Assembly (NCBI GenBank): GCA_030710605.1
Contig: CP092868.1
Span: forward strand, 29,336,011-29,400,010
DNA: 64,000 nt
From: Cordylochernes scorpioides
Taxonomy: Eukaryota; Arthropoda; Arachnida; Pseudoscorpiones; Chernetidae
Reading direction: 5' to 3'
Shown: positions 1 through 64,000 of the stretch, in pieces
How positions within the stretch are numbered: the stretch's first letter is position 1
How the letters are laid out: each line of letters begins with the position of its first letter
Notes under the pieces: model-generated
What the model was told of the DNA's origin: nothing
The model's input: only the letters and a program-made list of their open reading frames with translations
Databases searched by the model: none
Position numbers and translations under genes: made by a program

Positions 1-624
1 CCAGTCTGCATACTCAGCAGCAGAAACCAGAATCCTAGAAATTGTGACTGGAATGCAGCAAAAAGAATCGTAAGATATCTAAAAACTACTAAAGAACTCG
101 AGCTACGCATATCTAACCAAAAACCTCCCACGCTGGAAGCATACAGTGATGCCACATGGGCAAGCGACAACACCGACAGAAAATCACTAAGCGGAAACTT
201 GCTCCTACTGGGATCAAACCCCATCTCATGGATGACTGGGAAACAAGGTTGCGTATCTCTCTCATCCACCGAAGCGGAACTAATCTCGGCAGCTGAAGCC
301 TCACAAGAACTGTTATGGCTTCTCGACTTGCTAAAGGATCTCGAACTGGAACAGAAAGCTCCAATCTACTTCCACCAAGACAATCAATCATGTCTCAAGA
401 TATGTTCATCCGAAAAAGTGTCTTCTAGAACCAAGCACATCGCAACCAAGATCCATCACCTGAAGGATCTTCAGAAGAAGACAGTGATAAAAATGATCTA
501 CTGCCCAACTGGCGACATGAAGGCGGACATCCTGACCAAGCCGCTACCAAGGGCGACATTTGAGAAGTTACGCTACAACCTCGTGATGTCTCCACATTCA
601 TGCCGGGGATTTGTTGGAAACTGA
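1..624 (+). pseudogene. Ty1/copia Pol C-terminus (RT tail plus RNase H), 5' cut by window edge
   Basis: An open frame runs from base 1 to the TGA at 622-624 (207 codons) and is the last part of a copia-type polyprotein. Near residues 17-30 it shows the W-N-A-x-K-R-I-x-R-Y-L-K signature that ends the copia reverse transcriptase. The RNase H domain follows: AYSDATWASD (catalytic Asp near residue 50), SSTEAEL (Glu near 91) and HQDNQS (Asp near 121). The frame ends with the usual LTKPLPRATFE segment and a short tail. RNase H removes RNA from RNA:DNA hybrids during cytoplasmic reverse transcription. The upstream part lies outside the window, so intactness cannot be judged. Any 3' LTR should follow, but a Tc1-like element was inserted about 140 bp downstream and I could not define the LTR. 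Family call is firm; activity unknown. Confidence 0.9.
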
Positions 625-764
625 ATGCTACGACTACAGCTAGCGCCACATAGGACTAATCATCATCACAACTGTTTGTTTACCTTCTTCTCTATATTAC
701 AATAACTGTTCGCTACCATAACTTTGTTTTTCTTACTAAATGGATAATAAAGATTATTATTATA
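625..764 (+). other. copia 3' flank up to the Tc1 insertion
   Basis: AT-rich non-coding sequence between the copia stop codon and the left end of the Tc1-like element. It may include the polypurine tract or LTR start, but no TG...CA pair or duplicate was found. Confidence 0.4.
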
Positions 765-2183
765 CACTGCGTGACATTGAAAATGGAACACCAAGAAATA
801 GTGGCCAGAAAGTGATGAAACTCGGCAGACAGAGAGAGACAGGGACGAACAATAAGTGATCTTTATTTCAAAATGATAGTCATAATACAGAGCGAGAACG
901 GCTTCGGCTTAGTAGCAAGTAGGACCACCGCGGACGGCGATGCACGCAGCAACACGTCTAGGTAGAGAGTCAATCAGAGTACGGATGGCGTCCTGAGGGA
1001 TGGCTCTCCATTCCCTCTCAACCATTTGCCACAGTTCGTCTTCTGAACGCGGCTGTGGCAAGGCATGCAAACGGCGTCCAATGATGTCCCAGACGTGCTC
1101 GATTGGTGAGAGATCAGGAGAGTACGGTGGCCAGGGAAGCATCTGTACATCTTGCAGAGCTTGTTGGCTAATGCGAGCAGTGTGCGGTCGGGCGTTATCC
1201 TGCTGATAAAGGGCATTGGGTACCCCCTGAAGGTAGGGGAGTGTCACCGGTCGCAGCACATCATCAACGTATCGTTGGGCCGTCATAGTGCCCTGAATAC
1301 GAAGTAAAGGTGACCTGGAATCATACGCGATTGCGCCCCAAACCATGATTCCACGTTGTCGCACGGTGGGGCGTTCCACAATTGCTGCCGGATTGGACCT
1401 TTCTCCACGTCGACGCCACACGCGTACACGGCGACTATCACTGGACAAGCAGAAACGCGACTCATCTGAGAACACGACCCTGTGCCATTCCGTCATCCAC
1501 GTCGATCTAGCCCGGCACCATTCCAAACGTTGGCGCCTATTCGGTGGGGTCAATGGCAGTCTTCTTAGCGGACGGCATGAGTGCAAGCCATTAGCAACCA
1601 ATCGACGGGAAATCGTTCTGGTCGAGATGGAATGATCTAGGGTGTCTTGCACATGTTGCAGGATGGCGGTACAAGTGGCTTGTGGGGCCGCCACTGCTTG
1701 TCGAAGGATACGCCGATCCACACGTGCTGACGTCACTCTGGTTGCACCGAAATTCCTATAAATTGCCACATTTCCTTGTTCCAACCATCTTCTCCACAGT
1801 CGGTGCACCGTGGACGCACCAAGGTGTGTATCAGCTGCGATTTGACGTATGGACCAACCTGCCCTTTTCAGTCCGATCACCATGCCCCTCGTAAAAGCGT
1901 CTGTCTGCTTGAACTGCCTCCGTTTACGATGACCTGGCATTCTCTGTTATTACACGTGTCTTTTGACACAAGAACAAAATTTCTACAATGATTTTCCTTG
2001 AAGAAATAACGACACGAATACTGTCCTTTCTGCAAGTTCCTTCCCTTATATCTTACTCCATGTGCGCACGAGAGCTGCGCATTTTACATCATTTGCATAA
2101 CTCGGTTAGGCGCGTCTACCCTGAAATTTGCATAATTTTCTGGCCACTATTTCTTGGTGTTCCATTTTCAATGTCACGCAGTG
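765..2183. mobile_element. Complete Tc1-like DNA transposon with terminal inverted repeats
   Basis: The two ends are matching inverted repeats of about 45-50 bp, both starting CACTGCGTGACATTG when read inward, and both are flanked by TA (763-764 and 2184-2185), the expected duplicated target. The 1.42-kb interior is filled by one transposase gene on the minus strand. Near-identical ends plus an unbroken gene suggest a young and possibly active copy. It sits downstream of the copia remnant. Confidence 0.95.
909..1940 (-). CDS. Tc1-like transposase, intact, 343 aa
   Basis: Cut-and-paste DDE transposase. Residues 1-120 form a bipartite helix-turn-helix: MPGHRKRRQFKQ, then GMVIGLKRAGWSIRQIA, then ASTVHRLWRRW, followed by a second HTH with TRTISRRLVANGL, which binds the terminal repeats. 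The catalytic domain shows VFSDESRF (first Asp), YQQDNARPHTA (second Asp) and SPDLSPIEHVWD (Glu). By hand count 32 residues separate the last two, close to the DD34E spacing of the superfamily. Length matches full-length Tc1-like proteins (about 340 aa). The Met at 1940 is used because it opens the conserved N-terminal block; the frame is unbroken to the stop at 909. It lies inside matched inverted repeats, so the element looks autonomous. No promoter is recognisable. Confidence 0.95.
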   Translation of the reverse strand: MPGHRKRRQFKQTDAFTRGMVIGLKRAGWSIRQIAADTHLGASTVHRLWRRWLEQGNVAIYRNFGATRVTSARVDRRILRQAVAAPQATCTAILQHVQDTLDHSISTRTISRRLVANGLHSCRPLRRLPLTPPNRRQRLEWCRARSTWMTEWHRVVFSDESRFCLSSDSRRVRVWRRRGERSNPAAIVERPTVRQRGIMVWGAIAYDSRSPLLRIQGTMTAQRYVDDVLRPVTLPYLQGVPNALYQQDNARPHTARISQQALQDVQMLPWPPYSPDLSPIEHVWDIIGRRLHALPQPRSEDELWQMVEREWRAIPQDAIRTLIDSLPRRVAACIAVRGGPTCY

Positions 2184-2230
2184 TATAATCATCAACGTCC
2201 TCATGCCTTCCTACAAGCTGTAATACCTAA

Positions 2231-2715
2231 ATCTTACAACAGAATCATCCAAAAGTATTAGAGCTCTAAGAAGCGGTCTGTCGTATATTTATATTTTAAT
2301 TATATAATATAATATTGTATATAATATATTAATATAATAATAATATTAAATCCACAGATTCTGCGATAATTTGTATATATCATAACATATAATTTATCAT
2401 CATATAATTCGATTGTTAACTTGTAATTCTTAAGCTTGCATCTAATACGGTATAATATAATAAAAGCCATTTAAATAAATAAAGCCTAAAATATATTTCT
2501 ACTTTTAAATCAACCTAAATACACCACACGGTCTGGTGGATTAAATTGGCGAAACCGCTGGGAGGGTTCACCTCTGATGAACTAAGTCCTCCCAATATAT
2601 TTTTCATCGCAATAAGGACAGTAGAAGTTTGTATTGTGTATTAAAGAAACATTCATGCTTTTATATTCTTTCATTTTATATGTATAGATGGCACGTTATT
2701 GCTTTGTGTTAAAAG
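2231..2715 (+). repeat. S1 repeat (subfamily A) split by a 248-bp AT-rich insertion
   Basis: The S1 body starts near 2231 (AGAATCATCC, GAGCTCTAAG, AAGCGGTCTG). It is interrupted at 2281-2528 by AT-rich DNA and resumes at the repeated CGGTCTG (2274-2280 and 2529-2535, a 7-bp duplication). The right part holds GGCGAAACCGCTGGGAGGG, a CTGATGA box at 2571-2577, and the 3' end with GATGGCACGTTATTGCTTTG. Stem II of the hammerhead-like core is decayed here. Confidence 0.75.
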
Positions 2716-2754
2716 TGGCATTTCCAGACCGCTCTCATGAGTATTTGAGGTGAC

Positions 2755-2820
2755 AGAACGCCATCTAGTGAAACAAAAATCAACTAGAATTTGATTTAAG
2801 CTTGTTTCATTTTTTTTACC
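2755..2820 (-). repeat. F2 element scrap with CTCF-like site
   Basis: CGCCATCTAGTGAAAC followed by AAATCAACTAGAATTTG is a diverged end of the F2 hammerhead family described at 7205, 54764 and 62780. No ribozyme core remains. Confidence 0.5.
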
Positions 2821-2844
2821 AACCCAGTTTTCTATATATATATC

Positions 2845-3268
2845 TTATATAAAGAAAAGAGATTTTCTGCTTGTATTTAATTATGATATTAATTGCTTGT
2901 AGAGGAATTATTGGTCATTTTCTTGATTTTGGTTATCTTGAGGATTAAGCTCTGGTGATGCAGTCGTGGTTAAAATCTTGAAAGTATGATAATAAGAATG
3001 TTTTTTTTATCAGTAATTGCTTTAATTGAGATAAAGGAATATATAAAAAAAACAATTTGATAAAAGTACTGCCTGGCTTAAGGCGCAAGAATAAAAATGA
3101 AATACTTATTCACATAATGTACAAAAGGTTGAGCCGGCCAATGGGGAACAACAACAATGTGATTTTATAGGGGAAGCATGGCCTCTGGCGGTCGATTTAA
3201 CAGAGTATTTGGATCTATGAAATATAATTTTTTTTAAATAGAATAATATTTTAATATGACATATATAT
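2845..3268 (-). repeat. Solo-LTR-like repeat (TGTTATAT family), copy 1
   Basis: One of eight copies of a repeat of about 400 bp that starts TGTYATAT and ends ATATAAGA or ATATAACA, as LTRs do. Reading the minus strand it holds ATTTCATAGAT, TCGACCGCCAGAGG, a TATAAAA-type box, GGCCGGCTCAA, ACATTATGTGAATAA, TTAAGCCAGGCAGTAC and CACGACTGCA near its 3' end. No internal coding region accompanies any copy, so these are read as solo LTRs of an LTR element not present here. A MITE origin is not excluded. Confidence 0.6.
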
Positions 3269-3269
3269 T

Positions 3270-3475
3270 ACCGTTATGAGAATTTCAAGATTTCTAAAAT
3301 TTGTTATTTAGTTTAAACATGGGAGGTTTGTTTTATTTTTGTAATAAATAAGTAGTTAGAATATAGTAATATAAAGAAAAAATATATATTTATTACAAAA
3401 ATAAAAAACAAAACTCACATGTTTAAACTAAAAAACAAATTTTATAAATCTTGAAATTCTCATAACGATACTATT
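3270..3475. repeat. Foldback element (about 90-bp arms)
   Basis: CGTTATGAGAATTTCAAG at the left returns inverted as CTTGAAATTCTCATAACG at the right, and the arms match through a GTTTAAACATG segment and an AT-rich centre. It would form one long hairpin. No coding capacity. Confidence 0.7.
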
Positions 3476-3589
3476 TGATACAGAATTAGCTTGCTGTTCT
3501 GACTTAAAATTAAATTCAAAATCTGTATTTCTTAATATTTTACTTTTCCCTATTTTCAAAAAAAAAAAGAATTTACTATTAATATATAT

Positions 3590-3895
3590 ATATTTGGAGA
3601 AAAATAGAGCAATCCATCTTTAATTAATTGGATCGAAATATAATTGATTTATCAATATTTCAGTTGGCTCCACCTAACGTCAATAGAATTTACTAAAATA
3701 TTTTAAACTATGTTCTAGCTTAATGTGGTACACGTTATTTGGCGCTGAGTTTGTTGTTGACATAAATACGTTGTCATACCTTGAAAAAGATTGGCAATCA
3801 GCCAACTGAAATAATGGTAAATAAATTTATGTTTTGATTCAATATATGCCTTTTAATTAAAGATCTATTTATGGATTGCTCTATTTTAAAAAAAT
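3590..3895. repeat. F4 foldback repeat with hammerhead-like fold (right arm best kept)
   Basis: Both arms end in the F4 terminal sequence (ATAGAGCAATCCAT, GGATTGCTCTAT). The right arm carries the hammerhead-like unit at 3777-3820: stem I TACC with GGTA, core TTGAAAA, stem II around TTGGC and GCCAA, then GAA. The left arm lost most of stem II. See the finding on U3-A8 cores. Confidence 0.65.
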
Positions 3896-4235
3896 TGCAT
3901 ATATATGTGCAACAGTGTTATCGCAAACCATTCGCTAACGTTTGAAGAAGTATTGTTTACAAAATATAAAGCAGTGATCGCCTTGAGGGATATTTGATTT
4001 TTTTTTTGAACGTATAAGATGAAACCAACAAACATTTAGACTAAAAATCGAGCTTATTCTTAAGAAATATCATATATATATATTCAAAATGATTAACAAT
4101 AAAAAATTAACAATGGAAAATAGGCTTTTAGAGCGTCATACACTTGTCCAGAAAATAAAAAAACATAATTGAGGCAACACCCACATATATAAACCTAATA
4201 TTTATCAATAAAAAAGGAAAGTAAAAAGGTTGATA

Positions 4236-4345
4236 CAGTAGAATCTGAATAATTTGAAGGTCTTTAATTCGAATATTTATCTTGGTCCTTAGAATTTCCT
4301 ATAAATAGAATTCCCGTTTTTAATTCGATATTTTTGGATAATTCG
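4236..4345 (+). repeat. pogo/Tigger-type MITE fragment
   Basis: It begins ATACAGTAGAATCTGAATAA and continues with an AATTCGAAT-rich segment typical of Tigger-type terminal repeats (CAGT start, TA flank). The matching right end is not obvious, so this is probably one end only. Confidence 0.4.
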
Positions 4346-4469
4346 ATTTTTTTGGTCCTTTCGGGCTTGGAAAAATCAATGTTAGAATATACGTATATAC
4401 ATTTTTTTAAACAAATTCACTTTTAGATACTCTCTTCAAAACAAAACGGATAAGGGGAAAGAGAAAATA

Positions 4470-4925
4470 TATTAACACAAAGCAATAACGCGCCAGATAT
4501 ACATATAAAATGAAAGGATTTAAAAGCACGAATATTTCTTTTATACATAATACAAACTTCTACTGTCCTTACTGCGAGGTAAAAATATATTGGGAGGGCT
4601 TGGCTCATTAGTGGTTAACCCTCCCAGCGGTTTCGCCAATTTAATCCACCAGACCGCTTTTCAGAGCTCTAATACTGTACTGGACGATTCTGCTTATATA
4701 CGCAGCACTGAATGATGGAATCTTAGAAATGTTTTTCAAGAGAACTATGGACATAAGCTTATAAGACAGTAGAATTACATTCAAATATTTGCATCGAGCA
4801 ATGCTCTTCAGCAAACTATAAAGACAAGACCAGTTAGACATAAATTAACACAAAGCAATAACGCGCCATCTATACATATAAAATGAAAGGATTTAAAAGC
4901 ACGAATGTTTCTTATATACTGTTGT
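4470..4925 (-). repeat. S1 subfamily A, full unit plus head-to-tail partial copy
   Basis: On the minus strand, the 3' end of one S1 copy (4925 to about 4848, ending GCTTTGTGTTAA) runs straight into the 5' end of a full copy (TTTATGTCTAACTGG) that continues to 4470. The full unit is about 370 bp. Its hammerhead-like core lies at about 4587-4655, with CTGATGA mutated to CTAATGA and the stems otherwise kept. The junction shows head-to-tail order, as expected if copies arise from a circular or multimeric RNA. Confidence 0.8.
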
Positions 4926-5925
4926 GTATAAAGGTGGGCCTTGTATTTGAGATGATAAGGTATGGGTTGATTTTAAATGTTTTAATTATCTAGGAATGAG
5001 ATTACATAATATAACACACAATAAAAATAAAAGTACATACTTGAGGTGTGACATTGAAGGCGGTAAACAAAGCTTATTCGATTACATCATATATTTACAA
5101 CACAACGTTGTCGAATCTATTTCTAACATTATTAAAAATATATAACATATACATAATACAAACTTCTACTACCCTTATTAATATTATTAATTAATAAAAA
5201 TATATTTTTAATAGACATTGCCTTCAAATATAATAGAAAAACATGTTTTAATATAATAAAGAAATATTTCTAAAGCTTGAACTACAAATTATAATATTAT
5301 AACATTCAAATAATTAGTGATATCTAATAATGAGGCGTTAATAAACATCTTTAAAATAAAGCTATGGAACTTTATTAAGATAAAATGTAAATATTTGACT
5401 TTCATTTCCTTCCAATCTCATTAAAATCTCAACAAGATCGTCAAATGAAAAATATTTTCTTTATTCTCATTGACATTATAAATCAAATATTCTCTTTCAA
5501 CGTTGATTTAACACAAAAATTATTTTAATTAATATCCATTTCCAAGATATAAAATAAATACTATACCTGTAATAAATATATTTTATTATGTATATTCATA
5601 TTATTAGCGTTAAATAGAAATGTAAAATATCCCTCGTTCTATTTATTAAAAACTTCTTTTAAGACTTTTGTGCATTTGTTTTCCCTCTCTTTTCATTTTA
5701 AGCCTAATTTTAGCAGACGAACAAAGAAAAAAAAAGACGCTCTAATTAGCTATTCAGTACTTGAACAAAATACACTAATGATGATGAGTAGTGATAAAAA
5801 AAGGGAGAAAAGTGGATAAACAATTTCGACAATATTTATTTAGAATATTAAATTTTAAAGATAAGGCTTTTGAATTAGCATTAACCTATACATATATATC
5901 ATATAGGGTAGCGGGAGTATGATAT
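4926..5925. other. AT-rich DNA, no feature recognised
   Basis: About 1 kb of AT-rich sequence on which I see no coding frame of substance, tandem repeat or known repeat end. Confidence 0.5.
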
Positions 5926-6035
5926 TCATGTACCAGAAGTGGCATCTCTCCCTTTAATTACGTATCATAATGAGGCCAATTACACTATTATTTTGACGGG
6001 AGAGGTGACCCTTGTCTCTTTAGACAAATATATAT
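5925..6035. repeat. Inverted-repeat remnant (GGGAG / CCCGTCA family)
   Basis: GACGGGAGAGGTGACCC and TTGTCTCTTTAGA match sequence around the F3 element at 35 kb and at 23.2 kb. The left side here is diverged. Confidence 0.4.
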
Positions 6036-6084
6036 GTGTTAAAAAAAACAACAAAAAATAAATATATAAACGAAATAAGTTGAA

Positions 6085-6180
6085 TAAACGTTTAGTTTTT
6101 TTTTCCACTAGATGGCGCTCTGCCATCTAGAAATGCTCATGTGAACCTGGTCAGGATATGCCTTTTTTTGTTTTTAATTA
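6085..6180 (+). repeat. F2 element 3' part with CTCF-core-like site
   Basis: TAAACGTTTAG, then CCACTAGATGGCGC (6105-6118), then the ATGCTCATGTG and GGTCAGGATATGCC tail that ends F2 copies. The hammerhead part is missing. Confidence 0.65.
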
Positions 6181-6339
6181 TATATATATAATTGAAAACA
6201 AAAAAGGTAATCCCTTAATTATATATATACACAAGTATATTGAATAATGCTTTTGTGTATATTTATAAATAGAATCGTTGATATAATATATGTAGTAATG
6301 TAGTTGTTGTATCTTGTTGGATGAATGCAGTGTGGCATG

Positions 6340-6560
6340 TTGGTTTGCAGTCGTGGTGGCCACAATGATTAGAGTGGTTTCAGGCGAGATTGGGATTACA
6401 CAAAAGGACGAAGCATGTTGGATGGCACCATAGAGATGGCGAGCGAGTGAGTGTAGCCGACACCGGTCAGGGGAGAACTGTCAATCGTGTCTCAAAGCAG
6501 ACTAATCTGTTTGCGTAAGAAGGGGGCATACCCGACTTGTTTTTCGGACCCTTTTCCGGC
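6340..6560. other. Unassigned higher-GC segment
   Basis: A local rise in GC amid AT-rich DNA (GCGAGCGAGTGAGTG, CCGGCGCCGACTG). No frame or repeat was recognised. It may be a decayed element or a scrap of unique host sequence. Confidence 0.3.
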
Positions 6561-6821
6561 GCCGACTGTAATTCACTCGATTTTATATGTCACTTTGGCA
6601 ATTACATATACACATCTATACAATACATGGAGACATATTGGAATATATTACAACATATATGTATATTAAATATTCAAATAAATATAAATTTATAATACTA
6701 CCAAATCCATTTATGTTCAATAAACATCACGCAAATATTATTTCAAAATAAATTTAAGATTTTTAATTTCTTAAAATTTGAACAATCTATAAAAGTTTAT
6801 TCGCTTGATTGCTTTAGTTCT

Positions 6822-7037
6822 TATAAGGTTATCCCAAAAGTTCGTGTTTTTCTTAAAATGTTGTTTTTCTTATTACTTGGTCAATAATATTATTACGGCG
6901 AATACATAATAATATACATCATACAATTACGTTATACATAATACAAAGACATTATATATAACGACGAATAATATTATGGCAAATAATATTGGTATTTCAA
7001 TTTTTTGTAAATGTTTACGAACTTTTGGGACAACCTT
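6822..7037. mobile_element. Mariner-type MITE
   Basis: Ends are inverted repeats: AAGGTTATCCCAAAAGTTCG at the left and CGAACTTTTGGGACAACCTT at the right. The interior is about 170 bp with AATAATATTATTACGGCG and is non-coding. A second copy with a nested insertion lies at 59052-59585. Ends of this type belong to mariner-like elements. Confidence 0.75.
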
Positions 7038-7051
7038 GTATTTACCATCTA

Positions 7052-7074
7052 GGGGGGGGGGGGGGGGGGGGGGG
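7052..7074 (+). repeat. Run of 23 G
   Basis: An uninterrupted homopolymer of G next to a mariner-type MITE end, in otherwise AT-rich DNA. It could form stacked G-quadruplexes. Its true length may be uncertain from sequencing error. Confidence 0.8.
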
Positions 7075-7204
7075 AGGTTAGGTTCGATACTGACAAGTCA
7101 GCTTATTTTTTTACATCTACAATCATGGACACAACTAAAGGAAATGGTAACATTTGAGAGAGATGGAGATGAATAGATAGAATTTCCGAAAGAATAAAAA
7201 TGGC

Positions 7205-7617
7205 GAATATAGAATAAATAGATATATAAAAAATAAAAATGGCATATCCTGACCAGGAGAACATGTGCTTTACAGAAGGCAGAGCGCCATCTGGTGGAAC
7301 AGAAATCAACTAAACATTGAATTAGCCTGTTCAATTACTTGATAAATCAAGAAAAGTCATCCACGAACGCGTTTCGCGCTTTTGGCGTTCGTCAGCGTGA
7401 AGTAGGCTGTACCACTGCGACCAAAAATATTTTTTTGGTCCCAGAGGCTTCTTGAAAAACCAACAAATGGGTATTTAAGGCCAAACTTGCGTAAATACGT
7501 TAACACATGAAAAAATGAAAGAAAAAATAAAAGATTAAAAGGGTCAGGTGTTGAAATCAAAAATAAAAATGGTATATCCTGACCAGGATCACATGTGCTT
7601 TACAGAAGGCAGAGCGT
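7205..7617 (-). mobile_element. F2 retrozyme-like element, head-to-tail 1.2 copies
   Basis: The unit start GGCATATCCTGACCAGGA occurs at 7241 and again (GGTATATCCTGACCAGGA) at 7571, a period of 330 bp in the same orientation. One full unit holds a GCGCCATCTGGTGG site (7284-7297), the hammerhead (7361-7401, minus) and the ACCAAAAATATT, GCGTAAATACG segments. The second copy is cut at about 7617. Head-to-tail hammerhead units of this size match animal retrozymes or the pseudo-LTRs of Penelope-like elements. No protein is encoded. Confidence 0.75.
7361..7401 (-). ncRNA. Hammerhead ribozyme, type I (F2)
   Basis: On the minus strand: stem I TCACG pairs with CGTGG (one wobble), core CTGACGA, stem II CGC and GCG around CAAAA with an A-C mismatch at its base, then GAA, a palindromic stem III ACGCGT, and T as the cleavage-site base. 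All conserved core bases are present; position 7 is C, which is variable in the family. The weak base of stem II may lower activity. Confidence 0.75.
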
Positions 7618-7619
7618 AT

Positions 7620-8155
7620 ATAAATAGAGAAAATGGAATTTATTTGTACCTGGGAAGAACCATGTGGCACGATTCAATTTATAATCTAAACATAACTGTC
7701 TGTATATATCAAATGTTTTAAGATATCTATAAAGTGAAAAATATTTTAATGTACATGCTTTTTATATATTTTATTGATATTCTAAAAATACTTACGAATC
7801 TGATAAAACGAATGGAGATTTTTAAAACTACTTTGTGTTTTTTTATTCCACTATTTCACGTGAATGATCGATTTTATTGAGCATGAAGATGAATATTGAG
7901 GTACATTCATCGCTATATGAATAATTTTAGTTAACCATGATATATTATGATAATAAAATTGATTAAAAACCACCGTGAGTTGTTTTTTTAAATATAAAGT
8001 ATAACCTGCATGAGAGGATATTTCCTATAGTGGCTTTCTCTCTCTACAAAGGAGTAAAGAAATTTACTAGAGTGATTGGCAAAATGCATCGTTATGATAC
8101 ATAATAAAGGGAGAGGTATTACTATAGGTAAATGAATATCATTCTCCCGCAACTT
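7620..8155. other. AT-rich DNA, nothing recognised
   Basis: No coding frame or repeat end was seen beyond short AT-rich tracts. Confidence 0.4.
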
Positions 8156-8159
8156 TATG

Positions 8160-8400
8160 TTATACTATAGCTTAAAGTTTGGTCCTTGCCAACTAACCAG
8201 CTTAAACACCTTTTTGATAAATTCGACCGATTCCATAACCTCTTTCGTAGGATGTTATGAAATTGAAGCCGTCCCTGTACTGATGAGGGTCATAGCCTGA
8301 AATCATTGTATATAGGCTGGTTTCTTTATGAAATTTCATGAACTGGTGTTGTAGCCTATTGCTTATTGCAACTAGTAAAGTTTTTTTAATAGAGTAATAA
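8160..8400 (+). repeat. F3 hammerhead element, diverged copy
   Basis: GGTCCTTGCCAACTAACCAG and GGTGTTGTAGCCTATTGC flank the ribozyme in the same order as in the F3 elements at 35.2-35.5 kb (TTTGCCAGCTAACACC, GGTGTTGTGGCTTTGTCAC). Confidence 0.65.
8274..8316 (+). ncRNA. Hammerhead ribozyme, type I (F3)
   Basis: Stem I CCTGTA pairs with TATAGG (6 bp, one wobble). The core is CTGATGA exactly. Stem II GGGT pairs with GCCT around a CATA loop, then GAA. Stem III is the short ATCATTGT, and the cleavage-site base is A. Compared with F3 at 35 kb, stem I changed on both strands yet still pairs, which supports the fold. Confidence 0.75.
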
Positions 8401-8520
8401 ACATAATGCATATAAAAAAGGAAAAAAGTACCTTTTTGAGCACATGAATATAATCCTCCCACAAACTTTATATTAAACACAAATATATATTTAGATAAAG
8501 AATTCTTCCTGAATTGAAAT

Positions 8521-8962
8521 TAGACGAAAAACATGGTGAAGGAAGACGAGTTTATTTTATTGATGCATAGGTGCAAGCTTTCGGGTAAAAATCCTTCAAC
8601 AGGCGAGCGCGACTTATAAGAACTATGGTACAAATGGTAGGAAGGAATATATATATGTGACAATATAGTGGTAATAATGTGGTGAGGAGAGAAATAATCA
8701 CACGACGAGTTGGTAGAGCAATAACCCAGGCAGCCAGCCGAGAGAGAGAGAGAGCGAGGTTCTATCACTGCTGAACGACCGTTTTTGTCTGCCCCGCCAC
8801 CCCCCTAACTATTCAAAAATAGTCCTCAGGTGTTGACGGGCGGGCCACATTTGCCGCCCCTTTGGAATGTCGCTGCTTTCTCAATTGACCGGACTTTACA
8901 TCCCATCTCTCTCTGGGATGGCTCTAGGTTTGTTTTATTATTCCTGGAAGAGTATATATTAT

Positions 8963-8999
<37 letters not shown>

Positions 9000-9075
9000 G
9001 AAAGTTTTTAAACTATTTATATATATATAACAAACATAAAAGAAACTCGTCTTCCTTCACCATGTTTTTCGTCTA
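8521..9075. mobile_element. Element with 34-bp inverted ends and a CTGTTGA...CGAAAG hairpin (F5)
   Basis: AGACGAAAAACATGGTGAAG at the left returns inverted at 9042-9076. Just inside the left end, on the minus strand, lies CCTGTTGAAGGA, a short hairpin, then CGAAAGCTTGC, resembling a hammerhead with A6 changed to U. The interior holds a (GA)n tract, a GC-richer part near 8780-8860 and a (TA)n run near 8968-8996. No coding frame. Confidence 0.55.
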
Positions 9076-9079
9076 AATA

Positions 9080-9600
9080 TATATGTTATGATTATAATGT
9101 TTTGATTTCGGAATGATAAAGAACTGAAGGTGCAGTCGTGATAATAGGAAAGTATAAAAATAATTATTTACTTATTTATTAGTTTTTATTTTCAATTACT
9201 TGGAAATAATTACACATTAAATATTTTTCACGGTAATATAGAATTTATAAAATGAATTCTATATTCGTGAATTCAAAAATAGGTAGGTTAACTATACATA
9301 TTTACAACAATATTCAAAAAGTGTTATGTTCTAAATCTATGGTCAAAAAATGTAGAACAGTCAATGAATGAAAATAAAATTTAAGTTTTTAAAAAATAAA
9401 AGATTGGATTTTAGATTATATACTGGTATATATATTAATAACCCACCGACACGCTTCGTAGACCAATTAAAGGAACTCACTGGCTTAACGGTTTCCGAGA
9501 TGGTACATGGAGCTTAAGACAGAGATGGTTGATGTCGTGTTTGGAATGTAATACATACAGTGGGCCACAACGTTTGATCAGGAATAAAATGATTAAATAT
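9080..9600. other. AT-rich DNA, nothing recognised
   Basis: No coding frame or family repeat was identified. Confidence 0.4.
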
Positions 9601-9965
9601 ATTAATAAATAACGAATGAAGACATTAAAACGCTAATGTTTCTTTTCGCAAATAAATCAAACTTCTACTGTCCTTACTGAGATGAGAAAATATTGATTAA
9701 ATACAATTTCTAAGATTCCACCCTTCATTGTAGCATATCAAATCAGAATGATTCAATACAATATTAGAGCTCTAAAGAAGCTGATTGGTAGAAAATTGAC
9801 GAAACCGCTGGGAGGGTTCACCACTGATGAACCAAGCCCTCCCAAGATTTTTTCATTGCAGTAAGCCCAGTAGAAAGTTGGTTTATTTGAGAAAAGAAAC
9901 ATTCGCGTCTTAATATCTTTATTCGTTATATATAGATGGCGCCTTATTACTTTGTATTAATTATA
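9600..9965 (+). repeat. S1 subfamily A copy in a composite foldback
   Basis: A minus-strand S1 3' end (9615-9690) is followed by a plus-strand S1 body from about 9690 (GATTCCACCCTTCATTG) to 9962 (GATGGCGCCTTATTACTTTG). The core is at about 9783-9850. CTGATGA and GAAACC are kept; stem III is degenerate. Confidence 0.7.
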
Positions 9966-9974
9966 TCAATAAAT

Positions 9975-10125
9975 TACAATGCATTAGCGTGCCATCTGTT
10001 ATCAAAATTTGAAACTATTATAGACGCGTATGATTCTTTTTAATCAAAGTAAATATTGTTTATTTTTAAAGAGAACCATACGCGTCTATAATAGTTTCGA
10101 ATTTTGATATCAATACATATTGGTA
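9975..10125. repeat. S1 subfamily B foldback end pair
   Basis: Inverted copies of the S1-B 3' end (GCCATCTGTTATCAAAATT ... GAATTTTGATATCA, with GACGCGTATG and CATACGCGTC) meet head to head. The central core has been lost. Confidence 0.7.
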
Positions 10126-10129
10126 AAAA

Positions 10130-10610
10130 TTGTGTTTATGTATGTGTATTCTTTAATATATCAATTGATATGTATAAATTTTGGAATGATTTAATCTACA
10201 TATATCTTTTACAAACTATATTAATATCTTAATCATTTGAGATTTCAATTCAAAACTAAACCATTCAGTTAGAATGGAAACAGATTCAATCCCCTTTCCT
10301 CTTTATGGTCTAATTATTCGATAACCAAAAGTAACCAGTGTTATTATAGGTAATTTAACTAATTTGAAAACGAATTGGGGGAAAAGCCTCTATGGGTTAT
10401 AGAGATTATGCAAATTTTCAATAATTAATTGATATCAGATTTCCCTTGTGTCACATTTACGATCCTATTTATCGCAATTTACATTCCTTCCTTTAAGCAG
10501 ATAATTACAAATAGTGAATAATTGGGTATTTATTATGGACGACGTTTTAATAAATAGGGTCTTACATTTGGTTAATTGGAAATTACTGGATATGTTTCAC
10601 GGAAGTTGGT
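10130..10610. other. AT-rich DNA, nothing recognised
   Basis: No family repeat or coding frame was identified. Confidence 0.4.
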
Positions 10611-10617
10611 TTCAATC

Positions 10618-11510
10618 GGTTTGTTGTTGTTGTGTCCAATGAAGAGCCTCAGATGTCGCCGTACATCTCAATCACAGCAATCACAATGTCCACTATCTTG
10701 GGTGTGATTTCTGTATTGTTGTTGTTGTTGTGTCCAATGAAGAGCCTCTGATGTCGCCGTACATCTCTATCATAGCAATCACAATGTCCACTATCTTGGA
10801 TGTGATTTTTGTATTGTAGTTGTTGTTGTGTCCAATGAAGAGCCTCAGATGTCTCCGTACATCTCTATCACAGCAATGTTCTCTATCTTGGGTGTGTAAA
10901 GCTGCTGTTCTGGGTTCATATCAATTATAATGACTTCTTGTTGTTGTCGTGTCCAATGAAGAGTCTCAGATGTCTCTGTACATCTCTATCACAGCAATGT
11001 TCACTATCTTGGGTGTGTAAAACTGCTGTTCTGGCTCCATGTCAATTATAATGACTTCTTGTTGTTGTTGTGTCCAATGAAAAGCCTCAGATGTCTTCTT
11101 ACATCTCTATCACAGCAATGTTCTCTATCTTGGGTGTGTAAACCTGCTGTTCTGGCTCCATGTCAATTATAATGACTTCTTGTTGTTGTCGTGTCCAATG
11201 AAGAGCCTCAGATGTCTCCGTACATCTCTATCACAGCAATGTTCTCTATCTTGGGTGTGTAAACTGCTGTTCTGGGTCCATGTCAATTATAATGACTTCT
11301 TGTTGTTGTCGTTTTCAATGAAGAGCCTCAGATATATACCTACATCTCTATCACAGCAATGTTCTCTATCTTGGGTGTGTAAACCTGCTGTTTTGGCTCT
11401 ATGTCAATTACAATGACTTCTTGTTGTTGTCGTGTCCAATGAAGAGCCTCAGATATTTCCGTACATCTCTATCACAGCAGTCGCAATGTCCTCTATCTTG
11501 GGTGTGTAAA
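10618..11510 (-). repeat. Tandemly repeated LINE 3' ends (8 units of about 95-120 bp)
   Basis: Each unit carries the last codons of a LINE ORF2 (minus strand, reading LYTPKIENIAVIEMYGDI then stop) and the short 3' UTR with (CAA)n (GTTGTTGTGTCCAATGAAGAG). Units start near 10620, 10715, 10815, 10940, 11058, 11178, 11300 and 11422. The same family, with its own tandem copies, lies at 30434-31074. Repeated 3' tails may reflect slippage during target-primed reverse transcription. Confidence 0.75.
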
Positions 11511-11514
11511 GCCG

Positions 11515-11751
11515 CTACTCTGGGTCCATGTCAATTTTCTGTAAGACTGCGGCCATTGCTGGACATGATAATATGTGGGTAGGTGTTAGTTTCACACCAG
11601 GACAGTTGTTGCATGTTATGTAGGTTCTTAAGCCATCTGGATGTATTGTCATTCCTTTATAGTGTTTCATTCTGAGTCTTTTTATTGTTTTTGTAATCCT
11701 TCTCTTAGAGTTTATATCGCAGAATTCACTGGTAGTGTTGGACCTTTGCAA
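11515..11751 (-). pseudogene. LINE ORF2 C-terminal fragment
   Basis: The minus-strand frame (79 codons) contains YITCNNCPGVKLTPTHILSC followed by PAMAAVLQKIDMDPE. The C-x2-C with HIL-x-C-PA pattern is typical of the zinc-knuckle-like tail after RNase H in jockey/R1-type LINE ORF2. It stops early at 11515; other copies continue in frame with QQLYTPKI to the true end. Only the 3' end is present, as in most 5'-truncated LINE insertions. Clade is uncertain. Confidence 0.75.
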
Positions 11752-11870
11752 GAATTGGAAGTCATTGAAGCAATTATTTTTTCTAGAAAAAAAAGTGTCT
11801 AATTCGGATTCAATCCTAGGTCGTGGCTTTCTAAGTTCGACAGTTTATACCACTGCTCCATCGACCCATA
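11725..11870 (-). repeat. Decayed tRNA-derived SINE
   Basis: TTGGACCTTTGCAAGAATTGG, AGTGTCTAATTCGGATTC and a terminal CATCGACCC match the SINE family intact at 53559-53867, with many substitutions. Confidence 0.55.
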
Positions 11871-11954
11871 TTAAAGAAAGATAAACAACCATATTTATAG
11901 CTTGACCAAGATTCAATAAATGAATCATTGTATTAGAGCAGAGATTTTTTTTCT

Positions 11955-12010
11955 CTTTAAAAGTTGATATTCCTACAAGCTTTCGAAAACAATCCTTCGT
12001 CTACAGATAC
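11955..12010 (-). repeat. F5 hairpin motif, isolated
   Basis: On the minus strand GACGAAGGATTGTTTTCGAA, then AGCTTGTAGG. It is related to the F5 motif at 8570 and 45485; the ribozyme core is not preserved. Confidence 0.35.
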
Positions 12011-12069
12011 TTAACCAACCGCTATATTCAATCAATATTGAGTTCTAAATTTGAAAAAGTATTGAGTAT

Positions 12070-12430
12070 TTTTAAACTCAGCCTTCACCGGTCCCAAACC
12101 CGAATGAAAAAAAGAAGGAGGGGGAGCAGTAACAAGCTCACTAAAAAAACTGGGTTCAGCTGGCCTGGCTGATAGTACCCTGTAAGGACTCCAGGGATAC
12201 AGGATGAATCTGTACTACATGTTAGGAGCAGCTGCACATGGCGCCTGTTCTTCATGTCAGAGGCGGCCATTTCTTTTGGAGCTAAGTCGGCCTGCCACTG
12301 AGTAGTGCTCCCAGTCTTAATGACAAAGGCAGACGCATTCTACTTCACCCAGTCACGATGGTTGTCAAACAGACACCATCAAGGGTCACAACTTGGTACC
12401 CTAATATGATTGAGTGTAAATAAGAAAGAA
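12070..12430. repeat. Unassigned repeat-like segment, probably LINE 3' region
   Basis: A GC-richer block (GGAGGGGGAGCAG, CCAGGGATACAGGATGAATC, CAGAGGCGGCC) ending in a (GAA)n tail. The layout resembles a 5'-truncated LINE with a simple tail. No protein motif was recognised. Confidence 0.35.
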
Positions 12431-12939
12431 GAAGAATAATATTGAGTTTATACAGATAGTCGCTTAAGAGAGGTAGCTAAATTAGATAGGTCGCGCGCTC
12501 AATAAAAGTCTTTATAAATATAATTAATTGAAAATTATTAATTAAAATATTCAGCTACATATATTTCAGACTAAACATTTCATCAAAAAAGCAATGTATA
12601 TGTTGTAATGTTCTTTTATAATCAATAATACAGTGTTGCCAACTTGAAAAAAAAATATAGGATAAAAATATTCATAGAGTCAAATAAAATCCACCAAATA
12701 ATTTGGAGGTTTAAAGAGAAAAAGCTGTCAGAAAAGAGAGGCTAGCAGAGATAAATCTCAAATATTCCAGCCTCAGGTGATGCATTGATTCCCCATTTTT
12801 ATTCCGTTTGGAATTATTTTTTAAAGGAAAAAATGTTTAGAAATGGCATTTTAATTTCCTATCCGAAAAACCTATAAAAGATCAGTAAAGGTTGAAGAAG
12901 ATAGAGATTCGAATCTTAATATTCGAATATAGGTGTAAG

Positions 12940-13455
12940 AAATTGGAACTATTTTAGACTTGTATGATTATTTACAAAATTAAACATATTTTCTACTGTC
13001 CTAATGATAAAATAATAGCAGAGTAGAACGTCATTTAAAAATTACCCCGCATGTGTTTCTTTTAAACGAAAAATCGAAATTTATTTTAAGAAGAAATAAC
13101 GATTATTTCTAACCTTAGGGATGAAGTATGAAAGGATGAATTGTGAAGAATAATAATAAACGGAAAAATAAAAGTGTCCAGGGATGGGAATCGAACCCAC
13201 AGTGTTCAGCTTACCGAGCAGATGCCATGTCCACTAGGCATTAAAAAAAAACACATGCGCGATAATTTTCAAATGACCTTCTACAATCATAAGCAGCATT
13301 ATATTGTATTTTAAATAATAGGAGGATCTGTCTCATCAGTGTTGTAATAAGGTCAGTAGAAAATGGTTCAATTTTGAAAAGAAACAAAGACGTTTAAAAT
13401 AGTTTCATTTTTGTATAACAGATGGCGCGCAAATGCATCATATTATAAGAATATA
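12940..13455. repeat. S1-B foldback with nested SF2 element
   Basis: Diverged S1-B ends lie at 12948-13020 (minus) and 13345-13450 (plus, ending CAGATGGCGCGCAAATGCATCA). Between them is an SF2 element at about 13024-13320 whose ends match as inverted repeats (GTAGAACGTCATTT and AAATGACCTTCTAC). Confidence 0.65.
13177..13245 (-). pseudogene. tRNA-like sequence inside SF2, truncated
   Basis: TCCAGGG acceptor strand, GGGTTCGATTCCC (B box) and a D-arm segment are present on the minus strand, but the 5' acceptor strand is lost. The loop reads TCGGTAA, anticodon GGT. The complete version is at 59327-59398. Confidence 0.6.
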
Positions 13456-13679
13456 TATGTGACAATTGACAATTAAAACAAATTTATTGACAACTCAGTG
13501 AATATTTACAAAATAAGGAAGAGATCACAAAAATAATTAGAGAAAATAAAAAGATAGCGAAAAGTGTATTCGAACCAGAGACATCAGGTTCTAAAGTCTA
13601 AAGCTTTCGAAGCTAGGCTATTTTGTCCTATTATATAAATAATTTAAAGAAGAATTTAATATTTAAATAAAATAAAACG

Positions 13680-13765
13680 AGAACGAAGAGGAGTTTCTTA
13701 TTTTAATATTTGCGAGCTTTCGAACCGTGACGTCCTTCTACTGGCTATAGAATGGAAGATATGTA
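13680..13765 (-). repeat. F5-like hairpin motif
   Basis: On the minus strand AGTAGAAGGACGTCACGGTT precedes CGAAAGCTCGC. It is the same layout as the F5 motif, here upstream of a LINE remnant. Confidence 0.35.
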
Positions 13766-13921
13766 CGACTATATATAGAGCTAAAGAGTACAAATTTACA
13801 TATTGAAAATTAATGGTATACATCTAAATCAACATACAGCAGAGATTAACTAAGAATACATATTTACATCTGAATTAATATACAAATTAATATTTACAAA
13901 TTTAAATTTTCAAGTGTTCTC

Positions 13922-14052
13922 TTCCAGTTGATGAGGGGGTCGTCAATTCCAACACCCAGCCCTACCTGCACAAAGTACCGATAAATTCGGCACTTCGCTG
14001 ACGCAAGGATGGCCATTTCGTCGTCCTCCTGCCCAGTCCCGTATATGTGTCC
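13922..14052 (-). pseudogene. LINE ORF2 extreme C-terminus
   Basis: The minus strand encodes EDDEMAILASAKCRIYRYF then VQVGLGVGIDDPLINWKR. This is the same C-terminal block as in the GC-rich LINE at 39560-40270 (DDALSILASAKLRIYRHFVQ) and the remnant at 33230-33385. Only about 45 codons remain. Confidence 0.7.
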
Positions 14053-14054
14053 AT

Positions 14055-14755
14055 ATATATATGTGTGTTAAGAATGGAATTATTCATAGATATTTTAAAT
14101 AAAGGATCAATTTTTAGCATTTTAAATAGCAACAAATATATTTTGAGAAACAGATAATTTATATTATGCTTATTGTATTTATTGCCAGACACTTCTTTCT
14201 TTGTATCCGGGCAGTTAGCGTTTCTTGAGCTCCAGGGGCCTGGGTTATCCTTATTCCTCTCTCTCTCCATCGGCGGCGGAGTCTTTCTCGCGGTGGGCGC
14301 CACCAATGAAGACCTTGTATATATTTATATATATATGTATATTTATCAATTATTTTATCTATATATTCATATATCTATCATTATTAATCTTATTTATTCA
14401 TTTTATGTATTTAACCTTATATAATCTTATATGGACTTTGTAATAAATCAGTTTCAATCTCAACCTCTCTCTCTCTTTCTTTGTACACAGTTCTTTTTTT
14501 CTCGTTTTTTTTTCTCTCTATCTTTCTCATTGTTAACATCATATGACTATTCTATTCACGGCCTAAAATTATTGTATATATATATATATGTATAGACAAA
14601 TGTAAAGGCATTCATGCATACATTAGGGGGACATAGCGCTTTAAATTGAAATAAAATATAAAGGATTATTTTTTTCCTACTCTTAGTGAATTGAACTTTT
14701 CATGGTTTAGTTAAGACACAATCATTAACCATTATCACGCAAATGTCACCAGAAA
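14055..14755. other. AT-rich DNA with one unassigned GC-richer block
   Basis: 14206-14318 is GC-richer (CTCCAGGGGCCTGGG, CATCGGCGGCGGAG) and open in two frames. It has no recognisable motif, and the reading continues into (TA)n, which argues against a real gene. Confidence 0.3.
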
Positions 14756-14761
14756 TATCCA

Positions 14762-15015
14762 TTTCTTGATTTCCCAGGAAGCCTCTGGGACCGAATATTT
14801 GGTCTTAGAGGTTAATATGCATCACGCTGATGAGGGCCATCAACCCAAAACGCGTATGTGGTTGAAATTTCTTGATTTATCAAGAAATTGGGTTTGTCAA
14901 ATATCATGGAACAAGTTAAATAAACGTTTATTTTATTTAACTTGTTCCACTAGATGGCGCGTTGTTATCTAGAGATGCTCATGTGAGCATGGTCAGAATA
15001 TGCCTTTTTTTCAAT
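14762..15015 (+). mobile_element. F2 hammerhead element, single copy
   Basis: CCCAGGAAGCCTCTGGGACC, the hammerhead, CTTGATTTATCAAGAAATTGG, then TAAACG, CCACTAGATGGCGC (14947-14960) and the GGTCAGAATATGCC tail. Order matches F2 at 54764-55115. Confidence 0.7.
14822..14861 (+). ncRNA. Hammerhead ribozyme (F2) with G12 mutated
   Basis: Stem I (T)CACG with TGTGG, core CTGATGA, stem II GGG with CCC, palindromic stem III ACGCGT and cleavage base A are present. The conserved GAA is AAA (G12 to A), so this copy is expected to be inactive. Confidence 0.65.
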
Positions 15016-15029
15016 ATATATATTTCAAT

Positions 15030-15125
15030 ATCACGGAACAAGATAATAAACGTTTAGTTGATTTTTTCTACTAGATGGCGCTCTGTCATCTAAAATGTTC
15101 TTATGTGAGCGGTCAATATGTGCAT
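15030..15125 (+). repeat. Second F2 3' fragment
   Basis: TCACGGAACAAGATAATAAACG, CTACTAGATGGCGCTCTG and the GGTCAATATGTGC tail repeat the end of the F2 copy just upstream, in the same orientation. Confidence 0.6.
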
Positions 15126-15329
15126 TTTTTGTTTTTAATATTCGTATATGTGATTAAATAATAGCTATGTAAATTCAGTTATATATTTGCATATCCTACT
15201 GTTTGTAGAATCTAGGGTGGGAAGGAATGTCGGCAATATACGAAGATCAACGCTATCAAACAAATCATAACAATAGATCACTAATATCTCAACACTGTGG
15301 AGAAAATTAGCCACACCTTTGCAATAAAT

Positions 15330-15545
15330 GACGTTATGAAAATTAGAAACTATTTTAGATCCGTACGATTCTTTTTGAAATTTAACAATTTCTACTACCC
15401 TTACTGCAATGGAAAAATTAATGGGATTTTAATTTTTCCATTGCACTAAGGGCAGTAGAAATTGTTTAATTTCAAAAGGAATCTTACGTGTGTAAAATAG
15501 TTTCTAATTTTGATAACAGATGGAGCGCTAGTGCATCATAATATA
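15330..15545. repeat. S1-B foldback
   Basis: TTTCTACTACCCTTACTGCA and its inverse TGCACTAAGGGCAGTAGAAA flank a short centre. The arms end GATAACAGATGGAGCGCTAG and TGCATCATAAT. The hammerhead-like core is deleted. Confidence 0.7.
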
Positions 15546-15834
15546 AATGGCACTCTACTCTGTTAACTAAGTTACAATCCAATATATCCTCTATGTAAGT
15601 AAGTTTCAATATTGTAGCGCTGAATTATTTAATATACGAGTTATCAATACATAGTATCATAGAAGTTCATATCTTACTTAGTTCATTATTTATTTAACAT
15701 AGAATATTGTATATTTTTATAGATCCACTCCTATATATATTTTATTCATAGTGTCATCAGTCTAGTATTGGACTAAAAAGATACTTCATTAAAAATTTAC
15801 GAGTCATATATTTACAGTTAGTCTTATATGAACT

Positions 15835-17235
15835 GTTCGACAAAACTTAAGGAAGTTGTACCTTTTAGCATGTATATCGGGATTCAGACAATAACTCTGA
15901 AATATATTACAGTGACCTTTATTAAAGACACACAAGATAACCAAGTGTGAACAAAATTAAGGAAGTTTTACCTTTCAGTATGTATATCGGGATTCAGACA
16001 ATAACACTGAAAGATATTACAGTGACCTTTATTGAAGACATGCGAGATAACCAAGTGTGAACAAAACTTAAGGAAGTTTTACCTTTCAGCATGTATATCG
16101 GGATTCAGACAATAACACTGAAAGATATTACAGTGACCTTTATTGAAGACATGCGAGATAACCAAGTGTGAACAAAACTTAAGGAAGTTGTACCTTTTAG
16201 CATGTATATCGGGATTCAGACAATAACACTGAAAGATATTACAGTGACCTTTATTGAAGACATGCGAGATAACCAAGTGTGAACAAAACTTAAGGAAGTT
16301 TTACCTTTCAGCATGTATATCGGGATTCAGACAATAACACTGAAAGATATTACAGTGACCTTTATTGAAGACATGCGAGATAACCAAGTGTGAACAAAAC
16401 TTAAGGAAGTTGTACCTTTTAGCATGTATATCGGGATTTAGACAATAACTCTAAAAGATATTACAGTGACCTTTATTGAAGACACACGAGATAACCAAGT
16501 GTGAACAAAACCTAAGGAAGTTGTACCTTTCAGCATGTATATCGGGATTCAGACAATAACACTGAAATATATTACAGTGACCTTTATTGAAGACACACGA
16601 GATAACCAAGTGTGAACAAAACTTAAGGAAGTTGTACCTTTCAGCATGTATATCGGGATTCAGACAATAACTCTGAAAGATATTAAAGTGATCTTTATTG
16701 AAGACACACGAGATAACCAAGTGTGAACAGCACTTAAGGAAGTTTTAGCATGTATATCAGGATTCAGACAATAACTCTGAAAGATATAACAGTGATCTTT
16801 ATTGAAGACACACGAAATAACCAAGTGTGAACAGCACTTAAGGAAGTTTTAGCATGTATATCAGGATTCAGACAATAACTCTGAAAGATATAACAGTGAT
16901 CTTTATTGAAGACACACGAAATAACCAAGCGTGAACAGCACTTAAGGAAGTTTTAGCATGTATATCAGGATTCAGACAATAACTCTGAAAGATATTACAG
17001 TGATCTTTATTGAAGACATACGATATAACCAAGTGTGAACAAGACTTAAGGAAGCTTTACCTTTTAGCAAGCATAGCGGGATTCAGACAATAACTCTGAA
17101 AGATATTACAGTGACCTTTATTGAAGACATACCCGATAACCAAGTGTGAACAAAATTGCCACTGTCTCCAAAAAATATATATAGACGACTAGGAAAATGA
17201 CAGACTTCACTTCCTTAAGTTTTATCTATGAGTGT
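15835..17235 (+). repeat. Satellite array: 12 units of 101-111 bp between Tc1-like ends
   Basis: Units begin AAAACTTAAGGAAGTTGTAC, continue through ATATCGGGATTCAGACAATA and CAGTGACCTTTATTGAAGAC, and end AACCAAGTGTGAAC. Starts fall near 15841, 15951, 16062, 16173, 16284, 16395, 16505, 16616, 16727, 16829, 16935 and 17039. Units 9-11 share GAACAGCACTTAAGG and an 8-10 bp deletion, marking a local duplication. The left end (ACAAAACTTAAGGAAG) and the right end (CTTCCTTAAGTTTTATCTAT, GAGTGTA) are inverted, like short Tc1/mariner ends. Other arrays: 48275-49130, 56080-56500, 58315-58575. Confidence 0.85.
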
Positions 17236-17639
17236 ATTATTAGAGAGTTGCTTGTTAGGTCCATTTATATTAAATTTATTTATTATATTTGATTCATATA
17301 TGATATCAAAATTTCCTATGTTCAGTTATAAAAATATATATTTTTTCAATTCAGTGTAGATATGTAAATAAGTCAATAGACTATATTTTAAATTTAGGAA
17401 ACTTGCACTTTACTATTATAAAATATCAAAAACCCTCATTGGGCAAGGTTTTTTGATATTCTATAAAAAGACTATATTTTAATTATGGCTTGTTAGAGAC
17501 ACAAGTCCAGTTGTTAAAGTGAGAGAAGTTAAGATTAGTTAGAGGAAAGAGAGAGAGAGAGAATGAGTTAGTTAGTCAGGTAGATATGTAAATATTTCCA
17601 AACAGAAATAGTTAGTTCAATATCTATAACTCTCTTGTA

Positions 17640-18000
17640 ACTAAAATATATATGAATCATAGAACAATGTTTAACAAGTTTCACCGCAAATGTTTCTTTT
17701 GAACGAAAAATCGTAAATATAATTATTTTAAGAAGAAATAACGACTATTTCTATCCTTTGGGATGAAGTATGAAAGAATGAATTGTGAAGGGTAATGATG
17801 AACGGAAAATAAAAGTATCCAGGGATAGGAATTTATCATTACACTTCACAATTCATCCTTCATACTTCATCCCTAAGGATAGGAAAAGTCGTTATTTCTC
17901 CTTAAAATAAATTACGACTTTTCGTTCAAAAGAAACATTTGCGGCAAAACTTGTTAAACCTCGTTCTGTAATCATAGCCGTATTATATTGTATTATATAT
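17640..18000. repeat. SF2 foldback element, near-perfect arms
   Basis: Arms of about 150 bp match inverted: AAATGTTTCTTTTGAACG and CGTTCAAAAGAAACATTT, GGATGAAGTATGAAAG and CTTCATACTTCATCC. The centre holds only GTATCCAGGGATAGG, a scrap of the tRNA-like part seen in other SF2 copies. Confidence 0.8.
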
Positions 18001-18541
18001 GAATCATACATAAAATTATTTTAAATCAACATTCTATTAGACAGCAAAGTGCTTCTGTATACCACTAATTGACCATCTAAGACGCTAAAAGAGTAGTTAA
18101 AATAGACAAAAAGAAGCCAAGAATGAAGGCGTCAGAAAGACACGTGTTTATCTACCTATTTCAAGGTACTGGTAAATAGGCATTTTATGTGAGCATTCGG
18201 ATAAAAAGTTTCTTTTATTTTAGATTTCTGCAAGCTTTCGAGCGAATATCTGCTGATGATCAAAAATTAGTTTTTATATTTTGTTTTAGCCATAGTTATA
18301 CCTGTCGAAGATTGTTACGCCAGAAAACTTGTATTATCGTAATTACAAAAGAAACCCTTCCCTCAGCGAATTTTCTCTTATTTATATAACTTATTACTAA
18401 TTTACTTTCTACCATTGATTGATGTTGTATTTTCCTTGGATTCTGTAACGAGTCTATTTAAGATAAAATGGATTTTATTGCCTTGTTATCAAGGAAAAGC
18501 AAGATATGGTGGTAAAGGTGCATTAAAGGTTTCAATAATAT

Positions 18542-18722
18542 TGTAAGAAAGTATTTATTATTTTATTAGCAGAGTATTGTTATTTATGTTTATATTTTGC
18601 TATACTCTGTACACTTCCCTCTTTTGCTTATCTTTTGTTTATCATTCATAGTTTGTCCTTGCCTGAAATGAATTCTTGTCTCATCCTGAAGTTGGTCTTC
18701 CCTAATTTTCCAAGTGGTAATA
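18542..18722 (+). repeat. Solo LTR of the TRIM family
   Basis: TGTAAGAAAG to CCAAGTGGTA matches the terminal repeats of the TRIM at 25764-26446, in the opposite orientation. Shared blocks are GCTTATCTTTTGTTTATCAT and CTTCCCTAATTTTCCA. Confidence 0.7.
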
Positions 18723-18884
18723 TTATGAAACCAAGGTTTATTTTTCATTTTAAATTTTCTTTGTATATATCCTAAAATAGATTTGAGTTCCTTAAAGTTT
18801 TATCCAATAATAATTGTTATTATCATTATATATTAGTGTCATTGTTATCTGTAGTATTTTTAAAGATAGTCTTTGATATTTTTG

Positions 18885-19175
18885 AAAATAGAGAAATCCA
18901 TAGATAAATCTTTAATTAAAAAGGCATATATTGGATCAAAATATCATTTATTTTACCAATATTTCAGTTGGCTGAACGCCAACCTTTATCAAGGTGTTAT
19001 AACATTTTAAAGTGTGTCAACAACAAACCCCATAACGTCATTATGTGTCGCTGGGTTTGTTGTTGACACACTTTAAAATGTTATAACACCTTGTTAAAGG
19101 TTGGCGTTCAGCCAACTGAAATATTGGTAAAATAAATGATATTTTGATCCAATATATGCCTTTTTAATTAAAGTC
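18885..19175. repeat. F4 foldback with two hammerhead-like units
   Basis: Arms run inward from ATCCATAGATAAATC and meet at AACAACAAACCCCATAACG. The left arm (minus) carries stem II GGTTGGC with GCCAACT, core TTGATAA, and GAA next to ATAT. The right arm (plus, about 19083-19130) has TTGTTAA at the core. Stem I is ACC with GGT in both. Confidence 0.7.
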
Positions 19176-19354
19176 TTTGATATATATATAGATCAATACG
19201 TATAGTTTTGATATATAAGGAAGAGATTGATAAAATCTTTATGATTGAAAATTCTGTTAATGTGTTTTATATTATATATATATAAATAATATATATGAAA
19301 ATTAATAAAAATTAGAAAAATATCGGGGTGCTGATATTAAAAACAAAATATGTA

Positions 19355-19800
19355 TATCCTGACCGTTCACTTGAGCTTTTTATCAGACCAAATATCAGGG
19401 AACAATTTAAATCAACGTTTAGTTCATTTTCGTTCCAATTGATGACGCTCTGCAATCTTCTTTTTTTATCCCTAGTACACGTGGTACAGGCCATGATAAC
19501 CATGGTGGGTAGAAGTAGACGACTGCTTTTACTATAAATGCATCACATGTCTACACATGTGAAAAGTAGCTCGAATTTGCACTTACAAATATGCCAGAAC
19601 CTCGTTGGGTTACTTGCACTCGCTGGTGGGGTTGGACTTTTGCAAGAATCAGGGACCATTGGAGCATTTGTTTTATCAGAAAATAGTGCCCAATGCGGGA
19701 ATTGAAACCGGGTCGTAGCGGTCGAAAACCAAACGGTTTACACCATCCTTCCACCGACCCCCTCTGCAATTTAAATAGCTTATGTGAGCGGACAGGATAT
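19355..19800. repeat. F2 remnant interrupted by a SINE
   Basis: F2 3' sequence (AACGTTTAGTTCATTTTCG, TTGATGACGCTCTGCAAT) stops at the SINE and resumes after it (TTATGTGAGCGGACAGGATA). CTCTGCAAT occurs on both sides as the SINE target duplication. Confidence 0.65.
19455..19765 (-). repeat. tRNA-derived SINE
   Basis: On the minus strand: tRNA-like head (GGTCGGTGGAAGGATGGTGT, ending at a degenerate B box), body with TTGCAAAAGTCCAACCCCAC, and the 3' end CCACGTGTACTAGGGATA plus A-rich tail. Flanked by CTCTGCAAT duplicates. Confidence 0.75.
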
Positions 19801-19834
19801 GCATATTTTCAAAAATATGCAATGTTTATATATA

Positions 19835-21137
19835 CAGGGTGTACGAGGTAAATTGGGACTAACTTTGACAGTCCATAAAACAAAAACTACTTGAGATTAA
19901 AAAATTGTTCTTTTTTCATTACGTAGCCATATTCATGTAAAATGCAACAGTACATGTGTGCGCAGTGTAGTGATGAAGAGTAACCGAGAATTTGAAAATC
20001 GAGCTGCCATCATCGTTGCTCTGCGCGCCGGAAGGAGCCCCAAAGAGATAGTGGATTTTCTTAAGTTGCCCAAAACCACTATTTATCGTGTCAAGAAGCA
20101 GTTTGATGAGGCCGACAGTAACAAAGAGGGGATAGCTACAAGGAAAAAGCACTCGCGTCGATCGGACAGGGTAAGATGCGAAGAATTTGTCAAAAATGTC
20201 AAGGAGAAGATTGATGGAAACCCTGGGAAGAGCATGAGGGCCATAGCCAAGGAAATGGACGTTGGCTCTATGACAATTGTCAGAACTATCCATGAGGACC
20301 TTGGTCTCAAGTCTTATGCCCTTCGGAAAGGTCAGTTGCTGACTGAGAATATGAAGAATAACAGAAAAGGAAAGGCTGCTGCCCTCCTCAACAACCTGAA
20401 ACACGACTCTTTTGGCATGCTAAGGTTCTTCTCTGACGAAAAGAACTTTGACGTGGACCAAAAGGTAAATCCCAGGAATGATCGCTGGATCTGTAAAGAC
20501 CCCTCAGAGATACCTGTCGTGATGCACACGAAATTTCCTGCCTCCGTAATGGTCCTTGGCGTTATCAGCAGTGAAGGTGATGTCATGCCTCCCCATTTCT
20601 TTGAGAAGGGCCTTAGGATGAACGCTGACACCTACATCAATGTTCTGGAGACCGTTGTGAAGCCTTGGATGGACATGGTGGCCGCAGGAAGGAAGTATGT
20701 CTTCCAACAGGACTGAGCTCCAGCCCAGAAGGCAAAAAAGACACAATCGTGGCTGACACTTAACGTCCCTAGTCACTGGGGTCCTGATATTTGGCCCCCT
20801 AATTCTCCAGATTGCAATCCCCTCGACTACTATGTATGGGGCGTTGTTGAGAGAGATGTCAACAAAGCTCCTCATACCACCATCAAGTCTGTCAAGAAAG
20901 CAGTTCACACGGTGATGACCCAAATGGACAAGGTCATCGTCGCCAAGGCCTGTGCTTCATTCCGCACTCGCCTCGAGACTGTTGTAGCTAATAATGGAAA
21001 CTTCATTGAATAAATAAAAACTATATCCTTTTATCTACTACTGTGTCAAATTTCATTCGGATATTTTAATTTTTACTTGCAAAAAATTTCATTTAAAATA
21101 CCATTGTTGAAATTCCCAATTTACCTGGTACACCCTG
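19835..21137 (+). mobile_element. maT-type (DD37D) mariner-like element
   Basis: Inverted ends of about 25 bp (CAGGGTGTACGAGGTAAATT at the left, inverted at 21110-21137) flanked by TA on both sides. The 1.3-kb body carries one transposase gene broken by a single stop. Confidence 0.9.
19958..21013 (+). pseudogene. DD37D (maT) transposase with one in-frame stop
   Basis: The frame opens near 19958 (a second ATG at 19973 gives MKSNREFENRAAIIVAL, the more typical start) and stays in one frame to TAA at 21011-21013 apart from a TGA at 20714-20716. N-terminal HTH: RSPKEIVDFLKLPKTTIYRV, then a second HTH with MRAIAKEMDVGSMTIVRTIH. Catalytic motifs: FFSDEKNFD (first Asp), VFQQD (second Asp, just before the stop) and NSPDCNPLDYYVWG (third Asp). 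Thirty-seven residues lie between the last two Asp, the maT spacing. The TGA falls immediately after the second Asp, at a codon usually Gly in relatives, so the truncated 252-aa product lacks part of the active site. Recent decay of an otherwise complete gene. Confidence 0.9.
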
Positions 21138-21144
21138 TATATAT

Positions 21145-21680
21145 ATATGTTATATTAAAATATTATTCTTTTTAAAATTATATTTCATAGATCCAAATAC
21201 TCTGTTAAGTCGACCGCCAAGGGTCACTCTTCCCATATAAAAACTCGTTGTTCTTCCCCGATGGCTGGCTCAAATCTTTGTACATTATGTAAATAATATT
21301 TTAATTTTCAAATCTTACTTAGGTGGATGTATTTACCTCTCCACATATATATATATATACATTTTGCTTGAAAGCTTGTAATTTTAATAAAAAGAAACTA
21401 ACCACGCTATATTTTCGTTTTCTCTTTTAAATAATATTTTGTTTTTCTTGTTCTATTCGCCTTAAGCCAGGCGGTACTTTTACAAAATTTTGTTTTTCAT
21501 ATGTATTCCTCAGCTCAATAAAGAAATATCTGATCAAGACTTTATATTTTCAAGATTATTATTCAACCACGACTGCACCACCATAGCTTAATCCTCAAGA
21601 TAACCAAAATCAAGATAATCTCAACAATTCTAAATACAAGCAGAAAATCTCTTTTCTTTATATAAGATATATATGATAAA
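21145..21680 (+). repeat. Solo-LTR-like repeat (TGTTATAT family), copy 2
   Basis: It begins TGTTATATTAAAATATT and holds TCATAGATCCAAATACTCTG, CATATAAAAACTCG, GCCTTAAGCCAGGCGG and CACGACTGCACCACC. The end is near ATATAAGATATATATG. An extra segment around 21290-21420 makes it longer than the other copies. Confidence 0.6.
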
Positions 21681-21805
21681 ATTTGCAATTATCTATAGGA
21701 ATATCTTATATATATTATCAAATATTATCGCTAAGCTAACCATACTGCAATGATTAGTGAAATCTCTGAGAGGGTTCACCATTGATATCTAATCATTTCT
21801 ATCAT

Positions 21806-21942
21806 GGTATCAAGTTCTCTTGCTTGGTAACTCGGGCAATACATGTGGAGCTAGTTACTGACGTTTCAACGCCAACTTTTCTATCTGTCTTTAAGAGATT
21901 TGTGGCTCGCAGAGGACACAGATGTATAGTGACCAAGGTACC
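21806..21942 (+). pseudogene. BEL/Pao integrase fragment
   Basis: The plus frame reads IKFSCLVTRAIHVELVTDVS then TPTFLSVFKRFVARRGHRC. The CL-(V/A)-T-(R/K)-A-(I/V)-H-(V/L)-ELV-x-D-(L/V)-(S/T)-T pattern followed by F-x3-(L/F)-(R/K)RF-x-ARRG is the integrase catalytic core of BEL/Pao LTR elements. Only about 45 codons survive; no RT or protease is next to it. Confidence 0.8.
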
Positions 21943-22019
21943 CACTATATTCATTATAATATATATTATAAGACACATATTGCCAAAAATAATTAGAAAT
22001 TTTAAGTATCAACATATAT

Positions 22020-22325
22020 AGTCACGACCGTCTTTCCTCAATTCCTCATGTCACGGATGCGCGCGCATCATCATTATGATCATTATCTTCTATAGAAGCT
22101 TCTATCTTTATAATTATGTATATTTACAAAAAGTCAATTCGCTCGCGCCTCTAGCGGTGAAAATGAGGGGTAATACCAGCTGACCTAATGTACATGTAAA
22201 GTTTGGAGCGGGACGTTTCACAAGAGTGACATCCACGGCTCCAATTTATAATTGTAACAAATAGTATTGGAATAAAAACATTCAATCGGGTAAAACACGG
22301 GCGTTGCCCGGGTCATTCGTCTAGT
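22020..22325 (+). mobile_element. Helitron 3' end
   Basis: It ends with the hairpin CGGGC-GTT-GCCCG, ten bases, then CTAG (22322-22325) followed by T, the standard Helitron 3' terminus. GAGTGACATCCACGG and TATAATTGTAACAAATAG match the Helitron ends at 47508 and 52445. The 5' end was not located, and no Rep/helicase gene is present, so this is a non-autonomous or truncated copy. Confidence 0.8.
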
Positions 22326-22756
22326 GTGATTATATTTGAGACAAAAAAACAAGCTATTAATAAATAATGATAATTTTGATGAATACCAGAGAAATATCGA
22401 TAAAAAATCTAGAAATCAAACATGATTAGTAATATTACAAAAATAATCGTATAAAAACTGATTTCTTCAATGAGGTAAAATATAAAGAAAATATTAGTAT
22501 AGAGATTACTATGTAAAATTTAGTATCTTCGGAGACAATAGCTAATAACTTTATAATGAAAAAACCTTTGTTGGTGTATTATAAATAAAGATCTTTTTAT
22601 CGTTCAACATAATAATAACAGAATTCATATATATATACTTATCTTGCAACTAATTATCCTAATAATCCTAATATATTATTTCTAATTATCCCAGAATTGG
22701 TCAAATACCCATTCTTGATTAATCAAGAGAAGCTAACCATGTACGTATATATATAT

Positions 22757-23128
22757 GTTATATTAAAATATTATTTTATTTAAAAAATTATTATTTCATA
22801 GATTCAAATACTATGTTAAATCGACAGCCAGAGGTCACGCTTCCCCTATAAAAACTCATTGTTGTTATTTCCCGATGGCCGGCTCAAACCTTTTGTACAT
22901 TATGTAAATACTATTTTGTTTTTCCTTGTTCTATTCGCCTTAAGCCAGGCATTACTTTTATCAAATTATGTTTTTATATATTTAATAAGCTCAATTAAAG
23001 CTATTTCTAGTCTTCATTATTTTAACTACTTTTATTATCGAGATTTCAAACATGACTGCATTACCATAGCATAATCCTCAAAATATTCAAAAATCAAGTA
23101 TAAAATCTCTTTTTTTATATATATAACA
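22757..23128 (+). repeat. Solo-LTR-like repeat (TGTTATAT family), copy 3
   Basis: TGTTATATTAAAATATTATT at the start and ATATAACA at the end, flanked by ATATA. CTATAAAAACTC and AAGCCAGGC are present. Confidence 0.65.
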
Positions 23129-23139
23129 TATATATATAT

Positions 23140-23250
23140 AGATGGAAATTTTGCCGGGAGGAAAATGATCTAAAGAGACAAGGGTCGCCTTTTTTTCGTC
23201 TATTTTGACGGGAGAGGCGACCCTTGTCTCTTTATATATATATATTTGCA
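23140..23250. repeat. GACGGGAG-family inverted repeat
   Basis: TTGCCGGGAGGAAAATGATC, TAAAGAGACAAGGGTCGCC, then GACGGGAGAGGCGACCC and TTGTCTCTTTA: a short hairpin related to the flanks of F3 at 35 kb. Confidence 0.5.
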
Positions 23251-23499
23251 TATAAGCCTATATGCAAACGATTTATATATTTTACCGAGTAAGGGCTATT
23301 TAAGAAATCCTTATATAAAAAGATTTAAATGTTTTTAAACCGAGCAATATCGTGGGTGGGTGTACACTGAAGATATAAATATTCTTTGTTTGTCCAGGAA
23401 AAACATTTAGTTTTCCGACTGAATATATATCTACACTCATTTTATTTCATTTCCAACTATTTCCTGGAATTTTATTCAAGAGTTACTCTCTTATAAAGT

Positions 23500-25150
23500 T
23501 TCACACCTTTACCGGCAACCAATTTTTGTTGTACGAAATTTTCGGTACAAATTTATTGTGTGAGATTTGTTGCACAATTTATATTGTATATGTTGTTCAA
23601 TTTTGTGTTGTACTAGACTTGTTGCAGATTCTTTCTTGTACAATATTTGTTGTTCAATTTTGTTATACTGGTTTGTTTCACAAGATGTCAACACAAAGCA
23701 ATAACGCGCCATCTATACATATAAAATGAAATAATTTAAAAGTACGAATGTTTCTTTTATACATAATACATATTTTTTCATCGCAGTAAGGACAGTTGAA
23801 GTTTGTATTATGTATAAAAGTAACATTCGTGCTTTTAAATTCACAAAATGTGCTTGTGCAATAATTGTGTACAAATTTTTCTGTACAAATATATTGTATA
23901 AGATTTGTTGAACAATTTTTATTGTATATTTTGTTCAATTTTGTGTGTTGTACTAGAATTGTTGCATATTCTTTCTTGTACAATATTTGTTGTTCAATTT
24001 TGTTATACTGGTTTGTTTAACAAGATGTTTGTGCAATATTTGTTGTACAAGATTGTCTATACAATTTTTCTTGTACAAGATTTGTTGTACAATTTTTATT
24101 GTATATGTTGTTCAATTTTGTTATACTGGTTTGTTTCACAAGATGTGCTTGTGCAATATTTGTGTACAAGATATTCTGTACAATTTTTCTTGTACAAGAT
24201 TAGTTGCAAAATTTTTATTGTATATGTTGTTCAATTTTGTGTGTACTAGATTTATTTCACAAGATTTGTTGCATATTCTTTCTTGTACAATATTTGTTGT
24301 TCAATTTTGTTATACTGGTTTGTTCTACAAAATGTGCTTGTGCAATATTTGTGTACAAAATTTGCTGTACAATTTTTCTAAGATTTGTTGCACAATTTTT
24401 ATTGTACAATATATGTTGTTAACTTTTGTTATACTATAATTTTACCTCACAAGATTTGTTGCACAATTCTTTTTGTACAATATTTGTTGTTCAATTTTGT
24501 TATACTGGTTTGTTTCATAAGATCTCTTGCAATATTTGTTGTACAATTTTTTATTGTAAAATATATGTTTTTCCTTTTGTTCTACTAGATTTGTTCCTCA
24601 CAAAATATGTTTCACAATTATTTTTGTACAATATTTGTTGTTCAATTTTGTTATACTGGTTTGTTCCACAAGATGTAATTGTGCAATATTTGTTGTACAA
24701 GATTGTCAGTACAATTTTTCTTGTATAAGATTTTTTGTACAATTTTTATTGTAAAATATTTCGATGCACTAGCGCGCCATCTGTTATCAAATTACAAAAC
24801 TATTTTAGAGGCGTAATATTCTTTTTAAAATAAAACAATTTCTACTGTCCTTACTGCAATGGAAAAATTAAAGGGAGGGCCTGGCTCATCAGTGGTGAAC
24901 CCTCCCAGCGGTTTCGCCAGTTTAATAAAATAAAATAGTTTTGTAAAATATTTGTTTTTCATTCTGCTGTACTAGATTATTTTCTCAAGATTTTTTGTAT
25001 ACAAGATATGATATGCAATTTTTGTCGAACAGGATTTTCTCCGCCATTTTTCTTGTCTAAGATTTGTTTCACAAGATATGTTATACAATATTTGTTGTAC
25101 AATATTTTCTGCGCAATTTTTGTTTAACGAGATTTGCTGAACAATATTTG
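23500..25150. repeat. Degenerate minisatellite (TTGTACAA-rich) with S1 insertions
   Basis: Imperfect units built on TTTGTTGTACAATTTTTATT and TGTTATACTGGTTTGTTTCA repeat over about 1.5 kb. S1-A sequence interrupts at 23690-23850 and an S1-B copy at 24763-24945. Cys/Tyr-rich open frames here follow from the repeat composition and have no coding signature. Confidence 0.7.
24763..24945 (-). repeat. S1-B copy, 3' two thirds
   Basis: On the minus strand CTGGC, GAAACCGC, TGGGAGGGTTCACCA, CTGATGA, GCCAGGCCCTCCC, then the end GATAACAGATGGCGCGCTAG. Stem II is CTGGC with GCCAG, the B-subfamily version. The upstream strand needed for stems I and III is cut off. Confidence 0.75.
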
Positions 25151-25400
25151 TGTTTAAGAATCGCAAAAAAAAAAAAAACTTTTTTATATATACGACAATC
25201 AACACTGTTCTTCTTTTCTCACAAAGGACGGAGCCCTCCTTGAACTCTTTGAAAACATCTACTTCCATACTAAGTATGAAAGTATTAACATTTTCCATGT
25301 TCTTACTTCATTTATCTATATTGTCACACCAGGTTTCGGTCTGGCAGGTCTGGTCATGACCTATACCACGTGTACTAGGATTAAGAAGAAGAAAAAAAGT
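25150..25400. other. Unassigned, with SINE tail at the right
   Basis: 25355-25395 (CATGACCTATACCACGTGTA, CTAGGATTAAGAAGAAG) is the 3' tail of the tRNA-SINE in plus orientation. The rest is unrecognised. Confidence 0.4.
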
Positions 25401-25760
25401 TTGTTTGTGGATAACGGTCTGTGAACGAGCCGATGTTTAGCTTGAAAGTGATTTTGTCTAGCTGTAAATAAAAGAAACACTGACAAAAACTCTTGTTTAT
25501 AAAAGTTTCAAGACAATAATAGAATTTCTAGATAATTTTTATTAATAGACAAGAAAAAGAACTATCTATACATTTTTGCACGTTCTAATATTGTCAAATA
25601 TGTATATAGGACATAGGTATTTAGGTGTCTATATATGATGGACATACGTTTTTTAATTGCAAACAAATATTTAAATGCATAGTTCAAGAAGCTTAAGTGA
25701 ACAATTTATAAATAAGTTAGTTTGGGATTATAGAGATATAAGGATTTAGAGCGCCATCTA
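25400..25760. other. AT-rich DNA, nothing recognised
   Basis: No coding frame or repeat end was seen. Confidence 0.35.
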
Positions 25761-25763
25761 TAT

Positions 25764-26446
25764 TGCGACGTGGAAAATTAGGGAAGACAAAAACTTCAGG
25801 AGGAAACAAAATTTATTTCAAGCAAGGACAAACTATGAAAGTTGAACAAAAGATAAGCCACGAGGGGGATTTTCAGAGTAACAAAATATAAGCATGAAAA
25901 TGACCACTCTGTTAATAAAAATAATAAAATAATAAATACTTGGTTACATAGCTTCTTCCCTATGGGAGCTGTGACCCACAGCTAGCAATTATTGTAGATA
26001 CTGACATGGATCTGACGTGCTTCTGCCAAGGATTCCATCGAAGTCTTGGAACTTTGTCCCTAGTACCTTTGCGTCCTTTTTCTTGCGGCGTGAAGAGCGG
26101 CTTTAACGTCGTATCGTCTATAGGGACATCGTCATCTTTGAGGGAAGTCTTGGCTTTAGCACGACGGTGGAATCCTGGAGTCAGTCTCCGAAAATGTATA
26201 TCACAGAACCCATGGCTTCATGGTCTTCTCGGCGATCTTCAGTTTGTCTTCCCTAACTTACCCAGCATCTCCACCAAAATGCCACGTGGAAAATTAGGGA
26301 AGACAAAAACTTCAGGAGGAAACAAAATTTATTTCAAGCAAGGACAAAAGATAGCCCACGAGGGGAATTTTCAGAGTAGCAAAATATAAGCATGAAAATG
26401 ACCACTCTATTAATAAAAATAATAAAATAATAAATACTTGGTTACA
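25764..26446 (-). mobile_element. TRIM: miniature LTR retrotransposon, 683 bp
   Basis: Direct repeats 25764-25948 (185 bp) and 26280-26446 (167 bp) start TG and end CA, and differ mainly by a 16-17 bp indel. The 4-bp ATAT on both sides fits a target duplication. On the minus strand, just inside the 5' LTR, TTGGTGGAGATGCTGGG looks like a primer-binding site complementary to the 3' end of a tRNA, from memory tRNA-Ala. AGGGAAGAAG next to the other LTR fits a polypurine tract. The 330-bp interior has an open frame but no gag or pol motif. Solo LTRs: 18542, 43870, 54270. Confidence 0.75.
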
Positions 26447-26519
26447 ATATCGATATAAAATAATATATGTATATGGTAATTTCAACCAACAACCCTATAT
26501 TGTATAATTACTTATAACA

Positions 26520-27170
26520 AGATTGTCATGTTGTATATGGAAACACATCTATAAATAATTATACGCATGATTGACATGTGTCATTGCATCACCATATGTA
26601 ATGTACTTTGTACAAACTGAGGATGAATAAATAAAACTATGTAATAGATTAAGAGCTGAGCTAAGCAAGAGATCGAGATAGAAATCAACCCTAAAGAGGA
26701 ATTTGGCAGGTCGTTCTATCAAGGCCATTGGATGTAGAAAATACCGCAGACACCCCACGACCTTTGCACCCGTTCAAAGTCCAAATTCTCGCATGTCTCC
26801 CCCCTCGGCAAAGATATATAAAACATCTGCCCTAGCCGAAATAATAGTCACTTCACCATCAACGTGAGCCCGCCTCGGTTGTACCAAGGTCCACCTCATC
26901 GACCATGTAAAACAGTAAGAACTCTTCTATCTCGATCTTGCTCTTAGCTCGACTCCTATCTGTTCACGGAACTTTCCTACTACAACTGTGTCTCTTCGTT
27001 TTTTGTGTGTGGACATTCCCAAGCTTTCCACTCTGCCTCGACCACGACTGCCTGTACTCTGTGAGAACTGTTAAAGGTCCTCCAAGGTGCAGAGAGGTAC
27101 TGGAAAACTCTCCACGCCCTGACTGTCCCTCTCGGTTACTACAGGTTTGACCCTCGGTTATCACATGTAT
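26520..27170 (+). repeat. Probable solo LTR (about 0.65 kb, GC-moderate)
   Basis: A TATA-like GATATATAAAACATC is followed by a transcribed-looking segment, and the block ends CGGTTATCACA. The 26940-27165 part recurs inverted at 63640-63930, so it is repetitive. Internal frames on both strands have no domain. Exact left boundary unknown. Confidence 0.5.
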
Positions 27171-27171
27171 G

Positions 27172-27556
27172 TTATATAAAATTTATGAGATTCTGCTTGA
27201 GATTTGGTATATTTTGGAATACATTTGTATTAGGTTAATGGTATTGGTAATGCAGTCGTGCTTAAAAATCTTGAAAGTTTAATAATAAAAAAAGTGAAGA
27301 TTATAAATGGCTTTAATTGAGCTTATGAGATAATTTGATAAAAGTACTGCCTGGCTTAAGGGCGTAAGAATCAAAAAATGAAAAATTTATTTACATAATG
27401 TACAAACGGTTTGAGCCGGCCATCGGGAAACAACAACAATCGGTTTTTATATAGGGAAAGTATCGACATCTGGTGGTAGATTTAAGCAGAATATTTGAAT
27501 CTATGAAATATATTTTAAATAAAATAATATTTTAATATAACATATATATACAGTAG
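27172..27556 (-). repeat. Solo-LTR-like repeat (TGTTATAT family), copy 4
   Basis: Ends TGTTATAT / ATATAACA, with GTACTGCCTGGCTTAAGG and GAGCCGGCCATCGGG inside. Confidence 0.65.
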
Positions 27557-27727
27557 AACCATTCAGTAAAGGACAACACCTAATTACAGAGCCAAAGTGT
27601 TCTTTAAGGAGAGGTTCCCTCTTACCGGAGAGTTGCTAAATAGTATAAAGGGTAATTTTGCAAATTAAAAACTGTCCTTTGTAGAGAGGTGTCTGCTATC
27701 AGGGTATCAGCTAAATGGAGGTTCTAC
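27552..27727. mobile_element. pogo/Tigger-type MITE, 176 bp
   Basis: CAGTAGAACC at the left and GGTTCTACTG at the right, flanked by TA on both sides. The AGGACAACACC, GAGAGGTTCCC and GGTGTCTGCTATCAGGG sequences resemble other Tigger-like MITEs. Non-coding. Confidence 0.75.
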
Positions 27728-28049
27728 TGTATATATATTTATTCTCACAGTTTTCATAAATAAATAAAAGCATTAATGAAAACAAAATTTCTCGTGGGTG
27801 TGGGTTTTGATAATTAAAGCATATTAAAATTACTCTTTTTATTATAAAAATATTCTCAAATAACTAGCAAAATATATATTTAAAAAAATACTTTTGAAAG
27901 AGAAGTTTTTTTAGAAATCTAAACTATGAACCATTAAAATGAAACTATTTTTTGGGGAAAAAAACTTGGAGAGATTTGTGAATCCCATTTCATATTTTTG
28001 AAATCGATAACTTCACATATGTATACATAGAAAATTTTACTCTCTATAT

Positions 28050-28408
28050 ATATGTTATATTAAAATATTATTTTATTCAAAATTATATTTCATTGATTCA
28101 AATACTCTGTTAAATCGACCGCCAGAGGTCACGCTTACCCTATAAAAACATATTGTTGTTATTTCTCGATGGCCGGCTCAAACCTTTTATACATTATGTA
28201 AATAAGTTTTTCATTATTTTATTCTTACGCCTTAATCCAGGCAGTACCTTTGTTAAAGTATGCTTTTTCTATATTCCATAAGCTAATTAAATCAATTATT
28301 GATCAAAACTATTTTTATTATACTTTCAAGATTTTCAACCACGACTGCATTACTATAGCATAATCTCAACAATTCCAAAACTAAGCAAAAACTCTTAAAT
28401 ATAACATA
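28050..28408 (+). repeat. Solo-LTR-like repeat (TGTTATAT family), copy 5
   Basis: TGTTATATTAAAATATT to ATATAACA, flanked by TATATA on both sides. CTATAAAAACAT is in the TATA position. Confidence 0.65.
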
Positions 28409-28409
28409 T

Positions 28410-29005
28410 ATATAAAAAAGCCTATAGGTTACACGTATAAAGAAAAAGTAAAGGTATGATTAGTTGATAAAAAAAAAGAAGAAAGTTCGGTAAATCTTTG
28501 TGGATTTTTCTGGGTGCCCCAACATGGAGACAGTTTGGTAAAGACGTGTAAGGAATAACTTGTGGTTTGTTTGTGTTTGCTGAGCAATTAAAGATTAGTG
28601 GACGGTTTCTTCTTAATTGGCTTTAACTCAATCTAATTTACCGCTGTCTTTATTAATTGGGGGGTGTTCATTAAGATATAATTTATCGATATAATTATCC
28701 TGGTAGGTATATTGGAAATTGTTTGAGTTTTTGTATATTTCCTGATTCTCTTTATGTAAAACGTATCTGTAATAAACACCATTATAATGTTTAATATATA
28801 AGATATTAAATTAAAGAAGATAGCACGCAATATATTAATGAAATTTGAAATTCATTAGAGCGAAATTTTCTATTTTTAACGAAATTAGAATATATAAGAT
28901 AAAAAAGCGTTTTAAAAAAATTTAAATATATATAGTATCAATTCTACTAACCAATAACATGCAATCTATACATAAGAAATAAAAACATTAAAACACGAAT
29001 GTTTC
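28410..29005. other. Unassigned AT-rich DNA
   Basis: No family repeat recognised; 28500-28570 (GGGTGCCCCAACATGGAGAC) is less AT-rich but has no motif. Confidence 0.35.
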
Positions 29006-29009
29006 TTTT

Positions 29010-29300
29010 TTTAATTATTATTATCCCTAGTACACGTGGTAGAGGCCATGATAATTATGGTGGGTAGAAGTAGGCGACTGTCTTTTACTGTTAATTCATC
29101 ACATGTCTAGGCATGTGAAAAGTAGTTTGACTTTGCATTTACAAATGTGTCAGTGCCCCGTTATGTACTCGCTGGTGATGTTGGAATTTTTCAAGAATCG
29201 GGTGCCATTTTTAGCATTTTTTAATAGAAAAAGGTGCCCAATGCGGGATTCGATCCCAGCTCGTAGCGGTCTAAAACCATTCTTCCTCTGATCCCCTACA
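29010..29300 (-). repeat. tRNA-derived SINE
   Basis: Same structure as at 53559: 3' tail CCACGTGTACTAGGG, body, and tRNA-like head with GATCGAATCCCGC (B-box region). TGTTTCTTT repeats on both sides as a probable target duplication. Confidence 0.7.
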
Positions 29301-29394
29301 ATTGTTTCTTTAAAAAATAAAACAAACTTCTACCATCCTTACTGTATTGAATAAATAGCTACATGTAATTCTACTGTTCTAGAAACTTATGCCA

Positions 29395-29680
29395 AAAGTT
29401 TGATTTAATACCATTTCTGAGATTGCAATCTTCAGTGTAGCATATATAAACAGAATCATCCAATACAGTATTAGAGTTCTAAGAAACGGTCTGGTGGATT
29501 AAATTTGGCGAAACCGCTGGGAGAATTCATCACTGATGAGCTAAGCCCTCCCAATAATTTTTCAACGCATTAAAAGCAGTATAAAACTTTGTTTTCTATG
29601 TAAAACAAACATTAATTTATATATATTATCCGATAGATGGCGCAAGCCATCAACAATTTTCAGTTTCCCGATAAGAAGTT
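29395..29680 (+). repeat. S1-A copy with complete three-strand core
   Basis: Core at 29487-29555: AACGGT, C, TGGTGGA, TTGGC, GAA, ACCGCT, TTCATCA, CTGATGA, GCTAA. Stem I keeps pairing through wobbles (TTCATCA), and so does stem II (TTGGC with GCTAA). The end has GATGGCGCAAGCCATCA. Confidence 0.7.
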
Positions 29681-30235
29681 CCCCCATTTTTATATATTTT
29701 TTTATTTTTAAAACTATGTTGCATTTATATGAATAAAAAACTACATTGCTATGCTTCCCTTCGAATTTGATTCATTCGTTTCACTAGGAATTGAAAGAAC
29801 TTTAAGTAGAGATTCAAGGCAATTCTTCGAGTTTTCTTAGGAATTCAAAGCACAATTTAAGAATTTAGAATGAAAAAGAAAGAAAGGAAAACTTTTGTTG
29901 TCTATTAGATTGAAAGACCGCTTTAAAATAACTTTTTTAAAGCCATTGTAAAATTTACGCTTTTACCTGGTTGAACATGAAAGATGTTGTGTCCTTTATA
30001 AACGATTAAATTATATTTAAAAAAATAGATTTTAAAATTAGAACTTTTCCAAATATCAATTGATTTGGGATTTAAATTTGTAGAAGGTGGAGAGAGATGC
30101 GTTCAATTGGATTTTCTTATTTTAAAAGCATTTTAACTTTCTCGAAGTTGTGAAAATGATCCACTATTTGTATATTTTTGTAGAAAAGAAGTTAAGCATC
30201 ATTCAAACTCCAATATATGTTTATTATTAAGAGAT
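29680..30235. other. AT-rich DNA, nothing recognised
   Basis: No frame or repeat was recognised. Confidence 0.35.
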
Positions 30236-30433
30236 ACACCAAATTATTAAAGCATGGATGTTCTTTTTAAACATAAAACAAACTTCTACTGTCCTTAATG
30301 CGATGAAAAAGTTATTGGGAGGGTTTGGCTAATCAGTTGTGAACCCTCCCAGTGTTTTCACCAATTTAATCTACCAGACTGCTTTTCAGAACTCTAATAC
30401 TGTTTTGAACGTTTCTCCTTATATTCTGCACTG

Positions 30434-31074
30434 GGGGGAGAAGTCCGACCACACCTCCCTGCGGTCCCCCCTGGATCCTTGGAATATTTGACCAAATACT
30501 GGTTCGTTTACAAGGTGACTAACGTGGCAACGGCACCCATTTTCCAATGAAGAGCAATGGCCGCAGCCTTGCAGAAAATTGACAAAGACTCAGAGCAGCA
30601 GCTTTGCACACCCATGATAGAGGACATTGCTGCTGCTGTGATAGAGATGCATGGGGACATCTGAGGCTCTTCATTGGACACGACAACAACAACAACAATA
30701 CAGTATACACACCCAAGATAGTGGACATTGCTGTGATAGAGATGCATGGGGACCTCTGAGGCTCTTCATTGGACACGACAACAACAATAATACAGTCTAC
30801 ACACCCCAAGATAGTGGACATTGCTGTGATAGAGATGCATGGGAACATCTGAGGCTCTTCATTGGACACGACAACAACAATAATACAGTATACACACCCA
30901 AGATAGTGGACATTGCTGTGATAGAGATGCATGGGGACATCTGAGGCTCTTCATTGGACACGACAACAACAATAATACAGTCTACACACCCCAAGATAGT
31001 GGACATTGCTGTGATAGAGATGCATGGGAACATCTGAGGCTCTTCATTGGACACGACAACAACAACAACAATAT
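30434..31074 (+). mobile_element. 5'-truncated LINE with tandem 3' ends
   Basis: The insertion is bounded by an 11-bp duplication. It carries the ORF2 C-terminus (30557-30664), then about five repeats of 92 bp, each made of the last ORF2 codons plus the 3' UTR, and ends in (CAA)n. It is the same family as 10618-11751. Confidence 0.8.
30557..30664 (+). pseudogene. LINE ORF2 last 35 codons
   Basis: The frame reads MAAALQKIDKDSEQQLCTPM then IEDIAAAVIEMHGDI and TGA. It matches the tail of the fragment at 11515-11751 and shows where the ORF truly ends. Confidence 0.7.
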
Positions 31075-31309
31075 ATTCAGCACTGAATGATGGAATCTCA
31101 TAAATAGTATTCAATCAAACTATGGACATAAACTTTTAGGATAGTAGAATTACATATAAATATTTACATCGAGCATTGCTCTTCCACAAACAATAATTAC
31201 AAGACCAGTTAGGTACAAATTAATATAAAGAAATAACGCGCCCTCTATGTACAGTGAATACAAACATTAAAGTATGAATATTTATTTTGTACCATAAAAC
31301 AAAATTCTA

Positions 31310-31500
31310 CTGTTCCCATCCCTGGACACTTTTATTTTTCCGTTTATCATTACTCTTCACAATTCACCCTTTCATACCTCACCCAAAAGGTTAGAAATAA
31401 TCGTTATTTCTCCTTGAAATAAATTTTGATTTTTCGTTGAAAAAGAGACACATGCGGGATAGTATTTATAATGTCGTTTTAAAATTCTACTGTCTTTACT
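31310..31500 (+). repeat. SF2 half element
   Basis: CCCATCCCTGGACACTTTTA through GGTTAGAAATAATCG to AGACACATGCGGGATAG, then a diverged TIR end. One arm only. Confidence 0.6.
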
Positions 31501-31614
31501 GCGATTTTTTATTGAACGCAACAGTTTGATGTTTGTTCTTCCCTTTTATCATAAGAATCGCAGCTTTAGATCCTATTGCTTTTATTTACGTCTCTAATTT
31601 ATTTTAAAAGCAAA

Positions 31615-31720
31615 GTCGAACTGCTTTTTACATGTGTAGACATGTGATGCACTTACAGTAAAAGCAGTTGTTAACTACCCACCCTGATTATAATGGTCTG
31701 TACCACGTGTACTAGAGATA
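31615..31720 (+). repeat. SINE 3' tail
   Basis: ACATGTGTAGACATGTGATG, CAGTAAAAGCAGTTG, then TACCACGTGTACTAGAGAT: the 3' third of the tRNA-SINE. Confidence 0.6.
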
Positions 31721-31771
31721 GGCAAATATACATGTTTAAAATGTGATTTCTTTTTCTTTCCAAAACTTAAA

Positions 31772-31909
31772 ATGACGTTAAAAAGGAAGAATTTTTCATC
31801 GTCATCAGAAGTAATTGAAAATTCGACGGTGGAGCTAAACAAGCTAAGAAAAATTGACTTTGAACTAGCATTTAAACAGATATTTTTTACGCTGGGAAAA
31901 AATGTGTAG
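31772..31909 (+). other. Short ORF of 45 codons, unassigned
   Basis: ATG to TAG in one frame, starting MTLKRKNFSSSSEVIENSTV. It is lysine and serine rich and predicted soluble. It lies just upstream of the Penelope remnant but on the opposite strand. No motif; could be chance. Confidence 0.2.
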
Positions 31910-32012
31910 ATAACCAAGGCTCCTATTTTGAAAATTTTGATGTTTAAATTACTATACTATGAATAAATATTTATATAAAAATAGACACTTCGGTCAGTTG
32001 GAGTTTTTTATT

Positions 32013-32054
32013 TTCTCAACGTTTCGACAAAATCTTTTGTCTTCGTCAGGAGAA
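32013..32054 (-). ncRNA. Hammerhead ribozyme (F1, Penelope tail)
   Basis: Stem I TTCTC with GAGAA, core CTGACGA plus one extra A, stem II GACAAAA with TTTTGTC, then GAA, minimal palindromic stem III ACGT, cleavage base T. Very short stem III is usual in Penelope hammerheads, which are thought to act as dimers. Confidence 0.75.
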
Positions 32055-32061
32055 GTAAATA

Positions 32062-32291
32062 TTCATAGTTCTTTTCCCAAATTCTCGTGATACCCATCCC
32101 TCTAAAAATAATATTTCCTTTTTAAATTTTATATTCCTATGAAATATCTCAATATCATTCCAATCTGGCCTATGTCCTAAAAATAATGCATGTTCCCCAA
32201 TTTTGCTTAACGCCCTTCTTCCCAATAAACCCTGTTGGTGTTCCTTAATTCTGGTCTCTAAATTTCGGCCGGTTTCTCCTACATATATTAC
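32062..32291 (-). pseudogene. Penelope GIY-YIG endonuclease C-terminal domain
   Basis: The minus frame reads VIYVGETGRNLETRIKEHQ, later IGEHALFLGHRPDWNDIEIF, then EILFLEGWVSREF. The Y-x-G-E-T-G-R-x-L-x-(T/I)-R-x-K-E-H block, the EHA-x-x-x-GHRPDW block and the late Glu in FLEGW are the GIY-YIG nuclease of Penelope-like retroelements, which nicks target DNA for priming. The N-terminal GIY part and the whole RT are missing. The frame opens upstream only because it runs into the inverted tail. Confidence 0.85.
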
Positions 32292-32333
32292 TTCTCCTGA
32301 CGAAGACAAAATATTTTGTTGAAACGTTGAGAA
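32292..32333 (+). ncRNA. Hammerhead ribozyme (F1), inverted copy
   Basis: Same layout as 32013-32054 on the plus strand: TTCTC with GAGAA, CTGACGA plus A, stem II GACAAAA with TTTTGTT (one wobble), GAA, ACGT, cleavage base T. Confidence 0.7.
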
Positions 32334-32399
32334 AATAAAAAACTCCAACTGGCCGAAGTGTCTATTTTTTATATAAATATGAATGCCGGCCAGGCAACC

Positions 32400-32755
32400 T
32401 CTATCTTTTCGATATGAATAAATAATTAATTTTTAAAAAGTTGGGGAACTTTTTGATTCTACCTATCCTTGTATATATATTTTAAAATATCCAAAGCGTT
32501 AAGAATTTTGCATGGATAGCAAAATTTGAAGTATAAGAAGATTGAAATGTTGAATATTTTATGATTTTTAATATTATAAAAAAGAGATATATCTCTATAT
32601 ACATAAATTATTCTGACGTATGGTGGTGTCTTATTCATGTAGGAATTTATTATTTTTAATGTTTGTTGGTTCTTTAGACAATTTGGCAATTTAAGCAATT
32701 TTAATGATTATTCTAATCAATTTTTACAAAGGTAGAAAAGATATATAATAAAATA
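32400..32755. other. AT-rich DNA, nothing recognised
   Basis: No repeat or coding signature. Confidence 0.35.
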
Positions 32756-32757
32756 TA

Positions 32758-33190
32758 AAGTTGGTTGAAATCTTCTTGCAAGACGTAGAGCGTCATAACT
32801 AAAACTGGTTGAAATCTTCTTGCAAGACGTAGAGCGTCATAACCAAAACTGGTTGAAATCTTCTTGCAAGACGTAGAGCGTCATAACCAAAACTGGTTGA
32901 AATCTTCTTGCAAGGCGTAGAGCGTCATAACCAAAACTGGTTGAAATCTTCTTGCAAGGCGTAGAGCGTCATAACCAAAACTGGTTGAAATCTTTCTTGC
33001 AAGGCGTAGAGCGTCATAACCAAAACTGGTTGAAATCTTCTTGCAAAGCGTAGCGCGTCATAACCAAAACTGGTTGAAATCTTTCTTGCATGGCGTAGAG
33101 CGTCATAACCAAAACTGGTTGAAATCTTCTTGCAAGGCGTAGAGCGTCATAACCAAAACTGGTTGAAATCTTTCTTGCAAGGCATAGTGT
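32758..33190 (+). repeat. Minisatellite, about 10 units of 44-45 bp
   Basis: Unit: AAAACTGGTTGAAATCTTCT, TGCAAGGCGTAGAGCG, TCATAACC. Units differ by A/G at one site and by an extra T in some (CTTTCTTGC). There are no spacers, so it is not CRISPR-like, and the period is not a multiple of three. Confidence 0.9.
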
Positions 33191-33229
33191 AGGGGAATAT
33201 ATATATAGTTGTGTATGTGTACCAATTTC

Positions 33230-33385
33230 TTTAGCAAAGAAAGCTTCCCCACCTTGAGAGAGTTCTCCTCCAGACAAGGTCTTCACTCCTCAGTTCCACG
33301 CCGAGGAAGTACCTATAGATGTGTGTCTTGGTAGACATCAGAATGGTCAGGGCGTCATCGTCTAGGCCATGACTTGAAATTCGGT
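33230..33385 (-). pseudogene. LINE ORF2 C-terminus fragment
   Basis: The minus strand reads GLDDDALTILMSTKTHIYRY then FLGVELRSEDLVWRRTLSRW, homologous to the C-terminal block at 39560-39730 and 13922-14052. Confidence 0.7.
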
Positions 33386-33429
33386 TGTCTTATTTTTTAT
33401 GGTGTCTACGTTAATTTCTTCATATTTTA

Positions 33430-33600
33430 TGGTTTGGTTTTTATTAAGAAGGCGAGTCCACCTCCATCTTCCCGCTCACTATCTTTCCTTACAGTGATGT
33501 AACCAGGTATTTCAGGTTTTCATTGAACTTAGTTTCCTGAAGACATGCTATATCAATGTGATGTTTATACAGAAGTCTACTCAGCTCTCCTTCTGATTTC
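33430..33600 (-). pseudogene. LINE APE-type endonuclease N-terminal fragment
   Basis: The minus strand reads GELSRLLYKHHIDIACLQET then KFNENLKYLVTSL. I-x-x-LQET is the first catalytic motif of the apurinic-like endonuclease of LINE ORF2, where the Glu binds metal. Its frame breaks soon after. Confidence 0.65.
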
Positions 33601-33890
33601 TATTTATTGTTTTGAAAATAGAGCAATCCATAAATAAATCTCATATTAAAAGGCATATATTGCTTCAAAATCTAATTTATTTTACCGATATTTCAGTTGG
33701 CTAAACGCCAACCTTTATCAAGGTATTATAACATATTAATGTGTGTCAACAACAATGTGTGACGCTGAGTTTGTTGTTGACACACATTGATATGTTATAA
33801 TATCTTGATAAAGGTTGGCGTTTAGCCAACTGAAATATTGGTAAAATAAATGATATTTTGATCCAATATATGCCTTTTTTTTAAATTCTA
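33600..33890. repeat. F4 foldback with two well-kept hammerhead-like units
   Basis: Left arm, minus strand (33683-33728): stem I TACC with GGTA, core TTGATAA, stem II GGTTGGC with GCCAACT, GAA, ATAT, cleavage base C. Right arm, plus strand (33800-33846): stem I TATC with GGTA, same core, cleavage base T. The arms meet at AACAACAATGTGTGACGCTG. Confidence 0.75.
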
Positions 33891-33894
33891 TTTA

Positions 33895-34138
33895 TCTTTA
33901 AATTCCATGGAGCAACAAAGCCAGAAAAATTCTAACGTATATGGAGATTTATTGAAATTACTTTATTACAATGTCCATTTAATGGTATACAAGAGAGGAT
34001 GCAAATAGCCTAATTTACGTCAAATTAACATCTTGTAGTGCGTAATTAATGATTTAATTTTATATTCAAAACATGTTTTAATGAGTTCCATTTAAATTCT
34101 TATCCATTTTAACTATTTAGTCTATGTAATAGGCCTTA
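33895..34138. other. AT-rich DNA, nothing recognised
   Basis: No repeat or coding signature. Confidence 0.35.
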
Positions 34139-34142
34139 ATAT

Positions 34143-34641
34143 TGTCACGCGTGACCCATCCAGTTCTTCGCTACGACGCCGCTTCCTCCGTCGTGGATCA
34201 CCTACCCGGGCTCCCGTTGCTTTCCCACTGCAGCCCTACCCTGAAGATCACCCAAAGACCTCCTAGAACCATCACTCAAGAGGATCTCCTTTCCTCTGGC
34301 AGTATCTCTCGGCCTTACCACTGGTGGGGGGAAACGAGAGACTTACCAGAAGAGTAGCGACTATGGTGTTGGCGAGAGTAACAACAGCAACCGACATCAA
34401 GATTTCTAACACTCCTCCTTTGTCATTTCTACTACACATTACATATAACTAGAATAACATTCAACGGGTATTTACATTACGTTACCTCCTAGGGCCAATA
34501 TAAAAGTGTATTTACAAACATTTGCCCCAGGAAACAGGGCCACAGCAGTTGGCGATTCCCACACCAGTTTCAGATCGGAAATAGGCGAAAGCGCCATCTA
34601 ATGGCGGAGGTTGAAGGTATTTTCAGGCCTTATACGCGACA
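34143..34641 (+). repeat. Solo LTR, 499 bp
   Basis: Starts TGTCACGCGTGACCC and ends TACGCGACA; ATAT flanks both sides (34139-34142, 34642-34645). GC-richer than its surroundings. AATATAAAAGTG at about 34499 could be its TATA box. TGTCAC-type starts are common in Gypsy LTRs. No second LTR is nearby. Confidence 0.7.
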
Positions 34642-35124
34642 ATATTCATAGCAGTGTTCATGATAAGTCACAAGGCCTTTCTGGGTGTAGCACCTTTTAT
34701 TTCCACTAGAGAATCTATATAGCAGTTTTACAGATCTAAGTGTGTTTTACTCTAAAATGCTAAATTAAAACCAATACACATATTCTCTATAAGAGAAATT
34801 TCACTAATCTAATCTTATCAATCAATATTTGTTTTTAGATATATGTAAATATGATATGTATTACAAGATACAATACTAGGCTAACACCAGCTCACTAAAG
34901 TATAAACAAAGATATTAATTATGATGTGTTAGCGCGCCATCTATTATCAAATTTCGTAACTATTATAGAAGCCGGGAGCATATTGATCTAAAGAGACAAA
35001 GGTCGCCTCTCCCGTCAAAATAGACGTCAAAACTAGACGCCATCTATTGACCGTCACCGCAAACTAGCGGTCTCGGGTCAGTGACAAAGCCACAACACCA
35101 GCTTTGGCAAACTGAAAAGCGTCC

Positions 35125-35170
35125 ACCTAGAGACCATGGTTTCGGGCTAATGGCCCTCGTCAGTCTAGGT
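35125..35170 (-). ncRNA. Hammerhead ribozyme, type I, all consensus positions kept (F3)
   Basis: Minus strand: stem I ACCTAGA pairs perfectly with TCTAGGT (7 bp). Core CTGACGA. Stem II GGGC with GCCC around CATTA. GAA, palindromic stem III ACCATGGT, cleavage base C (a GTC triplet, the usual site). Every invariant base is present; position 7 is variable. This is the best ribozyme candidate in the window. Confidence 0.85.
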
Positions 35171-35345
35171 CGGACTTTTGACGGGAGAGGCGACCTTTGT
35201 CTCTTTAGATCAATATCCTCCCGGCAAAATTTCCATCTATATTTTAGCCATAGATTTGGCCCAGCCACTTTGCCAGCTAACACCTCTTTGGCAGATTGTC
35301 AAGATTTCATTATATCCCGTGTGGATCTTATGGAATAAAGTCCGC

Positions 35346-35390
35346 CCTTGACTGACGAGGGCCATTAGCCCGAAACCATGGTTTCTAGGT
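35346..35390 (+). ncRNA. Hammerhead ribozyme, type I (F3), inverted partner
   Basis: Stem I CCTTGA with TCTAGG (one mismatch), core CTGACGA, stem II GGGC with GCCC, GAA, ACCATGGT, cleavage base T. Confidence 0.78.
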
Positions 35391-35739
35391 GGACGCTTTT
35401 CAGTTTGCCAAAGCTGGTGTTGTGGCTTTGTCACCGACCCGAGACCGCTAGTTTGCGGCGACGGTCAATAGATGGCGTCTAGTTTTGACGTCTATTTTGA
35501 CCGGAGAAGCGACCTTTGTCTCTTTAGATTATAAAAGCGTATGATTTAAAAAAAATTCTACTGGCCTTACTGCAATGAAAAACTCCATTCCTAAATAAAA
35601 TTTTTCCATTGCAGTAAGATCAGTACAAATTGCTTATTTTTAAAAAAGAATCATATGCTTCTATAATAGTTTCGAAAGATATTAATATTGATGAAAAGAT
35701 AATCAAAACAGAATAATTCTTTCATTTGTCAAAAAAGAG

Positions 35740-36310
35740 ATGAAAAATAGAAGAAGAAGAAAACGGTCAGGCATTTTAAATGATGAAAAAACATTTCCTG
35801 TCTGCTCAAATGAACATTCAAATATAACAAAGCGCCATCTATCTGAATTAATAATAACTAAACGTTGATTTAATTTTATTACAGAGTATTGGACAAATCA
35901 AATTTTAGTTAACATTTATACCAAAGATGGCACTGGGTCATCTTCAAATGTGTAGGATTGTTACGTGATGTGTTGGTGTGGCTTGTGGAAAGGCTGCTCT
36001 GATAAAATTATAATTAAAATTAATTCATTTAAAGCCAGAAATATAGAAATAGAAAAGAAGCAACGGTTGAAGTAACGGCCGTCGGAGTTAGCCTAGATGT
36101 TTACCGCGAGTGGCCAGAGTCTCTGATGACGTCCCGCGCGCATGCGTAGTCAGGTTGACGCTCGCGGTTGTCGAGGCCGTCCTAGTTCGCGCTCGCTGAA
36201 GCAAAGTGTAGTCGCCACAAAGGCTTATTTGAGTAGTTAGGTAATGTCTTATTTAACATTGAAAATGCCTGACCTTTTTCTTCTTCTCCTCTTTTTTGAC
36301 ATCTTTTATT
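35740..36310. repeat. Inverted-repeat element with a CpG-rich, promoter-like centre
   Basis: About 70-bp inverted arms (GAAGAAAACGGTCAGGCATT near 35755; AATGCCTGACCTTTTTCTTC near 36265). The centre at 36080-36220 is CpG-rich, with TGACGTC (CRE-like, 36128-36134) and GCGCATGCGT (NRF1-like, about 36138). A direct repeat of the right arm lies at 36455-36520. Confidence 0.5.
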
Positions 36311-36540
36311 TGATCTTAATATTCTGAGAAATCGAATATTGTTTACATGTATTAGTGTTAGCGTAACACATTACATCAGTTATCATGTGTAATTTCAGTG
36401 AAAATAATAAAGCCATCCATACAATGCCTAAATGATTCAATTTTAGAGCAAACTTCATGAGTAGTTATTTGAGTAATCAGGTAATGTCTTATTCAACATA
36501 TACATTTACAATGCCTGACTTTTTGATTATCTTTTTTCAC
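36310..36540. repeat. R8 repeat (GTTAGCGTAACACATTACAT)
   Basis: ATTCTGAGAAATCGAATATT through GTTAGCGTAACACATTACAT and CAGTTATCATGT recurs at 38310-38460. Class unknown. Confidence 0.5.
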
Positions 36541-36565
36541 CTATATTTTGGCACATAAATATATA

Positions 36566-37872
36566 TAGGTATGTCCCATAAGTTCCCGGACTGGGTCCAT
36601 AAAAAAAAGGTAAGATTTTTAAAAAAAATTTTTATTAAAACTTTTCAAAGTAATCCCCCCTTGCTTCAACGCACCAGCGCCATCGTTTCTACCAATTGTC
36701 GAAACAGTTTTTATAAGCCTCTTTTGGAATGCTCTTCAATGCTAACGGCGATTTTTCTATTATTTCATCCCTGGTGTCAAAATGTCTTCCTTTTAGAACT
36801 GCTTTAAGTTTGGGGAACAGGAAAAAGTCATTTGGTGCGATGTCTGGGAAATAGGGTGGTTGAAGTAGGATTTGTGTCCCGTTTTTCGCCAAAAAGCTTG
36901 TCATCAAGTGCGCTGTGTGAGGGCGAGCATTGTCATGGTGTAGGATCAAGCCACCATTAGTCCATTTTTCTGGCCTTTTTTTTCGAATCGCTTCCCTTAG
37001 ACGGCGAAGAATGCCCAAATACATTTCCTTAATAACTGTTTGGCCTGCAGGAAGATACTCGTGATGAACAATGCCCTTGTTATCCAAAAAAACGACCAGC
37101 AACACCTTGTTTCTGGATTTCAATATCCTGGATTTTTTGGGTCTAGGCTCACCCTGACCTCTCCACTCGGCAGATTGACGCTTGGTTTCAGGGTCATAGC
37201 CATAGACCCATGTCTCATCGCCTGTGATTATCTTGTCTTTCCATTCCGGATCCGTTCTTGTCATTTTAAACATGTCTTCACAGGTTGAAAGCCGACACAG
37301 ATTTTGCTCATTAGTGAGGAATCTTGGGATGCATTTTGCAGGAGTCTTTTTGAGCTTCAAATCTTCGGTTACGATCTTTCCAATCGTTGTTTTAGAGATG
37401 CCTGTGTCTTGCTCTAGCTCCAGCAAAGTGGTTCGAGGATTTTCATTTATCAAATCGGTGATTTTTTGCACATTTTATCAGTACTTTGAAATTTTGAGCG
37501 TCCTTGACGAGGAGCATCTTCAATGGAAATTCGGCCAGCTTTAAATCTAGAATGCCATTCAAAAACAATTGTTCTCTTTGGGGAATGCTTTATTAAGCAT
37601 TTAAAAAGTTTCGGTTGCTGATATTTGAAGTTTCACACAAAATTCTATGCAAATCATCTGCTTCAATTTTCGTTCCATCGTAAAATCGCCGCAGCGCTAT
37701 GTGTAACCTTTAAATAAATTAGAATAACTTTGGGGCGCGTGCACGTACCGCCTCGATATTGGTACCACCGTGTAGCCAGATATTTTTTCTATAATAAACA
37801 GTCAAATTCATTTACATTTTTCATTTATTTATTTTTTATGGACCCAGTCCGGGAACTTATGGGACATACCTT
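36566..37872 (-). mobile_element. Mariner element (DD34D) with matched ends
   Basis: AGGTATGTCCCATAAGTTCC at the left and its inverse at 37851-37871; matching continues through GGACTGGGTCCATAAAAAA. TA-rich flanks fit TA insertion. It carries one frameshifted transposase. Confidence 0.9.
36689..37690 (-). pseudogene. Mariner transposase with N-terminal frameshifts
   Basis: The main frame (37471 to 36689, 260 codons) covers the second HTH (TTLLELEQDTGISKTTIGKI) and the catalytic domain: IITGDETWVYGYDP (first Asp), LILHHDNARPHTAH (second Asp) and FPDIAPNDFFLFP (third Asp). Thirty-four residues lie between the last two, the mariner DD34D spacing. The first HTH is encoded upstream (37690 to about 37480; WHSRFKAGRISIEDAPRQGR) in other frames, interrupted by a stop and at least one frameshift near 37470-37480. 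The C-terminus ends at KNCFDNW with a stop, somewhat short. Not functional as it stands. Confidence 0.88.
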
Positions 37873-38280
37873 GTATATATGTTATATAAAAATATTATTT
37901 TATTTTAAATTTTAATTTCATAGATTCAAATGCTCTGCTAAATCGACCGCCAGAGGTCACTCTTCCACTATAAAAACTCTTTGTTGTTTTATCCCAATGG
38001 CCGGCTCAAAACTTTTGTACATTATGTAAATAATCTTTTGTTTTCCTTATTCTATTCGCCTTAAGCCAGGCATTACTTTTATCAAACCATGTTTTTCATA
38101 TATACCATAAGTTCAATTAAATCTATTTTGATAACTGATTTCATTTAATCATTGCCACAACTGCTCAACAAATATCTCTGTTCTCAAAATAATCAGCGTC
38201 AAGTATTAATTCTATATAACTAATTATCAAATATCAAACAGAAATCTCATTAATCTTTATTTATAACATATATGTATATA
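37873..38280 (+). repeat. Solo-LTR-like repeat (TGTTATAT family), copy 6
   Basis: Starts TGTTATATAAAAATATT directly beside the mariner end. Contains CACTATAAAAACTC, CCTTAAGCCAGGCATTAC. Ends TTATAACATATATG. Confidence 0.65.
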
Positions 38281-38309
38281 GAAATCTTATCTGATCTTAT
38301 TATTCTGAG

Positions 38310-38460
38310 AAAGAGATTAATCTAATTTGCTCTTCTTTTTTTATCATCATTTATGTTTTTGTTTACATTCATAGGCTAATGTTAGCGTAACACATTACAT
38401 CAGTTATCATGTAAAATTGTTAGTGTAAATAATCAAGCCATTTCATAAAATACCTATATT
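38310..38460. repeat. R8 repeat, second copy
   Basis: TTATTCTGAGAAAGAG and GTTAGCGTAACACATTACAT, as at 36310-36540. Confidence 0.5.
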
Positions 38461-38795
38461 ATTTAATTTTATAGAGAAAATCTTATCAATTCAGATTATA
38501 TTCTTCCTTTCAAACTAATTTGTTTTTTAAAAAAAGCATACGATATTTCTCAAAATAGTTCGAAATAGTTAGCGATGAAGTTTACCATTATCTAATTGCG
38601 TTTTCCAACACCACGATAGGTCTTCATTCATGATATAAGCCTATTAGTAGAACCTATTAGTATTCAGATGATTATGCAAATTTCTATTATGGAAGTTGTA
38701 GCAATTGCCACGCAAAATGGCGATTTAGGAGTTAACTCCTTATAACACGGGAAGCTCAAGGTTAAATTCATAGATGATTCTCATCCAATTTAAAT

Positions 38796-38882
38796 GAATT
38801 TTACTTTTTCGTTGAATTTTACTTTTTCGTTGAATTTTACTTTTTCGTTGAATTTTACTCTTTCATTGAATTTTACTTAATG
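38796..38882 (+). repeat. Short tandem repeat, 18 bp x 4-5
   Basis: GAATTTTACTTTTTCGTT repeats head to tail, with the last units diverged (CTCTTTCATT). Confidence 0.85.
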
Positions 38883-39139
38883 GAATATACTAAAAGAAAA
38901 AATATCCCATATATAAATCTAATTTAGATGGAAATTTTGCTCGGAGGAAATTGATCTAAAAAAAGCAGAGTGCTTTTCTCCCGTTTTTTTAAATAAATCT
39001 AATGATTTTTTAAATAAATATAATAAATCTGTAGAATTTTTATAAAGAAAAATTATAAAAAATTGTAATGTCTTTTTATTTAAACCTGATAACACTATTG
39101 ATATTAAGGCTTCAATTAATGATTATAGAAAATAAAGAG

Positions 39140-39335
39140 GTGTATATACACTCATGTAAAAAAAACTTATGGAAGTGGAAATTCTTCGAAGGTGACAGAG
39201 ACAATTTTATTTATACTTGGTTATTTCGTATGTCTTCAATGAAGGTCAATATAATATCTTTCAGAGTTATTGTCTCAATCCCAATATACATGCTAATAGG
39301 TACAACTTTTTAAAGTTTTGTCTATGAGTGTAAAT
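39140..39335 (-). repeat. Single unit of the 110-bp satellite between inverted ends
   Basis: TACACTCATGTAAAAAAAAC at the left and GTTTTGTCTATGAGTGTA at the right flank one unit (CTTTCAGAGTTATTGTCT, ATATACATGCTAATAGG). This could be the non-expanded form of the Tc1-like MITE whose unit makes the large arrays. Confidence 0.75.
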
Positions 39336-39559
39336 ACTCCAATATAACGCCATATCAGTTCAAGAATTGTTTAAGTTACGAGTATAAAGTTGAACATATT
39401 GAAACGATGGGTAGGACATACATTTAAAGCTCAATTTATTTTTTGACAATTAAAAATTATTTATTGTCTTCTAGACAATGTTACACAGATTCAATCAAAG
39501 AGAGAGAGAGAAATATATTACATATAGGAAGAAGAAGATATGTACATATATGATACAAA

Positions 39560-40290
39560 ATAATTCACAAGATGATGATGGGGGATGAAGGAAGGAAACC
39601 ACAGCACTGGAGGGTCCTGGACCAGGCGATGAGTGGGTCCTCCACTGCTTCTCCGAGCCCAACCTGGACAAAGTGGCGATATATTCGCAACTTTGCTGAC
39701 GCCAGGATGGAAAGGGCGTCGTCCTCAAGGCCGGACCCGCCGAAGAGCCAGACCTGCAGGTCAGGGGGCCGCCCTATGATGTTGAAGGCCTCTCTGATGA
39801 GAGGCCTAATGGAGCGGCAGCACCAGTAACGGTGGCCGAGGGAGCGGCCGACCGAGGCAGGATGGGCCGGATGGGGCAGGGCGTGGAGGGCCAACTTGAG
39901 GGCCGCGTCGGCCTCGTGGCCCGAGAAGGTGCAGCGCCGCAGCGAGGCCCAGTCGATCCTGGATGGTGGGCGACCATCTCGAGGTGAACCTTGAGCTGGG
40001 CGTGGCGGCGAGGCGCGGGCGATCCAGGGCCCGTCGGGCCGAGCGGGTCGTGAGGCCGTTGAGGAACGGCGTGGCCGTCCCGCGCAGCACCACGGCCGAA
40101 TCTAATGTTGAGGATGTAGACTCCGCCCCGAAGCCCACGGCGTTCTCGGAGGTCAGCCTCCGGCAGAAGGCGCCCAGGGCCGCGGCGTCAGCCAGGGCCG
40201 AGCGCGTAGGGCGGGCGATGAGGTGGTCCTCCACGATGAGGTCCCGGACTCTGGCTCCGCGCCAGCTCAATTTATTGCTTAAGTCGCTGA
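39560..40290 (-). pseudogene. GC-rich LINE ORF2 3' end
   Basis: This 0.7-kb block is far more GC-rich than its surroundings. Minus-strand frames, with a shift near 39890, read LGAFCRRLTSENAVGFGAES, HEADAALKLALHALPHPAHP, RYWCCRSIRPLIREAF, LQVWLFGGSGLEDDALSILA and KLRIYRHFVQVGLGEAVEDP. The last blocks match the LINE ORF2 C-termini at 13922 and 33230. The strong base-composition contrast suggests a family with its own codon bias or recent arrival. RT and endonuclease are absent. Confidence 0.7.
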
Positions 40291-40319
40291 TTTAACAATA
40301 GATGTTCTTTTTTTTTCTA

Positions 40320-40583
40320 ATATGGTTAATACACATATAAATCAAAATTCGAAACTATTTTAAACGCGTTAAATTCTTTTTGATATTAAACAATTTCTAC
40401 TGCCCTTATTGCCATGGAAAAATTAAAGGGAGGGTCTGGCTCATCAGTGGTGAACCCTCACAGCGGTTTCGCCAGTTTAATCTACCATACCGCTGTTATA
40501 TTGCATTTTTGGAACTTCCTTTCATAGTGATACTGTTGCTACACTCTTGGAATGGGTATTTTAGATGAAATATGGACATAAGC
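40320..40583 (-). repeat. S1-B copy, left of LTR element
   Basis: The minus-strand S1-B core is complete: AGCGGT, A, TGGTAGA, CTGGC, GAA, ACCGCT, TTCACCA, CTGATGA, GCCAG (about 40430-40500). The extra helix is partly mismatched (GTGAGGG with CCCTCCC). Confidence 0.75.
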
Positions 40584-40587
40584 TTCA

Positions 40588-41040
40588 TGACAAAAGTTAC
40601 TATTTACGGGTTAACACACAAATACAATATACTAGGGCCTACAGTAAGAGTAACTTAAACACAGAAAAAAACGTGGACTCAAAAGTACAACACCAACAAA
40701 AAAAAGTAAATAATAAATCACAATTTGTAAAATAAAATAAAAAACAGTACTTAGCTTTATTGCTGCTTAGGTAGGGATCGGACCGGGGTTACACAGGTAT
40801 GCGCCGAGATTGCCAGACAAGGATATAACACGCAGAGAACACTTTAAGTGTCTCCACACGAATCCACCACTCTGGCCTCGACTCATACCATAGCCCACTT
40901 TATATACAAACATGGCCACATTCGTCCAATGAGAATGCGGGAGAGATTTGTTCACAAACAAACGAAAACATAAATTCTTTCCACTAAAACCTGAGATAAG
41001 ATATGATAAGATTGCAAATATTTGTCAATATAATTTGACA
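40588..41040 (-). repeat. 3' LTR (left copy)
   Basis: TG...CA ends. It differs from the right LTR by one base that I can see (TTTGTAAAAT versus TTTGTTAAAT), implying recent insertion. Confidence 0.92.
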
Positions 41041-41483
41041 AAAGGTATCTTTCCAAAAAAAAAAAAAACTAACAAATCTACCAAACATTCCCATTGTCCC
41101 GTAAGGAAAACCTCCCGCTGTTCGGGAGGAAAAAAGCTCACGGGAGCCATGTTATAAAGAAACAAACAAAAAAAAACTAAAGAGAGGAGAAGTAGGCATC
41201 CGGGTCGTTCCATAAAGGCGCCTTCCATCTTGCTCCTCCCAAAAGAAACTTGAAAAAAAAAAAATCTGCGCAAACTACGTGAGTTACCATGAGTGATTAC
41301 CAAACACACATATATAATATGCTTTAGCAGACAGAGTTTAATGGGGGACCAAATAAGCTCTCATCTGGGACCGGCTGGGTATGTTAGGTAGAGACTTAGG
41401 GTATTGACAGACGCTCACTTGATGAGAAACCGAACGATCCAATTCCATTCAGTTCTCTCAAGTCCAAGAGCTAAAAGCTCTTC
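41041..41483 (-). other. LTR element 3' non-coding region
   Basis: Between the ORF stop and the 3' LTR. It contains a short hairpin CCTCCCGCTG-TTC-GGGAGG and A-rich runs. No clear polypur­ine tract abuts the LTR. Confidence 0.5.
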
Positions 41484-43121
41484 TTAACGTCTGTTTCTAA
41501 ACGCTTTCATCCTATCGACATGTACAACTTTCACATCGTGCATGGTGACCCCTCTTACTCTAAAGTTAACATCGGAGACCCTAGCTTCCACACGGAAAGG
41601 CCCATAGACGTTGGAGTAACCTTCAGTCTTAGGAACAGCTAGCATTACCAGATCTCCTCTGTCGAAACTTCTGGAATAAGGTGGCCTAGGATTCATAAGC
41701 TTTTTAGCAGAATTACCTGACATAAACTGTCTGACAGTCTCCTTTGCTTTCCGCATCACCCTTAACCTCTCAGCCCAAGTAGGCTTTCTAAAACTATTAA
41801 CAGACCCAGCGCTACACTCACAGCTTCTGTTAAACTCAGTAGGTGGCAACTTTACAGCCTCGTTTTCAATGCGCTTTACTGATTTCTCCTCGAAGGAGCT
41901 TGAAACCATCGGTCTATGCACACTGGCAACGTAGCTAAGGTCTACATAATCTCGGTCTTCTGGTTTCAAGGAAATCATGTTGCAACGCTCCCGTATGGCA
42001 GGTAACGGGATATTGAATCTCCTTATATCATTGATTCCCAGAATCCCGTCGTAGGCCTTATCTCCGAGTGACATTAGCCAAAACCTTATCTCTCCCAGCT
42101 CAATGCCGTTTTCGTTACCAACTCTACAGGTTTTAACACGTGTAAGTGTCTGCTCTTGGCCTGTCACTGACACTATACGTAAAGTTTTAAGTGCATCGTC
42201 CCAATTCTCCTTCAAGACCTTGCACTTTTCAGAATCAATAATACTGACTTGGCTTCCTGTATCGTATAACAGGTGCCACATATTGCCGTTAATATTCACC
42301 TTAACTATTGGCAGATTTCTAAACTGATTTCCTCCATATGAACGTATGTTCACTATCTCAGCATTGTCAAGAGTATTGCGGTTGAAAAACATAGAAGACT
42401 GTCTTGAGCAATCACTAGCTATATGTCCTAAGCTACACTCAGGTGGACTCAGCCTGATTTCGCCCAACAATTTAGTCAGTTTTTCTACCTCACCCCTAAG
42501 ATCTGCAATACACTGCTCATTTTCGTGCTTCATCCTGTTTACACTGGCACTAAGCATCTTCATCTCACTCTTAATGCTATTTATTTCTTCAACCCCTTCT
42601 ACTGAACATACCCCTTTCATAAAGCTGCAACGGTGTTCTACACTATCCTCCGTGGCCATGACACTGACTGCTTTGTCTATTGATTTAGCCTCACTGCGAA
42701 CAATAGCCTCTCTATACTTATCGAGCACATTTTCGAGGAAAATTTCAAACACTAGGCTATCGTCAAAACTGTACTCTACTTTATCTCTAATGGCCAGGAA
42801 TCTTTCTTTAAAAACCATAGGACTTTCCCCAACTCTCTGCTTAAGACCTTCTATTAATTTAAGGCATTCCCTAATACCACGCGCTTTCTTAGGGTACAAT
42901 ATGTTCAGTTTACTAGCAATACTTTTGAAACTGCTATCGTTACGGATACCCATCTCCTCTAAGCTCAACCTAACTTCAGGGGATAAAGCCTCGAACATGA
43001 GCAATGCTTTGACCTCAGGATCCCATTTGCCTACTCGAGCTTTAAGCTCGACTTCCCGAATGAAAGAATCGAGATTAACCCCATTAAACACTGACAGGTT
43101 AAGCATAGAGTTCACAAACAT
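41484..43121 (-). CDS. Gag-protease fused to integrase C-terminus, 545 aa
   Basis: The first ATG in the frame is at 43121 (MFVNSMLNLSVFNGVNLDSF), 112 bp inside the 5' LTR, so I start there; the open frame extends further upstream without ATG. Residues 1-220: gag-like, with LSLEEMGI and LIEGLKQRVGESPMVFKERF. A heptad-like stretch follows (EINSIKSEMKMLSASVNRMK). A degenerate zinc knuckle CSLGHIASDC lacks the first Cys and one spacer residue. Protease: LLYDTGSQVSII (catalytic DTG) and GILGINDIRRF. The protein then jumps to integrase tail sequence: WAERLRVMRKAKETVRQFM, FDRGDLVMLAVP, YGPFRVEARVSD, VHVDRMKAF. RT, RNase H and the integrase core are missing without loss of frame. Clade (Gypsy versus BEL) is uncertain; the R-x-G-D-x-V and Y-G-P-F pattern favours Gypsy. 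Confidence 0.88.
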   Translation of the reverse strand: MFVNSMLNLSVFNGVNLDSFIREVELKARVGKWDPEVKALLMFEALSPEVRLSLEEMGIRNDSSFKSIASKLNILYPKKARGIRECLKLIEGLKQRVGESPMVFKERFLAIRDKVEYSFDDSLVFEIFLENVLDKYREAIVRSEAKSIDKAVSVMATEDSVEHRCSFMKGVCSVEGVEEINSIKSEMKMLSASVNRMKHENEQCIADLRGEVEKLTKLLGEIRLSPPECSLGHIASDCSRQSSMFFNRNTLDNAEIVNIRSYGGNQFRNLPIVKVNINGNMWHLLYDTGSQVSIIDSEKCKVLKENWDDALKTLRIVSVTGQEQTLTRVKTCRVGNENGIELGEIRFWLMSLGDKAYDGILGINDIRRFNIPLPAIRERCNMISLKPEDRDYVDLSYVASVHRPMVSSSFEEKSVKRIENEAVKLPPTEFNRSCECSAGSVNSFRKPTWAERLRVMRKAKETVRQFMSGNSAKKLMNPRPPYSRSFDRGDLVMLAVPKTEGYSNVYGPFRVEARVSDVNFRVRGVTMHDVKVVHVDRMKAFRNRR

Positions 43122-43233
43122 GATGGAGTACAAAAAAATAGTAATAAACCACTCAATCAAAGAAAAAAAAACGCACGTAAAATTACAGGAATTTACACGT
43201 GCAAACACCAGTAATCCTGGCAGGGCTCGCCAA
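43122..43233 (-). promoter_or_regulatory. LTR element leader with primer-binding-site candidate
   Basis: Directly inside the 5' LTR the minus strand reads TTGGCGAGCCCTGCCAGG. It starts one base in with TGG, as primer-binding sites complementary to a tRNA CCA end do. I cannot name the tRNA. Confidence 0.55.
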
Positions 43234-43686
43234 TGACAAAAGTTACTATTTACGGGTTAACACACAAATACAATATACTAGGGCCTACAGTAAGAGTAAC
43301 TTAAACACAGAAAAAAACGTGGACTCAAAAGTACAACACCAACAAAAAAAAGTAAATAATAAATCACAATTTGTTAAATAAAATAAAAAACAGTACTTAG
43401 CTTTATTGCTGCTTAGGTAGGGATCGGACCGGGGTTACACAGGTATGCGCCGAGATTGCCAGACAAGGATATAACACGCAGAGAACACTTTAAGTGTCTC
43501 CACACGAATCCACCACTCTGGCCTCGACTCATACCATAGCCCACTTTATATACAAACATGGCCACATTCGTCCAATGAGAATGCGGGAGAGATTTGTTCA
43601 CAAACAAACGAAAACATAAATTCTTTCCACTAAAACCTGAGATAAGATATGATAAGATTGCAAATATTTGTCAATATAATTTGACA
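43234..43686 (-). repeat. 5' LTR (right copy)
   Basis: 453 bp, TG...CA, near-identical to 40588-41040. Confidence 0.92.
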
Positions 43687-43862
43687 TTCAAAGAAAACCG
43701 CTGGGAGGGTTCACCATTGATGAGCCTGGCCCTCCTTTTAATTTTTCCATTGCAGTAAGGGCAGTAGAAATTGTTTAATTTCAAAAAGAATTTTACGCGT
43801 TTAAAATAGTTTCGAATTTTGATAACAGATGACGCGCTAGTGAATCATATTACACATATAAA
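43687..43862 (+). repeat. S1-B copy, right of LTR element
   Basis: Begins after the target duplication with GAAAACCGCTGGGAGGG, then TTCACCA, TTGATGA and GCCTGGCCC, and ends GATAACAGATGACGCGCTAG. The upstream strand (stems I and III) is missing. Confidence 0.7.
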
Positions 43863-43869
43863 TATTGTA

Positions 43870-44044
43870 GTATGGTATTGGTTATTTTATTAACAGAGTA
43901 TCATTTTAATGTTTATATATTTCTACTCTCTCTGTAAACCTTCCTCATTTCTTATTTTATATTTTATCATTCATAGTTTGTACTTGCCGTAAATATGTTG
44001 CTGTGTCATCCTGAAGTTTGTCTTTCCTCATTTTCCACTTGGCA
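43870..44044 (+). repeat. TRIM solo LTR
   Basis: TGTAGTATGG to CCACTTGGCA, then ATAT. It matches 25764-25948 inverted. Confidence 0.65.
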
Positions 44045-44104
44045 ATATAAATCGTATTTATAATATTTTTAATTCAAATTATTTATCATTATCATATATT
44101 ATAT

Positions 44105-44250
44105 AGAAGATTATGTATTATATACAAGGCCAGGGGACCATCTTATCGAGGAGCCACTAGGAGAGGCCATAGAAAGACTGCTGGAGAGCTGCAGGACATC
44201 AGGGAACCATAACGGCAAGGGCCACAGCACTGACCAGGAGTCAAGATAGC
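44105..44250. other. Unassigned GC-richer segment
   Basis: GGCCAGGGGACCATCTTATC, GAGAGGCCATAGAAAGACTG. A short open frame on the minus strand shows no motif. It may be another repeat end. Confidence 0.3.
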
Positions 44251-44482
44251 AAATGTAATGATCCAATACAGTATTAGAGCTCTGAGAAGCGGTCTGGTGG
44301 ATTAAATTGGCGAAACCGCTGGGAGGGTTCACCACTGATGAGCCAAGCCCTCCCAATATATTTTTCATCGCAGTAAGGACAGTAGAAGTTCGTTTTATGT
44401 ATAAAAGAAACATTCGCGTTTTTAAATCCTTTTATTTTATATGTATAGATGGCGCGTTATTGCTTTGTGGTAAATATCTTTG
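44250..44482 (+). repeat. S1-A reference copy
   Basis: This copy keeps every part of the hammerhead-like core (44288-44354, listed separately). Its 3' end reads GATGGCGCGTTATTGCTTTG. The 5' third of the unit is absent. Confidence 0.8.
44288..44354 (+). ncRNA. S1 hammerhead-like core with reversed strand order
   Basis: In order: AGCGGT (44288-44293), C (44294), TGGTGGA (44295-44301), linker TTAAA, TTGGC (44307-44311), GAA, ACCGCT (44315-44320), GGGAGGG (44321-44327), TTCACCA (44328-44334), CTGATGA (44335-44341), GCCAA (44342-44346), G, CCCTCCC (44348-44354). AGCGGT pairs with ACCGCT (stem III), TGGTGGA with TTCACCA (stem I, one wobble), TTGGC with GCCAA (stem II), and GGGAGGG with CCCTCCC (extra helix). 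The three hammerhead strands and core are all present but not in any standard circular order. Catalysis is not shown. Confidence 0.5.
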
Positions 44483-44574
44483 TTTACTTTTACTGTTGTC
44501 ATTTATTGAAGTTGTAAATAAAAATTTGTAAATAGACTGACCATTCGCTACACTTTTTAGAGAAAAACTTGTAA

Positions 44575-44995
44575 CCTTTTTGAAAAATATATTATATTGT
44601 AAAAAAGAGATTTCTGTTGTATTTTGATCGTTATTTATATAGAATTATTATCTCTTGCTTGATTTTTTGGTATACATCAGTATTTTACGATATTGTTCTG
44701 CAGTCGTGGGAATAATAAAATTAGTTATCAAAAATATCTTTAATTGCGCAAAAGGAATACATAAAAAACATAGTTTGATAAAAGTAATGCCTGGATTAAG
44801 GCGTAAGAATCTAAAAATAAAAAACTTATTTACATAATGTACAAAAGATTTGAGCCGGCCAGCGGGAAACAACAACAATGAGTTTTTATAGGGTAAGCGT
44901 GACCTCTGGCCTTCGATTTAACAGTATTTGTATCTATGAAATATAATTTTAAATAAAATGATATTTTTATATAACATATACATATTCAATATTGC
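44575..44995 (-). repeat. Solo-LTR-like repeat (TGTTATAT family), copy 7
   Basis: On the minus strand TGTTATATAAAAATATC, CCCTATAAAAACTC, GCCTTAATCCAGGCATTAC and CACGACTGCA. Confidence 0.65.
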
Positions 44996-45104
44996 TTTTA
45001 AAATTTTCGATTAGGTTAAGTTAGAAAGCCACAAATTGACTGTTGAGAAAAGAAAGACTCTGACTCAACCATGAATAAAATAAGCGTCCACAGCTGACCT
45101 AGAT

Positions 45105-45380
45105 CTACCCATGTCTGTCACAGTAAATTACATGTCTATTATCCATCGTTGCCCTGAAGCTATTATGCCTTCTCTCATTGGATAACCAATCGGCATACCA
45201 CCAGAATGCCTGAACGAATCCTGTTACAGCCTTTTGAGATCCAACATAACTTTCTACTAATAGCATTTCCTCAACAGAAACCGTAATGTCACGGTAGGCA
45301 ATGAGATAGGAACAAAGCGTATCTCCTATAGAACCAGTCAACAAGTGAATAACTTTGAGACGAAGAGTAAAGCCAGTTCA
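45105..45380 (-). other. Unassigned ORF, possible coding exon or fragment
   Basis: The minus strand has a frame of about 91 codons, open after a TGA near 45379, with no ATG in its first part. It reads RLKVIHLLTGSIGDTLCSYL, IAYRDITVSVEEMLLVESYV, then GFVQAFWWYADWLSNERRHN and ends ...YCDRHG stop at 45105. Balanced composition and base use unlike the neighbouring AT-rich repeats make chance less likely. I recognise no family. It could be a host exon, a viral-type or transposon fragment. Confidence 0.35.
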
Positions 45381-45459
45381 AATTCTATGTAAATAACACA
45401 AGATGATTATTACCTTACCCAATTGGGAAAATCTGCATGGGGTAAGTGCCTAATAAAGG

Positions 45460-45530
45460 CTTTGTGTGTGTGTGTGTGTATCTCCTGTTGAAGGATTCAC
45501 ACTACCCGAAAGCTTTAGAAGTATTTAATA
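45460..45530 (+). repeat. (GT)n and F5-type hairpin motif
   Basis: GTGTGTGTGTGTGTG, then CCTGTTGAAGGATTC and CCCGAAAGCTTTAGAAG, as in the F5 motif at 8570. Confidence 0.45.
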
Positions 45531-45659
45531 AAAAAATAGGAAATTCATCCTCCGTTTTATTGTAACTAAGCGTATAATTAACCGAAATTTGCATAATAAT
45601 AAGAAAGGCCCAATTTTCATTATCACCCACAGGACCTGTTTAGAATAAAATAATAAAGA

Positions 45660-46015
45660 TTTAGATCTATTTTAAAAGGCATATATTGGGTCAAAATATA
45701 ATTTAATTACCAATATTTCAGTTGGCTGAACGCCAACCTTTTTCAAGGTATTACACCATATTCTACATAATAAAAAAAGGTATATCCTGAACACGAGGCA
45801 TATGCCTTTTTTTATTTTAATACTAACTCTTTACCTTTTTTATTATTTATTTTTTATTATTTTCTCACATTCAATATAATATGTTGTAATCCTTGTAAAA
45901 GGTTGGCATTCAGCTAGCTGAAATATTGGTAAATAAATTATATTTTGATCCAATATATGCTTTTAATTGAAGTTCTAATTATGGATTGCTCTATTTTCAA
46001 AAAGAATTATATATG
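45660..46015. repeat. F4 foldback with nested F2 tail
   Basis: Left arm (minus): stem I TACC with GGTA, core TTGAAAA, stem II GGTTGGC with GCCAACT, GAA. The right arm (plus) is more diverged (CTTGTAAAAGG, AGCTAGCTGAA). The centre contains GGTATATCCTGAAC and GAGGCATATGCC. Confidence 0.65.
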
Positions 46016-46177
46016 GGTAGATACCATATTCGTTAAGTTTGTTTGGTATGTTCAATATAGTAACATATTGAATTTACCCTGGCACAATTTTTATGACAAA
46101 AGGGGCAGTTCAGCACTGTAGATCATCGAAAAGCTTGTCTGTAAAAACGTATCAAATAAGAAAAAAAAAGTTTTTTT

Positions 46178-46475
46178 TGTTTATCCCTAGTACACATGGT
46201 ACAGGCCATGAAATTCATGGTGGGTAAAAGTAGGCACTTGCTTTTACTGTAAGTGCACCACATGTCTACACATGTGAAAATCAGTTCGACTTTGTACTTA
46301 AAGGTGTGCCAGAAACCGTTTGGTTACTTGCACTCACTGGTTGGGTTGGACTTTTGTAAGAATCGGGGGCCATTTGAGCATTTTTTTTTAATTAGAAAAA
46401 GTTGTCCAATGGAGATTTGATTTCGGGTCGTAGCGGTCGAAAACCAACGGTTTAGACCATTCTTCCACCGATCTC
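46178..46475 (-). repeat. tRNA-derived SINE
   Basis: Tail CACATGGTACAGG near the left, body, and a tRNA-like head ending GGGAGATCGGTGGAAGAATG on the minus strand. Confidence 0.7.
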
Positions 46476-46519
46476 CCATAAAATAGTAAAAAAGTGAACT
46501 ATTACTAGGATCATAAGCC

Positions 46520-47060
46520 GATTACATGCCATCTATATATGACAAAAAGAAACATTAAAACATGAATGTTTTTTCAAATATAAACCAAACTTCTACTGTC
46601 CTTGCTGCAATCAAAAAATATATGGGGAGGGCTTGGAAAATCAGTGGTGTAGACTTCAAGCGTTTTCGCCAATTTAATCTACCAGACCGCTTCTTAGAGC
46701 TCTAATATTGTCTTGGATTATCTACTTATAAAACAACATTTAAAGATTATCCTGCATGAGTTTCTTTTCAACGAAAAATCAAAATTTATTCCAAGGAGAA
46801 ATATCGATTATTTCTAACCTTAGGGATGAGGTATGAAAGGATGAATTGTGAAGAGTCTCTTTAAAAGATTTTAAATTAAAAGAAAAATTTTAAAAATTAA
46901 AAATAATTAAAAGAAACGCATTGCCAGTAAATTTATTTGTGTAAAATTTTAACGATAGATGGCAATTAAATTTAATTTATTATATTGTATTACAGATTCT
47001 GCTTATATATGCTGCAATGATAAGATGGAATCTTAGAAATGGTTTTCAAGCAAACTATGG
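46520..47060 (-). repeat. S1-A copy with nested SF2 and S1-variant pieces
   Basis: S1-A (minus) runs 46740 to 46520 with a degenerate core; an SF2 arm (46745-46860) and an S1-variant end (46921-46980, CATTGCCAGTAAATTTATTT) interrupt it; S1-A resumes at 46985 (ATTCTGCTTATATATGCTGC). Confidence 0.6.
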
Positions 47061-47099
47061 ATCATATTTTAAGAAAGGCATCTCTTGATCGTACAATTA

Positions 47100-47240
47100 A
47101 AAGTTACTACTGAATTACGCCATCTGTCGGAATAAATATAAACTAAACGTTGATCTTTTATCTTGATTATATTGGGTCACAATTTGGTCAATTCTGGAAT
47201 AATTAAAAAATCAACGTCTAGTTTATTCCGATAGAATGTG
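47100..47240. repeat. F2-variant foldback remnant
   Basis: GCCATCTGTCGGAATAAAT, AACTAAACGTTGATC, ATCAACGTCTAGTTTATTCC: inverted F2-like ends without a ribozyme. Confidence 0.45.
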
Positions 47241-47349
47241 TAAGTCATTAGCAACCTTTAATTACACAATCAGAAGAGATGTCTTTCTGGTAATGAATCA
47301 AATCAGAGTTTGATGAATAGCTTAAATCTTCAAGTATATCAAATACAAA

Positions 47350-47495
47350 CATGTTCAACTGGAGCCACGTACAGAAGTCACCAACTACCTGAGTTGTCCT
47401 TATAACCTAAGTCTTCTTGGTTTCAAACACAAAAAAATCTTCGTTAAAGACACCCGTCCCATACAGGATTCTCCCAATATATAGATAAAAATTAC
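47350..47495. repeat. Segment duplicated beside the second Helitron
   Basis: GGAGCCACGTACAGAAG, CAACTACCTGAGTTGTCCTT and CCCATACAGGATTCTCCCA recur at 51972-52275, where an SF2 element splits them. Both copies lie just outside a Helitron 3' end. Confidence 0.6.
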
Positions 47496-47651
47496 TTTAT
47501 AATATCACTAGCCGAATGACCCGGGCAACGCCCGAGTTTTACCCGATTAAATACTTTTATTCAAATACTATTCGTTACAATTATAAATTGGCGCCGTGGA
47601 TGTCATTCTTGTATAATATATAAATGAGTTTTAAAAATTGTAAAAAAAAAT

Positions 47652-47721
47652 GCATCGGTCGGGAATCGAACCCGGGCCGCCCGCGTGGTAGGCGAGCATT
47701 CTACCACAGAACCACCAATGG
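47652..47721 (-). tRNA. tRNA-Gly-like, anticodon ACC
   Basis: A 70-nt cloverleaf on the minus strand: acceptor CCATTGG with CCGATGC (mismatch at the first pair, one wobble), A-box GGTTCTGTGGTAGAATG, anticodon loop CTACCAC, and B-box GGGTTCGATTCCC. Overall it is tRNA-Gly, normally GCC, with a G34-to-A change. The first-pair mismatch and the Helitron context suggest a captured pseudogene. Confidence 0.7.
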
Positions 47722-47870
47722 TTATGAGAAATGGCCATATTTGGGTATTTTTTCCATTCACAAAGCAAATGGTGACAGAATTAAAAATTGTTGCTTGATT
47801 ATGACGCTGATAACTGTATATATTGATTTTTATAATTTTTTCGTCAGGGTAACGGAATATACAATCGTTA

Positions 47871-48137
47871 TTAGAGTCTTCGTATCTTGATTGGTGGTTC
47901 ACGGACGTGTATTGTGACATTCATCTCACATTGATGATGATCAATTTGCGATGAACGAAGAGCTCGGAAGTTGCAATGCTTGCAGTGGAAATACTTGGTG
48001 ACATGTTGTGAATGCTTGGAGCGCATATGTGCAATGAAAGAGCGATTGGTGTAAAATGTTCTCATACATTCTGGACAATCATTGATCATTTCCCATGGAG
48101 AACTGAGGTCTCCAATTCTTTCCGACTGCTCCAGCAT
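47871..48137 (-). CDS. Small C2H2 zinc-finger ORF, 88 aa
   Basis: ATG at 48137, TAA after codon 88, with an in-frame stop just upstream. Finger 1: C-P-E-C then twelve residues (MRTFYTNRSFIA) then H-MRSK-H, a perfect C-x2-C-x12-H-x4-H. Finger 2: CKHCNFRALRSSQIDHHQC, C-x2-C-x11-H-x2-C, a variant with a final Cys. The tail is basic and ends PPIKIRRL. C2H2 fingers bind DNA or proteins in the nucleus. The ORF may be a captured exon or the last exon of a host zinc-finger gene. It shares strand with the adjacent tRNA-Gly and Helitron end. Confidence 0.6.
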   Translation of the reverse strand: MLEQSERIGDLSSPWEMINDCPECMRTFYTNRSFIAHMRSKHSQHVTKYFHCKHCNFRALRSSQIDHHQCEMNVTIHVREPPIKIRRL

Positions 48138-48274
48138 TTAAGCTTCCTTGAAGCGTTACCAAGAATTTTTTCACATTGTTTCTAGCATCTATTATCTTTC
48201 TTTTTTTTATCCGTTTTAATCACCGTGGTTATATTTTTAGTGATGTATCATAGTTGTAGATGTTTCGTATTTCA

Positions 48275-49135
48275 TATACAATCATTGACAAAACTTAAGG
48301 AAGTTGTACCTTTCAGAATGTATATCGGTATTCAGACAATAACACTGAAAGATATTCCAGTGATCTTTATTGAAGACACACTATATACATTCATGGATAA
48401 AACTTAAGGAAATTGTACCTTTTACCATCTATATTGAGATTCAGACAATAACTCTGAAAGATATTACAGTGACCTTTATAGAAGACACACTAAATACATT
48501 CATGGACAAAACTTAAGGAAGTTGTACCTTTTAGCATGTATATCGGGATTCAGACAATAACTCTGAAAGATATTACAGTGACCTTTATTGAAGACACATT
48601 ATATACATTCATTGACAAAACTCAAGGAAATTGTACCTTTATTCATGTATATCGGGATTCAGACAATAACTCTGAAAGATATTGCAGTGACATTTATTGA
48701 AGACACACTATATACATTCATGGACAAAACTTAAGGAAGTTGTACATTTTATCGTGTATATCGGGATTCAGACAATAACTCTGAAAGATATTACAGTGAT
48801 CTTTATTGAAGACACACTATATACATTCATGAACAAAACTTAAGGAAATTGTAACTTTTAGCATGTATATCGGGATTTAGACAATAACTCTGAAAGTATT
48901 ACAGTGACCTTTATTGAAGACACACGAGATAATCAAGGGTGAACAAAACTTAAGGAAGTTGTACCTTTTAGCATGTATATCGGGATTCAGACAATAACTC
49001 TGAAAGATATTACAGTGACCTTTATTGAAGACACACGAGATAACCAAGTGTGAACAACCTTGACTCTGTCTTCTTTAAAGAAAACAGACTATCGGCAACA
49101 TTAAAATATGAAACTAAGATTTGTCCATGAGTGTA
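48275..49135 (+). repeat. Satellite array, 7 units of about 108-111 bp, in Tc1-like ends
   Basis: Units begin near 48290, 48402, 48510, 48614, 48726, 48834 and 48944. Several end ACACTATATACATTCATGGA, so the unit boundary includes the element end, unlike the AACCAAGTGTG version at 15.8 kb. The final units switch to the CGAGATAACCAAG type. The right end reads TTTGTCCATGAGTGTATA. Confidence 0.85.
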
Positions 49136-49315
49136 TATTCAATATTTGCAATTATACATGCTAGAAGGTACAATTTCCTTAAGTTTGTCCATGAATGTAT
49201 ATAGTGCGTCTTCAATAAAGGTCACTGTTATATCTTTCAGAGTTATTGTCTGAATCCCGATATACATGCTGAAAGGTACAATTTCCTTAAGTTTTGTCCA
49301 TGAGTGTATATACTT
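49125..49315 (-). repeat. Inverted satellite units
   Basis: Two units in opposite orientation next to the array (TTTCCTTAAGTTTGTCCATG, GGTCACTGTTATATCTTTC). Confidence 0.8.
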
Positions 49316-49439
49316 CAATAAAGTATAAGAATCATACTTTAATTCATTTGAATTTTTAAACTTCTGACAAATATTATAGCAATTGGTGTATATCACTCTG
49401 AAATAAAGTATATTAAATAATTTAAAATGTTTCTGGAGA

Positions 49440-49612
49440 TGAGTTTCTTTTTATTAAAGCAGTTTCAAGCTTTCAGGAATCTCTACCCTTCTACAGGAGA
49501 ACATCAGGCGGAGTTTTATTCGTTTATTTATGTTCTCCTGTCGAAGGGCAGAGATTCCCGAAAGCTTCAGACTACATTGATAAAAATGAAGAGAAACACA
49601 TCTCTAGAAACA
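49440..49612. repeat. F5 foldback
   Basis: Left: AAGCTTTCAGGAATCTCTAC, CCTTCTACAGGAGAACATC. Right inverse: TTCTCCTGTCGAAGGGCAG, AGATTCCCGAAAGCTTCAG. Each arm carries CTGTNGA and GAAAGCT. Confidence 0.6.
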
Positions 49613-49614
49613 TT

Positions 49615-49835
49615 TTTCCGTTCATCATTGCTCTTCACAATTCACCCTTTCATACCTCATCCATAAGGTTAGAAATCGTTATCGTTAATTACGTTAATTG
49701 TCGTAATAGTTATTTCTCCTTAAAATAAATTTGGATTTTTCGTTGAAAAGAAACGCATGCGGGATAATTTTCTGATGTCGTTTTACAATGAAATCCGCAT
49801 TATATTATATTGTATTTACTTTATCATAAAGATAG
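49615..49835 (+). repeat. SF2 arm
   Basis: TTCATCATTGCTCTTCACAA to AAGAAACGCATGCGGGATAA and the terminal GTCGTTTTACAATG. Confidence 0.6.
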
Positions 49836-49844
49836 AGGCTGCCT

Positions 49845-50235
49845 GGCCGGCATTCATAGTTCTTCAAATTAAAGATACTTCAGCCAGTAATTCTTTTTAT
49901 TATCTCGACGTTTCGACAAAAATCTTCTGTCCTCCTCAGTAGCGAACAAAAATTAAAACATTTGACAAAGTCTTAAAAACTATTCTTAAGGCTGCATGGA
50001 CGTTCTCATGCGATATTTCAAATTTTGTACAACATCTTTAAGTACGAGTCAAAAAACAAATATTTAACACATAAAAGACTATGATGCTTAGAATAATTTT
50101 TAACGCTTTGCCAAATGTTTTTAATTTTTGTTCGCTCCTGACGAGGACAAAAGAAATTTTTCGAAATGTAGAGATAATAAAAAAGATTTACTGGTCGAAG
50201 TATCTTTCATTTGTTCGGTTCCAAAATCACTTTAT
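49845..50235. repeat. Penelope tails, inverted pair with decayed hammerheads
   Basis: Left (minus): core CTGAGGA, stem II, GAAACG at 49903-49945; stem I poorly paired. Right (plus): CTGACGA, then TTCGAAATGTAGAGATAAT at 50131-50180. Flanks carry GCCTGGCCGGCATTCATAG. Confidence 0.6.
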
Positions 50236-50329
50236 TAGGTACTGCTCAACAAGAGCAACCTAGTTTATGATAATTGCAACAATGAATAATATATGAAGTT
50301 TATTCACATATTAAACAAAATATTAACGC

Positions 50330-50398
50330 GGGATTCAATCCTGGTTCATGACTGTCGGGAATCGAGGGTGTTGCCCACTCGTCCACCGACTTTTATTT
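50330..50398 (-). repeat. tRNA-like SINE head
   Basis: Minus strand: AGTCGGTGGACGAGTGGGC, CAGGATTGAATCCCGCG. A second kind of tRNA-like head, distinct from the 53559 family. No body recognised. Confidence 0.45.
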
Positions 50399-50689
50399 CT
50401 TTAATTTGAAGAACAATATATATCCAGGAGATTTAAATTAATTGAAATAAAGTATATGTAAAAATAAGGAATATCCTATATTTAGATATTCTAATGCTTA
50501 TATTCATAATGTTATTGTTGGTATTGAAGAGTTCTATCTCTTTATATAAAACAAAAGGTTATAAAACTTACCTTTAGATAGTTAGTAAGCCATCGTAGGT
50601 TCGGATACCTGCGCAAATAAATATTTTATGATATTTGCATACTTTACATATATATATATTGAAATATTTTATTTTAAAATGTTATATAA

Positions 50690-51060
50690 ATATATTGTTC
50701 TATTTTAAATTATAATTTCATAGATTCAAATACTCTTCTAAATCGACCGCCAGAGGTCACTCTTCCCCTATAAAAACTCGTTGTTGTTTTATCCCAATGG
50801 CCGGCTCAAAACTTTTGTACATTATGTAAATAAGCTTTTCCTTTTTTATTCTTACGCCTTAAGCCAGGCAGTACTTTTACCAAATTATGTCTTTGATACA
50901 TTCCTTAGCTCAATTAAAGAAACCTCTTATTAAGACTATGCCACGACTGCATCACCAATACCATTTAGTACTAAAAAGAACCAGCAAATAAATCCATAGC
51001 ATAATCCTCAAGATGATCAAAAATACAGCAGAATATCTCTTTTTTATAATATATGAATTA
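50690..51060 (+). repeat. Solo-LTR-like repeat (TGTTATAT family), copy 8
   Basis: TGTTATATAAATATATTG, CCCTATAAAAACTCG, CCTTAAGCCAGGCAGTAC. The right end is decayed. Confidence 0.6.
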
Positions 51061-51117
51061 ATCAAAATTAAAGATTACACAGTATGCTAATTATAATGCA
51101 ATAGCGTTGCATCTATA

Positions 51118-51284
51118 TACAGCTAAACCTGTCTATAGCGCCCCCTTGGGACTCACTAAAATAGGGTGCTATAGACAGGTCACTTTTAATGTAAATCACA
51201 TCGTACTACATATTTAAAATCGGGCGCTATAGAGAGGGAGGCGCTATTTAGAGGGGGCGCTATTGACAGGTTTAACTGTATAAG
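51118..51284. mobile_element. pogo/Tigger-type MITE
   Basis: CAGCTAAACCTGTCTATAGC at the left and GACAGGTTTAACTGTA at the right; TA at both flanks. Internal subrepeats GGGCGCTATAGAGAGGG and GAGGGGGCGCTATTGACAG. Confidence 0.7.
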
Positions 51285-51289
51285 AAATA

Positions 51290-51425
51290 CAACAATAAAA
51301 CCGACCAATGTGTCTTTTACAAATAAAAGAAAAATCTCTATTGTCCTTACTGCGAAGAAAAATATAGAGAGGGCTTGGTTCATCAGTGGTGAACTCTTCC
51401 ATCTTGGCTAATTTGTATAATCTGG
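51290..51425 (-). repeat. S1-A fragment
   Basis: CTCTATTGTCCTTACTGCGA, GAGAGGGCTTGGTTCATCAG, TGGTGAACTCTTCCA: the right half of the core is kept, the left strand is lost. Confidence 0.6.
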
Positions 51426-51574
51426 ACTCCAAACCTCGACAGGGATTCTTTCCAGACCTTCTTCTATATCTTTTACAAATATTTCAGCCAAATATAGGGC
51501 AACCTTTATACGGAACAAACAGGCAAATCTAAATGTTTAATTTAATTGTAATAATTATTCAGAATTTTTTTTTT

Positions 51575-51885
51575 TGCTTATCCCTAGTACATGTGGTACA
51601 GGCTATGATAATCATGGTGGGTAGAAGAAGGCAACTGCTTTCATTGTAAGTGCACCACATGTCTACACATGTGAAAAGCAGTTCGACTTTGCACTTACAA
51701 ATGTGCCAGTGCCCCATTTGGTTACTTGTACTAGCTGGTGGAGTTAGACTTTAGCAAGAATCGGAGGCCATTGGAGTATTTTTTTTTTTAATTATAAGAA
51801 AGTTCCCAATACGGAAATCGTACCCAGGGTCGTAGCGGTTGAAAACCAACGGTTTATATCATCTTTCCACCGACCCCCTAAATTC
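51575..51885 (-). repeat. tRNA-derived SINE
   Basis: Same family as 53559. Tail TACATGTGGTACAGG, body TAGCAAGAATCGGAGGCC, head TACCCAGGGTCGTAGCGG and CCACCGACCCC. Confidence 0.7.
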
Positions 51886-51969
51886 TTTAATACATTTTGG
51901 AATTTGTAGTTAATCACAGGGAGAAAATATGTTCCTCAGGGTTACACAATTAATTCTCTATTTAATTAA

Positions 51970-52280
51970 TTCAGATTCCTGGAGCCACGTACAGAAGCCA
52001 CCAACTACCTGAGTTGTCCTTATGACCTAAGTCTTCTTGGTTTCAACAACAACAAAAAACTTAGATCCCTGGAAACTTTTATTTTTCGTTCATCATTACC
52101 CTTCACAATTCATCCTTTCATATTTCATCCCCAAGGATAGAAATAATCGTTATTTCTTCTCAAAATAAATTTAGATTTTTCGTTCGAAAGAAACACAATC
52201 GGGATCATTTTCAAATGCCGTTCTACAAAAACCCTTTATTAAGGACACACGTCCCATACAGGATTCTCCCAGATATAGGT
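51970..52280. repeat. Duplicated segment split by an SF2 arm
   Basis: 51972-52050 and 52225-52275 match 47350-47495. An SF2 arm occupies 52065-52225. Confidence 0.55.
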
Positions 52281-52564
52281 AAACAGAAGTAAAAATAGCA
52301 GTTATCTATAGAAAGTGAAGATTAACATCGACCTTTCTTTAATTTGTATACATCATCTGTATTGCGACAATTGTCTGTGCTGTTTTCCAGAATTTGTGAA
52401 AAGCCATTGGGTTTGATTTTTACTAATTTTTCCCTTATAACATACTAGCCGAATGACCCGGGCAACGCCCGGGTTTTACCCGATTAAATGCTTTTATTCA
52501 AATACTATTCGTTACAATTATAAATTGGCGCCGTGGATGTCATTCTTGTATAATATATAAATGA

Positions 52565-52933
52565 AATTTTACACAAATAAATTTACTGGCAATGAATGCA
52601 AATACTGGCAATACGATGCAATACCTTGAAATTTATATGTATGTACCTCTACAGACCTATAAGCTTATGTCCATAGTTCACTAAACACCATTTAGCTGCC
52701 TTCCATAGAAAATGCAGGGTATATAACAAAACCAGTCCAATACAATAGTAGAGCGGTCTAGAGATTAATTTGGCGAAACCGCTGAGAGGGTTCACTACTG
52801 ATGAGCCAAGCCCTCTCATTCATTAAATCATATCATTGCAGTAAGGTCTGTAGAGATTTAAAAAAGAAACGCATTGCCAGTAAATTTATTTGTGTAAAAT
52901 TTTAACGATAGAGGGCAATAAAATTTAATTTAC
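52565..52933 (+). mobile_element. S1 variant, full-length 369 bp, with 14-bp target duplication
   Basis: TAATATATAAATGA flanks it at 52551-52564 and 52934-52947. The uninterrupted target is seen in the other Helitron near 47618, which fixes the boundaries. The core is at 52752-52817: AGCGGT, C, TAGAGA, TTGGC, GAA, ACCGCT, GAGAGGG, TTCACTA, CTGATGA, GCCAA, G, CCCTCTC. Ends carry short inverted repeats (ATTTTACACAAATAAATT). Confidence 0.8.
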
Positions 52934-52975
52934 TAATATATAAATGAGTTTTAAAAATTGTAAAAAAAAAAAAAA

Positions 52976-53037
52976 TGCATCGGCCGGGAATCGAACCCGG
53001 GGCGCCCGCGTGGCAGGCGAGCATTCTACCACTGAAC
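52976..53037 (-). pseudogene. tRNA-Gly (GCC) remnant in Helitron
   Basis: Minus strand: GGTTCAGTGGTAGAATGC, loop CTGCCAC, GGGTTCGATTCCCGG, 3' acceptor CCGATGC. The 5' acceptor strand is lost to a deletion (TTTTGGTTC in its place). Confidence 0.7.
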
Positions 53038-53104
53038 CAAAAGCAAACGGTGACAGAATTAAGAACGCATGACGCTGATAACTGTATATATTATGGCGAA
53101 GTTC

Positions 53105-53545
53105 TTTCATAACCAATCTCTTTTGACGGAAAATTTCTCTCTCCTTTTCCATTTACAATGTCAGTGGAAGTTCAATTCATGAGGTGACGTCATGTAGATT
53201 TCTTTCTTAGGAGATTTTCTAGGAATTCTGTACTTAGGTTGGTGATCCTTAAGAAAGTGGCTATCATTTGATATTGGGGGTTACCCAATCACTTTTTTTT
53301 GTAAATGGTCAAAAACCTTACTCTTTATTCTGTGAAAATTCTCTTTGACAGATAAAATTTAAGAAACAGAGAGTGTTATCCTGATAACAATATATATAAA
53401 ACGAAGAAAAGACAATTGATATTACTTCAAAAAACTTCTAATTAATAACACTTAAAGAAAATACATTTCTAAACAAGAAGGATATTTAATAATCGTTTAT
53501 CTCAAATAATTGAAGTAGAAATGATATTATTGAAAACTACAAAAA
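53105..53545. other. Nothing recognised
   Basis: AT-rich; no family repeat or coding signature. Confidence 0.35.
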
Positions 53546-53558
53546 AGAATTGTTTAAT

Positions 53559-53867
53559 TTCTTTTTTTGCTTATCCCTAGTACACGTGGTACAGGCCATC
53601 ATAATCATGGTGGGTGGAAATAGACGACTACTTTTACTGTAAGTGCACCACATTTCTACATATGAGAAAAAGCAGCTCGACTTTGCACTTACAAATATGC
53701 CAGAGCACCGTTTGATTACTTGAACTAGCTGGTGGGGTTGGACTTTTGCAAGAATCGGAGGCCATTGGACCATTTTTTTTAACATAAAAAAGTGCCTAAT
53801 GCGGGAATCGAACCCGGGTCATAGCGGTCGAAAACCAACGGTTTAGACCATCCTTCCATCGACCCCC
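53559..53867 (-). mobile_element. tRNA-derived SINE, reference copy with target duplication
   Basis: GAATTGTTTAAT at 53547-53558 and 53868-53879 is the target duplication. On the minus strand: tRNA-like head with a perfect B box (GGGTTCGATTCCCG), body with TTGCAAAAGTCCAACCCCAC, hairpin-forming ACATATGAGAAAAAG region, and 3' CCACGTGTACTAGGGATAAG plus A-rich tail. About 309 bp. RNA polymerase III transcription is expected. Other copies: 19455, 29010, 46178, 51575. Confidence 0.85.
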
Positions 53868-54269
53868 GAATTGTTTAATAAATATAATAAATTATTTTTA
53901 GTGGATTGCCCAAAAAACGATAATACTGAATATCAATTAAAGATGAGGGAAAAAATCAAGTTTCAATTATATTTTAACCATTTTCAGCTTATTATAAGAT
54001 TTAATATTTTATATATATTGTTATAGGAATATTATATTAAAAGAAAGGGAAATGTTAATAAATATTTACAATTTTAATAATAAAAAGAAAGTAATATATA
54101 TAAAAATCTAATATACAAATTCTATGTTCAAATCAATAGGCTTGAGGGATAAGTCTACAAATTCTATATTTGATTAATGAGCAAATTATTATATAAAACT
54201 ATGCAAATTTTCTAAAATGACAATACATTTTTACATATTCCAATTACACATGATATTATAACATAGTAT

Positions 54270-54444
54270 ATATTAATTTTATTATTTCTTATTAACAGAG
54301 TGGTCATTTTTATGTTTATATCTTGCGACTCTGTAAATTTCCCTCGTGGCTTATCTTTTGTTTACCATTCTTAGTTTTGTGCTTGCCTTGAATAAATTGT
54401 TGTCTCCTCCTGAAGGTTTTGTCTTCCCTAATTTTCCACGTGGC
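54270..54444 (+). repeat. TRIM solo LTR
   Basis: CAGAGTGGTCATTTTTATG through CTTATCTTTTGTTTACCATT to CCACGTGGCA, followed by ATAT. Confidence 0.7.
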
Positions 54445-54479
54445 AATATTATGATAATAATGGTGGATAAAGACGGCTA

Positions 54480-54760
54480 TGGTAGTTTTAATCTTAATAT
54501 ATATGTGTTTTTCAGAAGGCAGAGCGCCATCTGGTGGAACAGAAATCAACTAAACATTGATTTAGCCTGTTCAATGATATTTGGCCAACCCAATATCTTG
54601 ATTAATTAAGAAAAGCTATCCACGAATCCACCAGATGACGCTCTGCCTTCTGAAAAGCACATGTGCTCCTGGTCAGGATATGCCTTTTTTATTTTTAATA
54701 TTAACACCTGACCTTTTTATTTTTTCTATTGTTTTTCATATATATATATTAAAAATAAAG
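54480..54760. repeat. F2 ends, inverted pair without ribozyme
   Basis: GCGCCATCTGGTGG (54524-54537) at the left; CCACCAGATGACGC and the CCTGGTCAGGATATGCC tail at the right. The middle jumps from TATCCACGAA to the inverted arm, deleting the hammerhead. Confidence 0.65.
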
Positions 54761-54763
54761 AAA

Positions 54764-55138
54764 GCATATCCTGACCACAAGCACATGTGCTTTTTTTTAG
54801 ATAGCAGAGCGCCATCTAGTGGAGCAAAAATAAACTAAACGTTTATTTAGTTTGCTCCGTGATATTTGGCCAACCCATATTCTTGATAAATCAAGAAAAG
54901 CCATCCACGAACGCGTTTCACGCTGTTGGCGCTCGTCAACGTGGAGTAGGCTGCAACCACTGCGACCAAAAATATTTTTGGTCCCAGAGGCTTCTTGAGA
55001 AATCAAGAAATGGGTATTTATGGCCAAATTTGCGTAAATACGCTTAACACATGAAAAAACAATAGAAAAAATAAAAGATAAGTGGGTAAGGTGTTGATAT
55101 TAAAAATAAAGAAGGCATTTCCTGACCACGAGCACATG

Positions 55139-55145
<7 letters not shown>
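54764..55145 (-). mobile_element. F2 retrozyme-like element, head-to-tail
   Basis: The unit start GCATATCCTGACCAC at 54764 recurs as GCATTTCCTGACCAC at 55115, 351 bp on in the same orientation. The second copy is cut by an (AT)n run. Contains a CTCF-core-like site (54809-54822), the hammerhead, and the paired ATTTCTTGATTTCTCAAGAA hairpin. Confidence 0.78.
54905..54944 (-). ncRNA. Hammerhead ribozyme (F2) with C3 mutated
   Basis: Stem I CCACG with CGTGG, core TTGACGA (C3 to T), stem II GCGC with GCGT around CAACA, GAA, ACGCGT, cleavage base T. The lost C3 should impair cleavage since G8 is unchanged. Confidence 0.7.

Positions 55146-55182
<37 letters not shown>
55146..55182. repeat. (AT)n microsatellite
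   Basis: Perfect dinucleotide run. Confidence 0.95.
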
Positions 55183-55189
<7 letters not shown>

Positions 55190-55591
55190 GTTGTTTAGTT
55201 TTATAGTTTAGTTTTGTATTTAAATTATCTTTATTTTTTGATTATTTAAATTCAAATTATGAAATTTGTAAATTGTTATTATTTAATGAGAGAGAAAAAA
55301 ATCTTTACTTCTTACACATCATCCATATATATTTATAATTAATAACAATAAAATTTAACAACGTAACGTCTTTTGCAATCGGCTGTTACACGTCATTTAG
55401 ACATACTCTAATTTATATATAGAATAATAGAAGTGAGAATATATTTAATAGTATAAATTTTAGTAGTTAGAGAAAAAAGAGAAAGACAGAACCATGCACT
55501 TTTATTCAAACTAATAATAAGAAAAAAATGTTTTGTAAAGAAGGTAGATAATATTGTTAGTATATTTATATATTTTATTATATAGGTTTTA

Positions 55592-55641
<50 letters not shown>

Positions 55642-55970
55642 CATCAAAATAGTTTCATCTTGAATAAAATATTACGAGTAATGTTGTATTCCTTAGATAT
55701 GTTAGCCGAATGATGGATTGTAAGATGACATGAAGGAAGGGAGTGAGATGAACGATGTAAGAAAAAAGTATCTCGGATATTGTCTAGCTAAACATCTACC
55801 AAAATATTCGTAGATCACCTACTACACGGAGTCTACTTTTAGAACATGATACATCACGGCGTTCTATCAATTAAATATGAATATTTTTTAGATTTGATTG
55901 AAAAGACACAAATTGTAGGACAGCTTATACTATAATTAGAAAATATATTTGGAATGCCTAACTCATCAAT
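55183..55970. other. AT-rich DNA with a second (AT)n run
   Basis: A long (TA)n run lies at about 55593-55640. Otherwise no feature was recognised. Confidence 0.5.
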
Positions 55971-56035
55971 AAAAAACCCTCCCAGAAGTTTCGCCAGTTT
56001 AATCTACCAGCAAGTTCTAATATTGTAATAATAAT
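55970..56035 (-). repeat. S1-B scrap
   Basis: CCCTCCCAGAAGTTTCGCCA, GTTTAATCTACCAG. Stem III is decayed. Confidence 0.5.
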
Positions 56036-56079
56036 GGACAACACGTAAGAAGATGGAAAGTCTTTGATGTCTTTTTTTT

Positions 56080-56505
56080 AAGGACACAGAAGCAATTTTA
56101 TTCACATTTGGTTATCTCGTGTGTCTTCAATAAAGGTCACTGTAATATCTTTCAGAGTTATTGTCTGAATACTGATAGGCATGCTAAAAGGTACAACTTC
56201 CTTAAGTTTTGTCCATCAATGTATCTCGTGTGTCTTTAATAAAGGTCACTGTATTATCTTTCAGAGTTATTGTCTGAATCCCGATATACATGCTCAAAGG
56301 TACAACTTCCTTAAGTTTTGTTCATGAGTGTATATAGTGTGTCTTCAATAAAGGTCACTGTAATATCTTTCAGAGTTATTGTCTGAATCCTGATAGGCAT
56401 GATAAAAAGTAATACTTCCTTAAGTTTTGTCCATGAGTGTATAATACTTTTCAAGATTGTGATATAACATACTTTAAAGACTTCACACTTAAGTTTTGTC
56501 CATGA
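56080..56505 (-). repeat. Satellite array, about 4 units, minus orientation
   Basis: CTTTCAGAGTTATTGTCTGA and CTTCCTTAAGTTTTGTCCAT repeat with a period of about 112 bp. The last unit lacks most of its middle. Confidence 0.8.
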
Positions 56506-57300
56506 GTGTATTTTAAATTTTCTAAACGAATTTTAAAAGCATTTAGCTTCCACGCAAAGTATAATTTATGTTCTTCAAAATTCAAGTAAGTTTTTTTTAT
56601 ATTTTAATAGGATATTATTTTTCACATTCTTAATCTTCCTTCTAAGATAGTATTATATATTAGAAATGTTTTTCTTATATTTCCTTTATCTTTTCCTAAG
56701 ACTATCATTAATTGTTGTTACGAGAACCTTTATCTTTCTTCCCTTATCTCTTCATATAAATACTTAGGAAAGCTCTTCCTTTGTAAATATATTTTGGATT
56801 TCATTAAGAAAAATGGTCTTTGATGTAACGATCTCAAGGAAATATTGGACATATTATATGTTTTTAAACAATATATAGGTGTATGCGTGTATTTGTGTGT
56901 ATATATGTATATATTTCTAAATTTAATGATGTAACTGTAAATAAAATTTTAAAGAATATCTCTATATGTAAATAATATTTTTGAATCTTTCTAAGTCGCC
57001 TTCTGTGTATCTTTCCATGTTGGATATTTTCTTTGTTATATTTGTATGTACATTTAGCGCAAGTATCCCTAGAAGGACATAGCGTTTTGAATTGAAATAA
57101 ATAAATAAAAAGCTCTAAAAAAGAATAGAGTCCTATTCTCATACGATCTAAATATAAATGTAGAAATGTATCTAAGAAAAAACACTCGTAGCTATTTTCG
57201 AAGATTTTACTGGTCATGGGAGTAACGTAGCGGTATGATATGTAAAGTTTTCAATTTGCATCACAACTATTTTATAAATTAATTGATAACATTTTATCGA
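56505..57300. other. AT-rich DNA, nothing firm
   Basis: 57060-57110 (GACATAGCGTTTTGAATTGA) resembles 14625-14660; otherwise unassigned. Confidence 0.35.
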
Positions 57301-57329
57301 TTTTACTCTTCATTGGATAATAGGTGCCT

Positions 57330-57410
57330 TTGCCACGTTAGTCACTTTGGACCAGAATTTGGTCAAATATTCCAAGGTTCCAGGCTCTTCATTGGACACG
57401 ACAACAACAA
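57330..57410 (+). repeat. LINE 3' end scrap
   Basis: GCCACGTTAGTCACTTTGG and GGCTCTTCATTGGACACGAC with (CAA)n match the LINE at 30434-31074. Confidence 0.6.
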
Positions 57411-57419
57411 CACAACATT

Positions 57420-57605
57420 GTATCAAGATGAAAAGCTTGCAAGCTTGCATCACGCCGACGAGAGCCAACAGCCCGAAACGCGTACGTGGTTAGCTTTTCT
57501 TGATCAATCAAGAATAGGTATTCGGCCAATTCTGGAGTAATTAAAAATCAATGAATAGTTGATATTTATTCCGATATATGGCGCAAGCCATCAGCAAATT
57601 TCAGT
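57420..57605 (+). repeat. F2-variant element
   Basis: Hammerhead, then TTTCTTGATCAATCAAGAAT, GGCCAATTCTGGAGTAAT and the variant tail GGCGCAAGCCATCAGC. The variant tail is shared with 29630-29680. Confidence 0.6.
57450..57489 (+). ncRNA. Hammerhead ribozyme (F2 variant) with U4 mutated
   Basis: Stem I TCACG with CGTGG (one wobble), core CCGACGA (U4 to C), stem II GAGC and GCCC (partly mismatched) around CAACA, GAA, ACGCGT, cleavage base A. Probably inactive. Confidence 0.6.
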
Positions 57606-57999
57606 TGCACGATAAGGAGAGGCTTTTTTAAAAATTGTATTAAGAGAAAATGAGAAATAACCCCCGTAACTTCAGACAATTCATAAAATTCAGTCGCAGA
57701 AAAAATCATCATCAGTTCACCTTGACAGCACATCATTGCGTGGGCTGTTTCTTTTTTTTTAAAAAGGACGATCGGTATTAGTTATTGCCTTGATTTTCTT
57801 TTTTAATATTTATTTTTATATTAAATTCACAGAAATACATCTAGCTATTGGTTATATATATAGATTCTTATGGAAATAAAGAAAGTTGTAAGTTTTGTTA
57901 ACATATTGATGTTGGCGTCATCACCATTTCCTAACCTCAAGTAGTTCCACGCGGATTAGATAATATATATAGATAATATATATTAGAAAGATACACTCA

Positions 58000-58106
58000 T
58001 GAACAAAACCTACGGAAATAGAAAGTCTTTGATGTCGCAAAAAACAGTCAAACGGCGATATCAAAGACTTTCCACCTCCTTAAGTTTTTTTCCATAAGTG
58101 TATATT
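58000..58106. repeat. Small foldback with satellite-type ends
   Basis: TACACTCATGAACAAAACC and TTTTTTTCCATAAGTGTA at the ends; GGAAATAGAAAGTCTTTGAT and its inverse ATCAAAGACTTTCC inside. Confidence 0.75.
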
Positions 58107-58144
58107 AACAGTATACAAATAATTCCTTTCAAAAAATTGATATA

Positions 58145-58315
58145 CATATTTCATTTATCAAAATTCGAAACTATTTTAAAGGCGTAAGATTATTTTTTAT
58201 ATTAAACTATTTCTACTGCCTTTACTGCAAAAGAAAAATTAATGAGAGGGCCCCTGGCTCATCAGTGGTGAACCCTCTCAGCGGTTTCGCCAGTTTAATC
58301 TACCATTAACATACC
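58145..58315 (-). repeat. S1-B copy
   Basis: CTGGC with GCCAG and GAGAGGG with CCCTCTC are kept on the minus strand. Cut at TGGTAGATT, so stem III is incomplete. Confidence 0.7.
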
Positions 58316-58575
58316 ATATACAGAGTTATTGTCTGAATCCCGATATACATGCTAAAAGGTACAACTTCCTTAAGTTCGTCCATGAGTGTATATAGTGTGT
58401 CTTCAATAAAGGTCACTGTAATATCTTTCAGAGTTATTGTCTGAATCCTGATATACATGATAGAAGGTACAACTTCCTTAAGTTTTGTCCAAGAGTGTAT
58501 ATAGTGTATCTTCAACAAAGGTCACTTTAATATCTTTCAGAGTTATTGTCTGAATCCTGATAGGCATTATATATT
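58315..58575 (-). repeat. Satellite units, about 2.3
   Basis: Same 110-bp unit as 56080, minus orientation. Confidence 0.8.
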
Positions 58576-58587
58576 TATAAATGTATG

Positions 58588-58885
58588 TAATTCTACTGTC
58601 CTCTAAGCTTATGTCCATAGTTCTTCTAAAATACCCATTCAAAGAGTCTACAACAGTATCACTAAAAAAGGAAGTTCCAAAAATGCAATATAACAGCGGT
58701 ATGGTAGATTACACTGGCGAAACCGCTGGGAGGGTTCACCACTGATGAGCCAGGCCCTCTCATTAATTTTTCCATTACAGTAAGAGCAGTAGAAATTATT
58801 TAATATAAAAAAGAATCTCACGCCTTTAAAATAGTTTCGAATTTTGATAACAAATGGCGCGCTAGTGCATCATATTTCATTTATC
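58588..58885 (+). repeat. S1-B reference copy
   Basis: The core lies at 58695-58761: AGCGGT, A, TGGTAGA, CTGGC, GAA, ACCGCT, GGGAGGG, TTCACCA, CTGATGA, GCCAG, G, CCCTCTC. Upstream TAAGCTTATGTCCATAGTTC and the end GATAACAAATGGCGCGCTAG are present. The cleavage-position base is A, versus C in S1-A. Confidence 0.8.
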
Positions 58886-59171
58886 TTTAAACTTTTTTAT
58901 AAAAACGAATATGAAATTAATATTCTGATTTGAGTTATAAAAGAAATAAATTTAATATGATTATATTAAAAAGAGGTATACATAGATCTGTGGCAGAAAA
59001 ATATTTTTTTTCTTTCATTTCCACAGAGATCCTGGTGCTTCTATAATATACATGGTTGTCTCAAAAGTTCATAAACACCTGAAATAAATTTTATTTTTCT
59101 TAAAACTTTGTTTGTCTTATTACTTGGCGAATAATATTATTACGGCGAATACATAATTATACAATTACTTT

Positions 59172-59482
59172 ATAAAACGACATTTGAAATACTATCCCGC
59201 ATGTATTTCTTTTCAACGAAAAATCAAATTTTATTTCAAGGAGAAATAACGATTATTTCTAACCTTTTGAATGAGGTATGAAAGAGTGAATTGTGAAGAG
59301 TAATGATAAACGGAAAAATAAAAGTATCCAGGGATGGGAATCGAACCCACAGTGTTCCGCTTACTGGGCAGATGCCATGTCTACTAGGCTACCCTGGACA
59401 TATTTTTCCGTTCGTAAATAATACATAAAGTAATTTATAATACAATATAATATAATGCGGCTTGTGATTGTAAAACGACATA
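59172..59482 (-). mobile_element. SF2 element with complete tRNA-like unit
   Basis: TIR-like ends AAAACGACATTTGAAATA and GATTGTAAAACGACAT. Body ATCAAATTTTATTTCAAGG, GAGGTATGAAAGAGTGAA, then the tRNA-like unit. Confidence 0.65.
59327..59398 (-). tRNA. tRNA-like cloverleaf, anticodon loop CCAGTAA
   Basis: 72 nt on the minus strand. The acceptor stem TCCAGGG with CCCTGGA is perfect. D arm GCC with GGC, box A TAGCCTAGTAGAC, anticodon stem TCTGC with GCGGA, T stem GTGGG with CCCAT, B box GGGTTCGATTCCC. The anticodon would be AGT (Thr), but position 33 is C rather than the near-universal U. This suggests a tRNA-derived element rather than a working tRNA. Confidence 0.6.
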
Positions 59483-59589
59483 ATACAAATATATTATACA
59501 TAACGGTGAATAATATTATGGCGAATAATATTGGTATTTCGATTTTTTGCGAGTGTTACGTACTTTTTTGGACAACCTTATATGATTAA

Positions 59590-59805
59590 TATTCATAGTT
59601 GTTCAAATTAAAGATACTTCGACCAGTAAATCTTTTTTATTGTCTCGACGTTTCGACAAAAATATTTTGTCTTCGTCAGGAGCGAACAAAAATTAAAAGA
59701 TTTTTGACGAAATGTTGAGACAATGAAAAAGATTTACTGGGCGAAGTATCTTTAATTTGAAGAACTATGAATACCGGCCAGGCAACCTCTATTTATTCTT
59801 TTATT
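59590..59805. repeat. Penelope tail foldback with hammerhead
   Basis: AAAGATACTTCGACCAGTAA and its inverse TTTACTGGGCGAAGTATCTT flank a minus-strand hammerhead. Ends ACCGGCCAGGCAACCTCTAT. Confidence 0.7.
59644..59684 (-). ncRNA. Hammerhead ribozyme (F1)
   Basis: Stem I CTC with GAG (short), core CTGACGA plus one A, stem II GACAAAA with TTTTGTC, GAA, ACGT, cleavage base C. Confidence 0.65.
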
Positions 59806-59989
59806 TAACAGTTGGGAGAGACACGCCATATCCACAATTAGGATAATTGCGTGTATATCTTAAATTATATACAATTAACACAATTGAACGTTTTGCATAT
59901 AGTAATTAGAAATAGTAGCTTGAAATATGTATAGTCAACACGTTAGCCTTAAAACATACAGCCTGCAGAATCTATTAAACTTGATTAGA

Positions 59990-60355
59990 TAATAAAAGGC
60001 ATATATTGGATTTACTAAAATATTTATTTTGCCAATATTTCGGCTGGCCGAACGCCAACCTTTATCGAGGCATTACATTTTTGTACACACAAACTCAGCG
60101 CCGCATAGTGTTATGAATATTTATTTTGCCAATATTTCGGCTGGCCGAACGCCAACCTTTATCGAGGCATTACATTTTTGTACACACAAACTCACTAACA
60201 CTATGCGGCGCTGAGTTTGTGTGTACAAAAATGTAATGCCTCGATAAAGGTTGGCGTTCGGCCAGCCGAAATATTGGCAAAATAAATATTTTAGTAAATC
60301 CAATATATGCCTTTTATTATCTAATGAATTAAATATGGATTGCTCTATTTTCAAA
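59990..60355. repeat. F4 foldback, left arm duplicated
   Basis: 60030-60090 and 60121-60195 are near-identical left arms; the right arm is at 60200-60345. In all three, stem I is TGCC with GGCA and stem II GGTTGGC with GCCAGCC. The core reads TCGATAA. Confidence 0.75.
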
Positions 60356-60589
60356 ACGATTAAACTTGATGTATTGGTCTTTATTGTAAGCAACTTGTTT
60401 TGTATTAGTCAGGCCTTTACAACATAATTTTTTTTTATTTGACATATCGGACGCGATATTCCAGCTTGGGATACTTGCGTCTAAGTACATTTTAGCAGCT
60501 TATATATAACTCATTTTATATACAATTCAATAAACAAGACTACAAGCAAAATTAAAACTGGCAAGCGTTAAAAATTATTCTAAGGATGC

Positions 60590-60745
60590 AAGGACAATTT
60601 TGCTTTGCCAAATGTTTTGATTTTTGTTCGCTCCTGACGAGGACAAAAGATATTTGTCGAGACAATAAAAAAGATTAACTGGCCGAAGTATCTTTAATTT
60701 GAAGAACTATGAATGCCGACCAGGCAGCCTCTACGATAATTAATA
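60590..60745 (+). repeat. Penelope tail with an 8-bp ribozyme deletion
   Basis: CTGACGAGGACAAAAGATAT, then TTGTCGAGACAAT: relative to 59644 the bases GAAACGTC are missing, removing the catalytic GAA and stem III. Flank ATGCCGACCAGGCAGCC. Confidence 0.65.
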
Positions 60746-60749
60746 ATCA

Positions 60750-61080
60750 CTTATGATCGAATAAATACGAATATTCTCTAATTAAATAAATTATATGACG
60801 ATTATAAAGAAAAGATTAATAAGAACTGAGTCATATTATAGATTTAATGTAATATATCACACAAATTCTACTAACATATTTGTCCTATATTAATATAGAC
60901 AAGAATTTCTCTAAGATCTTCCAAAATGGACCGTTGTCAACTATCTAATTGGATACCAGATCCTTTCTTTATTGCCCCCGTAAATTGTGGAAGATTTCTT
61001 GATTTAATATACCAATAAATATATATTCCCATTTAATAGGAGATAATGTTAACACTTTGTAAATCTATAATACAATATAA
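60750..61080. other. AT-rich DNA, nothing recognised
   Basis: No repeat or coding signature. Confidence 0.35.
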
Positions 61081-61230
61081 TACGGCTTATGATTGTAGAA
61101 TGACTTTGACAAATTTTCCCGTAAATATTTCTTTTGAACGAAAAATCGTAATTTATTTTAAGGATAAATAACGACTATTTCTATCCTTAGGGATGAAGTA
61201 TGAAAAGATGAATTGTAAATTGTCTGCTGG
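61070..61230 (-). repeat. SF2 arm
   Basis: TACGGCTTATGATTGTAGAA, TCTTTTGAACGAAAAATCG, GGGATGAAGTATGAAAAG. Confidence 0.65.
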
Positions 61231-61514
61231 GGAAGAGTAGAGCTCATCAATGTATGAGTTAATACAGTCAATAATGTGTTTTGGAGTTGCAGGTTGAGAA
61301 TTGCATGAATGTACTAAAATCTATAATGGTTGCTGTGGTGAACTTTAGAATATTGAAAACTAAGAATTTGAAGAAGAAATGATTGACTGTTAATTCTATT
61401 GGAGAATTGGTTATCAATAAACGACATATCAAGTCTTTTTTTTTTTTTTTTTGCTCATAGCTGTGGTAGTTTCCTATGAGATAGAATAGCGTAAAACATT
61501 ATTTTCTTTTTAGT

Positions 61515-61690
61515 TTCCCATCCCTGGACACTTTTATTTTTCCGTTTATCATTACTCTTCACAATTCATCCTTTCATACTTCATCCCTAAGGATAGAAAT
61601 AGTCGTTATTTCTCCTTAAAATAAATCACGATTTTTCGTTCAAAAGAAACATTTGCGGTAAAACTTGTCAAACGTTGTTCTACTTTGTAA
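61515..61690 (+). repeat. SF2 arm, opposite orientation
   Basis: CCCATCCCTGGACACTTTTA to CATTTGCGGTAAAACTTGTC. With 61070-61230 it may be two arms of one large foldback; 61231-61514 between them is unassigned. Confidence 0.65.
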
Positions 61691-61699
61691 ATCTATCTT

Positions 61700-62760
61700 A
61701 AACCTCTATTATAACACCTATACAACTATAAAATTGTCAAATTTATATGTGGATTTTGTAATTATTAATTCCCTTTTTTCACTGAATTTTGAATATAAAA
61801 TTAAAACGGTCATCATTATATGCCCTATCATCATTATATGCAATTGCAAATTATATGCATCATATTTTATTTTAAATAGACAGCTTCATGCAGCTTGAGG
61901 AACTACACTACTATGCGACTTGATTTACATCAATGTAAATAATTAATAAGTTACTTTAGAATATAACTCATTGTAAATAGCTCAACTTGATCAACTTTCT
62001 GTTTCCACGATACTAATTATTACAGATAACTTCATTAAATCAACTTCCATCATTGCTTAACATATTGTAAATGTATACCTTGCGATTTCTTCTATCTGCT
62101 TATGTTGTTGCTTATTTGTTTAATGTATATGTTTATTCAATGCTCTTTTTCTTTATTGTTTATTTTCTTTTTAATAATACCGTTACCTACTCTACTACAA
62201 TTATTGTAAATAGTTTCACGCGCAATTGTTCATATCGGATATAGCGTGTCTTGTTTGCAACTGGTAATAAAAAAATATGCAATGTATTTTTAAAACAGAC
62301 GATAATAAAAAACAACAATTCAATTTGCATCTTTCTTATTTTAAAACAATAACAAACTCAAAATAATATTGTAAAAATATATTTTTAAATTTAAAATAAA
62401 AAACATTACAATATGAACTTTTTTTATAAATTGGAATCTAAAATAAATGCATTTCTAAACTTTCAACTAATGCAAATACGTTTAATAAAATTCAATTAGG
62501 GGAAGAGAATTTATATTTTATTTTCTATATTTTATATATTCTGATATGCTAGCTAGAGATAATTGCGTCATAATTTGTTCCATTGTTGAACAGAAACAAT
62601 TTTATAGATCAATATGCAAGAAAAAAAAGAAACAATGAGATATATTAGGAATCTATTTCTTTCAAGTAAGACAGTCATATATATTTATATGACCACATAA
62701 ATGATATCATCACTATTGTTTGTCAATACAATGATAAATTTGAATATAGTATTGAAAACA
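61700..62760. other. About 1 kb AT-rich DNA, nothing recognised
   Basis: Short open frames only; no repeat end or motif. Confidence 0.4.
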
Positions 62761-62779
62761 CACACACATATATGTCATA

Positions 62780-63137
62780 ATAAAAATAAAGAAGGCATTT
62801 CCTGACCACAAGCACATGTGCTTTTTAGATGGCAGAGCGCCATCTAGTGGAGCAAAAATAAACTAAACGTTTATTTAGCTTTCTCCGTGATATTTGGCCA
62901 ACCCAATTTCTTGATAAATCAAGAAAAGCCATCCACGAACGCGTTTCGCGCTGTTGGCGCTCGTCAGCGTGGAGCAACGCTATTACGGAGCAATCTAAAT
63001 AAATGTTTAGTTTATTTTTGCTCCACTAGATGGCGCTCTGCCATCTAAAAAGCACATGTGCTTGTGGTCAGGAAATGCCTTCTTTATTTTTAATATCAAC
63101 ACCTTACCTACTTATCTTTTTTTTTCTATTGTTTTTT
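62780..63137. mobile_element. F2 element with 12-bp target duplication
   Basis: ATATGTCATAAT flanks both ends (about 62768-62779 and 63138-63149). The left arm (minus) carries the best F2 hammerhead. It then joins an inverted F2 3' arm at GGAGCAACGCTATTACGGAG. Two CTCF-core-like sites face each other (62837-62850 minus, 63023-63036 plus). Confidence 0.8.
62933..62972 (-). ncRNA. Hammerhead ribozyme, type I, complete (F2)
   Basis: Stem I CCACG with CGTGG (5 bp), core CTGACGA, stem II GCGC with GCGC around CAACA, GAA, palindromic stem III ACGCGT, cleavage base T. All invariant bases kept. Confidence 0.83.
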
Positions 63138-63354
63138 CATATGTCATAATTTGTATAATATCAAAGATGTATAATTTCGCTAAAATACGTATGTAGATAT
63201 GTTAAGTTTATGTTAAAAATAAACGTGGCAGACATCGCGGGCGAATGCTACGGCACGTCGCGGGTACGCTGCTCACTTGGCTGGAACTAATTCTTGGGTA
63301 TTGTAAGCATAACGGTTGCACCCTTTCATTCTATCATGACACATATATATGAAA

Positions 63355-63600
63355 AACAATAGAAAAAATAAAATAAAAAAAGGTCAGGTGTTGATATTAA
63401 AAATAAGGAAGGCATATCCTGACCAAAAGCACATGTGCTTTTTAGATGGCAGAGCGCCATCTAGTGGAACAGGAATCAATATCAGGAAACAAGTAAAATC
63501 AATGTTTAGTTGATTTCTGTTTCACAAGATGGCGCTCTGCCATCTAAAAAGCATATGTGCTTTTGGTCAGGGTATGCCTCTTTTATTTTTAATATATATA
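63355..63600. repeat. F2 foldback without ribozyme
   Basis: GCGCCATCTAGTGG (63454-63467) and CACAAGATGGCGC (63523-63535) in inverted arms; AGCACATGTGCTTTTTAGA and its inverse. The hammerhead segment is deleted. Confidence 0.7.
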
Positions 63601-63639
63601 TGTAATAATATGTTGAAAGTTCTGGTTGACTCTTGTAGT

Positions 63640-63960
63640 ACCTCGTCGACTCTCGCTATAAGCTGTGGCAACCGAGGGTCAAACCTGTAGTAACCGAGAG
63701 GGACAGTCAGGGCGTGGAGAGTTTTCCAGTACCTCTCTGCACCTTGTAGGACCTTTAACAGTTCTCACAAAGTACAGGCAGTCGTGGTCGAGGCAGAGTG
63801 GAAAAGCTTGGGAATGTCCACACACAAAAAACGAAGCGACACAGTTGTAGAAGGAAAGTTCCTTGAATAGATAAAAAGGCGAGCCAAGAGCAAGATGGAG
63901 ATAGTAGATTTCTTACTGTTTTACATGGTCGGTGAGTTGGTGACAACCGGCGACGCGCTG
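63640..63960 (-). repeat. Probable LTR, inverted copy of 26940-27170
   Basis: CCGAGGGTCAAACCTGTAG, GAGGGACAGTCAGGGCGTGG, GAAAGTTCCTTGAATAG. It continues toward the window end with sequence not seen at 26.9 kb. Confidence 0.55.
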
Positions 63961-64000
63961 ATGGTGACGACTACTGTAACTGACTCGCTGTTGCTAAACG

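What the first reader, a model, noticed from the sequence alone, without database searches (positions are those of the whole stretch)
44288..44354. S1 repeats carry all three hammerhead strands in reversed order, with covarying stems
Seen: S1-A has AGCGGT-C-TGGTGGA, then TTGGC-GAA-ACCGCT, then TTCACCA-CTGATGA-GCCAA. These are exactly the three hammerhead strands, with stems I, II, III and a cleavage-site base. Covariation between copies: stem II is TTGGC/GCCAA in S1-A and CTGGC/GCCAG in S1-B (24.8, 40.4, 58.2, 58.7 kb). Stem I UGG/CCA becomes UAG/CUA at 52.76 kb. The extra helix GGGAGGG/CCCTCCC becomes GAGAGGG/CCCTCTC. The cleavage base is C in S1-A and A in S1-B, both allowed. Known: standard hammerheads are circular permutations of one order; this order is the reverse, so every helix crosses the others, and stem III and the extra helix are directly adjacent. 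Inference: a pseudoknotted, kissing-loop or intermolecular hammerhead, or an RNA with another role that kept the boxes.
Basis: partly seen in the sequence, partly recalled or inferred. Interest (0 to 1): 0.9.

Follow-up and report, generated by a model that had tools for sequence, protein, structure and literature searches.

The report
Scrambled-order hammerhead ribozyme in mobile DNA
A self-cutting RNA whose three catalytic pieces come in an order so far reported from environmental RNA appears here in tens of thousands of copies of a small mobile DNA element in one eukaryotic genome, which gives this RNA a genomic home in which it can be studied.

Summary
Window 44288-44354 carries all three hammerhead strands in the order S-G-C, the core consensus bases, stems I-III, and a fourth helix. 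A descriptor for all six block orders found nothing in 100 shuffles of the window.

The order is not new to science. It is the type-SGC non-circularly permuted hammerhead of Eckert et al. 2023 (PMC10085705), shown there to self-cleave, with all four helices needed. [quoted passage not shown]

What is new here is the carrier. The 2.62-Gb genome of the window holds three SGC subfamilies: A 26,522, B 13,273 and C 9,798 copies within 3 mismatches, controls 0. Units stand alone, in inverted pairs, or head to tail as 372-bp (A) or 367-bp (C) monomers, one ribozyme each. Nineteen of 44 copies have candidate target-site duplications of 11 bp or more, against 5.3% of swapped controls; one end has an optional ~30-bp tail.

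Best reading: a non-autonomous, retrozyme-like, probably Penelope-mobilised element that uses an SGC hammerhead to cut multimeric transcripts. Cleavage, circular RNA and host species are untested.

The parts
44288..44293 (+). Block S: 3' strand of stem III (AGCGGT, U16.1 last)
   Evidence: pairs with 44315-44320
44294..44294 (+). H17 = C, predicted cleavage after this base
   Evidence: in 43 distinct copies H17 is C 21, A 18, T 3, G 1
44295..44301 (+). Block S: 5' strand of stem I (TGGTGGA)
   Evidence: pairs with 44328-44334; G-C to A-U double change in subfamily C
44302..44306 (+). TTAAA linker between the far ends of stems I and II
   Evidence: published SGC linker is typically 3 nt
44307..44311 (+). 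Block G: 3' strand of stem II (TTGGC, C11.1 last)
   Evidence: pairs with 44342-44346; outer pair UA/CG
44312..44314 (+). Block G: conserved GAA (G12 A13 A14)
   Evidence: 41, 42 and 42 of 43 distinct copies
44315..44320 (+). Block G: 5' strand of stem III (ACCGCT)
   Evidence: per pair 91-100% of up to 43 distinct copies paired
44321..44327 (+). Helix IV 5' strand (GGGAGGG), abutting stem III with 0 nt
   Evidence: second pair GC 25, AU 11, GU 4, unpaired 3 of 43 distinct copies
44328..44334 (+). Block C: 3' strand of stem I (TTCACCA)
44335..44341 (+). Block C: CTGATGA catalytic box
44342..44346 (+). Block C: 5' strand of stem II (GCCAA, G10.1 first)
44348..44354 (+). Helix IV 3' strand (CCCTCCC)
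44355..44472 (+). Right arm R of the element, ending in the optional tail (TAGATGGCGCGTTATTGCTTTGTG, about 44447-44472)
   Evidence: R profile hit 44353-44494 (this copy was among the six profile seeds); end types
4591..4659 (-). S1-A copy with CTAATGA (decayed core); the fuller element, with a direct repeat of R+tail 373 bp upstream, lies in 4454-4917
29484..29553 (+). S1-A copy with all three core blocks, helix IV partly decayed
40427..40495 (-). S1-B copy with all three blocks (H17 = A)
58694..58762 (+). S1-B copy with all three blocks (H17 = A)
52751..52818 (+). S1-C copy: stem I UAG/CUA, helix IV GAGAGGG/CCCTCTC (did not meet the strict descriptor)
52647..52658 (+). 5' strand of a 12-bp helix enclosing the ribozyme in subfamily C (CTCTACAGACCT)
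   Evidence: partner at 52844-52855
52844..52855 (+). 3' strand of the enclosing helix (AGGTCTGTAGAG)
9606..9983 (+). S1-A element with an inverted R arm without tail (9691-9606), decayed ribozyme (9778-9844) and right R arm with tail (9842-9983)
24872..24940 (-). S1-B copy, block S lost
58243..58313 (-). S1-B copy, block S lost, GG insertion before helix IV 3' strand
35125..35170 (-). Classical type I (CGS) hammerhead with self-complementary stem III, in another repeat family; for comparison

Best explanation
Each intact S1 unit encodes a type-SGC (non-circularly permuted, pseudoknotted) hammerhead ribozyme. The ribozyme sits in a non-coding, non-autonomous mobile element of 372 bp (subfamily A) or 367 bp (subfamily C), built like an animal retrozyme and inserted like a Penelope-like element. 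Shown: block order, core bases, four helices, subfamily-level compensations, head-to-tail arrays, inverted pairs, candidate target-site duplications, an optional ~30-bp tail, and about 49,600 close copies in one genome. Inferred: multimeric transcripts of tandem copies cut themselves after H17 (44294) in each unit, the 372-nt monomers can be ligated to circles, and a Penelope-type reverse transcriptase supplied in trans copies them back into AT-rich sites from one of a few start points, which produces the tailed and tailless ends and the direct or inverted partial tandems.
For: Core and order: (0 in 100 shuffles). Same anatomy as published SGC ribozymes, including the fourth helix and the 0-nt junction of stem III with it. 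Genome counts: 15,813 exact 43-mers; A 26,522, B 13,273, C 9,798 within 3 mismatches; reversed-pattern control 0 each time. Arrays: the stretch C1:7155901-7162400 has 15 boxes CTGATGAGCCA and 14 exact full ribozymes at 372-bp spacing or a multiple; of the 100 exact A copies listed, 27 have a same-strand neighbour at 370-374 bp, 20 an inverted one within 1.1 kb, 53 neither; subfamily C spacing 367-368 in one array. Conservation between subfamilies: A vs B ribozyme 61/67 identical, upstream 83/141, downstream 85/115 (Fisher p 1.7e-5); A vs C ribozyme 60/66, rest 177/284 (p 2e-6). Compensation: four of the six A/B differences are two compensated pairs (stem II outer, helix IV second); two or more such pairs arise in 0.1-0.2% of random six-change sets, 1.2% if only transitions are allowed. 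Candidate TSDs: 19 of 44 vs 5.3% of 1,892 swapped pairs. Tail resembles the optional 30-40-bp PLE tail. A GIY-YIG ORF is in the window, and a classical type I hammerhead family of 15,168 copies is in the same genome.
Against: No RNA evidence at all: transcription, cleavage and circles were not testable. In the window set alone the covariation measures are not exceptional (26, 268, 407 and 145 of 500 shuffles reach four of the five measures). Subfamily B has an A-C mismatch in stem I in its commonest sequence and subfamily C a one-base deletion there, so stem I is weak in two of three subfamilies. The monomer RNA is not unusually stable (z -1.14). Of 100 listed exact copies only 27 are in tandem with another exact copy. 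S1 itself has no reverse transcriptase, so the mobilising enzyme is guessed. 25 of 44 copies gave no candidate TSD of 11 bp. Compensated changes come from three subfamilies, so the number of independent events is small.
Confidence: 0.8

Rival explanations
1. Cross-unit classical hammerhead. In tandem transcripts, blocks S and C of one unit and block G of the next (S1-C1-G2, a type III order) or G of one with S and C of the next (type II order) can form an ordinary, unknotted hammerhead, so the SGC order within one unit would be incidental.
For: Head-to-tail arrays exist, so the needed blocks are present in one transcript if arrays are transcribed; this follows from the block order alone.
Against: Published SGC monomers cleave in cis and, in the one tested by mutation, need the fourth helix. 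73 of 100 listed exact copies have no exact same-strand neighbour at 370-374 bp, yet keep the whole ribozyme. Stem II would have to close a loop of about 330 nt.
Confidence: 0.12
2. Decayed relic: the hammerhead blocks are inherited but inactive, and the repeat spreads as an ordinary MITE with inverted repeats by a Tc1/mariner-like transposase.
For: Inverted arms and palindromic copies without ribozyme exist; Tc1/mariner-type transposase ORFs are in the window; 10 of 15 window copies have a damaged core.
Against: Candidate TSDs are 11-16 bp and variable, not TA; both direct arrays and inverted forms occur, and one end is optional.
Confidence: 0.06
3. The pairing pattern is chance or reflects another RNA function that only resembles a hammerhead.
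For: Rfam has no matching family.
Against: The core consensus bases including G10.1-C11.1 and A15.1-U16.1 are present; 0 hits in 100 shuffles; anatomy equals a published, experimentally tested class.
Confidence: 0.02

Closest known systems
Type-SGC hammerhead ribozyme, HRIMA-1 motif and variants (Eckert et al. 2023, PMC10085705)
   Same: Block order S-G-C, core bases, stems I-III, a fourth helix tying the other sides of stems I and II; direct stem III-helix IV junction as in a few published members
   Different: Almost all motifs of that paper were exclusive to metatranscriptomes and none was found in the genome of a known organism except a type-GCS candidate; here it is chromosomal DNA, tens of thousands of copies, within a mobile element; linker I-II is 5 nt rather than about 3; H17 is C, A or T
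Metazoan non-LTR retrozymes (Cervera and de la Pena 2020, PMC7229834, passages seen)
   Same: Small tandem monomers (150-450 bp) with one hammerhead each, GC below 45%, TSDs longer than 4 bp when present
   Different: Those carry classical type I hammerheads; here the ribozyme is SGC. Inverted pairs and an optional tail are prominent. RNA circles not shown
Penelope-like elements with hammerheads in pLTRs (PMC11167929, passages seen; Cervera and de la Pena 2014, recalled and cited therein)
   Same: Direct and partial tandem repeats, optional 30-40-bp tail, AT-rich insertion ends, hammerhead in the repeated part
   Different: S1 encodes no RT or GIY-YIG protein and its ribozyme has another topology; that Penelope pLTRs can be inverted is from my recall
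Classical type I hammerheads in the same window (35125-35170-, 62917-62985-)
   Same: Same genome, high copy number (15,168 for the first), elements with inverted arms
   Different: CGS order, self-complementary stem III, different element ends

Membership tests
Type-SGC hammerhead ribozyme | Block order S, G, C with no long insertion inside a block | tested here: met
Type-SGC hammerhead ribozyme | CUGANGA, GAA, G10.1-C11.1, A15.1-U16.1, H17 not G | tested here: met
   present in the commonest sequences of S1-A, B and C; each fixed core position 39-43 of 43 distinct copies, H17 G in 1 of 43
Type-SGC hammerhead ribozyme | Stems I, II, III and the fourth helix | tested here: met
   44.3-kb copy: I 7-8, II 5, III 6 bp, IV 7 bp by sequence; but stem I has an A-C mismatch in B and a deletion in C
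Type-SGC hammerhead ribozyme | Significant covariation of the helices | tested here: inconclusive
   compensated pairs in stems I (C), II (B) and IV (B, C) but few independent events; window score reached by 26/500 shuffles; R-scape not run
Type-SGC hammerhead ribozyme | Self-cleavage after H17 | not testable with these tools
   needs an in-vitro assay
Metazoan retrozyme | Tandem monomers of 150-450 bp, one hammerhead each, GC < 45%, no coding capacity | tested here: met
   372 and 367 bp, GC 0.368 and 0.349, longest stop-free run 74 and 56 aa in three tandem units of one A and one C monomer; many copies are not tandem
Metazoan retrozyme | Classical type I hammerhead | tested here: not met
   order is SGC
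Metazoan retrozyme | TSDs longer than 4 bp when present | tested here: met
   19 of 44 copies with a shared word of >= 11 bp vs 5.3% of swapped controls
Metazoan retrozyme | Circular RNA | not testable with these tools
   no RNA data held
Penelope-like element | Own RT plus GIY-YIG protein | tested here: not met
   no long ORF in the two monomers examined; GIY-YIG ORF 32046-32432 lies in another element
Penelope-like element | Direct or partial tandem repeats and optional 30-40-bp tail | tested here: met
   A ends fall at 25-39 (12 copies) or 60-64 (3) of the test segment, B ends at about 15-19 (5), 30-39 (7) and 50-57 (17, where the 57-nt test segment itself stops)

The most novel reading that the evidence does not exclude
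A distinct class of mobile element whose life cycle runs on a non-circularly permuted, pseudoknotted hammerhead: SGC retrozymes that cut tandem transcripts into 367-372-nt monomers, have reached about 50,000 copies in one eukaryotic genome, and share that genome with a classical type I hammerhead element. The SGC ribozyme would thus have a DNA-genome host and a biological role, and its rise could be traced in genomes. In tandem transcripts the same blocks could also switch between the knotted in-unit fold and an unknotted cross-unit fold.
Probability: 0.6. Interest if true: 0.85.

Novelty: new variant of a known kind. Interest (0 to 1): 0.75.

Why it matters
Type-SGC hammerheads were described from environmental RNA without known hosts, and how the permutations evolved was left open (PMC10085705). 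Finding them as the best conserved part of a high-copy mobile element in an assembled genome gives them a host, a carrier and a testable role, and supplies thousands of natural variants, including the 0-nt stem III-helix IV junction that the discoverers found hard to fit to the crystal structure. It also suggests that retrozyme-like elements are not tied to classical hammerhead topology.

Tried and rejected
Rejected: chance; another Rfam RNA (the SNORD74 match at E 0.24 scores 17 bits against a cut-off of 41); coding remnant (no Pfam hit for the ORF over the region); simple MITE (candidate TSDs long and variable, arrays, optional end). A shared tail as proof of one mobilising enzyme for the S1 and classical families was dropped: at 34.9-35.5 kb the R end beside the classical element looks like an older R copy into which it inserted.

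Led nowhere: scans of viral contigs and genome contigs for the S1 core (0 matches); DNA search with the 52.7-kb copy (no candidates, although the pattern search finds 9,798); two haemocyanin families to place the organism (nothing rang, in the 14 controls neither); the GIY-YIG protein against the PDB (one match at E 0.94) and against the genome (not completed). Paper searches (judged by titles and starts of abstracts, full text seen only as stated) list no paper besides PMC10085705 that appears to report natural SGC ribozymes; two further papers (PMC11472068, PMC13355120) mention non-circular permutations and were not opened. Preprints and most subscription journals are not held.

Weak points: loci were fetched by similarity, mostly to S1-A and S1-B, and are not a random sample; 10 duplicate or in-window loci were left out before that count, some remaining loci overlap (L032/L038), and 28 of 153 hits were not near full length; the 43 distinct rows are the basis of the pair counts. 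In one search, 6 of 50 loci were dropped (one in the window, five that run on into a next unit). In one search, positions without a majority base and gaps were dropped before the identity counts. In A1 copy 58243-58313 is misaligned at helix IV because of a GG insertion, so its helix IV cells are off register. The three genome counts are for separate patterns; a few copies may fit two of them. One search counts only neighbours that are themselves exact. The first attempt at the enclosing helix used a wrong register; one search replaces it and picks the best of five registers per copy, which favours pairing.

Full report
CHECK OF THE OBSERVATION. Its three blocks are S (AGCGGT-C-TGGTGGA), G (TTGGC-GAA-ACCGCT) and C (TTCACCA-CTGATGA-GCCAA), in the order S-G-C, with a 7-bp helix GGGAGGG/CCCTCCC that starts directly after stem III and closes one base after stem II. 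From BLAST and alignment I extracted 15 related copies of this region in the window. Five of the 15 keep all three core blocks. A scan with a descriptor of the hammerhead core (CTGANGA, GAAA, G10.1-C11.1, T16.1, H17, stems of at least 4 bp and 15 bp in total) for all six possible block orders found 4 SGC and 2 classical CGS hits in the window and none in 100 dinucleotide shuffles. The motif is therefore not chance. Rfam has no matching family.

COVARIATION. On the 15 window copies the named structure has 80.1% paired cells, against 34-52% when the partner strand is slid by 1-3 columns, and double changes in stems I, II and IV. The covariation score was still reached by 26 of 500 column shuffles, the count of pairs with a change on both sides by 268, the number of further pair types by 407 and the percentage paired by 145. 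Among 43 distinct near-full copies from the window and fetched loci, the stem II outer pair is UA 26, CG 15, UG 1, CA 1 and the helix IV second pair is GC 25, AU 11, GU 4, AC 2, UC 1. The claim that the S1-B cleavage base is A rests on two window copies, since two of the four S1-B copies have lost block S; in fetched S1-B loci it holds. Against the reading, the commonest S1-B sequence has an A-C mismatch in stem I (23 of 43 distinct copies).

WHAT IT IS. This order is the type-SGC non-circularly permuted hammerhead described by Eckert and co-workers in 2023 (PMC10085705; I read the abstract, parts 2-5 of 8 of the text, the first part of the discussion and some passages, not the supplements). 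[quoted passage not shown] They state that in a few members stem III and that helix join with no intervening nucleotide, which is not obviously compatible with the crystal structure. S1 has that junction. [quoted passage not shown]

THE CARRIER IN THE GENOME. The window lies in an assembly of 2.62 Gb in 24 contigs. The 43-nt string from GAA to the end of helix IV occurs 15,813 times exactly, the reversed control 0 times. Within 3 mismatches, subfamily A counts 26,522, B 13,273 and C (the 52.75-kb type) 9,798, controls 0. On contig C1 at 7.156-7.162 Mb there are 11 boxes CTGATGAGCCA on one strand and 4 on the other, spaced 372 bp or a multiple of it within each strand, with 14 exact 67-mers. 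Of the 100 exact A copies that one search lists, all on C1, 27 have an exact same-strand neighbour at 370-374 bp (six clusters of 2, 2, 3, 3, 3 and 14), 20 an inverted one within 1.1 kb and 53 neither. A subfamily C array on C1 has 367-368-bp spacing. The two monomers examined have GC 0.368 and 0.349 and no stop-free run above 74 aa in three tandem units. In four 10-kb stretches taken at arbitrary places, the ribozyme profile had 8 hits, in three of the four.

HOW THE ELEMENT MOVES. Around the ribozyme lie a left part and a right arm R. Copies end either at a point in R or about 30 bp further, after AGATGGCGCG; subfamily B has a further, earlier end point. Penelope-like elements have an optional 30-40-bp tail in a fraction of copies and lie in direct or partial tandems (PMC11167929, passages). 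Nineteen of 44 copies share a word of at least 11 bp between the right junction and the 780 bp upstream of the unit's core, against 5.3% of 1,892 swapped pairs; examples are TATAATCTATAAT in L022 and ACAATTAAATGTGAT in L056. A 14-bp pair flanks the L083 array (by eye). The window also holds a GIY-YIG ORF at 32046-32432(-), E 8.5e-06 and above the Pfam cut-off, flanked by inverted repeats that contain a minimal hammerhead-like string (read by eye). The genome carries 15,168 copies of a classical type I hammerhead within 3 mismatches. I therefore infer a non-autonomous retrozyme mobilised by a Penelope-type enzyme; the enzyme itself is not identified.

SELECTION ON THE RIBOZYME. Between the A and B consensus the ribozyme is 61/67 identical and without gaps, while upstream it is 83/141 and downstream 85/115 (Fisher p 1.7e-5). 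Between single A and C monomers it is 60/66 against 177/284 elsewhere (p 2e-6). Of the six A/B differences, one is H17 C to A, which is allowed, one breaks a stem I pair, and four form two compensated pairs. Two or more compensated pairs appear in 495 of 400,000 random six-change sets, 971 of 400,000 if core positions are spared, and 4,831 of 400,000 if only transitions are allowed. These tests treat positions as independent and rest on three lineages.

A FIFTH HELIX. Twelve bases left of the ribozyme pair with twelve in R: TTCTACTGTCCT/AGGACAGTAGAA in A, the same with one G-U pair in B, and CTCTACAGACCT/AGGTCTGTAGAG in C, which is three compensated changes (49 copies, 22 distinct pairs of strands; per position 15-21 of 22 pairs stand, and the register was chosen for best pairing). 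It encloses the ribozyme and suggests that the whole monomer RNA folds as a unit, but inverted-repeat exchange at the DNA level could give the same pattern. The monomer's predicted folding energy is not unusual (z -1.14).

HOW IT PROBABLY WORKS. Shown here: anatomy, copy number, arrays, conservation. Known for the class: in-cis cleavage after H17. Inferred: tandem transcripts are cut to 372-nt monomers, possibly circularised as in animal retrozymes (PMC7229834, passages), and copied back. An alternative in arrays is a classical hammerhead made across units; the monomer-dimer comparison decides.

VERDICT. The ribozyme class is already known; its existence as a high-copy genomic mobile element of retrozyme type is, as far as the listings of my searches show, not described. 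The species was not identified.

Noticed in passing
35125-35170 (-): Classical type I hammerhead with self-complementary stem III (ACCATGGT) in an inverted-arm repeat; 15,168 copies within 3 mismatches genome-wide. Its insertion splits an R arm at 34972/35529 with about 10 profile positions of R present on both sides.
   Followed up: partly
62917-62985 (-): Second classical type I hammerhead, stem III ACGCGT self-complementary, in a palindromic repeat; weak Rfam HH9 match (26 bits, cut-off 52).
   Followed up: no
32046-32432 (-): GIY-YIG ORF between inverted repeats that contain CTCCTGACGAAGACAAAAGATTTTGTCGAAACGTTGAG, which looks by eye like a minimal Penelope-type hammerhead: probably a Penelope-like remnant.
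   Followed up: partly
52647-52658 with 52844-52855; L083: A 12-bp helix enclosing the ribozyme, with three compensated pair changes between subfamilies A and C.
   Followed up: partly
15313-15571, 23668-23860, 35520-35703: Palindromic R-R copies that lack the ribozyme altogether, MITE-like.
   Followed up: no
15840-17155, 48274-49036, 56113-56442, 58321-58562: 109-111-bp tandem repeat whose unit looks shared between these places, one of them between two inverted S1-B copies.
   Followed up: no
47651-47721, 52976-53044, 59326-59398 (-): Three tRNA genes (Gly, Gly, Thr) in a repeat-rich window.
   Followed up: no
909-1940 (-), 19958-20716 (+), 36689-37471 (-), 41484-43208 (-): Tc1/mariner-type transposase ORFs or parts of them, and a retroelement ORF with aspartyl protease and integrase p58 C-terminal matches.
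   Followed up: no
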